Source: Actinomycetospora succinea (GTDB lineage Bacteria > Actinomycetota > Actinomycetes > Mycobacteriales > Pseudonocardiaceae). From it: a DNA stretch of 64,000 nucleotides. The notes beneath the pieces were generated by a model, which was not told the origin of the DNA, did no database searches, and worked only from the letters and a program-made list of their open reading frames with translations. Of this stretch, positions 1 through 64,000 are shown one piece after another (positions within the stretch are counted from its first letter, which is position 1; every line of letters starts with the position of its first letter). Made by a program: the position numbers and the translations under genes. Location of the stretch: positions 124,001-188,000 of the forward strand of contig NZ_SNYO01000007.1 of the NCBI RefSeq assembly GCF_004363095.1, written 5' to 3'.

Positions 1-562
1 CGGTCGGACCCGCGGCGTTGGACCCCTGGCTGATCGAGCTGCCGTGGTGCACCCACACCGGCCGGTCGCCCGACGGTTCGGGGCTCACCGGGGCGTCGGC
101 ACGCAGCGCGACGAGCTCGGTCGGCTCCTGGTGGGGCAGCCAGACCTCGAGCCGCTTCTCCCGCGGCGGCAGCCCCGCGAACCGGATCGTGGCGACCGGC
201 CCGTCGTGGGTCTCGGCCTCGCCCGTGGCGAGGTCGAGGACGACGGCGCGGCCGCCGCTCGAGTGCTGCTGGTCGGTGGGGACGCCGTCGACGAGCAGGT
301 CGAAGCGCCCGTCGGGACGCGGCGGCATGCCCCGGAACGACGTGGTGGTGCGGTGGGCGTCGATCTCGACGACGGTGGCCGTCGTCCGCAGCACCAGCCG
401 GACCCCCGCCGGGCACGACTCGGCGCCGAGGACCTGCGCCTCCGCGCGCGCCCGTGCCGCCGCGGGCAGGCGGTGCGGTCGGACCCCGCGATCGGTGGCC
501 TCCAGCTCGACCGCGCCGCGCACGAGCTCGGCGGTGATCGGCACGGCGGTCAGGTCAGGCAC
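1..562 (-). CDS. SGNH/GDSL-type hydrolase, C-terminus cut by window edge
   Basis: The frame read leftwards from a GTG at 562 stays open to base 1, so 187 residues are visible and the rest lies outside. The visible part is a beta-rich N-terminal domain followed by a block reading WVHHGSSISQG near residue 175. This resembles block I of SGNH hydrolases in the variant where the nucleophile Ser sits in G-S-S instead of G-D-S. The family hydrolyses esters. The catalytic Asp/His block would be beyond the edge and cannot be checked. The start overlaps the stop of the TetR remnant by 13 bp. Family level only; the substrate is unknown. Confidence 0.65.
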   Translation of the reverse strand, partial: MPDLTAVPITAELVRGAVELEATDRGVRPHRLPAAARARAEAQVLGAESCPAGVRLVLRTTATVVEIDAHRTTTSFRGMPPRPDGRFDLLVDGVPTDQQHSSGGRAVVLDLATGEAETHDGPVATIRFAGLPPREKRLEVWLPHQEPTELVALRADAPVSPEPSGDRPVWVHHGSSISQGSNAAGPT

Positions 563-933
563 GGCGGCGTCCCCTCCAGGACGGTGTCGAGGGCGTCGAG
601 CACCCAGGTCCAGCTCTGCTCGGATCCGGGCTCGCTGTGGCTGAACCCGCCGGCGAGCTCGAGGTTCACGAAGCCCCGGAAGGTGCTGCCCAGCAGGCGC
701 ACCGCGTGGGCCTCGTCGGGCTCGGGCAGGCCGTAGCCGCGCAGCACCGCCCGGATCATGCGGGTGTGCCGGGGCCCGGCGCTCGCGGCGGCGTCGGCCG
801 GGTCGAGCCGGTACTCGCCGGCGGCGTAGCGGCCGGGGTGGTCGCGGGCGTACTCCCGGTAGACGTCACCCAACGCCACGAGGGCGTCCCGGCCGGCCCG
901 TCCGGCCAGGGCCGCCGCGCCGAGATCGGCCAT
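550..933 (-). pseudogene. TetR-family regulator remnant (C-terminal WHG-type ligand domain only)
   Basis: The readable 127 residues match the C-terminal half of TetR/AcrR regulators of the WHG type: a Y-REYA-HPGRY segment near residue 40, and near the end an LGSTFRGFVNLELAGGF segment followed by a final helix. The N-terminal helix-turn-helix needed for DNA binding is absent. Upstream the frame runs only about 30 bp further before the end of the VOC gene, so there is no room for it. The in-frame ATG at 933 is mid-domain and has no ribosome site. The sequence at 955-985 is less GC-rich than its surroundings and may mark the deletion joint. A short ligand-binding protein that is still expressed cannot be excluded. 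Confidence 0.6.
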
Positions 934-986
934 CTCGGCCAGCGCCAGCCGACATGGGAAAGGAGGGTAATGCCCGTAGCCAGGAG

Positions 987-1388
987 CTAGGGCGTGGGCT
1001 GGACCACGGAGATCACCTGGCCGTCCGGGTCGCGGAACCAGGCGATGAGCACGTCCCCGAAGTCGGCGATGCCCCGCTCGTCGGTCCGCCACGGCGGCTC
1101 GCCGTCCATGGACTCCAGGACGACGCCGCGCTCCCGCAGGTCGGCGACGGTCCCGGGGAGGTCGTGCGTCCGGAACGACGCCAGGGGCCACCCCGCCTGC
1201 CCGGCATAGCCGGCGTCGCTCATCAGGTAGAGGAGCGTGCCGCCCCCGGCCCGCAGGACGGTGCCGCCGCCCGGCACCGGCTCGCCGGCGAGGCCGAGGG
1301 TCTCCTCGTAGAACGCCCGGGAGCGGGCCATGTCCGACACCGGGACGACGGTGGCGACCGCCAGGTCGGCGGGGGAGGTCGAGGTCAC
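987..1388 (-). CDS. VOC-family (glyoxalase/bleomycin-resistance fold) protein
   Basis: The 133-residue protein has the paired beta-alpha-beta-beta-beta modules of the vicinal oxygen chelate superfamily. Module one contains VPVSDMARSRAFYEETLGL (about 16-34). Module two ends in AWFRDPDGQVISVVQ (about 115-129), the usual place of a metal-binding Glu or substrate contact. Members include dioxygenases, lyases and binding proteins, so the substrate is not predictable. The start is the GTG at 1386-1388. Only a short gap separates its stop from the TetR remnant, suggesting the two once formed a regulator/target pair. Confidence 0.75.
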   Translation of the reverse strand: MTSTSPADLAVATVVPVSDMARSRAFYEETLGLAGEPVPGGGTVLRAGGGTLLYLMSDAGYAGQAGWPLASFRTHDLPGTVADLRERGVVLESMDGEPPWRTDERGIADFGDVLIAWFRDPDGQVISVVQPTP

Positions 1389-1440
1389 GCCTGCGATCCT
1401 GGAAGAGGACTGACGAGTATGTCAATCGAACCATCGCCGG

Positions 1441-2436
1441 TCAGTTGCCGACGCCGAGGCTCGCCATGAACGCCGCCGGATAGCGGTCGCCGCGTGCCGA
1501 GCCCGCCGGGACGGCCTGCTCGATCCGGGCGAGGTCGTCCGCGCCGAGCGTCAGGTCCGCCGCCGGCAGCGCCTCGTCCAGGCGGGCCCGCGTGCGGGCG
1601 CCCACGAGCGGCACGATGTCGTCGCCCCGGGCGGCCACCCAGGCGAGCGCGAGCTGGGCGACGGTGCAGCTCCGCGCGGCCGCGACCTCGCGCAGCGCCT
1701 CGACGAGGGCGAGGTTGTGCTCGACGTTGCCGGCCGCGAAGCGCGGCGTGGCGCTGCGGACGTCGCCCGGCGCGGTGTGCCCGGCGGTCCAGTGGCCCGA
1801 GATGAGGCCGCGCCCCAGGACGCCGTACGCGGTGAGCCCGATGCCCAGCTCGCGCAGGGTCGGCAGGACGTCGGCCTCCACCGCGCGGGACAGCAACGAG
1901 TACTCGATCTGCAGGTCGCTGATCGGGTGCACGGCGTGGGCGCGGCGGATGGTGGCCGCGTCGACCTCGGAGAGACCGACGTGCCGCACGTGGCCGGCGT
2001 CGATCATCTCGGCGATCGCGCCGACGGTGTCCTCGATCGGCACCGCGGGGTCGAGCCGGGCGGGGCGGTAGACGTCGACGTGGTCGGTGCCGAGCCGCGT
2101 CAGCGAGTAGGCGAGGAAGTTCTTGACCGCCTCCGGGCGGTTGTCCTGGCCGCTGAAGACATGGCCCGGACCCCGCAACGCCCCGAACTTGACGCTCAGG
2201 GTGTAGCTGTCGCGGTCCCGGCCGCGCAGGGCCTCGCCGAGCAGCATCTCGTTGTGGCCCATGGCGTAGAAGTCGCCGGTGTCGATCAGCGTGACCCCGG
2301 CGTCCAGCGCGGCGTGCACCGTCGCGATCGCCTCCGCGCGGTCGGGCTCGCCGTAGGCCCCGCCCGACATGCCCATCGCGCCCAGGCCCAGCGCGGAGAC
2401 GGTCGGCCCGGTGCTGCCCAGTCGTCGCGTCCGCAT
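1441..2436 (-). CDS. Aldo/keto reductase
   Basis: This is a 331-residue NADPH-dependent oxidoreductase of the AKR superfamily with a TIM-barrel fold. Visible signatures are LGLGAMGMSGGAYG near the start, GVTLIDTGDFYAMGHNE (catalytic Asp and Tyr, about 48-64), a Lys in TLSVKFGALR, and a VPLVGARTRARLDEAL cofactor-binding stretch near the C-terminus. The usual catalytic His position reads DVYRPARLDP instead of xxxHRxD, as in a subset of actinobacterial members. The ATG at 2436 has an AGGAGGA ribosome site just upstream. It is divergent from the XRE regulator gene, a common arrangement in which the regulator controls the reductase. Confidence 0.88.
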   Translation of the reverse strand: MRTRRLGSTGPTVSALGLGAMGMSGGAYGEPDRAEAIATVHAALDAGVTLIDTGDFYAMGHNEMLLGEALRGRDRDSYTLSVKFGALRGPGHVFSGQDNRPEAVKNFLAYSLTRLGTDHVDVYRPARLDPAVPIEDTVGAIAEMIDAGHVRHVGLSEVDAATIRRAHAVHPISDLQIEYSLLSRAVEADVLPTLRELGIGLTAYGVLGRGLISGHWTAGHTAPGDVRSATPRFAAGNVEHNLALVEALREVAAARSCTVAQLALAWVAARGDDIVPLVGARTRARLDEALPAADLTLGADDLARIEQAVPAGSARGDRYPAAFMASLGVGN

Positions 2437-2516
2437 GGCGTCCTCCTCATGCTCGGTGATCACTGGGACCCACCGTGCGCCCACGCCGACCGGCCCGGGA
2501 GAGGAGCGTTCATCGT

Positions 2517-2531
2517 GGGAGAGGCTCTCCC
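2517..2531. promoter_or_regulatory. Palindrome in the reductase/XRE divergent promoter region
   Basis: GGGAGAG-G-CTCTCCC is a perfect 7-1-7 inverted repeat 36 bp before the XRE start and 81 bp from the reductase start. Its place in the only shared intergenic region makes it a candidate operator for the XRE protein. Binding is inferred, not shown. Confidence 0.4.
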
Positions 2532-2566
2532 TGGATCGCCCGCCGCGCCGGGGGGATCGTCGGGTC

Positions 2567-3409
2567 ATGCAGCGCGACGAGCTGGCCGACTTCCTGCGTC
2601 GGCGCCGGCAGGGCATCCGCCCGGCCGAGGTCGGTCTCGCCGACGGGCCGCGGCGGCGCACCGCCGGCCTGCGCCGCGAGGAGGTGGCGATGCTCGCCGG
2701 CATGTCGACCGACTACGTCGTCCGCCTCGAGCAGGGCCGCGGCAGCCAGCCGTCGACCCAGCTGCTCGCCGCGCTCGCCCGCGCGCTGCGCCTCTCCGAG
2801 GACGAGCGCGCCCACCTGTTCCACCTCGCGGGCCACCCCGCGCCGCCCGCCGAGGGCACCGCCCGCCTCGCCCGGGCCGGCCTGGTGCGCCTGCTCGACC
2901 TGCTCGACACCCCGGCGATGGTCCTGTCGGACCTGGGCGAGGTCCTCGCCCAGAACCGCTCCTCGGTCCTCGTGGCCGGCGACCACACGGGCGCTTCCGG
3001 CGACCGGCGCTACCTCGCGTACCGCTGGTTCACCGAGCCGTCCGCCCGCGCGTCCCATGCGCCCGAGGAGGTCGAGCGGCACTCGCGGGAGCTCGTCGCC
3101 GACCTGCGCGCCACCGCCGGCCGGCGCTCCGGCGACCCGGTCGTGACCGGGCTCGTCGCGCGCCTGCAGGCCGCGAGCGCCGAGTTCCGCCGGCGCTGGT
3201 CCGAGCACGAGGTCGCCGTACGGCGTGCGGACCGCAAGACGCTCGCGCACCCGCGGGTGGGCGCGCTGGTGATGGACTGCGAAACGCTCGTCACCCCCGA
3301 CCAGCGCCAGCAGATGGTCGTGCTCACCCCGGCGGACGCCGAGACCCGCGAGCGCCTCGACCTCCTGCGCGTCCTCGGGCTCGAGGAGTTCCCGGTGGCC
3401 GCGGACTAG
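2567..3409 (+). CDS. XRE-family regulator with MmyB-like C-terminal domain
   Basis: The 280-residue protein has an N-terminal helix-turn-helix (about 8-75; motif MLAGMSTDYVVRLEQGRG) preceded by the RRTAGLRREEVA segment typical of this family. A C-terminal MmyB ligand-binding-like domain (about 100-270) contains MVLSDLGEVLAQN and a late ALVMDCETLVTPDQRQQMVVL segment. Such regulators commonly control a neighbouring short-chain or aldo/keto reductase. The start is the ATG at 2567. Its TAG overlaps the TAG of the convergent acetoacetyl-CoA synthetase gene inside one CTAG palindrome. Confidence 0.88.
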   Translation: MQRDELADFLRRRRQGIRPAEVGLADGPRRRTAGLRREEVAMLAGMSTDYVVRLEQGRGSQPSTQLLAALARALRLSEDERAHLFHLAGHPAPPAEGTARLARAGLVRLLDLLDTPAMVLSDLGEVLAQNRSSVLVAGDHTGASGDRRYLAYRWFTEPSARASHAPEEVERHSRELVADLRATAGRRSGDPVVTGLVARLQAASAEFRRRWSEHEVAVRRADRKTLAHPRVGALVMDCETLVTPDQRQQMVVLTPADAETRERLDLLRVLGLEEFPVAAD

Positions 3410-5349
3410 GGGCGGGTTCGGTAGGCGTCCACGAACGCCGGCACGGCGTCCGCCCCGCGCACCGCGTCCGGGCTGATCACCTCGTCGACCGCGCGGCCGC
3501 GCAGCACCTGCTTGACCGGGCGTTCGAGCTTCTTGCCGGTCAGCGTGCGCGGCACGGCCGGGACGGCCGCGACGAGGTCGGGCACGTGCCGCGGTGAGAG
3601 GTTGCGGCGCAGCCCGCCGGCGATCCGGGCGCGCAGGTCGTCGTCCAGCTCGGCGCCGTCGGTGAGCTCGACGAACAGCAGCAGCTCGCCCGAGCCGCCC
3701 TCGTCGTCCTCGAGGTGCACGACCAGCGAGTCGGCGACCTCGGGCATGTCCTCGACGACGTCGTAGAACTCGGCGGTGCCCAGCCGCACGCCGCCCCGGT
3801 TGAGCGTCGCGTCGGAGCGCCCGGTGATCACGCAGCTGCCGCGGTCGGTGAACCGCACCCAGTCCCCGTGCCGCCAGACGCCGGGGAACGTGTCGAAGTA
3901 GGCCTCGCGGTAGCGATCGCCGTCCGGGTCGTTCCAGAAGCCGACCGGCATCGACGGCATCGGCGCCCGCACGACGAGCTCCCCGAGCTGCTCGACGACG
4001 GGGTGGCCGTCCTCGTCGAACGCGGCGACGTCGTGGCCGAGCCCGGGCCCGGCCATCTCGCCGCGGTACACCGGCTGCCAGGGCCCGCCGCCGACGAACC
4101 CGCTGCACACGTCGGTCCCGCCGCTGAACGGATTGAGGATGAGGTCGGGGCCGAGGTGGGAGTAGACGTAGTCGAACGCCTCGGGCGGCAGCGGCGCCCC
4201 GGTCGTCCCCAGCTGGCGCAGCTCGGGCCAGCGCGGCGGGACGATGCCCTCCTTGCGGCAGGACGTCAGGTACCCCGGGCTCGCGCCCAGCAGCGCGACC
4301 CCGGTCTCGGCCGCGAGCCGCCACTGCGCCCCGAGGTCCGGCCACAGCGGGTTCCCGTCGAGCAGCACGACGGCGCCGCGGTGCAGCAGCACCGAGATCG
4401 TGATGTTCCACATCGCCCAGGCGGTGGTGGTGAACCACAGCGTCCGGTCGCCGGGGTGGATGTCGAAGTGCAGGCCGAACAGTCGCAGGTGCTCGAGCAG
4501 GATGCCGCCGTGCCCGTGGACGATGGCCTTCGGCAGCCCCGTGGTGCCCGACGAGAACAGCACGTAGAGCGGGTGGTCGAACGGGAGGTCGGCGAACTCC
4601 AGCGGGCCCGGCTCGGCGAGCAGCTCGTTCCACGTCATCGCGTCCGGCACCGGGTGCGGCCCGTAGTCCAGGCCGACGACGTGGCGCACGCTCGGGAGGC
4701 CCGCGCGGATCGTCGCCAGCTCCTCGCGCTGGTCGATCTCCTTGGCGCCGTAGGTGTACGACGCCACGGCGAGCAGCACCGTCGGCTCGAGCTGGCCGAG
4801 CCGGTCGACGACGCTGCGGGCGCCGAACTCCGGCGCGCACGCCGCCCAGATCGCCCCCAGGCTCGCCGCGGCCAGGAACACGACGATCGTCTCCGGGACG
4901 TGCGGCAGGTACCCGACGACCCGGTCGCCCTCCTGCACGCCGAGCCGCTGCAGCCCGGCGCGGGCGCGCCCGACCTGGTCGCGCAGCTCGCCGTACGTCA
5001 GCTCCTGCGGCTCCCGGGTCTGGGAGCGGGCGATGATCGCCGTCCGGTCGGTGTCCTCGTCGGTGCCGAGCATGTGCGCGGCGTAGTTCACCCGCGCCCC
5101 CGGGAACCACTGCGCGCCCGGCATCTCCGACGACCCGAGCACCCGCTCGTAGGTCCCCGGCACCCCGTAGTGGTCCCAGATCGAGCCCCAGAACGCCTCC
5201 GGCTCGGCCACCGACCAGCGCCACAGGCTCCCGTAGTCGTCGAACTCCAGCCCGTGCGTCGACGCGAGGTACTCGCGGTAGGCGCCGAGCCCGGTGCCCT
5301 CGACCGGGCCGGGCGAGCGGAGCAGCGACGGTCCGTCGGGAGCGTTCAT
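3406..5349 (-). CDS. aacS: Acetoacetate--CoA ligase (acetoacetyl-CoA synthetase)
   Basis: This cytosolic enzyme activates acetoacetate with ATP and CoA to acetoacetyl-CoA (EC 6.2.1.16), feeding ketone bodies or leucine breakdown products into lipid or energy metabolism. At 647 residues it has the family length. Visible features are an N-terminal acyl-CoA synthetase extension (about 35-90), the AMP-binding motif YVLFSSGTTGLPKAIVHGHG (about 262-281), NPFSGGTDVCSGF, the adenylate hinge around WRHGDWVRFTDRG and the late LTGKKLERPVKQ segment with the acylation Lys. The start is the ATG at 5349. A 406-bp non-coding region containing an inverted repeat lies upstream. Confidence 0.9.
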   Translation of the reverse strand: MNAPDGPSLLRSPGPVEGTGLGAYREYLASTHGLEFDDYGSLWRWSVAEPEAFWGSIWDHYGVPGTYERVLGSSEMPGAQWFPGARVNYAAHMLGTDEDTDRTAIIARSQTREPQELTYGELRDQVGRARAGLQRLGVQEGDRVVGYLPHVPETIVVFLAAASLGAIWAACAPEFGARSVVDRLGQLEPTVLLAVASYTYGAKEIDQREELATIRAGLPSVRHVVGLDYGPHPVPDAMTWNELLAEPGPLEFADLPFDHPLYVLFSSGTTGLPKAIVHGHGGILLEHLRLFGLHFDIHPGDRTLWFTTTAWAMWNITISVLLHRGAVVLLDGNPLWPDLGAQWRLAAETGVALLGASPGYLTSCRKEGIVPPRWPELRQLGTTGAPLPPEAFDYVYSHLGPDLILNPFSGGTDVCSGFVGGGPWQPVYRGEMAGPGLGHDVAAFDEDGHPVVEQLGELVVRAPMPSMPVGFWNDPDGDRYREAYFDTFPGVWRHGDWVRFTDRGSCVITGRSDATLNRGGVRLGTAEFYDVVEDMPEVADSLVVHLEDDEGGSGELLLFVELTDGAELDDDLRARIAGGLRRNLSPRHVPDLVAAVPAVPRTLTGKKLERPVKQVLRGRAVDEVISPDAVRGADAVPAFVDAYRTRP

Positions 5350-5755
5350 GGATCGAGATGGTGCCGCGTCCCGCGCCGACGGCCTACCCGTCGGCCCGGA
5401 GGCTTCCCGGGACGCCCTGGCCGGCCCCGGGGAGACGGCGGGGTGGCAGGACCGGACAGGGTCACCTCACATCTCGCCGGAGTGCCCGCTCGTCGTTCGC
5501 AATCGGACGATCGGTTGCGTCCGATGGGACAGGAAGCGCACAGTCTGTCCAGCCTTGGCGGGTCCTTGCTCGGCCTCCTCGGTGAGGCCTCGGGGGTTGA
5601 CCGCACAGCGCCGGGGCCGAACGCGCCGTCACCGATGCCGCCGCCGCACCCGGCCACGGGCCGCCGCCCCCCGGCGGCCCGTCCACCGGGACGTGGCACA
5701 CCGTCGCCGCCTGCAGGGGAGCGCGGCGCCGGTGCGGCGTCGGTGACGGTGTGCT
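5350..5755. other. Non-coding stretch upstream of aacS
   Basis: This 406-bp interval between aacS and the flavin reductase gene, both on the minus strand, has no open frame with credible codon use or ribosome site. It holds an inverted repeat at 5502-5525 and presumably the aacS promoter. The half nearest 5600-5750 is featureless GC-rich sequence. Confidence 0.55.
5502..5525. promoter_or_regulatory. Inverted repeat upstream of aacS
   Basis: ATCGGAC and GTCCGAT form perfect 7-bp arms separated by 10 bp, 153 bp upstream of the aacS start. The arm spacing resembles operators of dimeric regulators such as TetR or GntR types. The regulator is unknown. Confidence 0.35.
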
Positions 5756-6976
5756 CTACGCCAGCGGCACCGCCGGGTCGGCGTGACGGCCGCGGTCGAA
5801 GGTCTCCTCCAGCCGCACGAGCCGGGCGATCGGGTCGGTGACGTCCCAGATGTTGACGTTCATCCCCGCCAGCACCCGCCCACCCGCGAGCCAGAACGCC
5901 ACGAACTCGCGTGAGGAGAGCTCCCCGCGCACCACGACCTCGTCGTACTCGCCGGGCGCGACGTAGCCGGTGTACTCCATGCCGAGGTCGTACTGGTCGG
6001 TGAAGAAGTAGGGCAGGTGGTCGTAGGCGGTCTCGTCGCCGAGCATCGCGCGCGCCGCGGCGGGGCCGCCGTTGCGCGCATTGTCCCAGTGCTCGACGCG
6101 CAGGTGCCGTTCGAACGCCGGGTACCAGAGGTTGGCGACGTCGCCGGCGGCGTGCACGTCCGGGTCGGAGGTGCGGTGGCGGGTGTCGACCACCACGCCG
6201 TTCGAGACCTCGAGCCCGGCCGCCTCGGCGAGGTCGGTGTTCGGGGTGATCCCGACGCCCACGACGACCGCGTCGGCGTCGATCTCGGTGCCGTCGGCCA
6301 GCCGGACGCCGGTGACCCGCCCGTCGCGCCCGGTGATCTCGGCGAGGTCGGTGTCGACGCGCAGGTCGACGCCGTGCTCGCGGTGCAGGGTCGCGAAGAC
6401 CTCGGCGATCTCGGGGCCGAGGACGCGCAGCAGCGGCAGCGGCGCTGACTCGACGACGGTGACCGCGACGTCGGCGATCCGTGCGGCGGCGGTGACCTCG
6501 AGGCCGATCCACCCGCCCCCGACCACGACGATCCGCGACGAGGACCGGATCGTGGCGGCGATCGTGTCGCTGTCGCCGAGGGTGCGCAGGTAGTGGACGC
6601 CGTCGAGGTCGGCGCCGGCGACGGGCAGCCGCCGCGGCGACGATCCGGTGGCGAGGAGCAGCTTGCGGTAGCCGACCCGCTCACCGTCGGCGAGGACGAC
6701 CTCGTGGGCGTCGCGGTCGATCGCCGCGGCCCGCGTCCCCGAGCGCAGCTCGACGCCGTGCTCGGCGTACCAGTCGGCGGTGTGCAGGTAGACGGCGTCG
6801 CGGTCCGCGTTGCCCTGCAGGTACTCCTTCGACAGCGGCGGGCGGTCGTAGGGCCGCTCCTGCTCCTCGCCGATCAGCACGACCCGTCCCGCAAAGCCGT
6901 CCTCGCGCAGGGTCTCCGCGGCCTTCGCCCCGGCCAGACCCGCACCGACGATGACATGGGTTCCCTCGTCCGCCAT
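5756..6976 (-). CDS. FAD-dependent NAD(P)H:ferredoxin/rubredoxin-type reductase
   Basis: The 406-residue flavoprotein would pass electrons from NAD(P)H to a small redox carrier such as a ferredoxin serving a P450 or oxygenase. The first dinucleotide fold VIVGAGLAGAKAAETLR is at about 7-23. A second NAD(P) fold IVVVGGGWIGLEV is at about 148-160. A late FAD contact reads DVHAAGDVANLW. A C-terminal reductase domain follows (about 325-400), as in rhodocoxin and putidaredoxin reductases. The ATG at 6976 was chosen because the dinucleotide fold begins six residues later. No ferredoxin or P450 gene is adjacent, so its partner is elsewhere. Confidence 0.88.
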   Translation of the reverse strand: MADEGTHVIVGAGLAGAKAAETLREDGFAGRVVLIGEEQERPYDRPPLSKEYLQGNADRDAVYLHTADWYAEHGVELRSGTRAAAIDRDAHEVVLADGERVGYRKLLLATGSSPRRLPVAGADLDGVHYLRTLGDSDTIAATIRSSSRIVVVGGGWIGLEVTAAARIADVAVTVVESAPLPLLRVLGPEIAEVFATLHREHGVDLRVDTDLAEITGRDGRVTGVRLADGTEIDADAVVVGVGITPNTDLAEAAGLEVSNGVVVDTRHRTSDPDVHAAGDVANLWYPAFERHLRVEHWDNARNGGPAAARAMLGDETAYDHLPYFFTDQYDLGMEYTGYVAPGEYDEVVVRGELSSREFVAFWLAGGRVLAGMNVNIWDVTDPIARLVRLEETFDRGRHADPAVPLA

Positions 6977-7108
6977 GGCGACGATGGTCGACCTCCCGGG
7001 CCGCGGCGACAATCCCGCGCGCGCCTCCCGGGAAGAGGCGGTCCCGCCGGCTCACGAGGTCGAACCGGCGGAACCTGGGTCAACGTTCGTCCGCGGACAT
7101 CCGGTCGA

Positions 7109-7133
7109 CCTGGCGCTGGCGATACCCGCCAGG
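7109..7133 (-). terminator. Hairpin after the GAF-ANTAR gene
   Basis: CCTGGCG and CGCCAGG pair with an 11-nt loop, 11 bp past the stop of the minus-strand GAF-ANTAR gene. No U-tract follows, as is usual in actinobacteria. A separate 10-bp palindrome, GTCCGCGGAC, lies at 7089-7098. Confidence 0.35.
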
Positions 7134-7143
7134 GCGATCGGGC

Positions 7144-7932
7144 CTAACGTCCGGCCGGACCCTCCGGCAGGTGATCGCGTCCGTTGCGCTTGCGCACCTC
7201 GTCGACGAGCCAGGTCGCGACCCCGACGAGCTTCATGTTCGTCTGCTGGGACGACTCGACGAGCATCGAGAACGCCTGCTCGGGCCCGACGCCGAAGCGC
7301 TCCATGAGGATGCCCTTGGCCTGCCCGATGACGTCGCGGCTGTCCAGCGCGACCGTCAGCCCGGCCACGCGCTTGGCCCCGTGCAGCGCCAGCGCGGCCT
7401 GCGCGGCGAAGAGCGCGCCGGCATCGGCGGACGACTCGTCGAACGCGTGGGGCGACGCGGCGTACAGGTTGAGGGCGCCGGCGCTGCCGCGGTCGGCGAA
7501 CAGCTGGAACGCCATCAACGACCGGAAGCCCCGCGCCAGGGCGGCGTCGGCGTAGCGCGGCCAGCGCTCCCGGGCGATCTCCATGTCGTCGACGACGCTG
7601 CGCTGCTCGGACCAGATCGACTCGAGGCAGGGGCCCTCGCGGATCTCGGTCTGCAGCTCGTCGAGCTCGCGGACGGCGTCGTTGCTGGGGGCGTACGCGT
7701 CGACCGTCCCGCCCCGCTCGACGAGCGAGACCCCGGCCTGCTCGACGTGCGGGATCGTGTGGATCGCGCCCCGCACGATGAGGCCGACCGTGTGCTCGAC
7801 GCTCTCCTGGGCCGGGCGGTCGACGAGGCCGCGCGCGGACTCGTCGAGGATGCGCGCCAGCATCGCGCCGTCGCGCTCCTCCTCGTCGGGCCGGCCGTCG
7901 GCGTGGCCCTCGCGCTCCGTCGTGGACGCCAT
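7144..7932 (-). CDS. GAF-ANTAR domain RNA-binding regulator
   Basis: The 262-residue protein joins a GAF sensory domain (about 40-185) to a C-terminal ANTAR domain (about 195-250; VIGQAKGILMERFGVGPEQA). ANTAR domains bind paired-hairpin RNAs and act as antiterminators; the GAF domain senses a small ligand or redox state. This architecture is abundant in actinobacteria. The ATG at 7932 was preferred over the GTG at 7968, which would add only 12 poorly conserved residues; neither has a strong ribosome site. The gene stands alone between a flavin reductase and stress-type small genes, so its target RNA is unknown. Confidence 0.85.
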   Translation of the reverse strand: MASTTEREGHADGRPDEEERDGAMLARILDESARGLVDRPAQESVEHTVGLIVRGAIHTIPHVEQAGVSLVERGGTVDAYAPSNDAVRELDELQTEIREGPCLESIWSEQRSVVDDMEIARERWPRYADAALARGFRSLMAFQLFADRGSAGALNLYAASPHAFDESSADAGALFAAQAALALHGAKRVAGLTVALDSRDVIGQAKGILMERFGVGPEQAFSMLVESSQQTNMKLVGVATWLVDEVRKRNGRDHLPEGPAGR

Positions 7933-7996
7933 GCGAGCAGGATTACCACGGAACGAACAGACCGACACTGACGATCAGGTCGACGCGGCGGCGTCC

Positions 7997-8254
7997 TCAG
8001 GCGCTGCGCAGCTGCCAGTCGGCGCGGTCGGAGAGGTCCTCCGGGTCGGGTCCGGTGCGCCAGGCGAGGTCGACGCCGGCGAAGCCCTGCGCGGCGACGA
8101 CACGGCGGAAGTCGGCGTAGCTGCGGCGACCCGGGGCGTCGGCGACCTCGTAGGCGTCGAGGACCCGGACGAGCATCCAGAGGGCGACGAAGCGCAGCTC
8201 CCACACCAGCGCGAGCCCCGCGAGCACCGCACCCAGCACGACGACGACCGTCAC
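7997..8254 (-). CDS. Small single-pass membrane protein of unknown function
   Basis: The 85-residue frame starts with a hydrophobic segment of about 22 residues (VTVVVVLGAVLAGLALVWEL), followed by a soluble polar tail of about 55 residues rich in Arg and Asp. I do not recognise the family. The GTG at 8254 sits five bases after GGGGAGG, which decides it over the more distant ATG at 8290. It lies just upstream of the GAF-ANTAR gene on the same strand. Confidence 0.55.
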   Translation of the reverse strand: MTVVVVLGAVLAGLALVWELRFVALWMLVRVLDAYEVADAPGRRSYADFRRVVAAQGFAGVDLAWRTGPDPEDLSDRADWQLRSA

Positions 8255-8320
8255 CACTGCCTCCCCACGACCCTGTGATGCACGCTGCATCGGTGCCGTG
8301 ACGGAGATCGTTACCGCGCG

Positions 8321-8361
8321 CGACGACGGCCCCGGATCGCCAGGATTCGGGGCCGTCGTCG
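8321..8361. terminator. Strong perfect hairpin terminator
   Basis: CGACGACGGCCCCG and CGGGGCCGTCGTCG form a perfect 14-bp stem with a 13-nt loop, directly after the stop of the CsbD gene (minus strand). It would end CsbD transcription before the downstream membrane-protein gene. Confidence 0.7.
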
Positions 8362-8377
8362 GGGGGCGGGGAGCCGC

Positions 8378-8587
8378 CTACTGGTGCTTCTTCTGGTCGG
8401 CGTCCTTCTTGTCCGCCTCGGCGCGGGCCTTCTGGGCCTCGGCCTCCTTCTGGCGGGCGGTGTCCTCGGCGTCGGCCTTTTTCTGCTGCTCCTTGCCCTC
8501 GCGGGCGACGTCGTCCTGGCCGGTGATGGCCCCGACGGCCTCCTTGGCGCGCCCCTTCAGGTCCTCGGCCGACGTGTTCTCACTCAT
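8378..8587 (-). CDS. CsbD-family stress protein
   Basis: The 69-residue, highly charged protein begins with the CsbD signature DLKGRAKEAVGAITGQDD (about 9-26) and continues as a Lys/Glu/Ala-rich helix to the end. CsbD proteins are small soluble general-stress proteins without a known biochemical activity. The ATG at 8587 is preceded by GGGAGACGACC. A strong hairpin follows the stop, so this looks like a monocistronic stress gene. Confidence 0.85.
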   Translation of the reverse strand: MSENTSAEDLKGRAKEAVGAITGQDDVAREGKEQQKKADAEDTARQKEAEAQKARAEADKKDADQKKHQ

Positions 8588-8852
8588 GGTCGTCTCCCGT
8601 CGTCGAGTGGTGTCCTCGGTCGACGGGGGCCTACCCGATCATCAGGACGCCGCACACGCGCCGCCTCCTGAGACGGTCGCTACCCCGTTCGGAGGACACG
8701 AAGCCCCCGTCCGGGCATCTGGGTCAACCGCTCGTCGTGCCCGGACCGGACGGTCGTCGGACGGGCGTCCAGGGGTTCTCAGCTCCGGGCGTGCGCGCGC
8801 GGAGGCCCCCTAGCGTCGCGCCGTCGATCCACAACGTCTGGGAGGTATCGGC

Positions 8853-11198
8853 GTGGCGACCGACGTCGCGGAGAGTGCGGGACCGGCGGGCACCGTCGCG
8901 GAGCCCCGGGTCACCACCGAGCTGGCCGTCACCGGGATGACCTGCGGGACGTGCGCGGCCCGCATCCAGCGCAAGCTCGGGCGTCTGCCCGGGGTCGAGG
9001 CGAGCGTCAACTACGCCAGCGGCCGCGCCCGGGTCACCCACCCCCCGGAACAGGACCCGGCGGAGCTCGTCACGGCGGTGACCGGCCTCGGGTTCGGCGC
9101 CGAGCCGGTGACGCCGCGGATCCCCGCCCCGCGGACGGCTCCGGAACAGCCCGGCCACGAGGCAGCGACACCGGCCCCCGCCGAGGACGCGGCCGACCCC
9201 GAGCTCGCCGAGCTGCGCCACCGCGCGCTCGTCTGCCTCGCGCTGACGATCCCGGTGATCGCGGTCGCCATGAACCCCGACTGGCAGTTCCGGTACTGGC
9301 AGTGGTTCTCGCTCGTGCTCACCGCGCCGGTCGTGATCTGGGGCGGGTACCGGTTCCACAAGGCGGCGGTGCGCCATCTGCGCCACTTCTCGGCGACGAT
9401 GGACACGCTGGTCTCGGTCGGCACGCTGGCCGCGTTCGGCTGGTCGCTGTGGGCGCTGTTCCAGGGCGGCGCCGGCCTCGGCGGCATGCGCCACGCCCTC
9501 TACCTGCTGCCCCGGCCCGACCAGTTCGACGGCTCCCGCACGATCTACCTCGAGGCGGCCGCCGCGATCACGACCGCGGCCCTGCTCGGGCGGTGGATCG
9601 AGCGCCGCGGGCGCCGGCGCGCGCTGGGCGTGTCGGCGGCCCTCATGGCGCCCCCGGCCGCGGAGGCCCGGGTCGTCGTCGGCGACCGCGAGCTGCCGGT
9701 CCCGGTCGGCGGCGTGCAGCCCGGCGACCGCATCGCCGTGGCGCCCGGTGAGCCGTTCCCGCTCGACGGCCGGATCGTCGAGGGACGCTCCACCGTCGAC
9801 GCCGGCGCGATGACCGGCGAGTCCGCCCCCGTGGACGTCGAGCCCGGCACCGAGGTCCTCGCCGGGACCCGCAACGAGACCGCCCGCGTCGTCGTCGAGA
9901 CCACCCGCGCCTCCGGGGACACCCAGTGGGCCCGCATGGCCCGGCGGGTCGAGGAGGCGCAGGCAGGCAAGACCGCGATCCAGCGCCTCGCCGACCGCAT
10001 CTCGGCGTGGTTCGTGCCGGTCGTGATCATCGTGGCCGTCAACACCCTGCTGTTCTGGGGCATCTCCGGCGCCGGCTGGGGCTTCGCGATCGCCGCCGGC
10101 ATGGCCGTGCTCGTCGTCGCCTGCCCCTGCGCGCTCGGCCTCGCCACGCCGACCGCGCTCGCGGTCGCGACGGGCCGCGGCGCCCAGCTCGGCATCCTGC
10201 TGCGCGGGCCCGAGGTGCTCGAGTCGAGCCGCCGCGTCGACACGATCGTCCTCGACAAGACCGGCACCGTGACCACCGGGCGCATGACGCTGCGCGCCGT
10301 GCACACCACGCCGGACACCGGGCGCGACGAGGTGCTCGCGCGGATCGGCGCCCTGGAGGCGAAGCTCGAGCACCCCGTCGCCCGGGCGATCGCCGCCGCG
10401 GCGCGCGAGGAGCTCCCGGACCGCGTTTGCGAGGCCACCGACGTCCGCGCGCTGGACGGGCTCGGCGTCGAGGGCACCGTCGACGGCGTCGGCGTGCTCG
10501 CCGGGCGCCGGCGGCTGTTCGACGACCGGGGCGTCGCCGTTCCCACCGAGCTGGCGCACGCGCTCGACCAGGCCGCCGCGCACGGCGCCACGACCGTGCT
10601 CGCGGCCTGGGACGACGGGTCCGGCGTGCTGCGGACCCGCGCGGTGCTCGAGGTGGCCGACGGGGTCCGCGAGGGCTCCGCCGAGGCCGTCGCCGAGATG
10701 AAGCACCGCGGGCTGCGTCCTGTGCTGCTGACCGGCGACAACCCGGCGGCCGCGCGGGCCGTCGCCGCCGAGGTGGGCATCGCGGCGGAGGACGTCGTCG
10801 CCGAGGTGCTGCCGATCGAGAAGGCCGACGAGGTCCGCAAGCTCCAGGAGCAGGGCGCGGTCGTCGCGATGGTCGGCGACGGCGTCAACGACGCGGCTGC
10901 GCTCGCCCAGGCCGACCTCGGTGTCGCCATGGGCACCGGGACGGCGATGGCCATCGAGGCCGGCGACGTCACGCTCGTGCGCGACGACCTGCGCGCGGTT
11001 CCCGACGCGCTGCGCCTGGCCCGCCGCACGCTCGGCACGATCCGCGGCAACCTGTTCTGGGCGTTCGCCTACAACGTCGCCGCGCTCCCGCTGGCCGTCG
11101 CCGGGCTGCTCAACCCGATGATCGCGGGCGTGACGATGGCGCTGTCCAGCGTCTTCGTCGTCGGCAACAGCCTGCGCCTGCGGCGCTTCAGGCCCTGA
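8853..11198 (+). CDS. Copper-translocating P1B-type ATPase
   Basis: The 781-residue membrane pump exports Cu(I) using ATP. In order: one N-terminal metal-binding domain with GMTCGTC (Cys31, Cys34), paired transmembrane helices, the actuator loop with TGES, the membrane metal site CPC (Cys424-Pro-Cys426), the phosphorylated Asp468 in DKTGT, the EHPVA nucleotide-binding loop and GDGVNDAAAL in the hinge. CPC with GMTCxxC supports copper rather than zinc. The GTG start is 8 bp after GGAGG. No CsoR-like repressor or CopZ chaperone lies next to it, so control must come from elsewhere. Confidence 0.94.
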   Translation: MATDVAESAGPAGTVAEPRVTTELAVTGMTCGTCAARIQRKLGRLPGVEASVNYASGRARVTHPPEQDPAELVTAVTGLGFGAEPVTPRIPAPRTAPEQPGHEAATPAPAEDAADPELAELRHRALVCLALTIPVIAVAMNPDWQFRYWQWFSLVLTAPVVIWGGYRFHKAAVRHLRHFSATMDTLVSVGTLAAFGWSLWALFQGGAGLGGMRHALYLLPRPDQFDGSRTIYLEAAAAITTAALLGRWIERRGRRRALGVSAALMAPPAAEARVVVGDRELPVPVGGVQPGDRIAVAPGEPFPLDGRIVEGRSTVDAGAMTGESAPVDVEPGTEVLAGTRNETARVVVETTRASGDTQWARMARRVEEAQAGKTAIQRLADRISAWFVPVVIIVAVNTLLFWGISGAGWGFAIAAGMAVLVVACPCALGLATPTALAVATGRGAQLGILLRGPEVLESSRRVDTIVLDKTGTVTTGRMTLRAVHTTPDTGRDEVLARIGALEAKLEHPVARAIAAAAREELPDRVCEATDVRALDGLGVEGTVDGVGVLAGRRRLFDDRGVAVPTELAHALDQAAAHGATTVLAAWDDGSGVLRTRAVLEVADGVREGSAEAVAEMKHRGLRPVLLTGDNPAAARAVAAEVGIAAEDVVAEVLPIEKADEVRKLQEQGAVVAMVGDGVNDAAALAQADLGVAMGTGTAMAIEAGDVTLVRDDLRAVPDALRLARRTLGTIRGNLFWAFAYNVAALPLAVAGLLNPMIAGVTMALSSVFVVGNSLRLRRFRP

Positions 11199-11248
11199 GC
11201 GTTCCCGGTGGCGTTTCCCGGCGCGCGGGATCGGCAAGGCCCCGGGAC

Positions 11249-11719
11249 GTGTCGGAGGACCCTGAGGAACTGGCGAAGTCGGTATCGGAGGTCGCCTCGC
11301 GCGACGGACGCCGGCTGGCGATCGTCGAGTCGTTGACCGGTGGGCTCGTGTGCAGTGACCTGGCCGCGTCGCCGGGATCGAGCGAGTGGTTCCGGGGTGG
11401 CGTCGTCGCCTACGACCGCACGACCAAGCACGGCGCCCTCGGGGTGCCGGACGGCCCGGTCGTGTCGGAGCCCGCGGTGCGCACGATGGCCGAGAAGGCC
11501 GCGGAGCTGCTGGGCGCCGACCTGACCCTCGCGGTCAGCGGTGCCGGCGGCCCCGAGCCGCAGGACGACCAGCCGCCGGGCACCGTCTGGTTCGCCGTCA
11601 CCGACCGGGGCCAGACCGAGGCGTGGATGGAGCAGACCGACTCCGGCGACCCGCAGGACGTTCTGCGCCACACGCGCGTCCGGTCGCTGCAGGCGCTGCT
11701 GAACCACCTGGGCGCATAG
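11249..11719 (+). CDS. CinA C-terminal-type nicotinamide-nucleotide amidase
   Basis: The 156-residue protein is a stand-alone CinA C-terminal (PncC-type) domain that deamidates nicotinamide mononucleotide in pyridine nucleotide salvage. The signature VESLTGGLVCSDLAASPGSS (about 29-48) carries the nucleophilic Ser, followed by FRGGVVAY and AVSGAGGPE loops. Length fits the short family form without the N-terminal molybdopterin-like domain. The GTG at 11249 is the last good start before the conserved core. It follows the copper ATPase by 50 bp and precedes the HAD gene by 6 bp. Confidence 0.85.
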   Translation: MSEDPEELAKSVSEVASRDGRRLAIVESLTGGLVCSDLAASPGSSEWFRGGVVAYDRTTKHGALGVPDGPVVSEPAVRTMAEKAAELLGADLTLAVSGAGGPEPQDDQPPGTVWFAVTDRGQTEAWMEQTDSGDPQDVLRHTRVRSLQALLNHLGA

Positions 11720-11725
11720 CGGACC

Positions 11726-12406
11726 ATGGACGGCGTGGTGGACCACGTCGTCTGGGACTGGAACGGCACGTTGCTCGCCGACGTGCACGCCGTCGTCGAC
11801 GCCTCCGCGGCCGGGCTGGCGGCGGTCGGCGTCCCCGGGGGCCTCGACCTCGCGCGCTACCGCTCGACGTTCCGGCGGCCGCTGCGCGACTTCTACACCG
11901 CGCTGGTCGGCCGCGAGGTCGGCGACGAGGAGTGGGCGCGGATGAACGCCGTGTTCGGCGAGCACTACCGGGGCCTCGAGCCCGGCCTGGCGCTCGCCGA
12001 CGGTGCGCTCGACGCCCTCGAGCGCTTCGCGGGCGCCGGGCTCGGCCAGTCGGTGGTGAGCATGCTCGGGCACGACGAGCTGCACGCGACGCTGGGCCGG
12101 CGCGGGCTGCACGACTGGTTCGTGCGGGTCGACGGCGACCACCACCGCGACGGCCGCGGCAAGGAGGCCGCACTGGCCGCGCACCTCGACGTCCTCGGGC
12201 TCGACCCCGCGCGGGTGGTGCTGGTCGGCGACACCCTCGACGACGCCGCCGCGACGGCCGCGGTCGGCAGCACCTGCGTCCTGGTGGCCGAGCACTCCAC
12301 CCACCACGCGGAGGACCTGGGTGCCGTCGCCCCGGCGGTACCGACGCTGCCCGAGGCGGTGGAGCACGTGCTCGCGTTGCGCCGCTCCGCGCCCTCGTCG
12401 TCGTAA
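11726..12406 (+). CDS. HAD-superfamily hydrolase
   Basis: The 226-residue protein has the HAD Rossmann core and an alpha-helical cap, as in phosphoglycolate-phosphatase-like enzymes. Motif I is VVWDWNGTLL near residues 8-17: the nucleophilic first Asp is present but the second acid is Asn, a variant seen in several actinobacterial HAD enzymes. Motif II is a Ser in SVVSML. Motif III Lys is in GKEAAL. Motif IV is VLVGDTLDDAAA. The substrate cannot be predicted. It is tightly packed in the plus-strand run. Confidence 0.85.
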   Translation: MDGVVDHVVWDWNGTLLADVHAVVDASAAGLAAVGVPGGLDLARYRSTFRRPLRDFYTALVGREVGDEEWARMNAVFGEHYRGLEPGLALADGALDALERFAGAGLGQSVVSMLGHDELHATLGRRGLHDWFVRVDGDHHRDGRGKEAALAAHLDVLGLDPARVVLVGDTLDDAAATAAVGSTCVLVAEHSTHHAEDLGAVAPAVPTLPEAVEHVLALRRSAPSSS

Positions 12407-12416
12407 CCTTCTCCTC

Positions 12417-13325
12417 GTGGCCGTGCCGTCCGAACCGTCCTCGATGCCCGCCTACGACCGCGTCGTGCTCGTCTACAACCCCCAGAGCAGCGGCGACGGC
12501 GAGCAGCGCGCCGAGCAGGCGCGGGCGACGCTCGCCGAGCAGGCGCCCCAGATGGCGGTGGCGCTCAAGGCGACGGAGTACGCCGGGCACGCCCGCGTCA
12601 TCGCCGAGGAGGAGGCGCGCGCCGGGCGGGTGCTCGTCGTCTCGGTCAGCGGCGACGGCGGCTACAACGAGGTCGTGCAGGGTGTCATGGCCGCGGGCGA
12701 CGGCACGCGCTCCGGGGCCGTCGCGGCGGTGCTGCCCGCCGGCAACGCCAACGACCACCGGCGCGCCACCCGCGAGCGCCCGCTGGTCGACGCCATCGCC
12801 GCGTCGCACGTGACCCGTCTCGACCTGCTGCGCGTGGAGATCGCCGGCGAGGGCGGGCCGCGCTGGGCGCACTCCTACCTCGGGCTCGGCATCACGCCGA
12901 CCGTGGCGCTCGAACTGGAGCGCGGCGGCAAGGGCTCGATCCGCGAGATCGTCACCACGGTCCGGGCGTTCTCCGCGTTCCACCCGTTCGAGGTGGACGT
13001 CGAGGGGGAGGGCCGGAAGCGCTTCGACAGCCTCGTGCTCGCCAACACCACCGAGATGGCGAAGTACGTGACGCTCTCCGACGGCGACCCGGCCGACGGG
13101 CTGTTCGAGGTCGTCACGCTGCCGCACCGCTCGAAGCTGCGGCTCCTCGCCTACGCCGTGCGCGCCGCCGTGAAGGGCCTCGGGCCGCAGCCGCGCACCG
13201 CCCGCTTCGCGTTCACCACGCTCTCCCCGATCCCGGTGCAGCTCGACGGCGAGGTGCTCGACCTGCCCGCCGACCGCGCGGTCACCGTGCGGATCGCCCC
13301 GCAGGCGCTGGCGACGGTGGTGTGA
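12417..13325 (+). CDS. Diacylglycerol-kinase-family lipid/sphingosine kinase
   Basis: The 302-residue protein matches the DAGK catalytic fold. The nucleotide loop VYNPQSSG is near residues 18-25, the conserved VSGDGGYNEVVQGV near 76-89 stands in for GGDGTxNEV, PAGNANDHRR is near 103-112, and a late C-terminal IPVQLDGEVLDLPA segment closes the beta domain. Members phosphorylate lipids such as diacylglycerol or a glycolipid precursor at the inner membrane. Starts at GTG 12417 or ATG 12444 are both possible. The gene probably lacks a leader; its stop overlaps the next GTG by 4 bp. Confidence 0.83.
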   Translation: MAVPSEPSSMPAYDRVVLVYNPQSSGDGEQRAEQARATLAEQAPQMAVALKATEYAGHARVIAEEEARAGRVLVVSVSGDGGYNEVVQGVMAAGDGTRSGAVAAVLPAGNANDHRRATRERPLVDAIAASHVTRLDLLRVEIAGEGGPRWAHSYLGLGITPTVALELERGGKGSIREIVTTVRAFSAFHPFEVDVEGEGRKRFDSLVLANTTEMAKYVTLSDGDPADGLFEVVTLPHRSKLRLLAYAVRAAVKGLGPQPRTARFAFTTLSPIPVQLDGEVLDLPADRAVTVRIAPQALATVV

Positions 13326-13645
13326 GCGGGCCGCTGGACGAGGCCCGCGGCGACGCCGAGGCCCGGGTCGCGTCGCTGGAGGCGCAGCTGGCGAACATCG
13401 TCGAGACGGCGTCGGCGAGCTCGGGCGACGACGAGCACGACCCCGAGGGCCAGACGATCGCCTACGACCGCGCCCAGGTCGCGGCGCTACTCGCGGCCGC
13501 CCGCCACGACGTCGCCGAGATCGACGCCGCGCGGGCGCGCGTGGACGCCGGGACGTACGGGGTGTGCGAGCGCTGCGGCCGCCCGATCGCCGCCGAGCGC
13601 CTCGAGGCCCGCCCGGCCGCGCGCACCTGTGTCACGTGCGCCTGA
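13322..13645 (+). CDS. DksA/TraR-type C4 zinc-finger protein
   Basis: The 107-residue protein has an N-terminal helical region (about 1-70) and a C-terminal CxxC-x17-CxxC zinc finger (YGVCERCGRPI ... ARTCVTCA). DksA/TraR proteins enter the RNA polymerase secondary channel; actinobacterial relatives are mostly uncharacterised. It is translationally coupled to the lipid kinase gene by a GTGA overlap. A 44-bp palindromic hairpin follows 7 bp after its stop. Confidence 0.87.
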   Translation: MSGPLDEARGDAEARVASLEAQLANIVETASASSGDDEHDPEGQTIAYDRAQVAALLAAARHDVAEIDAARARVDAGTYGVCERCGRPIAAERLEARPAARTCVTCA

Positions 13646-13652
13646 ACGGAGT

Positions 13653-13696
13653 ATGTGAGCGAACTTTGGTGCCATAGCCCCGAAGTTCGCTCACAT
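13653..13696. repeat. 44-bp palindromic hairpin, copy 1
   Basis: The arms are ATGTGAGCGAACTT and AAGTTCGCTCACAT (perfect 14 bp) around a 16-nt centre containing CCATAG. The element sits between two convergent genes, the DksA-type gene and the GIY-YIG-like gene. It belongs to the same family as 46785-46828 and 61323-61366: outer GTGAGC/GCTCAC is conserved while the inner stem differs with compensation. A bidirectional terminator is the likely role. Confidence 0.8.
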
Positions 13697-13698
13697 GG

Positions 13699-14229
13699 CT
13701 AGGGGCGGCGGAACGGGACGGACGGGTCGCGGACGGGGCGGGTGCCGCCGGCGGCGGTGAAGCGCTCGCGGGCGGCACGGGCCACGTCGCCGTCCTCACG
13801 CAGCCCCGGGTCCATCGCGTCGCGGACCGGGCCCAGCAGCACCTTGCGGTCCGGGTGCAGCACGCTCGTCAGACGCAGGTGGGCACGCATCCACGCGGTC
13901 AGCCGGTCCTCGTCGGCGCGGGTGAGGACGACGTCGGCGGCCCAGGTCGGGGCGAGGGCGAGCTCGTCGAGCAGCAGCCCGGCCAGCGCGCGGCGCAGCG
14001 GCGAGACCCCGGTGCGGTACAGGTCCTGGCGCGTCACGCGGTTGCGCAGCATCGTCGCGTCGCCGACGTCGAGCAGCACCCATCCCGCGTCGGTCGGGTG
14101 CGCCGGCCCGTCGACCGGCACCTCGGAGCCCCACCACGCCACCAGGCCCGCGTCGCGCCCGAGCGCGGCCACCGCCTTGTCGAGGGGGACGAGCGGCTCC
14201 GACAGGGCGGCGACGACGGCGGGAGTCAC
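13699..14229 (-). CDS. Divergent GIY-YIG-like protein
   Basis: The 176-residue protein resembles the GIY-YIG-related group in which GLxAWW, then a xxVG beta strand, LRxRV, SPLRRALAGLL and WMRAHL follow in order. Here they read GLVAWWGS (about 30-37), VLLDVGDATMLRNRV (about 53-67), SPLRRALAGLLLDE (about 76-89) and LTAWMRAHLRLT (about 111-122). The Tyr residues of both catalytic signatures are missing, so nuclease activity is doubtful. It is last in a four-gene coupled operon. Assignment is by pattern only. Confidence 0.45.
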   Translation of the reverse strand: MTPAVVAALSEPLVPLDKAVAALGRDAGLVAWWGSEVPVDGPAHPTDAGWVLLDVGDATMLRNRVTRQDLYRTGVSPLRRALAGLLLDELALAPTWAADVVLTRADEDRLTAWMRAHLRLTSVLHPDRKVLLGPVRDAMDPGLREDGDVARAARERFTAAGGTRPVRDPSVPFRRP

Positions 14230-15419
14230 GCCCGCAGTGTCCGCGCCGAGCCCGGCGGGCGCAGCGACCCCGCCAGCACGAACGCCGCCACCCCGGCGAG
14301 CGGCACGAGCGCGAGCCCGGCGCCCACGGACACGCCGTCGGCGACGGCCCCGATGATCGGCGGGAACGCGAGGAACCCGAGCCGCGCGAGCCACCCGACG
14401 ACCGCGATCCCGTCGCCGGGCCGCACGCCCCGCACCCGGCCGGCAGCGGCGAAGCCGAGCGGGAAGAGCGTCGCCACGCCGAGCCCGGTCAGCGCGTAGC
14501 CCACGACCGCCGCCACCGGGTGGGCGATCAGCAGCGCCCCGGCCATCGACACCGTCGCCAGCGCCGCGCCCGAGCGCGCCACGACGACGGCGCCGAAGCG
14601 GTCGACGGCCCGGTCGCCGGCGAGGCGCCCGAGCGTCATCGCCGCCTGGAACGCCACGAACGGCAGGCCGGCGACGAACGCGCCGCCGCCGAGGTCGTCG
14701 CGCACGTAGATCGCGCCCCACGACGCCGCCGAGTCCTCGATGCCGCCCGACGACACGAGCAGCGCGGAGAGCGCGAGCAGCGGCCCGGCGGCGACGAGGA
14801 CGGCGCGCCACGGGGCGTGCCCGGCGTCGCCGTCGGACCCGTGCTCCGCCTCCGGCTCCGGCCCGGGCAGGCACCAGCGCCACGCCAGCACCGAGACCAC
14901 GACGAGGACCGCCGCGACGACGCCGAGGTGCACGAGCAGCGGCACCCCGAACCCGGACGCCGCCGCGCCGAGCAGCCCCGCGCCGACCGCGGCCATGCTC
15001 CACACCGCGTGCAGCCCGTTGACGATCGAGCGCCCGTACCCGGTCTGCACGCGCAGCCCGTGGGCGTTCATGGCGGCGTCGGCCCAGGCGTCCGTGAGCC
15101 CCAGGAGGAACAGCGCGGCGGCCAGCGCGAGCCACGAGGGGGCGAGCGCCACGGTCGGCAGCAGGATCGCCCCGGCCAGCCCCACCCCGGCCCCCGCGTT
15201 CCCGCTGCCCACGCGGGCGATCAGCGGGCCGGCCAGCACCCCGAAGATCAGCGCGGCGGCGGGGAACGCCGCGATCGCCGTGCCGAGCTCGGCGTTCGAC
15301 AGCCCGAGCTCGTCGCGCAGGGTCGGGAACCGCGGGACGATGCTGTTGTAGGTCGCGCCGTTGACGACGAACATCCCGACGACCGCGACGCGGGCCCGCC
15401 GCAGCGCGGGTGGGGTCAC
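14226..15419 (-). CDS. MFS transporter
   Basis: The 397-residue protein has about 12 hydrophobic helices in two halves with a polar central loop (about 200-215, PEPEAEHGSDGD) and typical MFS loop residues such as GPLIARVGS and GRLAGDRAVDRFG after the second helix of each half. It resembles the FucP/YbjJ-like branch found in actinobacteria. The substrate is unknown. The GTG at 15419 was chosen because it makes a GTGA overlap with the upstream NERD gene, matching the pattern of the whole operon. Confidence 0.85.
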   Translation of the reverse strand: MTPPALRRARVAVVGMFVVNGATYNSIVPRFPTLRDELGLSNAELGTAIAAFPAAALIFGVLAGPLIARVGSGNAGAGVGLAGAILLPTVALAPSWLALAAALFLLGLTDAWADAAMNAHGLRVQTGYGRSIVNGLHAVWSMAAVGAGLLGAAASGFGVPLLVHLGVVAAVLVVVSVLAWRWCLPGPEPEAEHGSDGDAGHAPWRAVLVAAGPLLALSALLVSSGGIEDSAASWGAIYVRDDLGGGAFVAGLPFVAFQAAMTLGRLAGDRAVDRFGAVVVARSGAALATVSMAGALLIAHPVAAVVGYALTGLGVATLFPLGFAAAGRVRGVRPGDGIAVVGWLARLGFLAFPPIIGAVADGVSVGAGLALVPLAGVAAFVLAGSLRPPGSARTLRA

Positions 15420-16312
15420 GGGCGCCACGTCACCGAGCGGCGGGCGACCTCGTGGGTCTGGTCCACGGCCAGGTCCGACAGCGGCGTGCCGAACGCGGAC
15501 AGCAGGCGCGGCAGCGGTCCGAGCCGCGTGACGGCGACGCCGCGCGGGCGCCCGTGGCCGGACAGGATCGCGCCGACCACGGCGACGACGGGGTGCACGG
15601 CCGGCGGGTCCAGGGTCTCGGCGGCCCCGGCCGCGTGCGCCAGCGCGATCGACACCCGGTCGCCGACCTCGAGCCCGATCCGCCGCAGCCGGTCGAGGTC
15701 CACGCTCGACCCGCCGACCTCCAGGGAGTGGTCCTCGACGACGGCCCGCCCGCCGGGCACGTTGACGACCTCGATGACGAACAGCCCCGGCGGACCGATC
15801 ACGAGGTGGTCCAGGACGACGTCACCCTCGACGAACGCCATCGGGACGCTGTGCAGGATGCGCCAGCGCGCCCCGCGCCCGCGGCGCAGCGTCGGCGGGC
15901 GGGTGAGCTTGCTCAGGGTCTCGGCCACCGCGTGCTGCCCGTCGGCGCGCAGGCGGTAGGGCCGGTCGGCGTCCGGGCCCTGCTCGGCGCGGGCGCTCGC
16001 GGCCTCCTCGAGCAGCCCGTGCCCCGGCCGACGCAGGGCCAGGTCCTCGAAGCCGGAACCCCAGCCGCCCTCCGGGGGCTCGGCGCCCGCGCCGATCGCG
16101 GCGGGCTCGGCGGCCTCGGCCGGGCTCGACATCGGTGGCAGGTGGTTGTCCCACAGCCAGGCGTTGGCCTCCTGGGTGAACTGCTCCCGGAAGCCCGCGG
16201 GGACGTCGTGCGCGACCCGGGTGACCAGGTCGAGGTGCCCGAGCGGCAGGCCGTCGGACGAGGACACGTAGAGCCGGTCGGACCCGGGCCGCCGCTTGCG
16301 TCGTGCCGACAT
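15416..16312 (-). CDS. NERD-domain (nuclease-related) protein
   Basis: The 298-residue protein has a variable basic N-terminus and a C-terminal NERD-like domain (about 130-285). Key strands read HSVPMAFVEGDVVLDHLVIG and PPGLFVIEVVNVPG, parallel to the D...(E/D)xK core of restriction-endonuclease-like folds. The catalytic Lys position here reads as Asn (IEVVN), so nuclease activity may be lost. It couples by ATGA to the DUF2505 gene upstream and by GTGA to the MFS gene downstream. Confidence 0.6.
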   Translation of the reverse strand: MSARRKRRPGSDRLYVSSSDGLPLGHLDLVTRVAHDVPAGFREQFTQEANAWLWDNHLPPMSSPAEAAEPAAIGAGAEPPEGGWGSGFEDLALRRPGHGLLEEAASARAEQGPDADRPYRLRADGQHAVAETLSKLTRPPTLRRGRGARWRILHSVPMAFVEGDVVLDHLVIGPPGLFVIEVVNVPGGRAVVEDHSLEVGGSSVDLDRLRRIGLEVGDRVSIALAHAAGAAETLDPPAVHPVVAVVGAILSGHGRPRGVAVTRLGPLPRLLSAFGTPLSDLAVDQTHEVARRSVTWRP

Positions 16313-16836
16313 CAGCCCGCCCGCTCCTCGTCGTCGAGCCAGCGCGAGATGCGGTCGTGCTCGCGCCCGGTGAGCCCGCGGATGCCGGTGACGACCGCGC
16401 GCTCGATCCCGCCGCCCAGCAGCGGGACGGCGGCGGTGATGTCGAGGTCCACCGACAGGCGGCTGCCGGCGTCCTCGCCGACGACGCTCATGGTGCCGTC
16501 GGCGCTGATCGGCGTGCCGGGCACCGCCACCCGCGCCCGCCCCGCGCACCGCGCCGGCGTCAGCGTCCACTCCTCGGTGCGCTCGATGACGAGCACCCCG
16601 GACAGGAGCTGCTCGACCATCGCCGGGATCTGGCCGGGCGGGATGGGCTGGCGCAGCACGACGCGCACGCGCTCGGCCCCGTCGGGCGGCCCGGTGCGCT
16701 CGAAGGCGAGCACCTCGATCCGCCCGGACCCGTCGGCGTCGAGCTTGACGCGGTGGAACTCGGGGTCGGCGAGCGCGGCGGCGAAGGCGGGGACGCCGTA
16801 GGGGTAGGCGCGGCTCAACGCCAGCCGGGTGCTCAC
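16312..16836 (-). CDS. DUF2505 (START-like fold) protein
   Basis: The 174-residue protein fits the DUF2505 family of actinobacterial SRPBCC/START-like lipid-binding-fold proteins. It starts with SRAYPYGVPAFAAALADPEFH, has a central basic RQPIPPGQIPAMVEQLL region and ends with an amphipathic helix. Function in the family is unknown; a hydrophobic ligand is likely. It uses the GTG at 16836. It is the first gene of the operon DUF2505 > NERD > MFS > GIY-YIG-like, with a palindrome 17 bp upstream of its start. Confidence 0.75.
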   Translation of the reverse strand: MSTRLALSRAYPYGVPAFAAALADPEFHRVKLDADGSGRIEVLAFERTGPPDGAERVRVVLRQPIPPGQIPAMVEQLLSGVLVIERTEEWTLTPARCAGRARVAVPGTPISADGTMSVVGEDAGSRLSVDLDITAAVPLLGGGIERAVVTGIRGLTGREHDRISRWLDDEERAG

Positions 16837-16852
16837 GCGGACCGAGCGTAAT

Positions 16853-16869
16853 CGTCTCGGCGGGAGACG
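16853..16869. promoter_or_regulatory. GTCTC-N5-GAGAC palindrome upstream of DUF2505 operon
   Basis: CGTCTC and GAGACG are perfect arms around GGCGG, 17 bp before the DUF2505 start and 52 bp past the stop of the radical SAM gene. The 5-5-5 frame is the same as at 33314 and 36210. It could be an operator, or a weak terminator for the upstream operon. Confidence 0.35.
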
Positions 16870-16920
16870 CAGCGCTGACGACGGAGCACGCCGATAGGGG
16901 AGCTCGACCCATCGAGATCG

Positions 16921-17976
16921 TCAGAACGCGTAGCGGATCGTCAGCCACGGCGCGTGCCGGGCCACCAGCTCGCGGAACCGCGCGACCGCGCGCCGCTTCA
17001 CGTCGACGCGGTAGCGGACGACGGCGCCGCCGTGCTCCGTGCGCTTGGCCTCCTGGGCCTCGGGGCGCCAGAGCACGTCCTCGGCCTGCGGGTGCCAGCC
17101 GAGGTTCACCTCGTGCAGCCCCTCGTGGTGGGTCAGCAGGATCACCTCGCAGGCGGCCTGGGCCTTCGCGCGCTCCGAGAGCCGGTCGCCGAGCTCGTCG
17201 AGCAGCAGCGCCCACTCGGACTGCCACCGCTCGCGCAGCACCACGGGCGAGAAGTTGAGGTGCACCTCGTAGCCCGCGGCGACGAAGTCGTCGACCGCGG
17301 CGATGCGCTCGTCGATCGAGCTCGTGCGGATGTCGAGCAGCTTGGCGTCGCGGCGCGGCATCAGCGAGAAGCGCACGCGGGTGCCGCCGCGCGGGTCGAG
17401 GGCGAGCAGGTCGCGGTTGACGTGCTTCGTCGCGAACGACGCCTTCGCCCCGTCGAGGCGGGCGAACTGGGCGACGAGGTCGGCGACGTTGTCGCTGACG
17501 CGGGCGTCCACCGAGCAGTCGGAGTTCTCGCCGAGGTCGTAGACCCAGTCGACGGGGTCGCACTGGTTCGCCTCGGGCTTGCGCCCCTGCCGGCCCAGGT
17601 GCCGCGCGATGGTGCGCTGGATCGCGTCGATGTTGGTGAACACGGTGATCGGGTTGGCGTAGCCCTTGCGGCGCGGCACGTAGCAGTACGCGCAGGCCAT
17701 GGCGCACCCGTTGGCGGTCGACGGCGCGATGAAGTCCGCCGAGCGCCCGTTCGGGCGGACCGTGAGCGACTTCTTCTCGCCGAGCACGAGGTGCTCCGCC
17801 TTCACCCGCACCCACCGGGCGACGTTCTCCTCGTCGCCGTGCAGGTCGGGGATCGCCCAGTGCGAGGCGATCTCGACGACCTCGGCGTCGGGGAACCGGG
17901 CGAGGACCTCCTGCCCGCGCAGGGAGGCGAGCGACGCCGGTTCGGCGTGGATCGTCGCGACCTCGAGCAGGCTCAC
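16921..17976 (-). CDS. Spore-photoproduct-lyase-family radical SAM protein
   Basis: The 351-residue protein carries the radical SAM cluster motif CxxxCxxC (Cys91, Cys95, Cys98 in NGCAMACAYCYVPRRKG) within an SPL-type sequence. Family enzymes use S-adenosylmethionine and a 4Fe-4S cluster; the type member repairs thymine dimers of the spore-photoproduct type. Non-sporulating actinobacteria carry homologs of unknown substrate. It is last in the isomerase > GT4 > PIG-L > radical SAM chain and its GTG start overlaps the PIG-L stop by 4 bp. This placement favours a role connected to that glycan pathway or co-expression under stress. Confidence 0.8.
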   Translation of the reverse strand: MSLLEVATIHAEPASLASLRGQEVLARFPDAEVVEIASHWAIPDLHGDEENVARWVRVKAEHLVLGEKKSLTVRPNGRSADFIAPSTANGCAMACAYCYVPRRKGYANPITVFTNIDAIQRTIARHLGRQGRKPEANQCDPVDWVYDLGENSDCSVDARVSDNVADLVAQFARLDGAKASFATKHVNRDLLALDPRGGTRVRFSLMPRRDAKLLDIRTSSIDERIAAVDDFVAAGYEVHLNFSPVVLRERWQSEWALLLDELGDRLSERAKAQAACEVILLTHHEGLHEVNLGWHPQAEDVLWRPEAQEAKRTEHGGAVVRYRVDVKRRAVARFRELVARHAPWLTIRYAF

Positions 17977-18728
17977 GGCTCCAGGGTGCCGATCATCGCC
18001 CGCGCCGTCGCGCCGGCCCGCAGCACCTCCACGGGACGGCCCGCGCCCTCCGCGCGCGCCAGCTCCGCCAGCACCGGCGCCACGTGCTCCGGGCCGCCGA
18101 ACTGGAAGCCGACCTGCGTGGCGTACGCCCGCGCCGCGGCGGCCTTGGTGTCGAGCACGGCGGTGACGTCGACGGCGACGTCGGTGCCGGCGACGCCCGG
18201 TGCGCCGAGGGCGTCCGGATGCCGCACGGCGTAGGGCGTGTCACGCCACCACGCCGTGCGGTCGGGATCCGCGAGCCCGGCGACGACGGCCGTGACGACC
18301 TGGTGGTCCACGTGGTCGCCGACGGCCTGCGGGGCGAGGACGAGGTCGGCGCCCTCGACCCGCCCCCGGACCGCCTCGGTGACCGCGTCGGCCACGTCGT
18401 CGTCCTCGCGGCGCCCCGCGAACAGCGCGGCCGGGGAGTCGTAGCCCCGGTGGGGCGCCTCGAGCAGCCCGCGGTGCTCGCCGCGCACGCCGAGCCGGGC
18501 CAGGGCGGCGGCGTCCTCGTCGCGGCGCAGGGCCATGTAGTCGACGTCGGGGGCGAGGCCCTTGTCGGTCTGGCACGCGAGCGCGAACCCGGTCGGCGCG
18601 TCCACCGAGCCCGTGAACACCGTGAGCACGAGGACGTCGTGCCCGGCCGCGGCGAGGCGCGCGAGGGTGCCGCCGGCGGAGAACACGGCGTCGTCGAGGT
18701 GCGGGCTGACCGCGACGATGCGGCTCAC
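17973..18728 (-). CDS. PIG-L-family N-deacetylase
   Basis: The 251-residue protein begins with a zinc-binding loop AVSPHLDDAVFSAGGTLARL (about 6-25), equivalent to the AHPDD motif, and has the second metal motif GDHVDHQVVTAV at about 145. The family (MshB, BshB, GlcNAc-PI deacetylase) removes acetyl from N-acetylglucosamine conjugates. Immediately upstream is a GT4 glycosyltransferase, the same enzyme pairing as MshA/MshB or BshA/BshB. The GTG start and stop both overlap neighbours by 4 bp, so all genes are translated in fixed ratio. Confidence 0.87.
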   Translation of the reverse strand: MSRIVAVSPHLDDAVFSAGGTLARLAAAGHDVLVLTVFTGSVDAPTGFALACQTDKGLAPDVDYMALRRDEDAAALARLGVRGEHRGLLEAPHRGYDSPAALFAGRREDDDVADAVTEAVRGRVEGADLVLAPQAVGDHVDHQVVTAVVAGLADPDRTAWWRDTPYAVRHPDALGAPGVAGTDVAVDVTAVLDTKAAAARAYATQVGFQFGGPEHVAPVLAELARAEGAGRPVEVLRAGATARAMIGTLEP

Positions 18729-19969
18729 AGCAGGTGCGGCGCCGCGCGGAAGCGGCAGTCGGGGTCGACGGGGACGTCGGGGATCGCGGGCACCGGCACG
18801 TCGCGCACCGCGTCGTAGACGTCGGTGAGCCGGTGCGCGACGACCGGCCACGACCAGCGGGCCCGGACCTCGTCGAGGGCCCGGCGGGCGAGACCGGCGC
18901 GCAGGTCGGCGTCGTCGAGCACGCGGGCGATCCCGTCAGCGAGGGCGGTCGGGTCCTTCGGCGGCACGAGCAGCCCGTTGTCGCCGTCGCGGACGCAGTC
19001 GCGGACGCCGACGACGTCGGTCGACACCACCGGCAGGCCGCTCGCCATCGCCTCGAGCACCGTGTTCGAGAATCCCTCCGCGTAGGTCGGGCTGACGAAG
19101 ACGTCCCCGCGCCGGTAGACCTCGTGCGCGTCCTCGTAGGCCGTGTAGCCGAGCTGGGTGACGTGCTCGTCGAGCCCGAGCTCGGTGACGCGGTCGGCCA
19201 CGGTGTCGGTGTCGGGCCCGATGCCGGAAACGACGAGGTGCAGGCGGCGACCGCGGTCGAGCAGGTCGGCGACGGCGTCGAGCAGGTCGAGCACGCCCTT
19301 CCTGGCGTCGACGCGACCGTGGTAGAGCAGCACGGGCGGGTCGGACAGCGCCCCGGGCTCGCGCGCCGGGGTGAACCGCTCGGTGTCGGTGGCCCCGGAG
19401 ACCACCGTCCAGCGGTCGGGGGCGACGCCGTGGCGCTCCGAGACCTCCGCGGCGAACGACGACGACCCGATGACCAGCGCCGGCGCGTGGGCGAACACCG
19501 CGCGCACGAGCGTCTCGTGGGTCGCGCAGCAGGTGCCCACCCAGTGGCCGTCGCCGCCCTGCACGCTGACGACGGCGGGCAGCCCGAGGTCGTGCGCGGC
19601 CCGCAGCACCGCCAGCCCGTTGGGGTAGGCGTACTGGGCGTGGAGCAGGTCGAACGGTGCCTTCGCGTGCTCGGCGGCGATCGTGTCGCGCATCGTGGCG
19701 ACGTCGGCCTCGAAGTCCGCCGGGCGGCCCTCGACGACCTCCTGCTCGCCGTGCGCCTCGAGCGCGACGACGTGCACGCCGTCGGGCACCCGCTCGGGCG
19801 GCGGCGGGCCGCCGCCGTAGACACCGCGCCCGACGGGGTCGCCGCGGTACTGCGAGACCAGCGTGACGTCGTGGCCCTCGCGCACGAGGTGGCGCAGCAG
19901 GTTCTCCGCGTAGGCGCTCATGCCGGAGACCGCCGGCCAGTAGCGGCGGGAGACGAAGCAGATCCTCAC
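18725..19969 (-). CDS. GT4-family glycosyltransferase
   Basis: The 414-residue retaining GT-B enzyme transfers a sugar from a nucleotide donor. The N-terminal acceptor domain starts ICFVSRRYWPAVSGM and contains LLHAQYAYPNGL. The C-terminal donor domain contains LLYHGRVDARKGVLDLLDAV and the EGFSNTVLEAMASG motif (the E-x7-E pair), followed by GLPVVSTDVVG. The family includes MshA and BshA. The short N-terminal VRICFV beta strand starts right at the GTG at 19969. The acceptor is unknown. Confidence 0.9.
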   Translation of the reverse strand: MRICFVSRRYWPAVSGMSAYAENLLRHLVREGHDVTLVSQYRGDPVGRGVYGGGPPPPERVPDGVHVVALEAHGEQEVVEGRPADFEADVATMRDTIAAEHAKAPFDLLHAQYAYPNGLAVLRAAHDLGLPAVVSVQGGDGHWVGTCCATHETLVRAVFAHAPALVIGSSSFAAEVSERHGVAPDRWTVVSGATDTERFTPAREPGALSDPPVLLYHGRVDARKGVLDLLDAVADLLDRGRRLHLVVSGIGPDTDTVADRVTELGLDEHVTQLGYTAYEDAHEVYRRGDVFVSPTYAEGFSNTVLEAMASGLPVVSTDVVGVRDCVRDGDNGLLVPPKDPTALADGIARVLDDADLRAGLARRALDEVRARWSWPVVAHRLTDVYDAVRDVPVPAIPDVPVDPDCRFRAAPHLL

Positions 19970-20823
19970 GCGCTGATCTCCATTCTCCGGATCGTCTCCA
20001 GGGCGCCCGGGACGAGCGTGTCGGCGCGGTGCGAGTCCCGGGACAGCTCGAACGACACGAGCCCCGGGTGGCGCACCTCGCGCAGCGCCCCGAGCACCGC
20101 GGGCAGGTCCATGTCCCCCTCGCCGGGCGCGCGGTGCTCGTGCACCCCGCGCGGCATGTCCTCGACCGCGACGGCCCCGAGCAGCGGCGCGAACTCGCGC
20201 ACGGCGCCCTCGGGGCTCCAGCGCCCCGAGACGATGCAGTGCCCGGTGTCGAGGGCGAGCGTGATCTCGGGGACGTCGAGCGCCAGGCGCATCCAGTCGT
20301 CGCAGTCCTCGACGAGCATCCCCGGCTCCGGCTCCACGGCGCAGACGACGCCGCGCTCCCGGGCGTGCGCGACGACCTCGCCCACCCCGTCGGCGAGCCA
20401 CCGCCACGCCTCGTCGCGGTCCTGGTCGCCGGCGGGCACGCCGGCCCAGAACGACACCGCCTCGCTGCCGAGGTCGGCGGCGACGTCGACGCAGGTGCGC
20501 AGGAACTCCACGCGCCGCGCCCGCCCGTCGGCGTCACCGGCGATCAGCGTCGGCTGGTGCTTGCGGCGCGGGTCGAGCAGGAAGCGCGCGCCGGTCTCGA
20601 CGACGCTGCCCAGCCCGAGGCCGCGCAGCCGGTCGGCCAGCGCCGCGGTGCGCCGGCCCAGCTCGGGGGCGAACGGATCGTGGTGGGCGACGTCGAGGGT
20701 CAGGGCCACCCCGTCGTAGCCGCAGTCGGCGAGCAGCGCGAGCGCGTCGTCGAGGCGGTGCGAGGTGAGGCCGTTGGTGTTGTAGGCGTAGCGCAGGCGG
20801 TGCTCGTGCGCGGACTCGGACAT
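19966..20823 (-). CDS. Xylose-isomerase-like TIM-barrel sugar isomerase/epimerase
   Basis: The 285-residue protein has the AP-endonuclease-2/xylose isomerase barrel. Metal-ligand positions appear as CAVEPEPGM (about 161-169), LALDTGHCIVSG (about 188-199), VAVEDMPRGVHEHR (about 217-230) and VSFELSRDSH. These are divalent-metal aldose-ketose isomerases, epimerases or lyases; the substrate is unknown. It is the first gene of the four-gene chain that ends with the radical SAM protein and faces the IclR regulator across a 303-bp region. Confidence 0.82.
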   Translation of the reverse strand: MSESAHEHRLRYAYNTNGLTSHRLDDALALLADCGYDGVALTLDVAHHDPFAPELGRRTAALADRLRGLGLGSVVETGARFLLDPRRKHQPTLIAGDADGRARRVEFLRTCVDVAADLGSEAVSFWAGVPAGDQDRDEAWRWLADGVGEVVAHARERGVVCAVEPEPGMLVEDCDDWMRLALDVPEITLALDTGHCIVSGRWSPEGAVREFAPLLGAVAVEDMPRGVHEHRAPGEGDMDLPAVLGALREVRHPGLVSFELSRDSHRADTLVPGALETIRRMEISA

Positions 20824-20955
20824 CCCGGCGGAGGTACCACCGCGAGCACCCGCCGGAACCGTCGTGCGGCGGATCCGGTCGTTCGCGACCGGTCACCCGC
20901 GACCGAGGGCCCCGACCACTCGTCCCGCCACTCGTCGCGGGCATCTCCAAGATCG

Positions 20956-20990
20956 CCGCAGGTCAGCGGTCGGCCCGCTGCGGCCTGCGG
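20956..20990. promoter_or_regulatory. Nested imperfect palindrome
   Basis: CCGCAGG pairs with CCTGCGG on the outside and CAGCGG with CCGCTG inside. It lies between the two divergent genes and could be an operator or a transcript hairpin. Confidence 0.3.
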
Positions 20991-20993
20991 TTG

Positions 20994-21008
20994 GTGCAGC
21001 ATCTGCAC
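20994..21008. promoter_or_regulatory. Candidate operator GTGCAG-CAT-CTGCAC
   Basis: This perfect 6-3-6 inverted repeat lies 119 bp before the IclR start. The size suits a dimeric regulator, and autoregulation by the adjacent IclR protein is the simplest reading. Confidence 0.4.
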
Positions 21009-21126
21009 GCGGAAACAGTGATGTTGACCACAAGGGTCGCCGACGCGTTCAGTGACCTTCGCACGACGGCGAGCGAGGGGCCGTTCGGAGCAGGACGAGC
21101 ACCCGACGGCGGAGGGGAGGGCACCC

Positions 21127-21996
21127 ATGACGGAATCGCGCCACGGCCGCGGCGTCGGCGGGGGTCGCTCCCTGAAGACCGCTGCCGAGGCGCTGGCGGC
21201 GCTGCGCTTCCTCGGGGCCGCCGAGGACGGCATCACCGCCGAGGCGCTGGCCGCCGAGCTCGGCAAGAGCACGGCCACCGCCCGCTACCTGCTCAACACC
21301 CTGTGCCAGGAGGGCTTCGCGGTCCGCGACGGCCGCAGCGGCACCTTCCGGCTCCAGGAGAGCCCGCCGTGGGGTGACGCGTGGGGTGACACCGACGCGC
21401 CCCACGACCTGACGCGCCACGAGCTGCCCGACCGGCTCTCGGACGCGGTCACCGACCTGTACTGGCGCACCCGGCAGCGCACCTACCTCGCGCGGTGGGA
21501 GGACGGCGACGACAGCACGGTCATCGTCGACGCCCGCGGCCACCAGGGCCTGCCCCGCGTCCCCGACCTCACCGAGCGCATCCCGCTCGCCTCGGCCCAC
21601 GCCCTCGCGGTGACGAAGGCGCTGATCGCCTCCGCCGGGTCGCGCGCGGTCGCCCTGCGCGAGCGCTCCGAGCTGTCGGCCTTCACCGGCACCACCATCA
21701 CGAGCGCCCCGGCGATCGAGCTCGAGCTCGCGCGGGTCCGCAGGCGTGGCTACGCCGTGGACCGCGAGGAGTACGCCGAGGGCTTCTGTTGCATCGGCGC
21801 GCCGATCTTCGCCCCCGACGGGCGGGTCGCCGCCGGCATCGCGATCTCCACGCCTGCGCGGCGCTTCGCCACGCACGCCGAAGAGCTCACCGGCGCCGTT
21901 CGCGACGTCGCTGCGACCGCCACGCGCGGCTGGTCGGAGTCCGACACGGGACTCCCACCGCCGCAGCCGGCCGACCCCGTACCCCCCGGGTACTGA
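21127..21996 (+). CDS. IclR-like transcriptional regulator next to the prm cluster
   Basis: The 289-residue protein has an N-terminal winged helix (about 15-75; ITAEALAAELGKSTATARYLL is the recognition region) and a C-terminal IclR-type ligand domain (about 100-270) with GYAVDREEYAEGFCCIGAPIF. The N-terminus shares a distinctive pattern with the second IclR gene at 35260: RSLKTAA, AAELGKSxATARY, NTLC, and PPWG. GGAGG lies 10 bp before the ATG. It reads towards prmA 129 bp downstream and probably controls the alkane operon, the glycan operon, or both. Confidence 0.85.
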   Translation: MTESRHGRGVGGGRSLKTAAEALAALRFLGAAEDGITAEALAAELGKSTATARYLLNTLCQEGFAVRDGRSGTFRLQESPPWGDAWGDTDAPHDLTRHELPDRLSDAVTDLYWRTRQRTYLARWEDGDDSTVIVDARGHQGLPRVPDLTERIPLASAHALAVTKALIASAGSRAVALRERSELSAFTGTTITSAPAIELELARVRRRGYAVDREEYAEGFCCIGAPIFAPDGRVAAGIAISTPARRFATHAEELTGAVRDVAATATRGWSESDTGLPPPQPADPVPPGY

Positions 21997-22125
21997 GCCG
22001 ACACCGGCCGTGCCGCCATCCACAGCGTCGAACGAGATGGGCCACACCGACGCCAGGCGGCCACCACCACGGACCACGGCTGCGGAACCCCGTATGCCGA
22101 GCTGGAACTCCACAAGGAGAAGAAG
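21997..22125 (+). promoter_or_regulatory. prmA leader and presumed promoter region
   Basis: This 129-bp gap separates the IclR stop from prmA. It contains the strong prmA ribosome site (AAGGAGAAGAAG before the ATG). I see no -24/-12 (sigma-54) element and no copy of the GTCTC-N5-GAGAC palindrome, so the promoter is not placed. Confidence 0.4.
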
Positions 22126-23778
22126 ATGAGCCGTCAGAGTTTGGCGAAGGCTCACCAGAAGATCCAGGAACTTTCCTGGGAGCCGCAGTACCACGAGCCG
22201 TACATGAAGTACGGGACGGACTACACGTTCCGTAAGGCGGCCAAGAAGGACCCGCTCAAGCAGGTCCTCCGGTCCTACTTCCCCATGCAGGAGGAGAAGG
22301 ACAACCGCGTCTACGGCGCGTCCGACGGTGCGATCCGCGGGAACATGTTCCGCCAGGTCCAGGAGCGTTGGCTGGAGTGGCAGAAGCTGTTCCTGTCGAT
22401 CATCCCGCTGCCGGAGATCTCGGCCGCACGGTCGATGCCGATGCTGTTCCAGGCGGTTCCGAACCCGGAGCTGCACAACGGCCAGGCGATCCAGATGATC
22501 GACGAGGTTCGGCACAGCACGATCCAGCAGAACCTCAAGCGGCTGTACATGAACAACTACATCGACCCGGCGGGCTTCAACAACACCCTCCGGAACTTCC
22601 ACTCGGACTACTGCGGCACCATCGGCCGTCAGTTCGCCGAGGGCTTCATCACCGGTGACGCGATCACCGCGGCCAGCATCTACCTGACGATCGTCGCCGA
22701 GACGGCGTTCACGAACACCCTGTTCGTGGCCATGCCGGCCGAGGCCGCGGCCAACGGTGACTACCTGCTGCCGACGGTGTTCCACTCGGTGCAGTCCGAC
22801 GAGTCGCGGCACATCTCCAACGGCTACGCCACGCTGCTCATGGCGCTGTCGGACGAGGACAACCGCCAGCTGCTCGAGCGCGACCTGCGCTACGCGTGGT
22901 GGAACAACCACCGCGTGGTGGACGCCGCCATCGGCACGTTCATCGAGTACGGCACCAAGGACCGGCGCAAGGACCGCGAGTCCTACGCCGAGATGTGGCG
23001 CCGCTGGATCTACGACGACTACTACCGTGCGTACCTGCTGCCGCTCGAGAAGTACGGCCTCGTGATCCCGCACGACCTGGTCGAGGAGTCCTGGAACCAG
23101 ATCTGGAACAAGGGCTACGTCCACGAGGTCGCGCAGTTCTTCGCCACCGGGTGGCTCGCGAACTACTGGCGCATCGACGGCATGACCGACGAAGACTTCG
23201 AGTGGTTCGAGTACAAGTACCCGGGCTGGTACGACAAGTACGGCAAGTGGTGGGAGAACTACAACCGTCTGGCGAAGCCGAACGGTCACCACCCGATCGT
23301 CGCCGAGGACGTCGACTACGTGTACCCGCACCGCTGCTGGACCTGCATGGTCCCGTGCCTGGTGCGCGAGGACATGGTCGTCGACAAGGTGGACGGCCAG
23401 TGGCGCACGTACTGCCACGAGGCCTGCCGCTGGACCGACGCCGAGGCCTTCCGGCCCACGTACCAGGGTCGCGAGACCCCGAACATGGGCAAGCTCGTGG
23501 GTCACCGCGAGTGGGAGACGCTGTACCACGGCTGGAACTGGGCCGACGTCGTCTCCGACATGGGCTTCGTCCGCGACGACGGCAAGACCATGACGGCGCA
23601 GCCGCACCTCGATCTCGACCCGAAGAAGATGTGGACGCTCGACCACCTGCGGCGCATGCCGCACGTGGCCAGCCCCAACGTCATCCTCAACGAGATGAGC
23701 GACGCGGACCGCGAGGCGTTCGTGGCGGACTACAACCAGCAGGGCCCGGCCGGCCGTCCGGCCAACGCGACCAGCTAG
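22126..23778 (+). CDS. prmA: Propane monooxygenase hydroxylase alpha subunit
   Basis: The 550-residue large subunit of a group-5 soluble diiron monooxygenase oxidises short alkanes such as propane at a carboxylate-bridged diiron centre using O2. The six expected iron ligands are visible: Glu97, Glu127 and His130 (DEVRH), Glu192 (VAETAF), Glu226 and His229 (DESRH). A Cys-rich C-terminal patch, CWTCMVPC and YCHEAC, is also typical. The surrounding alcohol dehydrogenase favours propane monooxygenase over tetrahydrofuran monooxygenase, whose enzymes are close homologs and cannot be fully excluded. Line 22141-22200 is 60% GC, well below neighbouring genes, consistent with high expression or transfer. 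Confidence 0.93.
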   Translation: MSRQSLAKAHQKIQELSWEPQYHEPYMKYGTDYTFRKAAKKDPLKQVLRSYFPMQEEKDNRVYGASDGAIRGNMFRQVQERWLEWQKLFLSIIPLPEISAARSMPMLFQAVPNPELHNGQAIQMIDEVRHSTIQQNLKRLYMNNYIDPAGFNNTLRNFHSDYCGTIGRQFAEGFITGDAITAASIYLTIVAETAFTNTLFVAMPAEAAANGDYLLPTVFHSVQSDESRHISNGYATLLMALSDEDNRQLLERDLRYAWWNNHRVVDAAIGTFIEYGTKDRRKDRESYAEMWRRWIYDDYYRAYLLPLEKYGLVIPHDLVEESWNQIWNKGYVHEVAQFFATGWLANYWRIDGMTDEDFEWFEYKYPGWYDKYGKWWENYNRLAKPNGHHPIVAEDVDYVYPHRCWTCMVPCLVREDMVVDKVDGQWRTYCHEACRWTDAEAFRPTYQGRETPNMGKLVGHREWETLYHGWNWADVVSDMGFVRDDGKTMTAQPHLDLDPKKMWTLDHLRRMPHVASPNVILNEMSDADREAFVADYNQQGPAGRPANATS

Positions 23779-23806
23779 TACCGGTCGTCGCACTGCGGTG
23801 AGGTGA

Positions 23807-23838
23807 GAGGGAGGGCCGGGTCCACCCGGCCCTCCCTC
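23807..23838 (+). terminator. Intercistronic hairpin between prmA and prmB
   Basis: A perfect 15-bp inverted repeat (left arm 23807-23821, right arm 23824-23838) lies 28 bp after the prmA stop inside a 144-bp gap, without a U-tract. It may partially terminate transcription or stabilise the prmA mRNA, raising the large-subunit level over the reductase. Confidence 0.6.
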
Positions 23839-23922
23839 GATCCCTCACGCCCATGTCCGGCCCGCATCAGAGGAGATTCGTCCGGACTTCGGCCATTTCC
23901 CTCCCGAACGGAGAAGCCATCG

Positions 23923-24978
23923 ATGGGTGAGAAGCACCGGGTCCGGTTCGAACCGGTGGGCATCGAGATCGATGTCGACGAGGACAAGACGATCCTGCGT
24001 GCCGCCTCGGAGCAGGGACTGCAGCTGATGCACGGCTGCAAGGAAGGTCAGTGCGCGGCCTGCAAGTCCTTCGTCCTCGAGGGCGACATGGACGAGATCG
24101 AGCTCGACAAGTACTCGACGTTCGCGCTCCCCGACATGGAGCGCGAGGAGGGGCAGACGCTCCTCTGCCGGGCCCACGCCTACGACGACCTGGTCATCGA
24201 GCTCCTCAACTACGACGAAGAGATCATCCGCAGCGGTCTCCCGCTCCGGAAGGGCACCGTGGAGGTGCTCGCGAACGACCCCGTCACCCACGACATGCGG
24301 CACCTCGTGGTCAAGCAGATCGCCGGCGAGGACATCAAGTTCTTCCCGGGCCAGTACATGGACCTGACGGTGCCCGACACCGGCGAGGTCCGGTCGTTCT
24401 CCATGGCGAACCTCCCGAACCGCGAGGGCGTGTTCGAGTTCGTCATCAAGATCTACCCCGACGGCGTGTTCTCCCAGTTCCTGGAGAACAAGGTGGCGGT
24501 CGGCGACCGCATCGAGGTGGAGGCGCCGTTCGGCACCTGCACCCTGCGCGAGAACCGGACGTCGGACATCGTCTTCATCGGCGGCGGCGCCGGCATGGCC
24601 CCGTTGCTCGGCCTGCTGCGCGCGCTCTCCGAGAAGGACGGCAGCGAGCGCAAGGCCCGTCTCTACTACGGCGCCCGCACCCGGGCGGACCTGTGCTTCG
24701 AGGACGAGCTCCACGCCCTCGAGGAGAAGATCCCCGGATTCCGCTACATCCCTGCGCTCTCGGACCACGACGGCGACGACTGGGACGGCGAGACGGGCCT
24801 CATCACCGAGGTCGTCCGGGCGAACGAGCCGGCGCTCGAAGGGATGGATGCCTATGTGTGCGGGCCGCCGCCGATGGTGGATGCGGCAATCGCCCTGCTG
24901 ACCCAGCGCGGAATGGACGAGCGGCACATCTACTACGACAAGTTCACCACCACCGGAGAGCCGGAGGACGAGGGCTGA
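23923..24978 (+). CDS. prmB: Propane monooxygenase reductase
   Basis: The 351-residue flavo-iron-sulfur reductase moves electrons from NADH to the hydroxylase. A plant-type 2Fe-2S domain comes first (Cys39, Cys44, Cys47, Cys82). An FAD domain follows (RSFSMAN, about 158-164) and then an NAD domain with IGGGAGMAPLLGL and YVCGPPPM. Length and order match group-5 monooxygenase reductases. The ATG at 23923 was chosen because the ferredoxin fold begins a few residues later. Two bases separate its stop from prmC. Confidence 0.94.
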   Translation: MGEKHRVRFEPVGIEIDVDEDKTILRAASEQGLQLMHGCKEGQCAACKSFVLEGDMDEIELDKYSTFALPDMEREEGQTLLCRAHAYDDLVIELLNYDEEIIRSGLPLRKGTVEVLANDPVTHDMRHLVVKQIAGEDIKFFPGQYMDLTVPDTGEVRSFSMANLPNREGVFEFVIKIYPDGVFSQFLENKVAVGDRIEVEAPFGTCTLRENRTSDIVFIGGGAGMAPLLGLLRALSEKDGSERKARLYYGARTRADLCFEDELHALEEKIPGFRYIPALSDHDGDDWDGETGLITEVVRANEPALEGMDAYVCGPPPMVDAAIALLTQRGMDERHIYYDKFTTTGEPEDEG

Positions 24979-24980
24979 CC

Positions 24981-26171
24981 ATGACAAGCACCGAAGAACG
25001 TCCCGAGCGGAGCGTTCCGAAGCCCGTCTTCACCGACGCGGAGGCGGGCGCCAAGGAGTTCCCGGATTCCGGGGCCTCGGCCCGGCGCTACAACTACTTC
25101 AAGCCGGCGAAGCGCAAGCAGACCCACTACGAGGACGTGACGGTCGAGGTCCAGCCGGACCCCCGCCACTACCTCTCCCAGGGCTGGATCTACGGCTTCG
25201 CCGACGGGTCCCGCGGCTACCCGCTGACCTGGACCAAGCTCAAGGCGTGGGGCGTCGACAACCCCGAGCCCGAGCGCGGCCCCGGTTCCGGCGGCAAGCA
25301 CGTCGAGGACTGGCCCGCCCACGGCTGGCACGAGTTCCGTGATCCCAACGAGGAGTGGGAACTCACGATGTACCGGTACAACGCCAACGTTGTCCGGCAG
25401 ATCAACCAGAACGTCGAGAACGCCCGCAACGCGAAGGCGTTCGACCAGTGGACCCCGAACTGGGTGCGCTTCGTCGAGCGCAACGTCGGCGCCTGGATGC
25501 ACATCGAGCACATCTTCGGCCTGTACGTCTTCGCCGGCTGCAACCGCTCCGGCCCGACGAACATGCACAACACGGCGATGGCCGTGAACAGCGAGCACAA
25601 GATTCGCTTCGCCCAGGACCTGGCCCTCTACAACCTCACCCTCACCGAGGAGATCGAGGGCTTCGACGGCACCGCGCACCTCGACGCGTGGAACAACGAC
25701 GCCGAGTGGCAGGGCGTCCGCAAGGTCGCCGAGGCGATCACGGCGATCGAGGACGACTGGGGCGAGTCGATCTTCGCCACGAACATCGTCTTCGAGCCCC
25801 TGCTCGGCGAGCTCTTCCGGTCCGGCCTGGTCATGCAGTCCGCGGCGGGCAACGGTGACTACGTGACGCCGACCGTCGTGGGCGCCGGCGAGTACGACTA
25901 CGCCCAGCGCGACCTGCGCTGGACCGTGGCCGCCTTCGCCCCGCTGACGCAGGACCGCGAGTTCGCGCAGCACAACAAGGACCTGTTCAACAGCTGGCTC
26001 GCCAAGTGGGTCCCCCAGTGCCTCGAGGCGGCCCGCACGATGCAGCCGCTGTGGTCCCAGCCCGACGCCAAGCCGCCGCGCTTCGAGGACAGCCTCGACC
26101 GCGCCAAGAACCGTTTCGCCGGGATCCTCACCGATCTCGGACTCGAAGCCCCGAAGGAGCTGAACCAGTGA
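24981..26171 (+). CDS. prmC: Propane monooxygenase hydroxylase beta (small) subunit
   Basis: The 396-residue protein is the structural hydroxylase subunit that packs against PrmA. It has the ferritin-like helical body without a full set of iron ligands, and characteristic segments such as KQTHYEDVTVEVQPDPRHYL (about 46-65), WVRFVERNVGAWMHIEHIF and FEPLLGELFRSG. It begins 2 bp after the prmB stop and its own stop overlaps the prmD GTG by 4 bp, consistent with coordinated translation of the complex. Confidence 0.93.
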   Translation: MTSTEERPERSVPKPVFTDAEAGAKEFPDSGASARRYNYFKPAKRKQTHYEDVTVEVQPDPRHYLSQGWIYGFADGSRGYPLTWTKLKAWGVDNPEPERGPGSGGKHVEDWPAHGWHEFRDPNEEWELTMYRYNANVVRQINQNVENARNAKAFDQWTPNWVRFVERNVGAWMHIEHIFGLYVFAGCNRSGPTNMHNTAMAVNSEHKIRFAQDLALYNLTLTEEIEGFDGTAHLDAWNNDAEWQGVRKVAEAITAIEDDWGESIFATNIVFEPLLGELFRSGLVMQSAAGNGDYVTPTVVGAGEYDYAQRDLRWTVAAFAPLTQDREFAQHNKDLFNSWLAKWVPQCLEAARTMQPLWSQPDAKPPRFEDSLDRAKNRFAGILTDLGLEAPKELNQ

Positions 26172-26548
26172 CCAAGTCCTTCAAGACGGCCGAGAGCCCG
26201 TTCAAGCAGGACAACACCGAGTCCGGCATGGCCGGCGTGACCCTGATGAACAACCAGGTCGGGGTCGTCGTCGCCGAGGTGATGGACCGTCAGCCCAACG
26301 TGACGGTCAAGCACCTCCCCTCGATGATCCGCGTGGACTGCCAGGGCCGCATGGACTTCGTGTACGCGGACATCTCCGAGGCGCTCGGCGAGGAGCCCGA
26401 CTTCTACAACGCCGCCGAGTTCGAGGAGAACATGTCGACCCACTACGGGAAGATGATCCACATGGATGACCGGACGATCATGTTCGGCAACCTCGAGGAG
26501 GCCGCCGAGTTCATCGGCGACATGTTGCCTCCGGTGGTGAACAAGTAG
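26168..26548 (+). CDS. prmD: Propane monooxygenase coupling (effector) protein
   Basis: The 126-residue cofactor-free effector protein matches the MmoB/PrmD family, which docks on the hydroxylase and regulates its reactivity with oxygen. Typical segments are VTLMNNQVGVVVAEVM and VTVKHLPSMIRVDCQGRMDF. It starts at GTG 26168, overlapping the prmC stop, with GAAGGAGCTGAACCA before it. A strong hairpin follows 11 bp after its stop. Confidence 0.93.
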   Translation: MTKSFKTAESPFKQDNTESGMAGVTLMNNQVGVVVAEVMDRQPNVTVKHLPSMIRVDCQGRMDFVYADISEALGEEPDFYNAAEFEENMSTHYGKMIHMDDRTIMFGNLEEAAEFIGDMLPPVVNK

Positions 26549-26558
26549 GACGCCGGTT

Positions 26559-26607
26559 CTCGGGTCGTCGCACATCCGCGCGCGGGGTGGGTGTGCGGCG
26601 ACCCGAG
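26559..26607 (+). terminator. Hairpin after prmD
   Basis: CTCGGGTCGTCGCACA pairs with TGTGCGGCGACCCGAG (16 bp with one G-T pair) around a 17-nt loop. It separates prmABCD from the chaperonin gene and may partially terminate, giving high hydroxylase and lower accessory-gene transcripts. Confidence 0.6.
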
Positions 26608-26630
26608 TCCGTTGCACGATGAACCGTTGA

Positions 26631-28358
<1,728 letters not shown>

Positions 28359-28395
28359 CCGCTGTGACCACTGTGATCATTGGGAGGAGCTCGTC

Positions 28396-29424
28396 GTGAA
28401 GGCCGTCCGCGTCCACGGGTACAAGCAGGATCCGAGCATCGACGACATCCCGGAGCCCAAGCTCCAGGGGCCGCTCGACGTCATCGTCAAGATCGGTGCC
28501 GCGGGGGTGTGCCGTACCGACCTCCACATCGTCGACGGCGACTGGGCGGACATCCAGAACCCCGACCTGCCCTACGTCATCGGGCACGAGAACGCGGGCT
28601 GGGTGCACGAGGTCGGCGACGCGGTCACCAACGTCAAGGTCGGCGACACGGTGATCCTGCACCCGCAGCCCTCCTGCGGGCAGTGCCTGGCCTGCCGCGC
28701 CGGTCGCGACATGCAGTGCACGGGGGACGCGTTCTTCCCGGGCCTGTCGAACAACGACGGCGGCATGGCCGAGTACATGCGCACCACCGCCCGGGCGTGC
28801 GTGAAGCTGAACCCCGACACCAAGCCTGCCGACGTCGCCGCACTGGCCGACGCGGGGCTCACGGCGTACCACGCCGTGCGCAAGGCGGTCCCGTACCTGT
28901 ACCCCGGCACCACCGCCGTCGTGCAGGGCGCGGGCGGGCTCGGCCACATCGGCATCCAGGCCCTCGCGGCCCTGACCGCCACCAAGATCATCGTCGTCGA
29001 CAAGAACCCCGCCGCCCTGGAGCTGGCCAAGCAGATCGGCGCGGACGAGACGGTGGTCGCCGACGGCAACCAGGTCGCCGCGGTGCAGGACCTGACCGGG
29101 GGCGGCGCCACCGTCGTCTTCGACTACGTCGCCGAGCAGGGCGCGGAGCTCGACGCCTGGCAGATGACCGGGCCGGCCGGCTACCAGTTCAACCTCGGCT
29201 ACGGCGGCGAGTTCCGGGCCCCGACCCTCGATTTCGTCGCCGGCGAGAAGAACATCATCGGCAACATCGTCGGGACGTACAACGACCTCGCCGAACTGAT
29301 GGTCCTCGCCCAGGCGGGCAAGGTCACGCTGCACACCGTGCAGTACCGGCTCGACCAGGCGCTGGACGCCCTGCACGACCTGGACGCGGGGAAGGTCCGC
29401 GGCCGGGCGATCCTCGTCCCGTAG
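28396..29424 (+). CDS. Zinc-dependent alcohol dehydrogenase
   Basis: The 342-residue medium-chain dehydrogenase would oxidise the propanols made by the monooxygenase to acetone or propanal with NAD(P)+. Catalytic zinc residues include Cys39, His64 and Glu65. The structural zinc Cys are 94, 97, 100 and 108. The cofactor fold is VVQGAGGLGHIGIQAL and a late Asp in IIVVDKNP suggests NAD preference. The GTG start follows GGGAGGAGCTCGTC. It lies in the same place as adh in other propane-oxidation clusters. Confidence 0.92.
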   Translation: MKAVRVHGYKQDPSIDDIPEPKLQGPLDVIVKIGAAGVCRTDLHIVDGDWADIQNPDLPYVIGHENAGWVHEVGDAVTNVKVGDTVILHPQPSCGQCLACRAGRDMQCTGDAFFPGLSNNDGGMAEYMRTTARACVKLNPDTKPADVAALADAGLTAYHAVRKAVPYLYPGTTAVVQGAGGLGHIGIQALAALTATKIIVVDKNPAALELAKQIGADETVVADGNQVAAVQDLTGGGATVVFDYVAEQGAELDAWQMTGPAGYQFNLGYGGEFRAPTLDFVAGEKNIIGNIVGTYNDLAELMVLAQAGKVTLHTVQYRLDQALDALHDLDAGKVRGRAILVP

Positions 29425-29466
29425 ACGGCCCCAGATTCTGGAGCAGTACAGGAAGGACACCACCAC

Positions 29467-30513
29467 ATGTACGAGAAGGACGGCGAGAAGTACTTCATCG
29501 TCGACTCCCACATGCACTTCTGGGACGCGTCGCCGCAGAACTGGGTGCCGGGTGCCGAGCAGTACGCCAAGGGCTGGATCGAGTGCTTCCACGCCTACCA
29601 GGGACTCGGCCCCGCCGACACGCACCAGCCGCTCGAGGAGTTCCAGCACGTCTCCGAAGAGCAGCTGATGCGCGAGGAGTTCGAGGAGGGGCACGTCGAC
29701 GTCGCGATCTTCCAGTCGACGTACCTCAAGGAGTGGTACTCGAACGGCTTCAACACGACGGAGCAGAACGGGTACCTCGCCGAGAAGTACCCGGACAAGT
29801 TCATCGTCAACACCCGCTTCGACCCGCGCGACGGCGACGCCGGCATGCGCGAGTTCGAGGAGAACGTCCGGAAGTACAACGCCAAGGGCGCGAAGCTCTA
29901 CACCGCGGAGTGGAACGGTGACTCCCGCGGCTACAAGCTGACCGACCCGGAGGCGTACCGCTTCCTGCAGCGGGCCGAGGAACTGGGCGTCAAGAACATC
30001 CACGTCCACAAGGGCCCGACGATCTGGCCCCTGGACAAGGACGCGTTCGACGTCTCGGACGTCGACCACGCGGCGACGGACTTCCAGGGTCTGAACTTCA
30101 TCGTCGAGCACGTGGGCCTGCCGCGCATCGAGGACTTCTGCTTCATGGCGACGCAGGAGCCCAACGTGTACGCCGGGCTCTCGGTGGTCATCGGCGGCCT
30201 CATGCACGCCCGTCCCAAGTTCTTCGCGAAGGTCATGGGCGAGCTGCTGTTCTGGGTCGGCGAGGACAAGATGACCTTCGGCTCGGACTACAACATCTGG
30301 ACGCCGAAGTGGCAGATCGAGGGCCTCGTCGACTGGACGATGCCCGACGACGACCAGTTCGCGGACTACCCGCGACTGGACACCAACGGCAAGAAGAAGA
30401 TCCTCGGCCTGAACGCGGCGAAGCTGTACGACATCGACGTGCCGGCCGACTGCCGGATCGTCGAGGGTGAGGGCGCCCAGCTCGTCGACGAGCGCGAGGT
30501 GGCCCAGGCATGA
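29467..30513 (+). CDS. Amidohydrolase-2-family protein of the propane cluster
   Basis: The 348-residue metal-dependent TIM-barrel protein starts with the IVDSHMHFWD metal motif (His15, His17) and carries further ligands in NIHVHKGP, IVEHVGLPRIED and FGSDYNIW. Family members decarboxylate or hydrolyse. Homologs travel with propane monooxygenase clusters; the exact reaction there is not established. The ribosome site is CAGGAAGGACACC. Its stop overlaps the next ATG by 4 bp. Confidence 0.88.
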   Translation: MYEKDGEKYFIVDSHMHFWDASPQNWVPGAEQYAKGWIECFHAYQGLGPADTHQPLEEFQHVSEEQLMREEFEEGHVDVAIFQSTYLKEWYSNGFNTTEQNGYLAEKYPDKFIVNTRFDPRDGDAGMREFEENVRKYNAKGAKLYTAEWNGDSRGYKLTDPEAYRFLQRAEELGVKNIHVHKGPTIWPLDKDAFDVSDVDHAATDFQGLNFIVEHVGLPRIEDFCFMATQEPNVYAGLSVVIGGLMHARPKFFAKVMGELLFWVGEDKMTFGSDYNIWTPKWQIEGLVDWTMPDDDQFADYPRLDTNGKKKILGLNAAKLYDIDVPADCRIVEGEGAQLVDEREVAQA

Positions 30514-31217
30514 CCGTGACCTCCGACGCCCCCGCCGCCCTGGTGGCGGGGGCGTGGGAGGCGCTGCGCACCGTGCGCGACCCGGAGCTCGACGCCGACG
30601 TCGTCAGCCTGGACTTCGTGGCCGAGTGCTCGGTCACGGAGGACGGGGTCGCGCACGTGCGCCTGCGCCTGCCCACCTACTTCTGCGCGCCCAACTTCGC
30701 GTTCCTCATGGTCGCCGACGCCTGGGACGCCCTGTCGCAGGTGGAGGGACTGTCGGACGTCGACGTCACCCTCATCGACCACTTCGCCTCCGACGCCATC
30801 AACGCGGGCGTCGCGGCGCGGGCCGGCTTCGTCAGCTCGATGGCCGGCACCGAGGTCGGCGAGGCCGTCGAGGAGCTGCACGACCTGCGGCGATCGTTCA
30901 CCGAGCGGGCGATGATGGCCGGCACCGACCTCGTCGTCCGCCCGATGATGCGGGCCGGTGCGACGCCGGAGCAGGTCGCCGGGATGACCCTCGCGGACGC
31001 CCCGGACTCGGACGACCTGCGTCGCCTGCGGGCACGCCGGCGCGAGCTCGGGATCCCCGCCGACGACGACGCGCCCCTGGTCGTCGACCCGGTGGGGCGC
31101 ACGGTCGGGCTCGAGGCCCTGCCGCTGCACCTGCGCAAGGCGCGGTCGTACCAGGTCGGCGTCGACGCGAACACCAGCATCTGCAAGGGCCAGCTCGCGG
31201 TCCGCTACGGGCTCTAG
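30510..31217 (+). CDS. DUF59/MIP18-type protein
   Basis: The 235-residue protein has an N-terminal DUF59 domain (about 12-75; VRDPELDADVVSLDFV with YFCAPNFAFLMVADAWDAL). This fold is used in iron-sulfur cluster assembly and in the phenylacetyl-CoA oxygenase PaaD. A C-terminal extension of about 150 residues is specific to diiron oxygenase clusters and ends with conserved-looking TSICKGQLAVRYGL. Loading or repair of the PrmB iron-sulfur cluster or the diiron site is a reasonable inference. It is translationally coupled to the amidohydrolase gene. Confidence 0.75.
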   Translation: MTVTSDAPAALVAGAWEALRTVRDPELDADVVSLDFVAECSVTEDGVAHVRLRLPTYFCAPNFAFLMVADAWDALSQVEGLSDVDVTLIDHFASDAINAGVAARAGFVSSMAGTEVGEAVEELHDLRRSFTERAMMAGTDLVVRPMMRAGATPEQVAGMTLADAPDSDDLRRLRARRRELGIPADDDAPLVVDPVGRTVGLEALPLHLRKARSYQVGVDANTSICKGQLAVRYGL

Positions 31218-31253
31218 AGCAGGCCCGGTCCCCTCGAGAGGAGTGCTCCCGCC

Positions 31254-31880
31254 ATGCCGCGTCTTCCGGACGGCGAGCCGGTCCGGCTCGATCCCGGCAA
31301 CCACGACGACCCCGGGGCCGGCCGTTGTCTCATGGAGCACGTCTCGGTACTGGCGGGGGAGCCCTTCCGGGCGTGGCCCCGGTGCACCCACCCCGCCGTC
31401 GCGGCGCTGGCCACCCAGGTCAACGACCGGTGCTCGCCGGAGGGGCGGGCCGCGCTGCTCGGGCGGGCCGAGGCGCTCGCCCGTGCCGACAGCGACGACC
31501 CGGCGCTGACCTGGCGGCTCGTGGCCCTGACGGCCGAGGCCACGCTCGTCACCCGCCCGTACGACCGCGGCGCGACCCGGCGGCTCGCGCGGGCCCGGCG
31601 CTCGCGGCGCCTGTGGGGCACGGCCCTGCCGGGTCCGCTCGCCCGCCGGCTGCCGCGCTGGGCCCTCGTGAGCTGCGGGCTCGCCGCCCTCGACGAGCTC
31701 GTCGCCGCGCTCCACGGCCTCGTCGCCGTGGCCGGGCCGCCGGGCTCGCCCGAGCGCGACATCGTCCTCGTCGCGCTGCTCGACAGTGTCCTCGACGCGG
31801 TCCTCGACGAGGCCCCCGACGACCGACCCGCGGTGGACGCCATCCCCCGACAGCACACCAGGAAGGAGCTCGTCGCATGA
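31254..31880 (+). CDS. Conserved protein of unknown function in the prm cluster
   Basis: I do not recognise a named family for this 208-residue soluble protein. Visible features: an N-terminal segment GRCLMEHVSVLAGEPF then PRCTHPAVAALATQVND (about 23-58) with two Cys and a His that could bind metal, and a mostly helical remainder rich in Ala, Leu and Arg. GAGAGGAGTGCTCCCGCC precedes the ATG. Its stop overlaps the next ATG by 4 bp. An accessory or maturation role is inferred from context alone. Confidence 0.75.
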   Translation: MPRLPDGEPVRLDPGNHDDPGAGRCLMEHVSVLAGEPFRAWPRCTHPAVAALATQVNDRCSPEGRAALLGRAEALARADSDDPALTWRLVALTAEATLVTRPYDRGATRRLARARRSRRLWGTALPGPLARRLPRWALVSCGLAALDELVAALHGLVAVAGPPGSPERDIVLVALLDSVLDAVLDEAPDDRPAVDAIPRQHTRKELVA

Positions 31881-32482
31881 GCGCCCCCAGCGAGACCCCG
31901 CGCACCGTCCGGCGCATCGGATCGCCGGCCGCGGTGGCGCTCGCCGACCTCGCCGCGATCTTCGACGACCTGCAGACGGTGCTGCTGTCCTGCGAGCGCC
32001 TCGTCACGCAGCTGAGCGTCCCCGAGCCCGACCCGGTGGTCGTCGAGTCGCTGTGGACCACGGCCCTGCTGTCGTACTCGCGCTGCTTCGCTCCCGGCGA
32101 GCGCGGCATGAACCTCACCGAGGACGACGTCACCTCCCTCGAGCTCGAGGGCGAGGTGCTCGGCTGGCACAAGATGCTGCGCCAGCTCAAGAAGCACTAC
32201 GCCGACCCCGCGAAGAACCCCCGCGAGACCTTCGAGGTCGGCGTGGCCGTCGCCGACGGCGTGCCCCAGGGCGTGGCGATCACGTCCACGCGCCAGGCCC
32301 TGCCGGACACGATCTCGGTGCACCAGACCGGCGCGATCGCCTACCAGCTCAGCCAGCGCGTGGACCAGCGCATCGCCGAGCACCAGGGGACGGTCCTCGA
32401 GGGCGCCCGCGCCCTGAGCCCGACCGAGCTCGAGACGCTGGACGAGGTCGAGCTCACCGACACCCCGGAGGGCGACGAGTGA
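31877..32482 (+). CDS. Unknown protein coupled to prm accessory genes
   Basis: The 201-residue protein has a helical N-terminal half (AALADLAAIFDDLQTVL, about 20-36) and a segment ALLSYSRCFAPGERGMNLTE followed by HKMLRQLKKHYADPAKN. The C-terminal part VAITSTRQALPDTISVH is beta-rich, followed by an acidic tail. No family was recognised. It sits between two coupled unknowns (4-bp overlaps on both sides), with AAGGAG before its start, so the three probably act together. Confidence 0.7.
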   Translation: MSAPSETPRTVRRIGSPAAVALADLAAIFDDLQTVLLSCERLVTQLSVPEPDPVVVESLWTTALLSYSRCFAPGERGMNLTEDDVTSLELEGEVLGWHKMLRQLKKHYADPAKNPRETFEVGVAVADGVPQGVAITSTRQALPDTISVHQTGAIAYQLSQRVDQRIAEHQGTVLEGARALSPTELETLDEVELTDTPEGDE

Positions 32483-32730
32483 TCGAGAAGTACAACCCCT
32501 GGACCGTCGTCAACCTCGTCTTCGAGCACCTCGCCGACCAGGGCCTGCACCCGGTCCTGGGGGAGAACGGCGACCCCTCGGCCGCGGCGGCCGAGCTGCT
32601 GAGCTCGCTGGGCATCACCCCGGGCGACCCCTCGTGGGGGGAGGGGCAGGACGCCGAGCGCGTGCGGGAGGACCTCGCGGCGCTGCGGGCGGCGTTCGAC
32701 CCGGTCGACTCCACCGACTCCCGGGAGTAG
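32479..32730 (+). CDS. Small unknown protein coupled to prm accessory genes
   Basis: The 83-residue protein starts VIEKYNPWTVVNLVFEHLAD at a GTG that overlaps the previous stop by 4 bp. The rest, with LLSSLGITPGDPSWGEGQ and an acidic C-terminus, looks helical and soluble. No family was recognised. Short length and strict coupling suggest a partner subunit or chaperone of the preceding protein. Confidence 0.65.
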   Translation: MIEKYNPWTVVNLVFEHLADQGLHPVLGENGDPSAAAAELLSSLGITPGDPSWGEGQDAERVREDLAALRAAFDPVDSTDSRE

Positions 32731-32732
32731 CC

Positions 32733-33278
32733 GTGGTCGCGATGCGCTTCGCGCGGCTCGTGGTGCACAGGATGACCCGCGAGCCGCTCGCGCTGCTCGT
32801 GGAGGAGAACGCCGACCGGTGCGTGGTCGTGTCGGTGCGCGGGCCCCAGGCCGAGATCATCGACCGGGGTCCGCGGGCCGCGGCGCCGGACGACGACGAC
32901 CGCCTCACCCAGGACCTCATCGGCGAGCTCGCCGTGCGCCTCGGCCGGCGCCTGGAGCGCGGCGAGATCGTCGACCTCGTCGACGACCGCTTCCGCGCGG
33001 AGCTGGTGCTCGACGACGGCACGCGCCTGCCCGGGCGCCCGAGCGACGTGCTCGCGGTGACCGTGCGGGAGGCCCTGCCCCTCGAGGTCGCCGACTCCGT
33101 GGTCGACGCGGTCGGCCAGTCCTACAGCGAGCTGGGGGGCGACCGGCAGGAGCCCGCGCGCCAGGCCGCCGAGCAGGTCGAGGAGATGCGGGCGTTCCTC
33201 GAGCAGGCCACCCCGCAGGACTTCGCCCGCCCGCCGGACGCCGGCGAGGGCCGCCCGTCGGGGGCCGACCCCGGCTGA
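32733..33278 (+). CDS. Bifunctional-nuclease-domain (DUF151) protein
   Basis: The 181-residue protein resembles the BFN/DUF151 fold. Strands around LALLVEENADRCVVVSVRG (about 19-37) and the signature RPSDVLAVTVREALPLEVADSVVDAVG (near 105-130, key residues Arg-Pro-Ser-Asp and Pro-Leu) match it. Characterised plant and bacterial members cleave RNA and DNA; many actinobacterial ones are untested. GGGAG lies 6 bp before the GTG; an ATG at 32742 is an alternative. It ends the accessory gene run before the activator gene, an unusual companion for a monooxygenase. Confidence 0.6.
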   Translation: MVAMRFARLVVHRMTREPLALLVEENADRCVVVSVRGPQAEIIDRGPRAAAPDDDDRLTQDLIGELAVRLGRRLERGEIVDLVDDRFRAELVLDDGTRLPGRPSDVLAVTVREALPLEVADSVVDAVGQSYSELGGDRQEPARQAAEQVEEMRAFLEQATPQDFARPPDAGEGRPSGADPG

Positions 33279-33313
33279 GACCGTCCTGACCTGCGGCGTC
33301 GCGGTACGCGGCC

Positions 33314-33328
33314 GTCTCGATCCGAGAC
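33314..33328. promoter_or_regulatory. Candidate operator GTCTCG-ATC-CGAGAC
   Basis: This perfect 6-3-6 palindrome is 88 bp before the AcoR-like gene and 34 bp before a TAGGAT hexamer (33362-33367) that may be its -10. A matching palindrome (GTCTCA-GTG-TGAGAC) lies upstream of the second IclR gene, which suggests one shared regulator. Confidence 0.5.
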
Positions 33329-33416
33329 AGCGAAGGGGTCCTGCGGGGCGCGTCCGGCCCGTAGGATGCCGTGTTAGCCATCACGTCGACCGTGGTGGCC
33401 GATGGCGAGGTGGCCC

Positions 33417-35279
33417 ATGGACGGACGCGCCCAGAGCGCCCTCGGTCGCGCGCGAGAGTTCTTCGTGGACCGGGGCAGCGTGAGCGCCTCCGGCATCGTC
33501 CGTCCCGAGATCGTCGACTCCTGGGAGCGTTCGCGGAACGCCGGGGTCGACGCGAGCCAGCTCGACCTGCCCTACGAGCCCGACCTCGACTTCGACGGCA
33601 GCCTGTCCAACTGCGCCCGCCCGGTGCTCGACGACCTCGCCGAGCGGCTCTCGGGCATGTCCGTGGCCGTGGTGCTCACCGACGCCGACGGCCGGGTGCT
33701 CGAGCGGCGGGTCGGCGAGGGCGAGCTGCAGCGCCGCCTGGACGCCATCTCGCTCGCGCCCGGGTTCAGCTACGCCGAGGAGTTCGCCGGCACCAACGGG
33801 GTGGGCACCTCGCTCGAGGGGGCGATCCCGGCGCTGGTCGTCGGGGCCGAGCACTTCAGCGAGCGCCTGCAGGCGTTCGCGTGCGCGGGCGCCCCGGTGC
33901 GGGGCCCGGACGGCGCGCTGGCCGGCATCCTCGACGTCACCTGCCTGCGCTCCGAGGCCAACGACCTCATGCGCTTCCTCGCCCAGCAGGCCGCCACCGA
34001 CATCGAGGACGTCCTGCGCGAGCGCGGCGGCGTCGGCATCCGCCGGGTCATGGCCGCGTTCCGCGCGACATGCGCGCGCACGCGCGGGCCGGTCCTCGCG
34101 CTCACCGACGAGCTCGTGATGGTCAACCGCGCGGCCCGCGGCCTCTCCGCGCTCGACCAGGAGCGGGTCACGGTGCGGGCGATGGAGCTGGGCGTCGGCG
34201 GGCGTCCCCACCAGGACCGTGTGCTGCTCACCGACGGCCCCGCCCGTCTGATGATCACCCCGGTGCCGGCCGAGCGGCCGGTGGGCGTGGTCGTGGAGGT
34301 CGTGCCCAGCCGCAGCAGTCTGCGGCTCGCGGGCGGCGACGACGCGAGCCGGACCTCCCCCCGCACCGCCGAGCTGCCCGCCCCGCCCTCGCCCGCCGGG
34401 TCCTCGTCGGCCTGGTTCCCGCCGTCTCCCTCGTCCGTGGAGCGCCCGCTGCCCGGGCTCGCCGGCGACTCGCGGCCGTGGCGCACCGTCGCGGGGGCGC
34501 TGCGTGCCGCCGCCGGCGCGGCCCGGAGCACCGTGGTGCTCGGCGAGCCGGGCACCGGCAAGGCAGCCGCCGTCCGCGCCGCCCACTCCGAGGTCCGGCC
34601 CGGGGCGCGCTGGGTCGCCGTCGACGGGTCCGACCCGGAGGCGGCCGTGACGCTCGCCGGCTACGCCGCGGAGGCGTCCACGTCCGGTGCGGGCGCGGTC
34701 ACCGTGGTCGTGCGGCACACCGAGGCCCTCGACGCGGCCGGGGTGGGCGCGCTGACCTCCCTGCTCGCCGAGGTCCCGTCGTCGTGGTGGGTGGTCGGCC
34801 TGCTCACCGCGGAGCGGCCGCCCGACGATGGGCCGCTCGGCGGGATGCTCGCCGGGTTCGCCACGTCCGTGCTGGTCGAGCCCCTGCGCCGCCGGCCCGA
34901 CGACATCCCGCTCATCGCCGCGGCCCTCATCGCGCGGCTCGCGCCGTCGCGGCGCGCGCGGTGCACGCCCGAGACCGCGGCCCTGCTCACCGGGGCCCGC
35001 TGGCCCGGCAACGTCACCCAGCTCGCCGGGGTGCTGCGCCGCGCGCTCGCCGCGCGGCCCGCCGGCGACGTCGAGGCGGCCGACCTGCCCGCCGAGTTCG
35101 CGGTCAGCGGCACCCGCCGGCGTCTCACGCCGCTGGAGACCGCCGAGCGCGACCTCATCGTGTCCGCGCTGGTCGAGGCGAACGGCAACCGCTCGCAGGC
35201 GGCGAGCGCGCTGGGGATCGGCCGCGCGACGCTCTACCGGCGCCTGCGGGCCTTCGGCATCACCGACGTGGGCCGGTGA
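33417..35279 (+). CDS. AcoR/MimR-like GAF-AAA-Fis activator with degenerate AAA+ domain
   Basis: The 620-residue regulator resembles MimR of mycobacterial mimABCD clusters. An N-terminal GAF-like sensor (about 50-200; FSYAEEFAGTNGVGTSLEG) is followed by a second sensor-like region. A shortened AAA+ domain (about 350-520) has Walker A GEPGTGKAA, but no GAFTGA loop is visible, so it should not contact sigma-54. A C-terminal Fis-type helix-turn-helix follows (NRSQAASALGIGRATLYRR, near 587-605). It probably activates prm genes in response to substrate or product. GAGG lies 6 bp before the ATG at 33417. Its 3' end overlaps the convergent IclR gene by 20 bp. Confidence 0.85.
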   Translation: MDGRAQSALGRAREFFVDRGSVSASGIVRPEIVDSWERSRNAGVDASQLDLPYEPDLDFDGSLSNCARPVLDDLAERLSGMSVAVVLTDADGRVLERRVGEGELQRRLDAISLAPGFSYAEEFAGTNGVGTSLEGAIPALVVGAEHFSERLQAFACAGAPVRGPDGALAGILDVTCLRSEANDLMRFLAQQAATDIEDVLRERGGVGIRRVMAAFRATCARTRGPVLALTDELVMVNRAARGLSALDQERVTVRAMELGVGGRPHQDRVLLTDGPARLMITPVPAERPVGVVVEVVPSRSSLRLAGGDDASRTSPRTAELPAPPSPAGSSSAWFPPSPSSVERPLPGLAGDSRPWRTVAGALRAAAGAARSTVVLGEPGTGKAAAVRAAHSEVRPGARWVAVDGSDPEAAVTLAGYAAEASTSGAGAVTVVVRHTEALDAAGVGALTSLLAEVPSSWWVVGLLTAERPPDDGPLGGMLAGFATSVLVEPLRRRPDDIPLIAAALIARLAPSRRARCTPETAALLTGARWPGNVTQLAGVLRRALAARPAGDVEAADLPAEFAVSGTRRRLTPLETAERDLIVSALVEANGNRSQAASALGIGRATLYRRLRAFGITDVGR

Positions 35280-36174
35280 ACCCGAACTCGCGGTCCAGCG
35301 GGGCGTCGCGCTCCACCGTCTCGTTCGGGCGCGCGGGCGGCATGCCGACCTGACGCGCGCCGATCTCCCCGGCCCACTGCGCGCTCGCCCGCGCGGCCAC
35401 CGCGCGGACGGCCTCGACGAGCTCGTCCTCGTCGAGCGCCAGCCGGCGCGCCGAGCAGGAGAGGCCCAGGGCGACCGTGGCGGCGCCGGACGGCGAGACG
35501 ACCGGGGCGGCGATCGAGGCGAAGCCGCCCGCGAACTCCTCGCGGTCCAGGGCGACGCCGTCGCGGCGGACGTCCTCGAGCTCGGCCTGCAGCGTGCTGA
35601 GGTCGGTGACCGTCGCCGGGGTCAGGGCGGTGAGCGCGTCGCCCTCCTCGTCGACCGCCTCGCGGTACTCCGCCGAGGTCGCGAGCAGGACCTTCGTCAT
35701 GGCGAGGGCGTGCGCGTGGATCGGCGGCACGTGGGTGCCGAGCCCCGGGTGCTTCGCGAGGCCCTGGTGACCGCGCGAGTCGGTGACGGTCGCGACCACG
35801 GTGCCCGTGCGGCGCACGAGGTACGAGCGCTGGCGGGTACGGCGGTAGAGCTCGGTGGTGGCCTCGGCCAGCACGGCGCCGGGGTCCGGGTCGCCGGGCA
35901 CGGGGCTCGCGGCGGGGACCGTGCCCCAGTGGCCCCACGGCGGCGCGTCGGACAGGCGGCAGCGCCCGGAGCCCTCGCGCTCGGCGTAGCCGGCCTCGCA
36001 CAAGGTGTTGATCATGTAGCGGGCGGTCGCGGCGCTCTTGCCGAGCTCCTCGGCGAGGTCGCTGGCGGACAGGCCGTCCGGGTGGTCCCCGAGCAGGCGC
36101 AGCGCGCGCAGGACCGTCGCCGCGGTCTTCAGCGACCGCGAACCACCGCCTGCGGGCACCACGTCGTCGTCCAC
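35260..36174 (-). CDS. Second IclR-like transcriptional regulator
   Basis: The 304-residue protein has a winged helix (about 14-70; LSASDLAEELGKSAATARYMI) and an IclR ligand domain (about 100-270; VALDREEFAGGFASIAAPVV). Its pattern of conserved blocks matches the first IclR protein at 21127, so the two are paralogs bracketing the prm cluster. The GTG start lies 36 bp from a GTCTCA-GTG-TGAGAC palindrome that could be its operator. It is divergent from nothing close; the next gene upstream is the YcaO gene, on the same strand, whose 3' end lies 113 bp away. Confidence 0.85.
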   Translation of the reverse strand: MDDDVVPAGGGSRSLKTAATVLRALRLLGDHPDGLSASDLAEELGKSAATARYMINTLCEAGYAEREGSGRCRLSDAPPWGHWGTVPAASPVPGDPDPGAVLAEATTELYRRTRQRSYLVRRTGTVVATVTDSRGHQGLAKHPGLGTHVPPIHAHALAMTKVLLATSAEYREAVDEEGDALTALTPATVTDLSTLQAELEDVRRDGVALDREEFAGGFASIAAPVVSPSGAATVALGLSCSARRLALDEDELVEAVRAVAARASAQWAGEIGARQVGMPPARPNETVERDAPLDREFGFTGPRR

Positions 36175-36209
36175 GTCCCCGACGGTAGGACCATCCCGAG
36201 GTGACGCCT

Positions 36210-36224
36210 GTCTCAGTGTGAGAC
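36210..36224. promoter_or_regulatory. Candidate operator GTCTCA-GTG-TGAGAC
   Basis: This perfect 6-3-6 palindrome lies 36 bp before the second IclR start and 63 bp past the YcaO stop. Same outer bases and spacing as 33314-33328. Confidence 0.5.
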
Positions 36225-36286
36225 GGCGCGACGACCGGGCGTCCGGAGGCGATCTTCGGACCGCCGGGACCGCCCGGATAGATGCA

Positions 36287-37765
36287 TCATCGCAGGTCGA
36301 CGGGCTCCCCGGCCCCCGCGCGGGCCAGCGCGTGGCGCGTCGGCTCGCGGTAGAGGGGGTAGAGCTCGCCCACCGTGCGGTCGACCGCGGCGCGGTCCAG
36401 CCAGGCCGGACCGCCCAGCCGGGCGCGCCCCTCGGACGTCAGGGCCACAGGCTGCGCGCCCGCGTGGGGCGGGTCGCCCAGCCCCGCGAGACCGGTGTCG
36501 AGCAGACGTTCGACGCCCCGGGCCCCGATCCGCCCGTAGGACATCGTCTCGACCTCGAGCCCCGGCACGATGACCTTCGCGGTCACCGCCGACCCCGCGT
36601 CGGCGACCACGGTCAGCACGTCGAAGCCGTCGAGGCGCGCGAGGAGGTCGTCGAGCAGCGCGCGGGGCTCGTCGAGCCCGGGGGTGTGCGGGAGGTCGGT
36701 GAACGCCACCGTCTCCCGCTGCGCGAGGACCGTGGGCGCCAGCAGGTCGCGCAGGGCGGCGGGCCCGCACGCGGTCCAGTCCGCCATCGCCTCGAACGCC
36801 CGCCGCTCCTGCGGCGGCACCGGGTGGGCCAGCTCGCGCTCCCAGTACCGGGCGTCGAACAGCGGGCGCACGGTGTCCAGGTCGGCGTGCGCGACCAGCT
36901 TGCGCACGCGCGCGGAGCAGAACTCGAGCAGCGCCTTCTGCAGGGCGACCTCGCGGTCGGGGTGCGCGGCCTCCCCGCAGGCGGTCACCGAGATCGGGTG
37001 CGGCGCGTCGGCGGGGTCGGTGTCGTGGCCGACGACGTGCAGGTCGGTCACCCCGAAGGCCGTCGAGGCGAGCTTCGGGACCACGGTGATGCCGACGGCG
37101 GCGAGGTGGTCGAGCAGGCGCCGGGTGTCCGGGTCGGTCACGCCCCCGGTGTCGATGACGATCCCGCGGTCGAGCGCGCGGAAGGCCGTGGCGTTCCCGT
37201 CGCGCTGGAGCAGCTCGCCGAGCGCGTGACCGACGGCCCGCTCGACGGTGTCCCCGGCGCCGCAGCCGTTGGTGATCACGGTGACGAGCCGCTCGTCGGC
37301 GGGCTGCCAGTCGAGGTCGACCGGGTAGGCCGCGGCGAACTCCGCGGGGACGAGCACCTCCTCGCCGGTGCGCCACCGCGTCGTCGGCAGCCACCAGCGG
37401 GGCCGGTCCGGGTCGTACGCGGTGCCCGCGGGCAGGACGAGGGAGACCGGGTCGACGACGCGGTCGCCGCCGCGCACCGCTCGCAGCGCGGTGTAGGAGT
37501 CGCGCACCGGCGCGAGCTCGCGCAGCCGCCGCGACAGCAGCATCTCCTCGGCGAGCTCGGCGTGCGCCGCCACCCGGGCGCGCTCGGTCGACAGGCCGTA
37601 GCCGAAGGCGCCGCTGCGCGGCCACTCGCCCGCGGGGTCGGCGTGGTCGGCGGAGACCACGGCGACCCCCGTTCGGTCGGCGGCGGAGAGCTCGGTGTCG
37701 CCGACGTCGCCGGGTGGCAGCGCGGCGTCGAGGCCCGCGGTCACGTCGTCCAGGGAGGCCGTCAC
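36287..37765 (-). CDS. YcaO-domain protein
   Basis: The 492-residue protein shows both YcaO hallmark helices: AHAELAEEMLLSRRL (about 68-82) and TNGCGAGDTVERAVGHALGE (166-185) ending in LLQRD. YcaO enzymes use ATP to activate backbone amides, forming azolines, thioamides or amidines, usually in ribosomal peptides. No TfuA, E1-like or dehydrogenase partner and no candidate precursor peptide is adjacent, so a non-peptide or distant substrate is possible. The GTG start overlaps the MBL gene stop by 4 bp; it is the last of six coupled genes. The C-terminal third is less typical of known YcaOs. Confidence 0.82.
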   Translation of the reverse strand: MTASLDDVTAGLDAALPPGDVGDTELSAADRTGVAVVSADHADPAGEWPRSGAFGYGLSTERARVAAHAELAEEMLLSRRLRELAPVRDSYTALRAVRGGDRVVDPVSLVLPAGTAYDPDRPRWWLPTTRWRTGEEVLVPAEFAAAYPVDLDWQPADERLVTVITNGCGAGDTVERAVGHALGELLQRDGNATAFRALDRGIVIDTGGVTDPDTRRLLDHLAAVGITVVPKLASTAFGVTDLHVVGHDTDPADAPHPISVTACGEAAHPDREVALQKALLEFCSARVRKLVAHADLDTVRPLFDARYWERELAHPVPPQERRAFEAMADWTACGPAALRDLLAPTVLAQRETVAFTDLPHTPGLDEPRALLDDLLARLDGFDVLTVVADAGSAVTAKVIVPGLEVETMSYGRIGARGVERLLDTGLAGLGDPPHAGAQPVALTSEGRARLGGPAWLDRAAVDRTVGELYPLYREPTRHALARAGAGEPVDLR

Positions 37766-38592
37766 CCGAGCTCCTCCAGCGGGATCGGCCCGGCCACCGG
37801 CTGCGCGGACAGCAGCCGGTCGTAGAGCGCGAGGACCGTCTTGGTCGAGATGTGCGGCGCGTACTCGAACGGCGTCGCGACCGCCTCGAAGTCGAGCGCC
37901 TCGATGACGGCGTAGGCGTCGCGGATCTCCTGATGGGAGAGCGGGATCTGCGCGTGGTAGGCCTTGTGGGCCGACAGCCCGACCGTGGCGCCGTCGGCGT
38001 CGAAGCTCGGCTTGAGCATGTCGCCGCAGAAGAGGATGCCCCGGCGCTCGTCGTGCAGGACGTTGTGGCCGTCGAAGTGCCCGCCGGTGCGGTGGGCGAC
38101 GAGGCCGGGCGCGAACGCGTGGCGGTCGTCGAGGGGCCAGGTCACGCGGAACGCCTTGGTCCACTCCAGGTCCCGCACGCCGATGCCGAGCACCGGCGGG
38201 GCGAGCTCGTCCTGGAGCTGGAAGAGCGCGCCGTAGCCGTGGACGTGGCTGGCGCCGAGCGCGACGAGCCCGCCGCGGCGGCGCAGCTCGGCGATCGCCG
38301 CGTCGGGGTAGAAGCCGGCGCCCTCGAAGCCGACGAGGCCGTTGTCGGTCTCGATCACCCAGCCGCAGGTGCCGAGCCCGACCTGCGGCTCGCACCAGAA
38401 GGCGGTGACGCCCGGCGTGACCTCCTCCCACCGCGCCTCGCGGCCGGCGGCGAGGTCGTCGAACGCGTGGAACTCCCAGCCGTCCTCGGGCAGGGCGTTG
38501 CGGACGTCGACGCAGACCGGGCACTGCGGCGGGACGTCGAACCAGCGCTGCCAGTGGCCGCAGTTGGTGCAGGTCCAGGGGCTCAGGGGCAT
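37762..38592 (-). CDS. MBL-fold protein with N-terminal zinc ribbon
   Basis: The 276-residue protein starts with a rubredoxin-like zinc ribbon (CTNCGHW ... CPVCVDV, about 7-30), then a metallo-beta-lactamase domain. Metal motifs are altered: the canonical HxHxDH reads SHVHGYG, GHTPG reads GGHFDGHN, while LFCGDML keeps the Asp. It may bind one metal or none and act in another reaction than hydrolysis. The start overlaps the oxidoreductase stop by 10 bp. Context ties it to the inositol/YcaO operon. Confidence 0.75.
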   Translation of the reverse strand: MPLSPWTCTNCGHWQRWFDVPPQCPVCVDVRNALPEDGWEFHAFDDLAAGREARWEEVTPGVTAFWCEPQVGLGTCGWVIETDNGLVGFEGAGFYPDAAIAELRRRGGLVALGASHVHGYGALFQLQDELAPPVLGIGVRDLEWTKAFRVTWPLDDRHAFAPGLVAHRTGGHFDGHNVLHDERRGILFCGDMLKPSFDADGATVGLSAHKAYHAQIPLSHQEIRDAYAVIEALDFEAVATPFEYAPHISTKTVLALYDRLLSAQPVAGPIPLEELG

Positions 38593-39563
38593 GCCGCCTC
38601 CATCAGCAGGGTGTGCAGCGCGAGGTCGCGGTGCAGCGGGTACGGCCACGGCGCCTCGCCGCGGACGGCGGCGCCGAACGCCGCCAGCTGCCGCGTGAAC
38701 GGGCCGGTCCCGGTGTCGAACGCGACGGGTGCGGCGGCGCCGGTCGTCGCGTCGATGCGGGTGAGCGTGCCGCCGGGGTCCTGGCCGAGGGTGTCCTCGG
38801 CGACGAGCTGGGCCCGGGTGCCGACGACCTCGAGCCGCCGGCGCGGCAGCGGGTCGGCGGTGGAGAAGCTGACATGGTGTGACAGCAGCGTGCCGCTCGC
38901 GGTGCGGCCGGCGAGGACCGCGGTGTCGTCGACGCCCGGCGCGTAGGCGTGGACCCGCGTCGCGGTCAGCGCGACGAGGTCGACGACGTCCTCGCCGAGC
39001 ACGCACCCGGTGAGGTCGAGGCCGTGCGGGGCGAGGTCGATCATCGCGCCGCCGCCCGCCCGCGCGGGGTCCACCCGCCAGTTGTCCCGGCCGCCCACCG
39101 GCGTGCGCCAGTCCGGCGGCAGCCAGCAGCCGTAGACGATCCGCACGGTGGTGACGACGCCCAGGTCGCCGGCCGCGACCCGCTGCGCGATCACCTCGTG
39201 CGCGGGGTGGAAGCGCTGGTCGAACGCGGTGCCGGCGAGCAGGCCCTCGGTCGCGGCGACCATCTCCTTCGCCGTCGGCACGTCGTGGGCGAGCGGCTTC
39301 TCGCACAGCACCGGGAGGCCGGCGGCCGCGACCCGCTCCACGACCGGCGCGTGCGCGTGGTTCGGGGTGGCGACGTAGACGGCGTCGAGGCCCGGGGCGG
39401 CGAGCAGGTCGTCGAGGTCGGCGTAGACCGGCGCGAGCCCGTCGAGCGCCGCCGGGTCCCGGTCGTGCACGCCGACGAGGTGCGCGGCGGGGTCGGCGGC
39501 GACGGCGGGGAGCACGTGGTCGCGGGCCACCCACCCGGCGCCGACCACGCCCCAGCCCGTCAC
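38583..39563 (-). CDS. Gfo/Idh/MocA-family oxidoreductase
   Basis: The 326-residue NAD(P)-dependent dehydrogenase has the N-terminal Rossmann motif WGVVGAGWVARDHVLPAV (about 3-20), the family EKPLAHD motif (Lys about 96) and a C-terminal substrate domain with GGGAMIDLAPHGLDL. The family typically oxidises cyclitols or sugars, including myo- and scyllo-inositol, which fits the inositol-phosphate synthase at the operon head. It is coupled to the methyltransferase gene (GTGA overlap). Confidence 0.88.
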   Translation of the reverse strand: MTGWGVVGAGWVARDHVLPAVAADPAAHLVGVHDRDPAALDGLAPVYADLDDLLAAPGLDAVYVATPNHAHAPVVERVAAAGLPVLCEKPLAHDVPTAKEMVAATEGLLAGTAFDQRFHPAHEVIAQRVAAGDLGVVTTVRIVYGCWLPPDWRTPVGGRDNWRVDPARAGGGAMIDLAPHGLDLTGCVLGEDVVDLVALTATRVHAYAPGVDDTAVLAGRTASGTLLSHHVSFSTADPLPRRRLEVVGTRAQLVAEDTLGQDPGGTLTRIDATTGAAAPVAFDTGTGPFTRQLAAFGAAVRGEAPWPYPLHRDLALHTLLMEAACP

Positions 39564-40672
39564 CAACTCTCCGGCAGATCGACCAGCAGCCGGCGCGCCA
39601 CGGCATCGTCGGGCAGCGGGTCGGGCCATCGCTCGGGCAGGTAGGTCGCGGCGCGCGGGCCGTACTCGGCGGCCCAGACGTCGTTCGGCCACCGGCGCAC
39701 GCCGTCGGCGTAGAGGGGGTTCGGGCGCAGGTCGGCGTCGGTCGCCGGGTCCAGCAGTGCGGGCTCACCCGCGAAGCCGGTGAGGTCGCGGGCCAGCGCG
39801 ACGGCCTCGGTGTCGGCGAGGTCCTCGGCCGGCGCCGGCCGCGGGAGGCGTCGCTCGAGCGTCGCCGCGGTCAGCTCTTCCTCGCCGTAGCAGGACGCCT
39901 CGGGCAGGAGCGCGGCCCAGGACTCGGGCGGGCGCGGGTGCCCGGGCTGGCCGACGTTGTGGCAGTGCGCGGCGACCACGGCCCCGCCGGGTCCGGCGTG
40001 CCCGGCGGCCGTCGCGAGCACCGCCGCCGGGTCGTCGAGGAAGTAGAGGACGTCGTGCGCGGCGACGTACGCGCCCTCGGCGGGCGGCACCGGCCAGGGG
40101 TGCGCGAGGTCGGCGCAGACGAGGTCGACGTGCGCGGGCACCACGAAGCGGCGGGCGAGCCAGAGCTTGGCGAAGACGACGTCGACGCCGGTCAGGTCCC
40201 GCTCGCCGTGCTGCGCGAGGCGGCGCAGGAGGTGCCCGGCGCCACAGGCGAGGTCGAGCACGGGACGCCCGGCCGGCGGGTGCGCCGCGGTCAGGGCGAG
40301 GACGGCGAGCCCCGAGGGGTCGTGGTCGCGGTGCAGGAAGTAGTCGCCGACCCGCCCGAGCCCGAGGCCCGTGACGGCCTCGCGCAGCGAGGTGGCGTGC
40401 CGGGTCGCCCGGAGCTGCTCGGCGGGCGGCGGGGGCTGGTCCCACCAGTCGTCGTTGTCGGCCAGCAGCACGGCCGCGGCGTCGTCCGGGCGGCCGTCGT
40501 CGAGGGCGGCGAGCGCGCGGCCGCGGACCTCCTCGCGCCCGGCGCGCAGGTACGGGACGCCGTCGAGCACCGGCCACCGCGTCGCCCCGTCGGTGAGGCT
40601 GTGCGGCGCGTCGGCGTGCAGCGCGGCGCCGGTCACGGGGCTGACCAGCGCCGACGCGGTCGAGACGCTCAC
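39560..40672 (-). CDS. Class I SAM methyltransferase with Trm112-like N-terminus
   Basis: The 370-residue protein starts with a Trm112/UPF0434-like strand set (SPVTGAALHADAPHSL then WPVLDGVPYL, about 10-42). A class I methyltransferase follows: SAM motif I VLDLACGAGHLLRRLA near 145-160, acidic loop LTGVDVVFAKL and motif IV YVAAHDVLYFLDDP. It ends in an extra C-terminal region. Possible acceptors include an inositol hydroxyl or amine. The GTG start overlaps the HD gene stop by 4 bp. Confidence 0.82.
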   Translation of the reverse strand: MSVSTASALVSPVTGAALHADAPHSLTDGATRWPVLDGVPYLRAGREEVRGRALAALDDGRPDDAAAVLLADNDDWWDQPPPPAEQLRATRHATSLREAVTGLGLGRVGDYFLHRDHDPSGLAVLALTAAHPPAGRPVLDLACGAGHLLRRLAQHGERDLTGVDVVFAKLWLARRFVVPAHVDLVCADLAHPWPVPPAEGAYVAAHDVLYFLDDPAAVLATAAGHAGPGGAVVAAHCHNVGQPGHPRPPESWAALLPEASCYGEEELTAATLERRLPRPAPAEDLADTEAVALARDLTGFAGEPALLDPATDADLRPNPLYADGVRRWPNDVWAAEYGPRAATYLPERWPDPLPDDAVARRLLVDLPESW

Positions 40673-41589
40673 GGCAGCAGCCCCGCCGCCGCGAGCACCG
40701 CGTTCTGGTGCTCCTGGACCGGCGAGGCGTGCACGAGCTCGAGGTCGTCGAGCGCCTCGCGGACCGTGAACGACGCCGCCCGCGCGTGGTGGTGCACCTG
40801 CAGCACGCGGTCGAGGACGTCGGCGGCGTGGAACGTCGCGCCGAGCGGGGTCTCGGCGTCGGCGCGGGCGGCGAGCAGGGGACGGACGCGGTCGGCGAGC
40901 TCGCCGGGCAGCTCGCCGAGCGCCCGCGCGGTGAGCCGGTCGACCACGGCGTCGAGGTGCTCGCCGAGCAGGGTCTCGCCGGCGAACCCGGCGTCGGGCA
41001 GCACGGCGTTGTGCAGGTGGTGGGCGAGCCCGAGCAGGAAGGCGTCGCCGCGGTCGGCGCCGTGGTCCTCGGCGAGCAGGGCGCCGTACACGGCCACCGC
41101 CCAGCAGTGCTCGCCGTGGTCCTCCGGCGGTTCGGCGATCAGGCGCGCCCGGCCCGGCGCCGTCGCCCCGGCCCGGGGCTGGCGGCGCAGCGCGTCGATG
41201 AACGCCGGGAGCGCCACGGCGGCGCCCGCCGGCGGTGGCGCCGCGCGCAGCCGGTCCAGCGTGGCGGGGTGCACGACCCCGGCGGCGACCTCGTCCACCG
41301 CGCGCCGCAGGACCACTCCCGCGGCGTCCCCGTCGAGACCGGCCTCGGCGAGGACGGCGGCGTCGATCCCGGCGAGGCGGGCGCCCGCCACGGCCGCCGC
41401 GGTCTCCCGGTCCGCCACGGCCGTCGGGTCGGCGCCGCCGACGAGCGCCGACCACGCCCGGGCGAACGCGCGCGACGCCATCGACCCCTCGGCGTCCGCG
41501 GTGCGGACGCGCTTGAGGTCGCCGACCTCGCGGAACAGTCCGGGGACCGCGGCGTACCGGGCGGAGGGCGCCACCAGGGCCGTCGTCAC
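40669..41589 (-). CDS. HD-domain-like protein
   Basis: The 306-residue helical protein contains an HD-type metal pattern: EDHGEHCWAVAVYGALLAED, then LGLAHHLHNAVLPD, then FHAADVLDRVLQVHHHA (about 163-285). The usual HD doublet reads HHLHN, so metal coordination may differ. HD proteins are often phosphohydrolases, and a phosphatase step would suit an inositol phosphate pathway. It overlaps the neighbouring genes by 4 bp on both sides. Confidence 0.55.
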   Translation of the reverse strand: MTTALVAPSARYAAVPGLFREVGDLKRVRTADAEGSMASRAFARAWSALVGGADPTAVADRETAAAVAGARLAGIDAAVLAEAGLDGDAAGVVLRRAVDEVAAGVVHPATLDRLRAAPPPAGAAVALPAFIDALRRQPRAGATAPGRARLIAEPPEDHGEHCWAVAVYGALLAEDHGADRGDAFLLGLAHHLHNAVLPDAGFAGETLLGEHLDAVVDRLTARALGELPGELADRVRPLLAARADAETPLGATFHAADVLDRVLQVHHHARAASFTVREALDDLELVHASPVQEHQNAVLAAAGLLP

Positions 41590-42770
41590 GCGGCGCCCGC
41601 GGCGATCCACTCGCGCAGCACCTGCTCCTGGCGGTACAGGGCGTGCTCGGGACGCGAGCCGTCGCGGGTGGTCGGCGCCTTGAAGAAGTAGCCGAGCTGC
41701 TCCTGCGCGCCACCCTCGCCGCGGCGCTGGGCCTCGACGACGAGCCGCACGAGCTCGAGCACCAGCGGCGCCGCGAGCACGGAGTCGCGGGCCATGAAGT
41801 CGACCTTGATCTGCATCCGCTGGCCGAGGAAGCCGACCAGGTCGATGTTGTCCCAGGCCTCCTTCTCGTCACCGCGCGGGCGGTAGTAGTCGATGCGCAC
41901 GACGTGGTCGCCGACCTCGTAGCCGAGGATGTCGTCGAGCACCGAGCCCTTCGTCGCGACCTTGCTGGACAGCGAGTCGGGGTCGTCGAGGATCTCGCCG
42001 TCGCGGTTGCCGAGGATGTTCGTCGAGTACCAGCCGTCGACGGTCAGGGCGCGCGAGCGGAACGCCGGCGCGAGCACCGTCTTCATCATCGTCTGGCCGG
42101 TCTTGCCGTCCTTGCCGGCGACGGGCACCCCGCGCTGCTCGGCGAGCTCGAGCAGGGCGGGGACGTCGGCGGCCGCGCTCGGCGTGAAGTTGACGTACGG
42201 GCTGCCCTCGGTGATCGCGGCGTAGGCGTAGAGCATGCCCGGGGTGATCGCGGCGTCGTCGACGTCGAGGGCCTTCTCGAAGCCGTCGGCGGTCGCCAGC
42301 GCGGGCAGGGTCAGGTCCGGCCAGCGCTCGGTGGACGCGAGGTTGACGACGACGAGGTCGTCGAGCCCCTGCTCCTCGCGGAAGCGGCGCAGGTCCGCGG
42401 CGATGTGCGCCACGCGGTCGCGCAGGCCCGCGACGGCGACCAGGTTGGTGCCGCGGGCGTTGCGGCAGTACTCGGGGTCGGCGACGGCCGGCCACGGCGC
42501 GATGCCGGTCAGCGCCGGGCCCGCGGCCTCGATCTGCCGGTCGTCGAGCACGCGGTGGACCTGCGCGGCCTTGGCCAGGTCGTCGCCCTCCACGTCCCAG
42601 CCGGCGAACACCAGCGAGGTGTAGGGCACCAGGCCCTCGGCGTCGGCGAGCGGGAGGCCCTCGGTGCCCGCGGCGCCCAGCTTCATCATCTCGACGCCGG
42701 CGACCGCGGTGGTGGCCACTGCCCCACCGAGCCCGACGATCGCCACTCCCGTGCGAGCGTTCTCCGCCAC
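41586..42770 (-). CDS. Inositol-phosphate-synthase-like enzyme heading the YcaO operon
   Basis: The 394-residue protein matches myo-inositol-1-phosphate synthase (glucose-6-phosphate to inositol phosphate, EC 5.5.1.4). It has the NAD fold VAIVGLGGAVATTAVAGVEM (about 9-28), GKDGKTGQTMMKTVL (about 185-200) and YSTNILGNRDGEILDDPDS. The N-terminal pattern differs from the actinobacterial housekeeping Ino1, which has VGVGNCASS, so this is a second type, likely for a specialised product. GAGGAGG lies 6 bp before the GTG. It is first in the six-gene operon and is divergent from the PspC gene. Confidence 0.83.
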   Translation of the reverse strand: MAENARTGVAIVGLGGAVATTAVAGVEMMKLGAAGTEGLPLADAEGLVPYTSLVFAGWDVEGDDLAKAAQVHRVLDDRQIEAAGPALTGIAPWPAVADPEYCRNARGTNLVAVAGLRDRVAHIAADLRRFREEQGLDDLVVVNLASTERWPDLTLPALATADGFEKALDVDDAAITPGMLYAYAAITEGSPYVNFTPSAAADVPALLELAEQRGVPVAGKDGKTGQTMMKTVLAPAFRSRALTVDGWYSTNILGNRDGEILDDPDSLSSKVATKGSVLDDILGYEVGDHVVRIDYYRPRGDEKEAWDNIDLVGFLGQRMQIKVDFMARDSVLAAPLVLELVRLVVEAQRRGEGGAQEQLGYFFKAPTTRDGSRPEHALYRQEQVLREWIAAGAA

Positions 42771-43010
42771 GTTGGTCCTCCTCGACCCATCAGAAGTACT
42801 CAGCCCGGTGTGGACCCCGCCGGACGTACCACCCGCTTCTCGTGCTCGAAACCGCGGATCCACGACGAGCGGTCGACAGACCTCGGTGAGCGGCGTCACG
42901 GAGCCCTGGATCCGGCCCTGGAAAAGTCCGGGGTCGGGCACCCATGTCGCGAGGTGCACGTTGACGGAGAGTCGGAGGGGACAGACCACCACCGAGGGAA
43001 CGGAGACGTC
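42771..43010. other. Divergent promoter region, inositol operon and PspC gene
   Basis: This 240-bp gap between divergent starts must carry the promoter of the six-gene operon. No convincing operator or -10/-35 pair was placed by eye. Confidence 0.4.
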
Positions 43011-43190
43011 ATGGCCACCTTGACCAGACCTCAGTACAACAAGGTCATCGCCGGGGTGTGCGCCGGGCTCGCCGAGCGCTTCGGCATGTCCGCCGGCGTG
43101 GTGCGGCTGCTGTTCGTGCTGTCCTGCCTGCTGCCCGGGCCGCAGTTCGTGATCTACCTCGCGCTGTGGGTGATCATGCCGAAGCGGTAG
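43011..43190 (+). CDS. PspC-domain membrane protein
   Basis: The 59-residue protein is a minimal PspC domain with KVIAGVCAGLAERFGM (about 11-26) and one hydrophobic C-terminal helix ending in VIMPKR. PspC proteins monitor membrane stress; short actinobacterial forms are widespread. The next gene, 84 bp downstream, encodes an SPFH membrane organiser, so both may serve envelope maintenance. Confidence 0.85.
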   Translation: MATLTRPQYNKVIAGVCAGLAERFGMSAGVVRLLFVLSCLLPGPQFVIYLALWVIMPKR

Positions 43191-43274
43191 TGCTCAGGCG
43201 CCGCTCAGCGCACCGCCAGCCGATGATCAGCTCCGAGGAGGAGGCTGGGAGGGACCCGTCGGGAGGAGGCGCGC

Positions 43275-44180
43275 ATGGATGCGCTCCTGATCGTCGCCGT
43301 CGTGGTCGTGCTGCTGGCGCTGATCACCGGTGGTGCGGCCGTGCAGGCCGTGCAGCAGTACCAACGCGGTGTCGTGCTGCGCTTCGGCCGGCTGCTGCCG
43401 GCCGTGCGCGAGCCCGGACTGCGGGTGATCGTCCCGTTCGTCGACCGCATGCGGAAGGTGCCGGTGCAGACGACGGTGCTCGACGTGCCGTCCCAGAACG
43501 CGATCACCCGGGACAACGTCACCATCGGCGTGGACGCGGTCGTGTACTTCCGCGTCGCCGACCCCGTCCGCGCGGTGATCAACGTCGACGACTACCTGCG
43601 GGCCACCTCGCAGGTCGCCCAGACCTCGATGCGCTCGGTGATCGGGCGGGCCGATCTGGACACGCTGCTCTCGGACCGGGACGCGATCAACAGCGAGCTC
43701 AAGGCGGTCATCGACGCGCCCACCGAGGACTGGGGCGTGAGCATCGACCGCGTCGAGATCAAGGACATCGCGCTCCCCGAGGGCATGCGCCGCTCGATGT
43801 CGCGGCAGGCCGAGGCCGAGCGCGACCGCCGCGCCCGCGTCATCGCCGCGCAGGCCGAGCTCGAGGCGTCCGAGAAGCTCACCCAGGCCTCGCAGCGCAT
43901 GAGCGCGACACCCGGCGCGCTGCAGCTGCGCCTGCTCCAGACCGTCACCGAGGTGGCCGCGGACAAGAACTCCACGCTGGTCATGCCGATGCCGGTGGAG
44001 CTGCTGCGGTTCTTCGAGAACGCCTCGCTCGCGCAGGGCGCGGCGGCGCCGGAGGCCATCCGCCGGGCGATCGACGCCGCGGCCGAGACGGCGGTGGGGG
44101 ACCCGCTCGCGGACGAGGGGGACGACGCGGACGACGCGGCGGAGGCCGTCACCAGAGATGGCCGGGCAGGTCCTTCGTGA
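43275..44180 (+). CDS. SPFH/stomatin-family (slipin) protein
   Basis: The 301-residue protein has an N-terminal transmembrane helix (about 4-22), an SPFH domain (YQRGVVLRFGRLLPAVREPG, then VDAVVYFRVADPVRAVINV, about 29-170) and a long helix AEAERDRRARVIAAQAELEASEKL that drives oligomerisation. Stomatin proteins form membrane microdomain scaffolds and often regulate a protease. No NfeD gene follows. Ribosome site GGGAGGAGG. Its 3' end overlaps the convergent DUF1707 gene by 32 bp. Confidence 0.9.
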   Translation: MDALLIVAVVVVLLALITGGAAVQAVQQYQRGVVLRFGRLLPAVREPGLRVIVPFVDRMRKVPVQTTVLDVPSQNAITRDNVTIGVDAVVYFRVADPVRAVINVDDYLRATSQVAQTSMRSVIGRADLDTLLSDRDAINSELKAVIDAPTEDWGVSIDRVEIKDIALPEGMRRSMSRQAEAERDRRARVIAAQAELEASEKLTQASQRMSATPGALQLRLLQTVTEVAADKNSTLVMPMPVELLRFFENASLAQGAAAPEAIRRAIDAAAETAVGDPLADEGDDADDAAEAVTRDGRAGPS

Positions 44181-44343
44181 GCTCGGCGAGCTGACCGCGG
44201 GTGGTGGCGGCGTAGGCCGCCGCCACCCGTTCGTCGAACTCCGCAACGGTCAGCCGGCCGTTGCCCATCGCGCGCTGGAGACGCTCCACCACGATCTCGC
44301 GTTCGGCGTCGGACGCCCGGACGTCTGGCACGTCCGCCATCAT
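44149..44343 (-). CDS. Short DUF1707 (SHOCT-like) protein
   Basis: The 64-residue protein consists almost only of a DUF1707 domain: VRASDAEREIVVERLQRAM then GRLTVAEFDERVAAAYAA. Usually this is an N-terminal module of longer membrane proteins, so this stand-alone form is short for the family. Its ATG overlaps the glutaminase stop (ATGA). A second ATG, one codon in, is equally possible. Confidence 0.8.
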   Translation of the reverse strand: MMADVPDVRASDAEREIVVERLQRAMGNGRLTVAEFDERVAAAYAATTRGQLAELTKDLPGHLW

Positions 44344-45353
44344 CCCCCGCCGTCTCCGGGCAGCGTCGGCTGCGCGACCCGCCCGAAGCGCGAGTCGGCG
44401 GGGTCGGCGAACACGTGCAGACCGAACGTCTCGGAGAGCTCGCGGCACAGGGCGACGCCGCGCACCGAGTTGCCGTGCACGTCGAGGCCCGGCGAGTAGA
44501 CGCCGAAACCGAAGTAGCGGGGCAGCACGCAGACGATGTCGCCGGAGACCCCGCTCTTGGCGGGGATGCCGACCTCGTTGGCCCACTGGCCCGCGGCGTC
44601 GTACATGCCGCAGGTCATCATCACGCTGACGATGTCGCGGACGTACTCCCGGGCGACCGCGCGCTCGCCGGTGAGCGGGTTCCGGCCACCGTTGGCGAGC
44701 GTGGCGCCCATGACGCTGAGGTCGGCCGCGGTCACCGTGATGGAACAGGCCGAGAGGTAGGTCTCGACGACCTCGTCGATGTCCCCGGTGATCATCCCGA
44801 GCGAGCGCATGACGTAGCAGAGCCCGAGGTTGCGGTCGTTGCTGCGCAGCTGCTGGCGCAGGATGCGCTGGTCGACGGCGAGGTTCGGGTTGCCGGAGTA
44901 GGCGCGGTAGCGCTCGAGGATCCGGTCGACCTTCTCGTCGACGTCCCGGCCGGCCACGAGGTTCGCCGCGACCAGCGCGCCCGCGTTGATCATCGGGTTG
45001 TAGGGCCGGTGGTGGACCTCGTCGAAGGTGATCGAGTTGAACGGGTCGCCCGAGGGCTCGACGCCGACGCGGGCGAGGGTCGCTTCGGCGCCGTTGTCCT
45101 CGAGGGCCAGGCCGTAGGTGAAGACCTTGGAGACCGAGTGCAGCGGGAAGGGCACCGAGCAGTCGCCGGCCTGCCACTGCGTGCCGTCGATGTTGGTGCC
45201 GGCGAGCCCGAAGAAGTGGCGCTGGTCGTCCGGCGCGTCCTCCGGGTAGTAGCTGACGACCTGGTCCTCACCGAAGCTCCCGAACCTGGCGTGGAGCTCG
45301 TCGAGCTGCTTGCGGACGAGTTCCTGTTCTCCCACGGCGACCACGTCCGACAT
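44340..45353 (-). CDS. glsA: Glutaminase A, copy 1
   Basis: The 337-residue enzyme hydrolyses glutamine to glutamate and ammonia (EC 3.5.1.2). The beta-lactamase-like fold shows the Ser-x-x-Lys nucleophile motif in PLHSVSKVFTYGLALEDNG (about 71-89), NPMINAGAL, the Tyr region, and VSVMMTCGMYDAAGQWANEVG followed by GIPAKSGVSGDI. The sequence is full length. It lies 11 bp after a second glutaminase gene and looks like a tandem duplicate with diverged ends. Confidence 0.93.
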   Translation of the reverse strand: MSDVVAVGEQELVRKQLDELHARFGSFGEDQVVSYYPEDAPDDQRHFFGLAGTNIDGTQWQAGDCSVPFPLHSVSKVFTYGLALEDNGAEATLARVGVEPSGDPFNSITFDEVHHRPYNPMINAGALVAANLVAGRDVDEKVDRILERYRAYSGNPNLAVDQRILRQQLRSNDRNLGLCYVMRSLGMITGDIDEVVETYLSACSITVTAADLSVMGATLANGGRNPLTGERAVAREYVRDIVSVMMTCGMYDAAGQWANEVGIPAKSGVSGDIVCVLPRYFGFGVYSPGLDVHGNSVRGVALCRELSETFGLHVFADPADSRFGRVAQPTLPGDGGG

Positions 45354-45364
45354 TCTGCCCGTGA

Positions 45365-46387
45365 TCAGACGGCGGGCGACGCCCGCGTCAGCCGCGGTCC
45401 TCCGGTCCGGTACAGCCGCCCGAAGCGGGTCTGGTCGGGCGAGGCGAACATGTGCAGCCCGTAGCGCAGCGAGAGCTCGCGGAACACCGCCTGCCCGCGC
45501 ACCGAGTTGCCGTGCTCGTCGAGCCCGGGCGAGAACGTCGCCAGCCCGAGGCGGCCCGGCATCACCGCGACGATGCCGCCCGAGACCCCGCTCTTCGCCG
45601 GGATGCCGACGTCGGTGGCCCACTCGCCGACCGCGTCGTACATGCCGCAGGTCATCATCACGCTGACGACGTCGCGGACGTGCGCCGCGCTGAGGGCCCG
45701 CTGCCCGGTCAGCGGGTTCAGGCCGCCGTTGGCGAGGGTCGCGCCGAGGGTCGAGAGCTCGCAGGTGGTGACGCGGACCGAGCACATCGACAGGTAGACG
45801 CGCAGGTTCTCCTCGATGTCGCCGGTGAGCATGCCCAGCGAGCGCATGAGGTAGCTGATCGCGAGGTTGCGGTCGGCCGACGCGAGCTGGTCGGCGAGCA
45901 GCTCCTGGTCGACCTCGAGGTCGCCCACGCCGCAGAACGCCCGCATCCGCTCCAGGATCCGCGCGACCTTCTCGTCCGCGGTGTCGCCGTGCACCAGGTA
46001 GGCGGCGACGAGCGCGCCCGCGTTGACCATCGGGTTGTGCGGGCGCTGGTGCTCGTCGTCGAAGGTGATCGAGTGGAACGGGTCGCCGGAGGGCTCGACG
46101 CCGACGTGGCGCAGCGTCGTCTCGCGGCCGTTGTCCTCGAGCGCGAGGGCATAGGTGACGACCTTGGAGATCGACTGCAGCGGGAAGCGGAACTCGCAGT
46201 CGCCGACCGTCCACTGGGTCCCGTCGACCGACGTCCCGGCGAGCCCGAAGACGTCCTCCTCGCCCTCGGCGGCCGGGAGCGCGATCGAGACGATGTCTTC
46301 CTCGTGCTCGTCGGCGTGGTGGTCGTGCAGCTGCTCGAGCTGCTCCTGGACCAGCGCCTCCTCGGCATCGCTCACCACGGGGCGCAT
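45365..46387 (-). CDS. glsA: Glutaminase A, copy 2
   Basis: The 340-residue enzyme is a paralog of the downstream copy with the same blocks: PLQSISKVVTYALALEDNGR (Ser-x-x-Lys), NPMVNAGALVAAYLVHG, VSVMMTCGMYDAVGEWATDVG and GIPAKSGVSGGI. The N-terminus is more acidic (HDHHADEHEED). GGGAGAGAGG precedes the ATG at 46387. It is first in the operon glsA2 > glsA1 > DUF1707. Keeping two glutaminases in tandem suggests different regulation or affinity, or a hydrolase role in acid or nitrogen stress. Confidence 0.93.
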   Translation of the reverse strand: MRPVVSDAEEALVQEQLEQLHDHHADEHEEDIVSIALPAAEGEEDVFGLAGTSVDGTQWTVGDCEFRFPLQSISKVVTYALALEDNGRETTLRHVGVEPSGDPFHSITFDDEHQRPHNPMVNAGALVAAYLVHGDTADEKVARILERMRAFCGVGDLEVDQELLADQLASADRNLAISYLMRSLGMLTGDIEENLRVYLSMCSVRVTTCELSTLGATLANGGLNPLTGQRALSAAHVRDVVSVMMTCGMYDAVGEWATDVGIPAKSGVSGGIVAVMPGRLGLATFSPGLDEHGNSVRGQAVFRELSLRYGLHMFASPDQTRFGRLYRTGGPRLTRASPAV

Positions 46388-46496
46388 CCTCTCTCCCGCC
46401 TCTTCTGTACCACCGCGGTGGGTGCGCCGCCCGCGGATCCACGGCATGCTCATCGGGGTCCGGCGACGACGCCGGCGCGCACCCTCGAGGTCTGCC

Positions 46497-46790
46497 ATGG
46501 AACGCCCGCTCACCCGCCGGGAACAGGAGCTGCTGGCTGCGCTCGCGGCGCGCGAGGAGGTCGTCGACCCGGCGTTCGCCCGCCGGCTGCGGGACCTGCC
46601 AGGGCGACGTCCACGACGGGCCGGGCTCGCGTGGCTCCTGGTCGGCGTCCTCGCGGTGGTGGGCGTGACCCTGCTCGTCGTGCCGGGCGTCTTCGTCCTC
46701 GCCGCCGTCGCGACGGCCGTGCTCCTCGTCGTCCCCGTGGCCCTCATCGCCTGGGCCATGCACCAGGGCGACCCACCGAGCCGTATGTGA
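46497..46790 (+). CDS. DUF3040 membrane protein
   Basis: The 97-residue protein has an acidic/basic N-terminal segment LTRREQELLAALAAREEVVDPAFARRL and two hydrophobic helices (about 43-63 and 66-86), the layout of actinobacterial DUF3040 proteins. Function is unknown. It is divergent from the glutaminase operon. Its TGA lies inside the left arm of a 44-bp palindromic hairpin. Confidence 0.8.
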   Translation: MERPLTRREQELLAALAAREEVVDPAFARRLRDLPGRRPRRAGLAWLLVGVLAVVGVTLLVVPGVFVLAAVATAVLLVVPVALIAWAMHQGDPPSRM

Positions 46791-46828
46791 GCGGTTTCCG
46801 TCCCTATAGGGGCAGAAACCGCTCACAT
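46785..46828. repeat. 44-bp palindromic hairpin, copy 2
   Basis: ATGTGAGCGGTTTC and GAAACCGCTCACAT (perfect 14 bp) flank a 16-nt centre with the 10-bp palindrome CCCTATAGGG. Each arm contains ATG-TGA in frame, supplying the stop codon of the DUF3040 gene on the plus strand (46788-46790) and of hrpA on the minus strand (46825-46823). Likely bidirectional terminator. Confidence 0.82.
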
Positions 46829-49800
46829 GAGCTTCGCCAGCGCCTTCGTGATCCGCTGCTCGGAGACGGGGCCCGGGGTGCCGATCTCCTGGGCGTAGAG
46901 GCTCACGCGCAGCTCCTGGAGCATCCACGCCACCGCGTCGTAGCCGTCGCGGTCGAAGCTGCGCGGCTCGGCGGCCGCGCGGGTGCGCTGGGCGCGGTAC
47001 TCCGCCTCGACGCGGTGCGCGGCCGCGGTCGCCTCGGCGTCGCGCACCGGCCCGGTCGGCAGCTTCTCGAGGCGCTTGCGCACCGCCCGCAGGTAGCGGG
47101 CGACGTCGGGCAGGCGCGCCACCGGGGTGCGGGCGACGAAGCGGTCGCCGACCAGGACCCGCAGCTGCCCGCGGACGTCGTCGAGCGCGTCGGTGAGCAG
47201 GCCGCCGGGTCGCCGCGCGAGCTCGCTGACCGCCAGCTCCACCTGCCCCGCCTCGCCCAGCACGGTCTCGGCGCGCGAGAGCACCTCGGCCGCCGCGGCG
47301 GGCAGGCGCGCGGCCACGTGGGCGCGCAGCTTCTCGAACGCCGCCGGGTCCCACGCCGGGCCACCGCCCGTGGCGACGAGGGCGTCGATCGCGGCGTCCA
47401 CGCAGTCCTCGGCGAGCGCGGCGACGTCGGAGTACCCGCCGGCGGTCATCGCCCCGCGCAGGCGCAGCACCGCGCGGTTGTCGAGCGAGCGCACCAGCGA
47501 GCGCGCCGGGGAGGCGATCGCGAGCCGCAGCAGGCGCCGGGTGCCCGCGCGCATGGCGTCGCGGGCCTCGAACGCCGAGTCGAACACGCGGATGTCGACG
47601 GCGTGGCCCGTGTCGACGAGCGCCAGGTGCGCGGTCACCGTGCCGCCGGAGCGCCGCTGCTCGCGGGTGCGGGGCAGCTCGCCCACCTCGGCGAACGACG
47701 TCAGCCCGCGCCGTTCCGCCCCGTCGGCGACCGCGGCCACGGCCGCCCGCGTCGCCGCGGCGTGCCGGCGGCGCAGCGCCCCGAGGTCCGGGCCCTCCGC
47801 GACGGTTCCGCCGTCGTCGTCGGTCACCCGGAACGTCAGCCGGAGGTGCGAGGGGAGGCCGGCGACGTTCCACGCCTCGGTCGGTACGGACAGCCCCGAG
47901 AGCCGCCGGACCGCGTCGGACAGGGCGGGGAGCAGCGGTTCGTCGGCCTTCGGCCGCCCGTCGTGCGCGAGGCGCGCCAGCAGGGCTCGCGCGGAGTCCG
48001 GTGCGGGCACCAGCGAGCGGCGCAGGTTCTTGGGCAGCGAGCGCACGAGCGCGGTGAGCATCTCCTCGCGCAGCCCGGGCACCTGCCACGCGAGGTCCTC
48101 GGCGCGCACCTGCCCGAGCACCGCCAGCGGCACGCTGACCGTCACGCCGTCGCTCTCGGCGCCCGGCTCGAAGGCGTACGACAGCGGGAGCGTCAGGCCG
48201 CCCGAGGTCCACGAGTCGGGGTACTGCTCGGCGGTCGGGGCCTCACCGGCGAGCAGCGCCTCGGGGTCGAGGTCGAGCAGGTGCGGGTCGCGCCGCGAGG
48301 CCTTCTGCCACCAGCGGTCGAAGTGACGCACCGAGACGACGTCGGCGGGCACGCGCGCGTCGTAGAAGGCGAGGATCGTGTCCTCGTCGACGACGAGCTC
48401 GCGGCGCGCCCGGCGCTCCATCTCGGCGACCTGCTCGAGCCGTTCGCGGTTGCGGGTGACGAACGCGTGGCGGGTGTTCCACTCGTTCAGCACCAGGGCG
48501 TGGCGGACGAAGAGGTCGCGCGCCACCTCGCGGTCGATCTTGCCGTAGTCGACGGTGCGGTCCATCGCGAGCGGCACCCCGAACAGCGACACCCGCTCGG
48601 TGGCCACGGCCGTGCCGCGGCGCTTCGACCAGCGCGGCTCGGAGTGGGTGCGGGTGACGAGCTCGCCCGCGGCCTCCTCGACCCACGCCGGGTCGACGCC
48701 CGCGACGGTCCGGGCCCAGAGTCGTGAGGTCTCCACGAGCTCGGCGGCCATCACCATCGTCGGCGGGCGCTTGGCCAGCGTGGACCCGGGCCAGATCGCG
48801 AACCGGGCGCCGCGCGAGCCCTCGTACTCGACGAGCGCGCGCTTCCTCGGCTTCCCGGTCTTCGGGTCCTTCGGCGGCTCCTGCGCCAGCCCGATCTGCG
48901 AGAGCAGGCCGGTGAGCATCGCCTGGTGGATGCGCCGGCCCAGCTCCTTGGTCATCTCCTGCGCCGGCTCGTTGCGGGTCAGCCCGAGCTCGTCGCCGAG
49001 CTGGCGCAGCTGCGCGGCCAGGTCCTGCCACTCGCGGATGCGCAGGTGGTTGAGGAACTCGGCCTGGCAGCGCTTGCGGAACTGGTTCGAGCTCAGTTCA
49101 CGCCGGCCCGCGCGGATGTGCTCCCACAGGTGCACCCAGGACAGGAAGTCCGAGCGCGGGTCCGTGAACCGCGCGTGCGCCGCGTCCGCCTCGGCCGTCT
49201 TCTCCGCCGGACGCTCGCGCGGGTCCTGCGCGGAGAGCCCGGCGGCGATGACGGTGACCTCGTGCAGGCAGCCCAGCTCGTCGGCGGCGAGCACCATGCG
49301 CGCGATGCGGGGGTCGACGGGCAGGCGCGCGAGCTGCCGACCGGTGTCGGAGAGCCGCGTGGCGTCGCCGCCCACCAGCGCGCCGAGCTCGGTGAGCAGG
49401 CGGACGCCGTCGCGGACCGCGAGCCGGTCGGGCGGGTCGACGAACGGGAACTCCTCGACCGGCCCGAGCTTGGCGCCCGCCATCTGCAGGATCACCGAGG
49501 CGAGGTTGGTGCGCTGGATCTCGGGGTCGGTGAACTCGGGGCGCGCGTCGAAGTCGTCCTCGGCGTAGAGCCGGATGCAGATGCCGTCGGCGACGCGCCC
49601 GCAGCGCCCGGCGCGCTGGGTGGCCGACGCCTGCGAGATCGGCTCGATCGGCAGCCGCTGGACCTTGGTGCGCCGCGAGTAGCGGGAGATGCGCGCGAGC
49701 CCGGGGTCGACGACGTAGCGGATGCCCGGCACGGTCAGCGAGGTCTCGGCGACGTTGGTCGCGAGCACGACGCGGCGTCGCCCACCTTGCGACGGTTCGA

Positions 49801-50812
49801 AGACCCGGTGCTGCTCGGCCGCGGACAGGCGCGCGTAGAGGGGCAGGACGTCGAGGTCCTCGGCGTGCTCGTTGAGCGCGTCCGCGGCGTCGCGGATCTC
49901 CCGTTCGCCGGAGAGGAACACCAGGACGTCGCCGTCCGGACCCTCGCGGCGCAGCTCGTCGACGGCGTCGAGGATGCCCTCGACCTGGTCGCGCTGGTCG
50001 CCTTCCTCGTCCACGAGCGGCCGGTAGCGGACCTCGACGGGATAGGTGCGGCCGCTGACCTCGATGATCGGCGCGTCGCCGAAGTGCCGGCTGAAGCGCT
50101 CCGGGTCGATCGTCGCCGAGGTGATGACCACCTTGAGGTCGGGGCGGCGCGGCAGGAGCTGGGCGAGGTAGCCGAGCAGGAAGTCGATGTTGAGGCTGCG
50201 CTCGTGCGCCTCGTCGATGATGAGGGTGTCGTAGCGGCGCAGGAGCCGGTCCTGCTGGATCTCGGCGAGCAGGATGCCGTCGGTCATCAACTTGACCAGC
50301 GTGTCCTCGCTCGCCCGGCTCGTGAACCGCACCTGGTAGCCGACGGTGTCGGTGCCGGTGGTGCCCAGCTCCTCGGCGACGCGCTCGGCGACCGTGCGCG
50401 CGGCGATGCGGCGGGGCTGCGTGTGCCCGATCGTGCCGAGGACGCCGCGGCCCAGCTCGAGCGCGATCTTCGGCAGCTGCGTGGTCTTGCCCGAGCCGGT
50501 CTCCCCCGCGACGACGACCACCTGGTGGGACTCGAGCGCCGCACGGATGTCGCCGACGCGCTCGGTGATCGGCAGCGCCTCGGGGTAGGAGACGGCCGGC
50601 ACCGACGCGCGGCGACGCGCCAGGCGCTCCTCGGCCGCGGTGACGTCGCCCGCGATCCTGTCGAGCGTGCCGGCGCGCTTGTCGGCGTCGTCGATGCGCC
50701 GCGCGCCGGCGATGCGGCGGCGCAGGCGTCCCGCGTCCGCGGGGCCGAGCGCGTCCACGCGCGCGTCGATGTCCCCGTCGACGACGGACGTCGCGTGGGT
50801 GGCAGCGGGCAC
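46823..50812 (-). CDS. hrpA: ATP-dependent RNA helicase HrpA
   Basis: The 1329-residue DEAH-box helicase has the HrpA length and order. The Walker A motif VVVVAGETGSGKTTQLPKI is near residues 85-103, Walker B DEAH in LIIDEAHERSL is near 190, SAT is in VITSATID, and helicase motif VI is QRAGRCGR. A helicase-associated domain and the long C-terminal region (DUF3418-type) follow. It remodels RNA or rescues stalled ribosomes. The GTG at 50812 follows GAGGAGGAACCCGCACG. It ends inside the 44-bp hairpin shared with the DUF3040 gene. Confidence 0.93.
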   Translation of the reverse strand: MPAATHATSVVDGDIDARVDALGPADAGRLRRRIAGARRIDDADKRAGTLDRIAGDVTAAEERLARRRASVPAVSYPEALPITERVGDIRAALESHQVVVVAGETGSGKTTQLPKIALELGRGVLGTIGHTQPRRIAARTVAERVAEELGTTGTDTVGYQVRFTSRASEDTLVKLMTDGILLAEIQQDRLLRRYDTLIIDEAHERSLNIDFLLGYLAQLLPRRPDLKVVITSATIDPERFSRHFGDAPIIEVSGRTYPVEVRYRPLVDEEGDQRDQVEGILDAVDELRREGPDGDVLVFLSGEREIRDAADALNEHAEDLDVLPLYARLSAAEQHRVFEPSQGGRRRVVLATNVAETSLTVPGIRYVVDPGLARISRYSRRTKVQRLPIEPISQASATQRAGRCGRVADGICIRLYAEDDFDARPEFTDPEIQRTNLASVILQMAGAKLGPVEEFPFVDPPDRLAVRDGVRLLTELGALVGGDATRLSDTGRQLARLPVDPRIARMVLAADELGCLHEVTVIAAGLSAQDPRERPAEKTAEADAAHARFTDPRSDFLSWVHLWEHIRAGRRELSSNQFRKRCQAEFLNHLRIREWQDLAAQLRQLGDELGLTRNEPAQEMTKELGRRIHQAMLTGLLSQIGLAQEPPKDPKTGKPRKRALVEYEGSRGARFAIWPGSTLAKRPPTMVMAAELVETSRLWARTVAGVDPAWVEEAAGELVTRTHSEPRWSKRRGTAVATERVSLFGVPLAMDRTVDYGKIDREVARDLFVRHALVLNEWNTRHAFVTRNRERLEQVAEMERRARRELVVDEDTILAFYDARVPADVVSVRHFDRWWQKASRRDPHLLDLDPEALLAGEAPTAEQYPDSWTSGGLTLPLSYAFEPGAESDGVTVSVPLAVLGQVRAEDLAWQVPGLREEMLTALVRSLPKNLRRSLVPAPDSARALLARLAHDGRPKADEPLLPALSDAVRRLSGLSVPTEAWNVAGLPSHLRLTFRVTDDDGGTVAEGPDLGALRRRHAAATRAAVAAVADGAERRGLTSFAEVGELPRTREQRRSGGTVTAHLALVDTGHAVDIRVFDSAFEARDAMRAGTRRLLRLAIASPARSLVRSLDNRAVLRLRGAMTAGGYSDVAALAEDCVDAAIDALVATGGGPAWDPAAFEKLRAHVAARLPAAAAEVLSRAETVLGEAGQVELAVSELARRPGGLLTDALDDVRGQLRVLVGDRFVARTPVARLPDVARYLRAVRKRLEKLPTGPVRDAEATAAAHRVEAEYRAQRTRAAAEPRSFDRDGYDAVAWMLQELRVSLYAQEIGTPGPVSEQRITKALAKLM

Positions 50813-51011
50813 CGTGCGGGTTCCTCCTCGCAGGACGTGGTGTCCCGGGACGACGGGACACGGGACAGGACCATGCTCACTACCGGGTCCACGGACTTCC
50901 CGTTCACCATTGTCAGCGCACGCGCGACCTGGGCTGTTCCCGACCAGTCTGGTCACGCAGCGAAACCAGAATTAGGCTGTTCGAGCGACAGCAGTCGCCA
51001 TCATCGTCGAC

Positions 51012-51037
51012 GGAACGTAACGTCTGGACCCGCAGTC
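51012..51037 (+). promoter_or_regulatory. Candidate ECF-type promoter of the sigma/dynamin operon
   Basis: GGAAC (51012-51016) and AGTC (51034-51037) are 17 bp apart, like the GGAAC/CGTC promoters of actinobacterial ECF sigma factors. It lies about 50 bp before the sigma gene start, which would allow autoregulation. Confidence 0.35.
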
Positions 51038-51088
51038 AGGCTCCCTGGTCACCCGGGGTGACACTTCGGGCGGACGAGGGGAGGGGTC

Positions 51089-51631
51089 GTGACGGCGGAC
51101 GCACGAGGGGACACCGAGCTGGCGGTGCTCGCCGCCGGCGGTGACCAGGCCGCGTTCGCGGAGCTCATGACCCGCCACCGTCCCCGCCTCTACGCGGTCT
51201 GCCGGCGGATCACCACGCACGACCAGGACGCCCAGGAGGCCCTCCAGGAGACGATGATCATCGCCTGGAAGCGCCTCGGTGAGTTCGACGGCCGCTCGGC
51301 GGTCGGCACCTGGCTCTACCGCGTGGCCACCAACGCCGCGATCGACGAGGTCCGGCGCCGCAAGCGCACCCCCGAGCCCGCCGAGGCCGTCCCGGAGCCG
51401 ACGCCCGTGCGCGGCGCCGACGGCGGCGTCGTCGCGAAGATGGACGTCGACCGCGCCCTGGCCCAGCTGCCCCCGCAGTACCGGGCGGTCGTGGTGCTGC
51501 GGGAGATCTGCGATCTGTCGTACACCGAGATCGCCGAGCTGCGCGACATCCCCGTCCAGACCGTCAAGTCCCAGCTCTCCCGCGGGCGCCAGGCGCTGGT
51601 CGAGCTGCTCTCCGCCCCGCAGACGGTATGA
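51089..51631 (+). CDS. ECF sigma factor (SigM-like)
   Basis: The 180-residue sigma-70-family ECF protein has region 2 (about 15-90; LYAVCRRITTHDQDAQEALQ and GTWLYRVATNAAIDEVRRRK) and region 4 (about 120-175; LPPQYRAVVVLREICDLSY then IPVQTVKSQLSRGRQAL). No anti-sigma gene is adjacent; the next gene, overlapping by 4 bp, encodes a dynamin-like GTPase. The sigma factor probably drives the downstream operon. GGGGAGGGGTC precedes the GTG. Confidence 0.9.
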   Translation: MTADARGDTELAVLAAGGDQAAFAELMTRHRPRLYAVCRRITTHDQDAQEALQETMIIAWKRLGEFDGRSAVGTWLYRVATNAAIDEVRRRKRTPEPAEAVPEPTPVRGADGGVVAKMDVDRALAQLPPQYRAVVVLREICDLSYTEIAELRDIPVQTVKSQLSRGRQALVELLSAPQTV

Positions 51632-53115
51632 GCTCGCCGGTAGGCCCCGTCACCTCCCGACTCGTCGCCCTCGTCGCGACGACCCGCGACCGCCTGCGCA
51701 CCCCCGAGCTGCGCGAGCGCCTCGACGCGCTGGTGACCCGCCTGTCCGAGCCCCGCATCCGCGTCGCGGTCGGCGGCCGGATGAACGCCGGCAAGTCGAC
51801 GCTGGCCAACGCCCTGCTCCAGGAACGGCTCGCGGCCACCGGTGCCACCGAGACCACGCGGCTGGTCACCTGGTTCCGCCACGGCCACCAGGCCCGCGTC
51901 CGCGTGCACCACCGCGACGGCACCGACCGCCTCGTGCCCCTCGGCGACGGCATCGGCGCCACGATCGGCGAGCCCGGCGAGGACATCTCCCACCTCACCG
52001 TCGAGACGCCCAACGACGCGCTCACCCGGTACACGCTGATCGACACCCCGGGCATGGACTCGCTCTCCAAGCTCGACCCCGACTCGCTCGCGGCCCTCGG
52101 CGACGCCGACGCCGTCGTCTACCTCATGCCCCACCCCGGCGAGCGCGACGTCGAGGCCATCGACGCCGTCCGCGGCTGGGCCGGCGGGCTGCGCCTCGGC
52201 GCCGCGAACATGCTCGGGGTCCTGTCGCGCATCGACACCCTCTCCGGCGAGGACGACCCCTGGCCGACCGCCCGCCGCGTCGCCGACCGCTACGCCGGGG
52301 AGCTGCGCGCGGTGCTCTCCGACGTCGTCCCCGTGGCCGGGCTGCTCGCCGAGACCGCGCGGGGCCCCGACTTCTCCGAGACCGACGCCCGCGCGCTGCG
52401 CACGCTCGCCGAGGCCGACCGCTCCGCGGTGCTGCGCAAGCTGCGCACCGTGCAGCGCTTCCGCGCCTGGGAGGAGTGCCCGCTCGCGGCGGACGAGCGC
52501 GAGCGGCTGCTCGACCTGCTCGGGCTGCACGGCATCCGCGTCGGGCTCGAACTGCTCGACGAGGGCCGGCGCTCGACGCCCGCGCTGCTCGAGGGCTTCG
52601 CGCTGCGCTCCGGGGTCGAGGCCGTGCTGGAGCGCATCGAGACGGTGTTCGTCGCCGGCGCGGACCGGCTGCGCGCGAGCGCCGGCATCGCCGCGCTGGA
52701 GCACCTCGGCTGGGACGCCGCCGACGAGGTCGACCGGCGCGCCCTGCTCGCGCTGCAGTCCGAGCTCGACCGGCTGCGCCTCGAGCCCGCGCTGCGCCAG
52801 GTGGAGCTCGCCGCCGCGCTCGTCGACCTCGAGAACGGGCGGATGCGCCTCGGCGACGACGACGTGGCGCGCCTGCGCGACCTCGCGACCGGCGTCGACG
52901 ACGCCCGCCGGCTGGGTCTGGACGCCGGCGCGGACGCCGCGGCCGTCGCCGCCGCGGCGACCGCGCAGATCCCGGCGTGGCGCCGGCTCGAGGCCCGCCC
53001 GTCGCGGGTGCTGCAGCGCCACGTCCGCACCGCGCGCGAGCTCTGCGAGCACATCTTGTTCAACGCCTCGGCGCCGACGTCCCCGAGCTGGCAGGCTCGG
53101 ACACCGAGCCGATGA
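51628..53115 (+). CDS. Dynamin-like GTPase 1 (IniC-sized)
   Basis: The 495-residue protein has an N-terminal dynamin-type GTPase domain: P-loop GGRMNAGKST (Gly50-Thr58), G3 IDTPGMDS (Asp139), G4-like LSRIDTL. A helical stalk of about 230 residues follows, without an obvious transmembrane hairpin. Length and architecture resemble mycobacterial IniC (dynamin-like, isoniazid-inducible). Such proteins hydrolyse GTP to bend or repair membrane. It begins by ATGA overlap with the sigma gene and pairs with the second GTPase at 54724. Confidence 0.88.
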   Translation: MSSPVGPVTSRLVALVATTRDRLRTPELRERLDALVTRLSEPRIRVAVGGRMNAGKSTLANALLQERLAATGATETTRLVTWFRHGHQARVRVHHRDGTDRLVPLGDGIGATIGEPGEDISHLTVETPNDALTRYTLIDTPGMDSLSKLDPDSLAALGDADAVVYLMPHPGERDVEAIDAVRGWAGGLRLGAANMLGVLSRIDTLSGEDDPWPTARRVADRYAGELRAVLSDVVPVAGLLAETARGPDFSETDARALRTLAEADRSAVLRKLRTVQRFRAWEECPLAADERERLLDLLGLHGIRVGLELLDEGRRSTPALLEGFALRSGVEAVLERIETVFVAGADRLRASAGIAALEHLGWDAADEVDRRALLALQSELDRLRLEPALRQVELAAALVDLENGRMRLGDDDVARLRDLATGVDDARRLGLDAGADAAAVAAAATAQIPAWRRLEARPSRVLQRHVRTARELCEHILFNASAPTSPSWQARTPSR

Positions 53116-53122
53116 CGGGCTG

Positions 53123-53956
53123 ATGACCATCACGAGAGGGGAGGCCGCGGTGGGGGTGCCGCCCCGCGCCGGCCCGCCGAGGGCCGTCCTCGGGCCCTAC
53201 GTGGTGCAGGACGTCGTCCACCGCGGGCGCTCGGGCGAGGTCGTGCGCGCCCACGACACCGCCCACGACCGGGTCGTCGCCCTCAAGCTGCTCGCCCCCG
53301 ACACCGCCGACCGCGAGTACCGCGCCCGCTTCGACCGCTCGTGCGGCGTCGCCCGCACGCTGCGCGAGCCCCACGTCCTGCCGGTGCTCGACTTCGGCGA
53401 GACCGGCGGGCGCCTGTTCGTCGCGACGCCCCTGCTCGCGGGCCCGGACCTCGGCACCGTGCTGCACCGCGACGAGGTCCTCGACCCGGCGCGCGCGGTG
53501 GCCGTCGTCGAGCAGGCGGCGCGCGGCCTGGCCGCCGCGCACGCCCGCGGGCTCGCGCACCGCAACGTCAAGCCGGCCAACCTGCTCTTCGCCGACCCGT
53601 CCGCTACCGAGGTGCGCGTCGGCGACTTCGGGCTCGTCTCCCGCAACGGGCTCTCGCTCGACCACACCGCGCCCGAGCGCTTCCGCGGCGGCGCGACCGA
53701 CCACCGCGAGGACGTCTACGCGCTCGGCTGCGTGCTCTACACCTGCCTCACCGGCGCCCGGCCCTACCCGGGCCGCAGCCTCCCCGAGCGGATGCGCGGG
53801 CACCTCGAGAGCCCGATCCCGCGGCCGTCCGAGGCGCGCCCCGGCGTGCCGGCCGCGTTCGACGCCGTGATCGCCGGGGCGCTGGCGAAGACCCCCGCCG
53901 AGCGCACCGCGACCGTCGGCACGCTCGCGGCGGCCGCCCGCGCCGCGCTCGGCTGA
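53123..53956 (+). CDS. Serine/threonine kinase-like protein with altered catalytic loop
   Basis: The 277-residue protein is a Pkn-type kinase domain without a transmembrane segment. It has the glycine-rich-loop region VVHRGRSGEVVRA, the ATP Lys in VALKLL and DFG in VGDFGLVSR. The APE equivalent is TAPERF. The catalytic loop reads HRNVKPANLL: residue 148 is Asn where active kinases have Asp, so it may be a pseudokinase. The glycine loop also departs from GxGxxG. It lies 7 bp after GTPase 1. A scaffold or regulator of the dynamin system is likely. Confidence 0.85.
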   Translation: MTITRGEAAVGVPPRAGPPRAVLGPYVVQDVVHRGRSGEVVRAHDTAHDRVVALKLLAPDTADREYRARFDRSCGVARTLREPHVLPVLDFGETGGRLFVATPLLAGPDLGTVLHRDEVLDPARAVAVVEQAARGLAAAHARGLAHRNVKPANLLFADPSATEVRVGDFGLVSRNGLSLDHTAPERFRGGATDHREDVYALGCVLYTCLTGARPYPGRSLPERMRGHLESPIPRPSEARPGVPAAFDAVIAGALAKTPAERTATVGTLAAAARAALG

Positions 53957-54056
53957 AAGAAATCGGGGATCCGCCGGAACATCCGTGCCCTCCCGCGTCG
54001 TCACAGTCGCGAACGGCCCGCCGACGGCGGCGGGCCCCGCCCGTGGGGAGCGCGCG

Positions 54057-54398
54057 ATGAGCGGCACGACCGACACCGCCGGTGACATGTACTTCAGCGC
54101 CGACGGCGGCGTGTACGACGCGTCCGGCACCATGATCGGCACCTACGAGACCGACGGCGCCGGCAACGTCGACCTGGTCACCACCGACACCGACGGGGAC
54201 GGCGTCCTCGACACCTCGGTGGCCGACACCGACCACAACGGTTCGTTCGAGACCGGGATCGTCGACACCGACGGCGACGGCTACTACGACACGATGGTCA
54301 CCGACACCGACGGGGACGGCGACTTCGACACCGCGGCGGTCGACACCGACCGCGACGGGCAGGCCGACACCACCAGCCACGACCCCGCCGGCTTCTGA
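54057..54398 (+). CDS. Calcium-loop repeat protein
   Basis: The 113-residue acidic protein opens with DMYFSADGGVYDASGTMIGT and continues as five exact 13-residue repeats of the DTDGDGxxDTxxx form (residues 44-108). Asp at positions 1, 3, 5 and 9 is as in EF-hand or thrombospondin type-3 calcium loops. No signal peptide is seen. It resembles the DUF6802-like actinobacterial proteins, which I can only suggest. GTGGGGAG precedes the ATG. Its place between kinase-like and GrpE-like genes is unusual. Confidence 0.78.
   Translation: MSGTTDTAGDMYFSADGGVYDASGTMIGTYETDGAGNVDLVTTDTDGDGVLDTSVADTDHNGSFETGIVDTDGDGYYDTMVTDTDGDGDFDTAAVDTDRDGQADTTSHDPAGF
54186..54380 (+). repeat. Five tandem 39-bp coding repeats
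   Basis: The stretch encodes five 13-residue calcium-loop units with period exactly 39 bp. Units 1, 3 and 4 share DTDGDG; units 2 and 5 read DTDHNG and DTDRDG. Confidence 0.85.
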
Positions 54399-54403
54399 TC
54401 TCG

Positions 54404-54727
54404 ATGATCGCCCCGACCGCCGAGCGGGCGGCGCTGGTCGAGCTCTGCATCGACCTCGCCGACCGGCTGCGCACCACCGGGCCCGGACTCCGGGCCCGGC
54501 TGCACCGCGGCCTCGCCGACGTCGGGGTGGTCCCGGTCGAGCCGGACGGCCTGCCCTTCGACGGCGCCCACCACGACGCCGTCGACTGCGAGCCGACCAC
54601 CGACCCCGCCCGCGACCGCACGGTCGCGAGCACCGAACGCACCGGCTACCTCGACCACGGGCACGTCCTGCGCCGCCCCGAGGTCGTGGTGTACGCCCTG
54701 GAGACGGCGACCGAGGAGGACCGATGA
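54404..54727 (+). CDS. GrpE-like nucleotide exchange factor (short)
   Basis: The 107-residue protein matches the C-terminal half of GrpE: a helix, then VGVVPVEPDGLPFDGAHHDA (near 41-60) and ERTGYLDHGHVLRRPEVVVY (78-97). GrpE exchanges ADP for ATP on Hsp70. The long N-terminal coiled coil of housekeeping GrpE (about 190 residues) is absent. An Hsp70-like gene lies 2.2 kb downstream in the same run, so this is most likely its dedicated exchange factor. It ends in an ATGA overlap with GTPase 2. Confidence 0.82.
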   Translation: MIAPTAERAALVELCIDLADRLRTTGPGLRARLHRGLADVGVVPVEPDGLPFDGAHHDAVDCEPTTDPARDRTVASTERTGYLDHGHVLRRPEVVVYALETATEEDR

Positions 54728-56556
54728 GCACCCACCCGCTGACCGACGAGGTCCTGGCGCTGGTGTCGCAGGTGCGCGCGGCCGCGGTCGAGGACGACGA
54801 GAAGGGCGCCGCGGAGGCCCTCGACGGCGACGTCGCCCGCGTGGCCCGCAGCACCGCGGCCGTGGTGGTCGTCGGGGAGAAGAAGCGCGGGAAGAGCTCG
54901 CTGATCAACGCGCTGATCGGGCGTCCGGGCCTGCTGCCCGTCGACGCCGACGTCGCCACCTGCGTGCACGTGATCGTCTCCCACGGCCCGGACGGCGTGA
55001 CCGTCGTCGAGGGCGGCGGGGCGGCCGGTCGCGAGGTGCCGCTCGACGCGCTCGCCGAGTACGCCGCGCTCGACCCCGGGGCCCGCGCCCCCGAGCACGA
55101 GGACGTCAGCCAGGTCCAGGTCCGCGTGCCCGCGCCGCTGCTCGCCGGCGGCCTCGAGCTGATCGACACCCCCGGCGTCGGCGGTCTCGTCGCCGGCCAC
55201 GCCGCGCTGACGCTCGCGACGCTCGACCGCGCCGACGCCCTGGTGTTCGTCCTCGACGGGTCGAGCGAGATCACCGCCTCGGAGCTGGCGTTCCTCGAGA
55301 AGGCCACCGAGCGCATCACCACCGTCGCCTTCGTACTCACCAAGATCGACCTGTTCCCCGCGTGGGAGGAGGTGCGGGCGCGCAACGTCGAGCTGATCGC
55401 CCGGCACGCCCCGCGCTACGCCGCGGCGCCCTGGTTCGGGGTGTCGAGCCGCGCGGCCGCCGACGCGGTTGCCGCGGAGGCCGACGGCGAGCCCGAGGAG
55501 GCCGCCGAGGAGCGCGCCGCGAGCGGGATCGGGCCGCTGTCCGAGCACCTCGCCGGCCTCGCCGAGGACGCCGACGGGTTGCGGCTGTCGAACCTGCTCC
55601 ACCAGACGTCCGCGCTGGCCAAGCGCCTGTCCGCCCTGCAGGTGCGTCGCGCGCTGTCGCTGTCGCTGAGCCCGGAGTTCGCGGCCTCGGTGAAGCGCGA
55701 GAAGGACGCGCTCACCGCGCTGCAGAGCCAGAACGCGACGTGGCGCCAGACGCTCGGCGAGCGCTCCGCCCGCCTCGAGCAGCGCATGCGCACCGAGCTC
55801 GCCCGCCGTCTCGAGGACCTGCGCAAGGAGGTCGGCGACCAGATCGCCACCGGCTCCGGCAAGGTCTTCGACGCCGTCGCCACCGACCTGCCGCCCCGCG
55901 CCCAGGCGCTGTGGATCGAGCTCGACACGCTGCTGCGCCGCGAGCTCACCGCGCTCGGCGAGGCGCTGCTGGCCGACCTCGAGGGCGTCGAGGTCGACCT
56001 CGCCGGGGTCGTCCCGGACGCCCCGGAGCGCCTCGCGCAGCTCCCCGAGGCCGCGCGCGGCCAGGGCAGCACGAGCTTCGCCGAGCAGGGGATCATGGCC
56101 GCGGGCCTCGGCATGGGGCTCGGGCACCTCGTGGCGATGGTGGTCGCCCCGCCGATCGGCATCCTCGCCGGCATCGGCGCCGTCGGGTTCTTCTCGTGGC
56201 GGCGCTGGAGCAAGGAGCGGGGTGCCCGCAGCCGCGAGGACGCCCGCCGCTACCTCGGGGAGGTCGCCACCCGGCTGAACAACGAGATCCCGCCGGTGGT
56301 CTCGCAGGCCGTCGCCGGTGCCCGCGAGGTGCTGGGCCGCCAGATCACCACGGCGCTCACCGAGGAGAAGGACCGCCTCACCGCGAGCCTCGCCGAGCAC
56401 GAGAAGAACCTCGCCGCCGAGAAGTCGTCCCTGCAGCGCCGCAAGGTCGAGGTCGACGCCGGGCTGAAGAAGCGCAACGAGCTGCGGGAGGCCGCCGAGA
56501 AGCTGGCCGCCAGGCTGCCCACCACCCATCGACCGCACCGAGAGGAGTCGTCGTGA
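54724..56556 (+). CDS. Dynamin-like GTPase 2 with membrane hairpin (IniA-sized)
   Basis: The 610-residue protein has a GTPase domain with GEKKRGKSS (Gly51-Ser59), LIDTPGVGG (Asp148) and TKID (206-209). A long helical stalk is interrupted near residues 457-495 by two hydrophobic segments (GLGMGLGHLVAMVVAPP and GILAGIGAVGFFSW) forming a membrane hairpin. A further coiled coil rich in Glu, Lys and Leu follows. Length is close to mycobacterial IniA. Membrane remodelling together with GTPase 1 is the likely role. Its stop overlaps the next GTG by 4 bp. Confidence 0.9.
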   Translation: MSTHPLTDEVLALVSQVRAAAVEDDEKGAAEALDGDVARVARSTAAVVVVGEKKRGKSSLINALIGRPGLLPVDADVATCVHVIVSHGPDGVTVVEGGGAAGREVPLDALAEYAALDPGARAPEHEDVSQVQVRVPAPLLAGGLELIDTPGVGGLVAGHAALTLATLDRADALVFVLDGSSEITASELAFLEKATERITTVAFVLTKIDLFPAWEEVRARNVELIARHAPRYAAAPWFGVSSRAAADAVAAEADGEPEEAAEERAASGIGPLSEHLAGLAEDADGLRLSNLLHQTSALAKRLSALQVRRALSLSLSPEFAASVKREKDALTALQSQNATWRQTLGERSARLEQRMRTELARRLEDLRKEVGDQIATGSGKVFDAVATDLPPRAQALWIELDTLLRRELTALGEALLADLEGVEVDLAGVVPDAPERLAQLPEAARGQGSTSFAEQGIMAAGLGMGLGHLVAMVVAPPIGILAGIGAVGFFSWRRWSKERGARSREDARRYLGEVATRLNNEIPPVVSQAVAGAREVLGRQITTALTEEKDRLTASLAEHEKNLAAEKSSLQRRKVEVDAGLKKRNELREAAEKLAARLPTTHRPHREESS

Positions 56557-56924
56557 CCGCGCCCGAGGAGGCCGGGGGACCCTGGCTCGACATGTCCCGG
56601 TACCCCGACACCGATCCCGACACCGTGCTCTCGCCCGGCGACCAGGACCTGCTGACCTCGGCGCTCGCCGTCGACGACTCGGGCCTGCCCGACAGCGTCT
56701 GGGAGCACATGCTCGCCGTCGTCACCGGCGAGGACCCGGCCGAGGACGCCGATGAGCCCGGTACGGACGGCGGCGTCGACGACCCGGCCCTCGACCCGGC
56801 CGACGACGCGGGCTGGGGCGAGGACCCCGCGCACGACCAGGCCCACGACGACCCGGGCGGGCACGACGACGGGATCCACGACGCGGGCCACGACGGGCAC
56901 GACTGGGACGGCGGCGTCGTGTGA
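56553..56924 (+). CDS. Asp/His-rich acidic protein of the dynamin-Hsp70 operon
   Basis: The 123-residue protein has an N-terminal folded part with DMSRYPDTDPDTVLSPGDQD and LPDSVWEHMLAVVTG (about 13-60), then a low-complexity tail of Asp, His and Gly (HDQAHDDPGGHDDG and DAGHDGHDWDGG). The tail could bind divalent metal. No family was recognised; it occupies the position between GTPase 2 and Hsp70 with 4-bp overlaps on both sides, so it is probably a client or adaptor of one of them. Confidence 0.72.
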   Translation: MTAPEEAGGPWLDMSRYPDTDPDTVLSPGDQDLLTSALAVDDSGLPDSVWEHMLAVVTGEDPAEDADEPGTDGGVDDPALDPADDAGWGEDPAHDQAHDDPGGHDDGIHDAGHDGHDWDGGVV

Positions 56925-58513
56925 CCGGCTGGGACCTCGCGATCGACTTCGGCACCTCGTTCACGACGACCGCCACGCTCGCCCACGGGCGCGCCGAGGT
57001 CCTGGAGATCGACGGGTCGAAGTACGTGCCCTCGCTCGTCTGCGTCGACGACGACGGCACGATCCTCACCGGCCGCGACGCGGTCAACGAGGCGGCGATG
57101 GCCCCGGACCGCACCGAGCGCGTCCCGAAGCGCGCCCTCGTGGCCTCGGAGCAGGTCCTGCTGGGCACGCGCACGGTGACGACCGTCGACCTCGTCGCCG
57201 CGGTGCTCGCCCGGGTCGCCGGCGAGGCCACGCGGCGGCTCTCGGGACGCCCGTCGCGCGTCGTCCTGACGCACCCCGCCCGCTGGCAGGCCGGCGGCGC
57301 CGAGCTGCGCCGGCTCACCGAGGCCGCCGAGCGCGCCGGGCTGGGCGAGCCCGACCTCGTCGCGGAGCCGGTCGCCGCCGCCCACCACTACGTGCGCACC
57401 GGCGACGCCGTGCCCGACGGCGGCATGATCGGCGTCTACGACTTCGGCGGCGGCACCTTCGACACCGCCGTCCTGCGGCGCCGCCGCGACGGGTTCGAGC
57501 TCGCCGGCTCACCCGGCGGCGACGCCGCCCTCGGCGGCGAGGACCTCGACGCCGCCTTCATGGAGATCCTCGCCGAGCACGCCGAGGCGCTCGACCCCGA
57601 CACCTGGAACGCGCTGTGGGAGGCCGAGGGCCGCGTCGCCGAGCGCCACCGCACCCTGTTGCGCCGCGACATCACCCAGGCCAAGGAGGCGCTGTCCCGC
57701 CTGCCCGCGGTCAACCTCTGGGTGGCGGGCTACGACGACGAGATCCGCGTGACGCGCCGCGAGTACGAGAAGGCGGTCGAGCCGCTCCTCGCGCGCAGCG
57801 TCGCCGAGCTGCAGGACACCGTCGCGCGCGCCGGCACCACGCCCGACGGGCTCGTCGACGTCTTCCTCACCGGCAGCACCAGCCGGACGCCGCGGATCAG
57901 CGCGCTGCTCGCCGACCTGCTCGGTCACGTGCCCGGGATGCGCGACGACCCGAAGGCCGTCGTCGTGCTCGGGGCGCTGTCGACGGTCCCGGGCTCGGTG
58001 AGCGCCACCCAGCACGTCCGCCTCCCTCCGCGGCCGCAGGACCCGGGACGGCGTCCCCCGGCGGGCCCGACCCCGCCGCTGACGCCCGCCGGGTTCGCGG
58101 CTCCCGTGGTGCCCGACGGTGCGACCGAGACGGTGCGGCGCACCCCGCGGGAGGACGTGACGGTCCGGGCGGGGCGGCACCACGCGCCCGATCCTCCGCA
58201 GGCCGACGCCGAGGCGGCCGCCCTGATCGCGCGCGAGATCGCCGCCATCGCCGAGGCGGCCGGGGTCACCGACCTCGTCGGCGCGGTGTCCCCGACGCTG
58301 CACGCGGGCGACACCGCCGAGGCCCTGCGGCGCCCGCTGGTGGCGGCCGTCGAGGGCGTGGGCACGGCGATCGGCACCCGGCACACGCCGTTCCCCGGGC
58401 TGCCGCCCGAGGTCGCGCTCCAGGTCCTGCGGGAGGGCCGCGCGGAGCTGGGCGCGCTCGGCCAGGCCCTCACGCGCCTCGACGGTGTGACGGAGCGCCT
58501 CACCGCGTGGTGA
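56921..58513 (+). CDS. Hsp70-family ATPase without canonical substrate domain
   Basis: The 530-residue protein has the Hsp70 ATPase fold: phosphate loop 1 IDFGTSFTTTA (about 8-18), EPVAAAHHYV, phosphate loop 2 YDFGGGTFDTAVL and adenosine loop LTGSTSRTPRI. After about residue 350 the DnaK substrate-binding beta domain is replaced by a Pro-rich linker and a helical C-terminal region. It likely works with the GrpE-like protein upstream on a specific client, perhaps the GTPases. No DnaJ gene is in the operon. The GTG start overlaps the previous stop by 4 bp. Confidence 0.88.
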   Translation: MTGWDLAIDFGTSFTTTATLAHGRAEVLEIDGSKYVPSLVCVDDDGTILTGRDAVNEAAMAPDRTERVPKRALVASEQVLLGTRTVTTVDLVAAVLARVAGEATRRLSGRPSRVVLTHPARWQAGGAELRRLTEAAERAGLGEPDLVAEPVAAAHHYVRTGDAVPDGGMIGVYDFGGGTFDTAVLRRRRDGFELAGSPGGDAALGGEDLDAAFMEILAEHAEALDPDTWNALWEAEGRVAERHRTLLRRDITQAKEALSRLPAVNLWVAGYDDEIRVTRREYEKAVEPLLARSVAELQDTVARAGTTPDGLVDVFLTGSTSRTPRISALLADLLGHVPGMRDDPKAVVVLGALSTVPGSVSATQHVRLPPRPQDPGRRPPAGPTPPLTPAGFAAPVVPDGATETVRRTPREDVTVRAGRHHAPDPPQADAEAAALIAREIAAIAEAAGVTDLVGAVSPTLHAGDTAEALRRPLVAAVEGVGTAIGTRHTPFPGLPPEVALQVLREGRAELGALGQALTRLDGVTERLTAW

Positions 58514-58571
58514 GCCGATCGCCCCGGTGGCGGGTATGACCATGGCTCCACCACCACCACGGAGGGCCCGC

Positions 58572-58970
58572 ATGACCCACACCGCGACCGGCCGAGCGAC
58601 CGCCGCGTCCACCGTCACGGCGCTGCGCGTGCTCGCGGTGCTGACCGTCGTCGTCCTGGCCTGGCAGTTCGTCACGGCGGGCTCGATCGTCGGCCCGGGC
58701 GAGGCCGAGGGCGCCGAGTCCCTGCACGCCACCGGCGCGATCGTCCTGCACGTCGTCTCGGGGCTGACGATGATCGTCGCCGCCCTCGTGTGGCGGGCCG
58801 GCGCGCCGCTCTGGCCGGCGGTCGTCGCCGCCGTGGTCTTCGTGCTGAGCTTCGTCCAGGCGTACTTCGGCAGCGGGGCGACCCTCGCGATCCACGTGCC
58901 CGGCGCCATGGTCCTGACGATCGGCGCCGTCGTCGTCGCGGCCTGGTCGTTCACCCCGTCCGCCCGCTGA
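58572..58970 (+). CDS. Small four-helix integral membrane protein
   Basis: The 132-residue protein has four hydrophobic helices (about 13-33, 51-69, 73-92, 98-121). It resembles DUF6220-like actinobacterial membrane proteins, though I am not certain. GGAGGGCCCGC precedes the ATG. It stands alone 58 bp after the Hsp70 gene and may still be part of that transcript. Confidence 0.65.
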   Translation: MTHTATGRATAASTVTALRVLAVLTVVVLAWQFVTAGSIVGPGEAEGAESLHATGAIVLHVVSGLTMIVAALVWRAGAPLWPAVVAAVVFVLSFVQAYFGSGATLAIHVPGAMVLTIGAVVVAAWSFTPSAR

Positions 58971-58980
58971 GGACCTTCCG

Positions 58981-58994
58981 GGGACCCTCGTCCC
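58981..58994. promoter_or_regulatory. DosR-box-like palindrome upstream of the stress protein gene
   Basis: GGGAC-CCTC-GTCCC has the 5-4-5 geometry and outer bases of the mycobacterial DosR box (GGGAC-TWWA-GTCCC); the AT-rich centre is not conserved. It lies 97 bp before the universal stress protein gene. Confidence 0.45.
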
Positions 58995-59005
58995 GCACGC
59001 CCTGA

Positions 59006-61315
<2,310 letters not shown>

Positions 61316-61322
61316 CCGGCCT

Positions 61323-61366
61323 ACGTGAGCACTTTCCGGCCCTATAGAGCCGGAAAGTGCTCACAT
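61323..61366. repeat. 44-bp palindromic hairpin, copy 3
   Basis: GTGAGCACTTTCCGGC and GCCGGAAAGTGCTCAC form a perfect 16-bp stem around CCTATAGA; the outermost pair A-T encloses one C/A mismatch. Total length 44 bp, as in the other copies. The right arm gives the minus-strand stop TGA (61363-61361) of the nitroreductase gene. It separates two convergent genes. Confidence 0.82.
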
Positions 61367-62305
61367 GAGTCGCGGGCTCGGGAGGTCGTCGCCGGCTTTC
61401 GGGCCCAGGCGCAGGACCGCCTGGGGCCACAGGGCGCCGCCGAGCAGCGTCCGGAGCGCCTCGCGGGTCGACGCGACCTCCACCGGCGGCGCGACGAACG
61501 ACGCGCCGAGCCCGTGCACGGTCGCGGTGAGCAGGACCCGCTGCAGCGCCTGCCCGGCCTGCAGGTGCGCCAGCGGCAGGTCGTGGGCGGTGGCCAGCAC
61601 GCCGATCATCGCGTGGCGATCGGGCCGGTCGGGGGTCCCGGCGCCGCCGCTGAGGTCGCGGACGCGCCAGGGGTCGTCGCGTGGGGGCCGCGGGCCGGCG
61701 ACCGCGGCGGGGACGCCGTCGAGGACGTCCGCGCCCCGCCCGGTCCAGGCCTCCCGCTCGGCGCGCCAGGCCGGGTCGGCGTCCTCGATCCGTACGGCGT
61801 CGGCGACGAGGCCGGCGACGGTGTCGCGCTCCGCGGGCGTCTCGATCCAGTACAGCCAGCTGCGCTCCGCCTCGGCCGCGCGCCGGAGCTCGGCGCGCAG
61901 CGCGGGCCGGACCGCGCCCTCCCCGAACGCGCGCCGGTGGGTGTGGCGGTGCCCGATCGCGGCGGCGAGCGCCCGCTCGGCGGGACTGCACGGCAGCGGG
62001 CTGCCGACCCGGAGCCGGGCGAACGACCAGGGGTCGTCGGGGTCGGGCAGCAGCCGCACGTGCGTGCGCCGCTCCTGGGCCCGCACGGCCAGGCGCATCC
62101 CGGCCAGCGCGGCCCCGCACGCGAGGCGCAGCGCGCGGTGGTCGGGGTCGGCGACGGGCAGCGCGCGGGCCGGGTCGCCGCGCACCTCGAACCCGTCGGG
62201 CCCGTCGGCGCGCAGCACCCAGGGCTGGGTGTTGTGCCCCGACGGCGCCCGCGACCCGGCCGCGAGCACGTCGTGCACGGCCTGCGGGGTCAGCGCGGTG
62301 ATCAT
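61361..62305 (-). CDS. Acg-like FMN-binding nitroreductase-family protein
   Basis: The 314-residue protein matches the Acg/Rv2032 family of actinobacterial nitroreductase-fold proteins: AAGSRAPSGHNTQPWVLRAD (about 16-35), DHRALRLACGAALAGMRLA (about 54-72) and a C-terminal LPLAHLQAGQALQRVLLTAT. In M. tuberculosis acg is DosR-controlled; the protein may sequester FMN. It overlaps the CydC stop by ATGA and follows it on the same strand, so both belong to one operon with a promoter outside the window. Confidence 0.85.
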   Translation of the reverse strand: MITALTPQAVHDVLAAGSRAPSGHNTQPWVLRADGPDGFEVRGDPARALPVADPDHRALRLACGAALAGMRLAVRAQERRTHVRLLPDPDDPWSFARLRVGSPLPCSPAERALAAAIGHRHTHRRAFGEGAVRPALRAELRRAAEAERSWLYWIETPAERDTVAGLVADAVRIEDADPAWRAEREAWTGRGADVLDGVPAAVAGPRPPRDDPWRVRDLSGGAGTPDRPDRHAMIGVLATAHDLPLAHLQAGQALQRVLLTATVHGLGASFVAPPVEVASTREALRTLLGGALWPQAVLRLGPKAGDDLPSPRLM

Positions 62306-64000
62306 GTGACCGCCCGCTCGCGAGCCCCGAGCCGCAGCACCGGGAGCCCCGGGAACTCGTCGGGGCGGTGGCTGACCACGAGCACCGTGCGGCCGGCGCC
62401 CGCGGCGAGGAGGTCGGCGCACAGCGCGTCGGCGGTGTCCGGGTCCAGGTGCGCGGCCGGCTCGTCGAGCACGAGCACCGGCCGGTCGGCGAGCAGCACC
62501 CGGGCGACCCCGAGCCGCTGGCGCTCCCCGCCGGACACGGCGCCGCCATGCTCACCGAGCGGGGTGTCGAGCCCCTCGGGCAGCTCGGCGAACCAGACGC
62601 CGAGGCGCGCCTTCCCCAGCACGGCGACCAGGTCGTCGTCGCTCGCGTCGGGCCGCGCGAGCAGCAGGTTCTCGCGCAGCGTGGAGTCGAACAGGTGGCT
62701 CGCCGGCCCGCACCACGCCTGCCGGGAGCGCACGTCGTCGCCGTCGCAGCGCGCGACGTCCACCCCGTCGACGCTCGCCCGCCCCGCCCGCGCGGGCAGG
62801 GTCCGGGCGAGTGCCGCCAGCAGCGTGCTCTTGCCGGCCCCGGACGGCCCGGCGACGACGAGCGCCCCGCCCGGCGCGAGGTCGAGGTCGACGCCGTGCA
62901 AGACGTCGCTGGTCGCACCCGGCCAGCGGACGGCGAGGTCGTCGGCGCCGAGGTGATCGCCGGCCCCCAGCGCCGCGGGCACGGACGGCTCCACCACCGG
63001 GGCCGGCGCCGTCTCCAGCTCGACCAGGCGGCGCATCGCGGGCCCGGCGGTGGCCAGGCGGGTCGCGGCCTCGGGCAGGCCGGCGACGACGTCCGAGCAC
63101 GCCAGCGGCACGAGCGCGAGGACCGCGAGCGCGGTGCCGGCGAGCCGGCCGTCCGCCAGGGCGACCAGCCCCAGCGCCGTCGTGGCCACGGCCGTGGCGC
63201 CCAGCGCGAGCACCCCGAGCCCGGAGCCCAGGCCGGCCGAGAACGCGGCGCGCCGGGACACCGCGGTCAGCCGGTCGTCGACGGCGGCGAGCGCGCGGCG
63301 CCGGTCCTCGCCCGCCCCGAAGGCGAGGATCTCGCCGGCGGCCTCGAGGGTCTCGGTCGTCGTCGCGAGGACCTCGCCGCGGAGTCCGGCGGTGCGCGCC
63401 GCGGCCCGGCGGACGGCCCACAGCGCGAGCGCCGGTGCGACGACGCCGGCGACGAGCAGCCCCACGGCCAGCGCGATCCCGGCGGCGGGCAGCACGAGCG
63501 CGAGCGCCACGACGGCGGCGACGCCCACCAGCGCCGCGCGGGTCGCGGGCAGCGCGACGCGCACCACGACGTCCTCGGCCGCGTCGACGTCGCCGACGAG
63601 CCGCGCGAGCAGGTCGCCGCGCCGGCGCCGGGCCGTGGCGGCCGGGCCGAGGCGGACCAGCGCGGTCCACAGCCGCACGCGCAGGTCGACGCCGAGGCGC
63701 AGCGCCGCGTCGTGGGCGACGAGCTGCTCGGCGTAGCGCAGGACGCCGCGGGCCAGCCCGAACGCGCGCACCGCGACGATCGCGACCATCAGCGTCAGCA
63801 CCGGCGGGTGCAGCGCGGCGGTGGAGATCAGCCAGGCCGACGTCCCGGTCAGCGCGACCCCGGACGCGATCGCCGCCGCCCCGAGCAGCACCGCGAGGGC
63901 CCAGCGGCCGGCGCGCGGGCGCAGCAGGCGGGCGAGCCAGCGGGCGGTGCCGACCGACGGCGCGGGCGTGGCGAGGTCGGCGACCGTGGGCGTCGGGACG
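62302..64000 (-). CDS. cydC: CydC-type thiol-reductant ABC exporter subunit, N-terminus outside window
   Basis: The open frame continues to base 64000, so at least 565 residues are visible. It has six predicted helices (TGTSAWLISTAALHPPVLT is typical of CydC) followed by an ABC ATPase: Walker A VVAGPSGAGKSTLLAAL, signature SGGERQRLGVARVL, Walker B LVLDEPAAHLD and the switch His in SHRPDE. CydDC exports cysteine and glutathione-type thiols and is needed for cytochrome bd assembly. The visible start reads PTVADLATPAPSVG, which looks like a linker, so a CydD-CydC fusion is possible. Coupled to acg. Confidence 0.88.
   Translation of the reverse strand, partial: VPTPTVADLATPAPSVGTARWLARLLRPRAGRWALAVLLGAAAIASGVALTGTSAWLISTAALHPPVLTLMVAIVAVRAFGLARGVLRYAEQLVAHDAALRLGVDLRVRLWTALVRLGPAATARRRRGDLLARLVGDVDAAEDVVVRVALPATRAALVGVAAVVALALVLPAAGIALAVGLLVAGVVAPALALWAVRRAAARTAGLRGEVLATTTETLEAAGEILAFGAGEDRRRALAAVDDRLTAVSRRAAFSAGLGSGLGVLALGATAVATTALGLVALADGRLAGTALAVLALVPLACSDVVAGLPEAATRLATAGPAMRRLVELETAPAPVVEPSVPAALGAGDHLGADDLAVRWPGATSDVLHGVDLDLAPGGALVVAGPSGAGKSTLLAALARTLPARAGRASVDGVDVARCDGDDVRSRQAWCGPASHLFDSTLRENLLLARPDASDDDLVAVLGKARLGVWFAELPEGLDTPLGEHGGAVSGGERQRLGVARVLLADRPVLVLDEPAAHLDPDTADALCADLLAAGAGRTVLVVSHRPDEFPGLPVLRLGARERAVT

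Follow-up and report, generated by a model that had tools for sequence, protein, structure and literature searches.

The window, a stretch of 64,000 nucleotides of the Actinomycetospora succinea genome, contains a minus-strand run of six genes that encode, in order, an inositol-phosphate synthase (INO), an HD-like protein (HD), a methyltransferase (MT), a Gfo/Idh/MocA dehydrogenase (GFO), a metallo-beta-lactamase-fold protein (MBL) and a YcaO protein, with overlaps of 4, 4, 4, 10 and 4 bp (Table 1). The overlaps and the family assignments of all six genes had been put forward in a preliminary description, and both are borne out, the former by the start and stop coordinates and the latter by Pfam. 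The limits proposed there for the locus, 36287–42770, are however too narrow, because genes for a sugar-isomerase TIM barrel (TIM), a GT4 glycosyltransferase (GT4) and a PIG-L deacetylase (PIG-L) also lie in the window at 17973–20823, with a propane-monooxygenase operon between them and the six-gene block; in related loci the same three genes follow YcaO in this order.

Table 1. Genes of the two blocks and their neighbours in the window
Gene product	Coordinates	Strand	Basis of assignment
INO, myo-inositol-phosphate synthase of 7nwr/1u1i type	41586..42770	-	Pfam, PDB matches, aligned residues
HD, HD-like protein, HHxHN in place of HD	40669..41589	-	Pfam HD_3, motif alignment
MT, SAM methyltransferase	39560..40672	-	Pfam
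GFO, Gfo/Idh/MocA dehydrogenase, EKP and DLAPH motifs	38583..39563	-	Pfam, aligned motifs
MBL, zinc-ribbon metallo-beta-lactamase-fold protein, HxHxYG for HxHxDH	37762..38592	-	Pfam, motif alignment
YcaO	36287..37765	-	Pfam PF02624, 154 bits
IclR-type regulator, after the six-gene block	35260..36174	-	Pfam
Second IclR paralogue, divergent from the three-gene block	21127..21996	+	47% identical to first IclR
TIM, AP_endonuc_2 sugar isomerase/epimerase-like protein	19966..20823	-	Pfam, 121 bits
GT4, glycosyltransferase near MshA/BshA, C-terminal tail CRFRxxxHLL	18725..19969	-	Foldseek (best MshA), tail alignment
PIG-L deacetylase, SPHLDD and GxHVDH motifs	17973..18728	-	Pfam 64 bits, aligned motifs
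Spore photoproduct lyase family protein, associated, outside the core set	16921..17976	-	TIGR03886, 588 bits (cut-off 438)

The INO product matches Pfam families NAD_binding_5 (213 bits) and Inos-1-P_synth (113 bits), and scores 40 bits against mycothiol_INO1 (TIGR03450; cut-off 638), in keeping with the earlier suggestion that it is not of the housekeeping Ino1 type. Nor is it the sole Ino1 of the genome, since a separate housekeeping INO1 (691 bits) is present elsewhere. Among solved structures it is closest to 7nwr (294 bits) and 1u1i (211 bits), the Bacteroides and A. fulgidus enzymes respectively. Residues D221, N251, K270, K274, K303 and D329 align to 1u1i D225, N255, K274, K278, K306 and D332, and the counterparts of K270, K274, K303 and D329 are presumably catalytic in 1u1i; INO is thus a predicted synthase that keeps, as judged by alignment, the A. 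fulgidus-type catalytic residues.

The HD protein matches Pfam HD_3 at 28 bits and its altered HHxHN motif is invariant in 28 aligned sequences, while MBL matches Lactamase_B at 26 bits, carries a CxxC...CxxC zinc ribbon ahead of this domain and has the HxHxYG motif in 27 of 27 aligned sequences; because both metal motifs are altered, the roles assigned to these two proteins are weak. MT matches Methyltransf_25 (42 bits) and GFO matches GFO_IDH_MocA (78 bits), the GFO EKP and DLAPH motifs being present in 26 aligned sequences, and its score against IolG (TIGR04380) is 88 bits, under the cut-off of 355. Both PIG-L motifs are found in all 21 aligned sequences. The predicted structure of GT4 (pLDDT 85) is closest to MshA and BshA in Foldseek comparisons, and the MshA and BshA pathways both pair a GT4 enzyme with a PIG-L deacetylase. 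The phosphate-binding residues of MshA are not evident in GT4, so the acceptor may not be an inositol phosphate. The C-terminal tail C-R-[F/Y]-R...H-L-L is present in all 26 GT4 sequences compared, 22 of them from the conservation alignments and four further ones. Because of broken or fused frames, the conservation alignments omit locus L120 throughout, L122 and L123 for GFO and L122 for PIG-L; the YcaO conservation lines do not include L046, which was retained in the tree.

The nine-gene order INO-HD-MT-GFO-MBL-YcaO-TIM-GT4-PIGL is found at 20 loci across Actinomycetota, Bacteroidota and Alphaproteobacteria, namely 19 of the 41 loci compared and a Roseomonas plasmid; 18 of those 19 are contiguous, and the locus in the window is split into its two blocks. 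The carriers are Actinomycetospora, two families of the same order (f15 and f16), a family outside its class (f32), a Leeuwenhoekiella MAG and an alphaproteobacterium; Actinomycetospora species and Roseomonas haemaphysalidis are those that can be named. Eight of the nine genes are present on three further plasmids, two from Methylobacterium (M. aquaticum and M. bullatum) with every gene except MBL, and one from Hymenobacter with every gene except MT. MT was not found in loci L120 and L152, GFO and MBL are read as one frame in L123, and in one genome (G149) a gap of about 7 kb that holds other genes separates YcaO from INO-HD. That the gene order is kept across phyla argues that the arrangement is not due to chance. 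We found no published description of such a cluster, in a search whose scope took in few subscription journals. In the family of Leeuwenhoekiella a YcaO match occurs in 4 of 397 genomes and is close in only one, the MAG itself, and since the G+C fraction of its cluster (0.461) is above that of the flanks (0.412 and 0.424), the cluster was likely gained horizontally. The corresponding cluster/flank values for the plasmid loci L150–L153 are 0.724/0.733, 0.674/0.684, 0.629/0.551 and 0.693/0.659. Nine weak MBL relatives (L125–L133; about 25–32% identity) have no YcaO gene nearby in the surroundings examined.

The YcaO protein, of an ATP-using family best known for modifying peptides, is the only copy found in the genome and scores 74 bits against the SagD-family model TIGR03604 (cut-off 219); MJ1094 is the only solved relative found, and the predicted structure is poor (pLDDT 42). 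The preliminary description had seen neither a precursor peptide nor TfuA, and this holds over the wider sample: none of 361 short ORFs in the flanks and gaps has a cross-lineage match, and no clear RiPP precursor was found in the related operons, although a fast-evolving one could escape this comparison; TfuA was found in none of 21 carrier genomes. Applied as a control to 27 pieces of 45 residues from the nine proteins, the short-ORF comparison matched every one of them across two lineages or more. Scans of the nine proteins against Pfam and NCBIfam recognized no E1-like or RRE family. Ten genomes encode a close YcaO without a synthase of this type, and in these YcaO-only loci a sugar ABC transporter lies near YcaO in eight of the ten and a conserved protein, F12, in nine; the YcaO substrate therefore need not be a cyclitol. 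F12 has no Pfam or NCBIfam match, and its top solved-structure matches are to Csy2 chains (E 0.008 over about 48 residues), which we take as chance, followed by poly-GlcNAc deacetylases (E 0.14 and 0.24).

We consider it slightly better than an even prospect that the locus serves small-molecule synthesis outside the RiPPs, as a dedicated pathway of nine predicted enzymes, encoded here by a six-gene and a three-gene operon and following a GlcN-cyclitol route, the product probably being a sugar-linked inositol compound built with YcaO. Biosynthesis around a modified inositol and YcaO, without a RiPP precursor, had been suggested before and is supported; the TIM, GT4 and PIG-L genes shift the predicted product from a free modified inositol to a glucosaminyl-cyclitol. 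What is observed is the gene set with its order and distribution, the families to which the enzymes belong and the conservation of several active-site residues; what the enzymes act on, the sequence of steps, the parts played by HD and MBL and the reaction of YcaO are inferred. INO would convert glucose 6-phosphate to inositol phosphate, the HD protein would take off the phosphate, GFO would oxidize a ring hydroxyl, TIM would isomerize or dehydrate the resulting ketone and MT would, in most lineages, add an O-methyl group. GT4 would then attach GlcNAc from UDP-GlcNAc and PIG-L would remove the acetyl group, as in mycothiol. In the last step YcaO, with ATP, may activate a carbonyl or amide of the glucosaminyl-cyclitol, and an amine or sulfur nucleophile could then replace the activated oxygen.

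Gfo/Idh/MocA and AP_endonuc_2 families also occur in iol catabolism, and the IclR regulators are similar to catabolic ones, but a locus for the breakdown or uptake of inositol-type compounds seems quite improbable, as INO, GT4 and the methyltransferase are building rather than degrading functions, the scores against IolG and IolE (20 of 290 bits for the latter) are far under the cut-offs, and the IolB, IolC, IolD and IolJ models have no match to the nine proteins in NCBIfam scans. An Ebo cluster was considered as a candidate identity and rejected, no Ebo-named family appearing in NCBIfam scans (for GT4, among the best 25 of 41 matches). Anti-phage defence was likewise set aside: among ten proteins PADLOC matched only the methyltransferase, as part of mad2, at 44 bits. 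A RiPP-like or protein-modifying system, in which YcaO acts on a peptide such as the invariant GT4 tail as substrate or docking peptide, gains some interest from the folded protein modified by E. coli YcaO (PMC13063428). We nevertheless think it unlikely, since no short ORF is common to the lineages, the ten YcaO-only loci have no such GT4 within the locus stretch examined, the five F12 proteins compared lack a GT4-like tail, and the tail is placed on the GT4 model with moderate confidence (pLDDT 78, then 65).

A sunscreen pathway would use the same genes differently: dehydration and methylation would turn the inositol ketone into a mycosporine-like cyclohexenone, YcaO would activate the vinylogous oxygen of this product for attachment of an amine, a step that known mycosporine pathways leave to an ATP-grasp enzyme, and addition of the sugar and deacetylation would finish the molecule. 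We regard this as doubtful. A gene of the spore-photoproduct-lyase family does adjoin the cluster in Actinomycetospora (sharing 4 bp with the PIG-L gene in the window, and also in A. lemnae), lies 2.5 kb from it in the f32 locus L122, and is present by the Roseomonas cluster in two copies, 59% and 26% identical to that of the window; this neighbour in three lineages hints at UV or desiccation protection, although most loci have no such gene nearby. Of 31 close-YcaO genomes, 19 carry a member of the lyase family that scores over the cut-off, and none of 20 genomes that belong to the same families but lack a YcaO match does so; 11 of those 19, however, come from f16, which is not represented among the YcaO-less genomes, and in f16 the gene is on another contig or, in six genomes, 55–97 kb away on the same contig. 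Moreover, it falls within the locus stretch in only four of 44 loci, the window's own included, and is below the cut-off in eight of the 21 nine-gene genomes; it is present in one of 12 other Actinomycetota, genomes chosen for weak MBL matches rather than at random and not searched for YcaO. The YcaO-only loci, with their sugar importers, also sit badly with the sunscreen reading. In its favour, production of UVA-absorbing compounds, including methylobamine, has been reported for Methylobacterium (PMC9664959 and PMC12573535). A new, horizontally spread class of photoprotectants, in which YcaO would install the conjugated nitrogen (or sulfur) of an inositol-derived chromophore linked to glucosamine, is a speculative proposal that we hold to be improbable; if it is true, repair genes of the spore-photoproduct-lyase family accompany the photoprotectant pathway in some lineages, and to our knowledge its YcaO would be the first in Actinobacteria to act on a sugar or cyclitol and not on a peptide.

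The GlcN-cyclitol route, for its part, predicts a new GlcN-cyclitol metabolite made on a mycothiol-like assembly line, one that might help its producers to survive UV or drought. According to a 2021 paper, evidence that YcaO proteins act outside RiPPs in Actinobacteria was lacking (PMC8442711). With one nine-gene order across three phyla and no detectable precursor, that statement becomes directly testable.

YcaO enzymes outside RiPPs are familiar from McrA thioamidation and 6-thioguanine, and we know of no inositol or glycosyl genes in McrA, uL16 or 6-thioguanine loci. The YcaO of uL16 thioamidation (PMC13063428) is, like the one described here, found without a precursor peptide; such non-RiPP systems differ with respect to TfuA, which, as noted, was not found in the carriers of this cluster. 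Streptamidine (ami) offers an actinobacterial standalone YcaO plus a hydrolase but has, according to PMC8442711, a precursor, AmiA, together with AmiB and a dehydrogenase, AmiE, and no such precursor was found here. The hygromycin A branch (Hyg18, Hyg25, Hyg17, Hyg8, Hyg6 and Hyg7) is similar in that a synthase, phosphatase, dehydrogenase and methyltransferase are proposed to act on a cyclitol, whereas YcaO, GT4 and PIG-L are not named for it in the accessible portion of PMC10949010. The predicted synthase, dehydrogenase and methyltransferase of the cluster belong to hygromycin-type gene families, but no aminotransferase for a ring amine is present among its nine proteins.

A variant of mycothiol or bacillithiol biosynthesis was rejected on scores below the cut-offs, these being 84 of 273.7 bits for BshA and 35 of 182.5 for BshB, and, for the mycothiol models, the INO1 score given above, 106 of 462.5 for MshA and 23 of 224 for MshB. 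The genome also carries its own INO1 and MshA outside the cluster, and family scans detected no MshC-like ligase among the nine proteins. The mycothiol pathway proceeds through INO1, MshA, MshB and the ATP-dependent enzyme MshC, and it is this succession that the cluster parallels, with an inositol-phosphate synthase, a GT4 that comes closest to MshA in its predicted structure, a PIG-L protein and an ATP-dependent enzyme, and to which it adds GFO, TIM, MT, MBL, HD and YcaO.

The preliminary description placed six overlapping genes in one block, running from an inositol-phosphate synthase (INO) through HD-like (HD), methyltransferase (MT), Gfo/Idh/MocA (GFO) and zinc-ribbon metallo-beta-lactamase-fold (MBL) genes to a YcaO gene; gene starts and stops reproduce its overlaps exactly and Pfam bears out its family labels. 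In neighbourhoods of about 20 kb, three extra genes follow YcaO, encoding an AP_endonuc_2 TIM barrel (TIM), a GT4 glycosyltransferase and a PIG-L deacetylase, and in the window these form a second block. Since all nine genes are contiguous at loci L061-L064, the two-block arrangement of the window looks derived. An IclR gene also follows YcaO at six other Actinomycetospora loci (L055-L060), and the three-gene block was located in just one of these organisms, A. lemnae (L086). The three-gene block of the window adjoins a second IclR regulator that shares 47 % identity with the one after YcaO; an IclR paralogue lies beside each half of the cluster, and a monooxygenase operon lies between the halves. 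The glutaminase A family, found in tandem in the window, is also present twice in five other Actinomycetospora loci.

Locations of features in the window and at two loci of family f32
Feature	Locus	Coordinates	Strand	Remarks
Spore photoproduct lyase family gene	window	16921-17976	-	overlaps PIG-L by 4 bp
TIM-GT4-PIG-L block	window	20823-17973	-	mutual 4 bp overlaps
GT4 C-terminal tail	window	18728-18757		
Propane/phenol-type monooxygenase operon	window	22141-32730		MimD effector subunit, GroEL, alcohol dehydrogenase, amidohydrolase; separates the two blocks
MBL	window	37762-38592		
HD	window	40669-41589		
Tandem glutaminase A genes	window	44340-46387		
GFO + MBL	L123	9526-11541		single uninterrupted frame; possible fusion protein
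Putative iron-siderophore ABC transporter ORFs	L119	1-4134		adjoin cluster (by eye)
Putative iron-siderophore ABC transporter ORFs	L123	612-4000		adjoin cluster (by eye)

Of 200 genomes from the order that were searched with YcaO, 43 gave a match, which was strong in 22 (E-value at most 5.4e-84, own genome counted), and a contig scan found 12 loci (ten from Actinomycetospora, one from a Leeuwenhoekiella MAG and one, a weak match, from Amycolatopsis). The nearest relatives of the window are Actinomycetospora, its YcaO being 95 % identical to that of A. lutea. The complete set occurs at 19 of the 41 loci compared, contiguously at 18 and split in the window: the window itself, four Actinomycetospora, one and seven from families f15 and f16 of the same order, five from f32, a family outside its class, and the Leeuwenhoekiella MAG, with L122 (GFO broken) and L123 (GFO fused) counted in. 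Among the other loci some are partial or run into a contig end (L038, L046, L052, L058, L088 and L120), some have the split Actinomycetospora arrangement, and ten have YcaO alone. A Roseomonas haemaphysalidis plasmid also carries all nine genes, and gene order is identical there and at all 19 loci. Plasmids of Methylobacterium aquaticum and M. bullatum carry eight, lacking MBL, and one of Hymenobacter volaticus carries eight, lacking MT, with the GFO and GT4 frames split. The plasmid location in these four species (L150-L153) points to horizontal spread of the cluster.

The ten YcaO-only genomes (L037, L041, L042, L043, L045, L048, L050, L051, L053 and L054) encode a close YcaO in surroundings that lack its eight partner genes. 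Eight of them have a sugar ABC transporter in its vicinity, and nine share a conserved protein (F12) whose resemblance to poly-GlcNAc deacetylases is only weak. Phylogenetically, nine of these YcaO sequences group in one clade (support 99/98) nested inside the nine-gene sequences, L054 being placed apart.

The cluster does not look like an ordinary RiPP system. The reported absence of a visible precursor peptide is supported: no cross-lineage match was found among 361 short ORFs from the gaps and 1.5 kb flanks of 19 loci, whereas the same comparison, run as a control, matched all 27 fragments taken from the nine proteins across two or more lineages, although a rapidly evolving precursor could have gone unnoticed. 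TfuA was likewise found in none of the 21 carrier genomes. YcaO, present as a single copy in the host genome, scores far under the SagD-family cut-off, and MJ1094 is the only solved YcaO structure with a sequence match. The predicted structure of the cluster's YcaO, built from ten sequences, was of poor model quality.

A spore photoproduct lyase family gene, which overlaps PIG-L in the window, also lies beside PIG-L in A. lemnae (L086) and about 2.5 kb from the synthase at the f32 locus L122, and two such genes follow PIG-L downstream, at distances of about 1.5 and 2.6 kb, in Roseomonas (L153). Only these four of 44 loci (the window's own being L087) have one inside the fetched stretch, which counts against a UV link. 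Members over the cut-off occur in 13 of 21 nine-gene and 6 of 10 YcaO-only genomes. None of 20 same-family genomes lacking a YcaO match has one, and a single genome does among 12 other Actinomycetota, which were not surveyed for YcaO. Relatedness confounds these counts, since 11 of the 19 positives are f16 and the comparison set has no YcaO-free f16 genome. Six f16 genomes carry the gene on the YcaO contig, 55-97 kb away from YcaO. Methylobacteria are reported to make UVA-absorbing compounds, methylobamine among them (PMC9664959, PMC12573535); we claim no identity between methylobamine and the cluster product.

The enzymes are of known kinds. As proposed earlier, INO is not of the housekeeping type, being near 7nwr and 1u1i and distant from the housekeeping actinobacterial model, nor is it the only Ino1 of the genome, where a separate INO1 reaches 691 bits (cut-off 638). 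The cluster's INO aligns to the catalytic residues D225, N255, K274, K278, K306 and D332 of 1u1i. GFO keeps the EKP and DLAPH motifs (26 aligned sequences), and PIG-L, one of 12 matches to its family in the host genome, keeps SPHLDD and GxHVDH (21 of 21). In MBL, HxHxYG replaces HxHxDH (27 of 27), and HD has an HHxHN motif in 28 sequences; as both altered motifs are conserved, they suggest unusual metal sites. The predicted structure of GT4 (mean pLDDT 85) is nearest to MshA and BshA. Comparison with the host genome's own MshA (653 bits, cut-off 462.5) found no GT4 counterpart of its Lys/Arg-containing acceptor-binding stretches, which favours a modified, dephosphorylated cyclitol as acceptor. 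After a variable spacer, GT4 ends in a tail, C-R-[F/Y]-R...H-L-L, that is invariant in 26 of 26 sequences (22 + 4) from three phyla, L065 and L150-L153 included.

No published description of YcaO together with an inositol phosphate synthase was found in literature that covers few subscription journals, and as far as could be found the gene combination and its cross-phylum conservation are undescribed. We infer that the synthase could be followed by phosphatase, dehydrogenase, isomerase/dehydratase and methyltransferase steps, after which GT4 would transfer GlcNAc, PIG-L would de-N-acetylate the product and YcaO would carry out a final, ATP-dependent reaction. In these last three steps the proposed pathway resembles the mycothiol assembly line.
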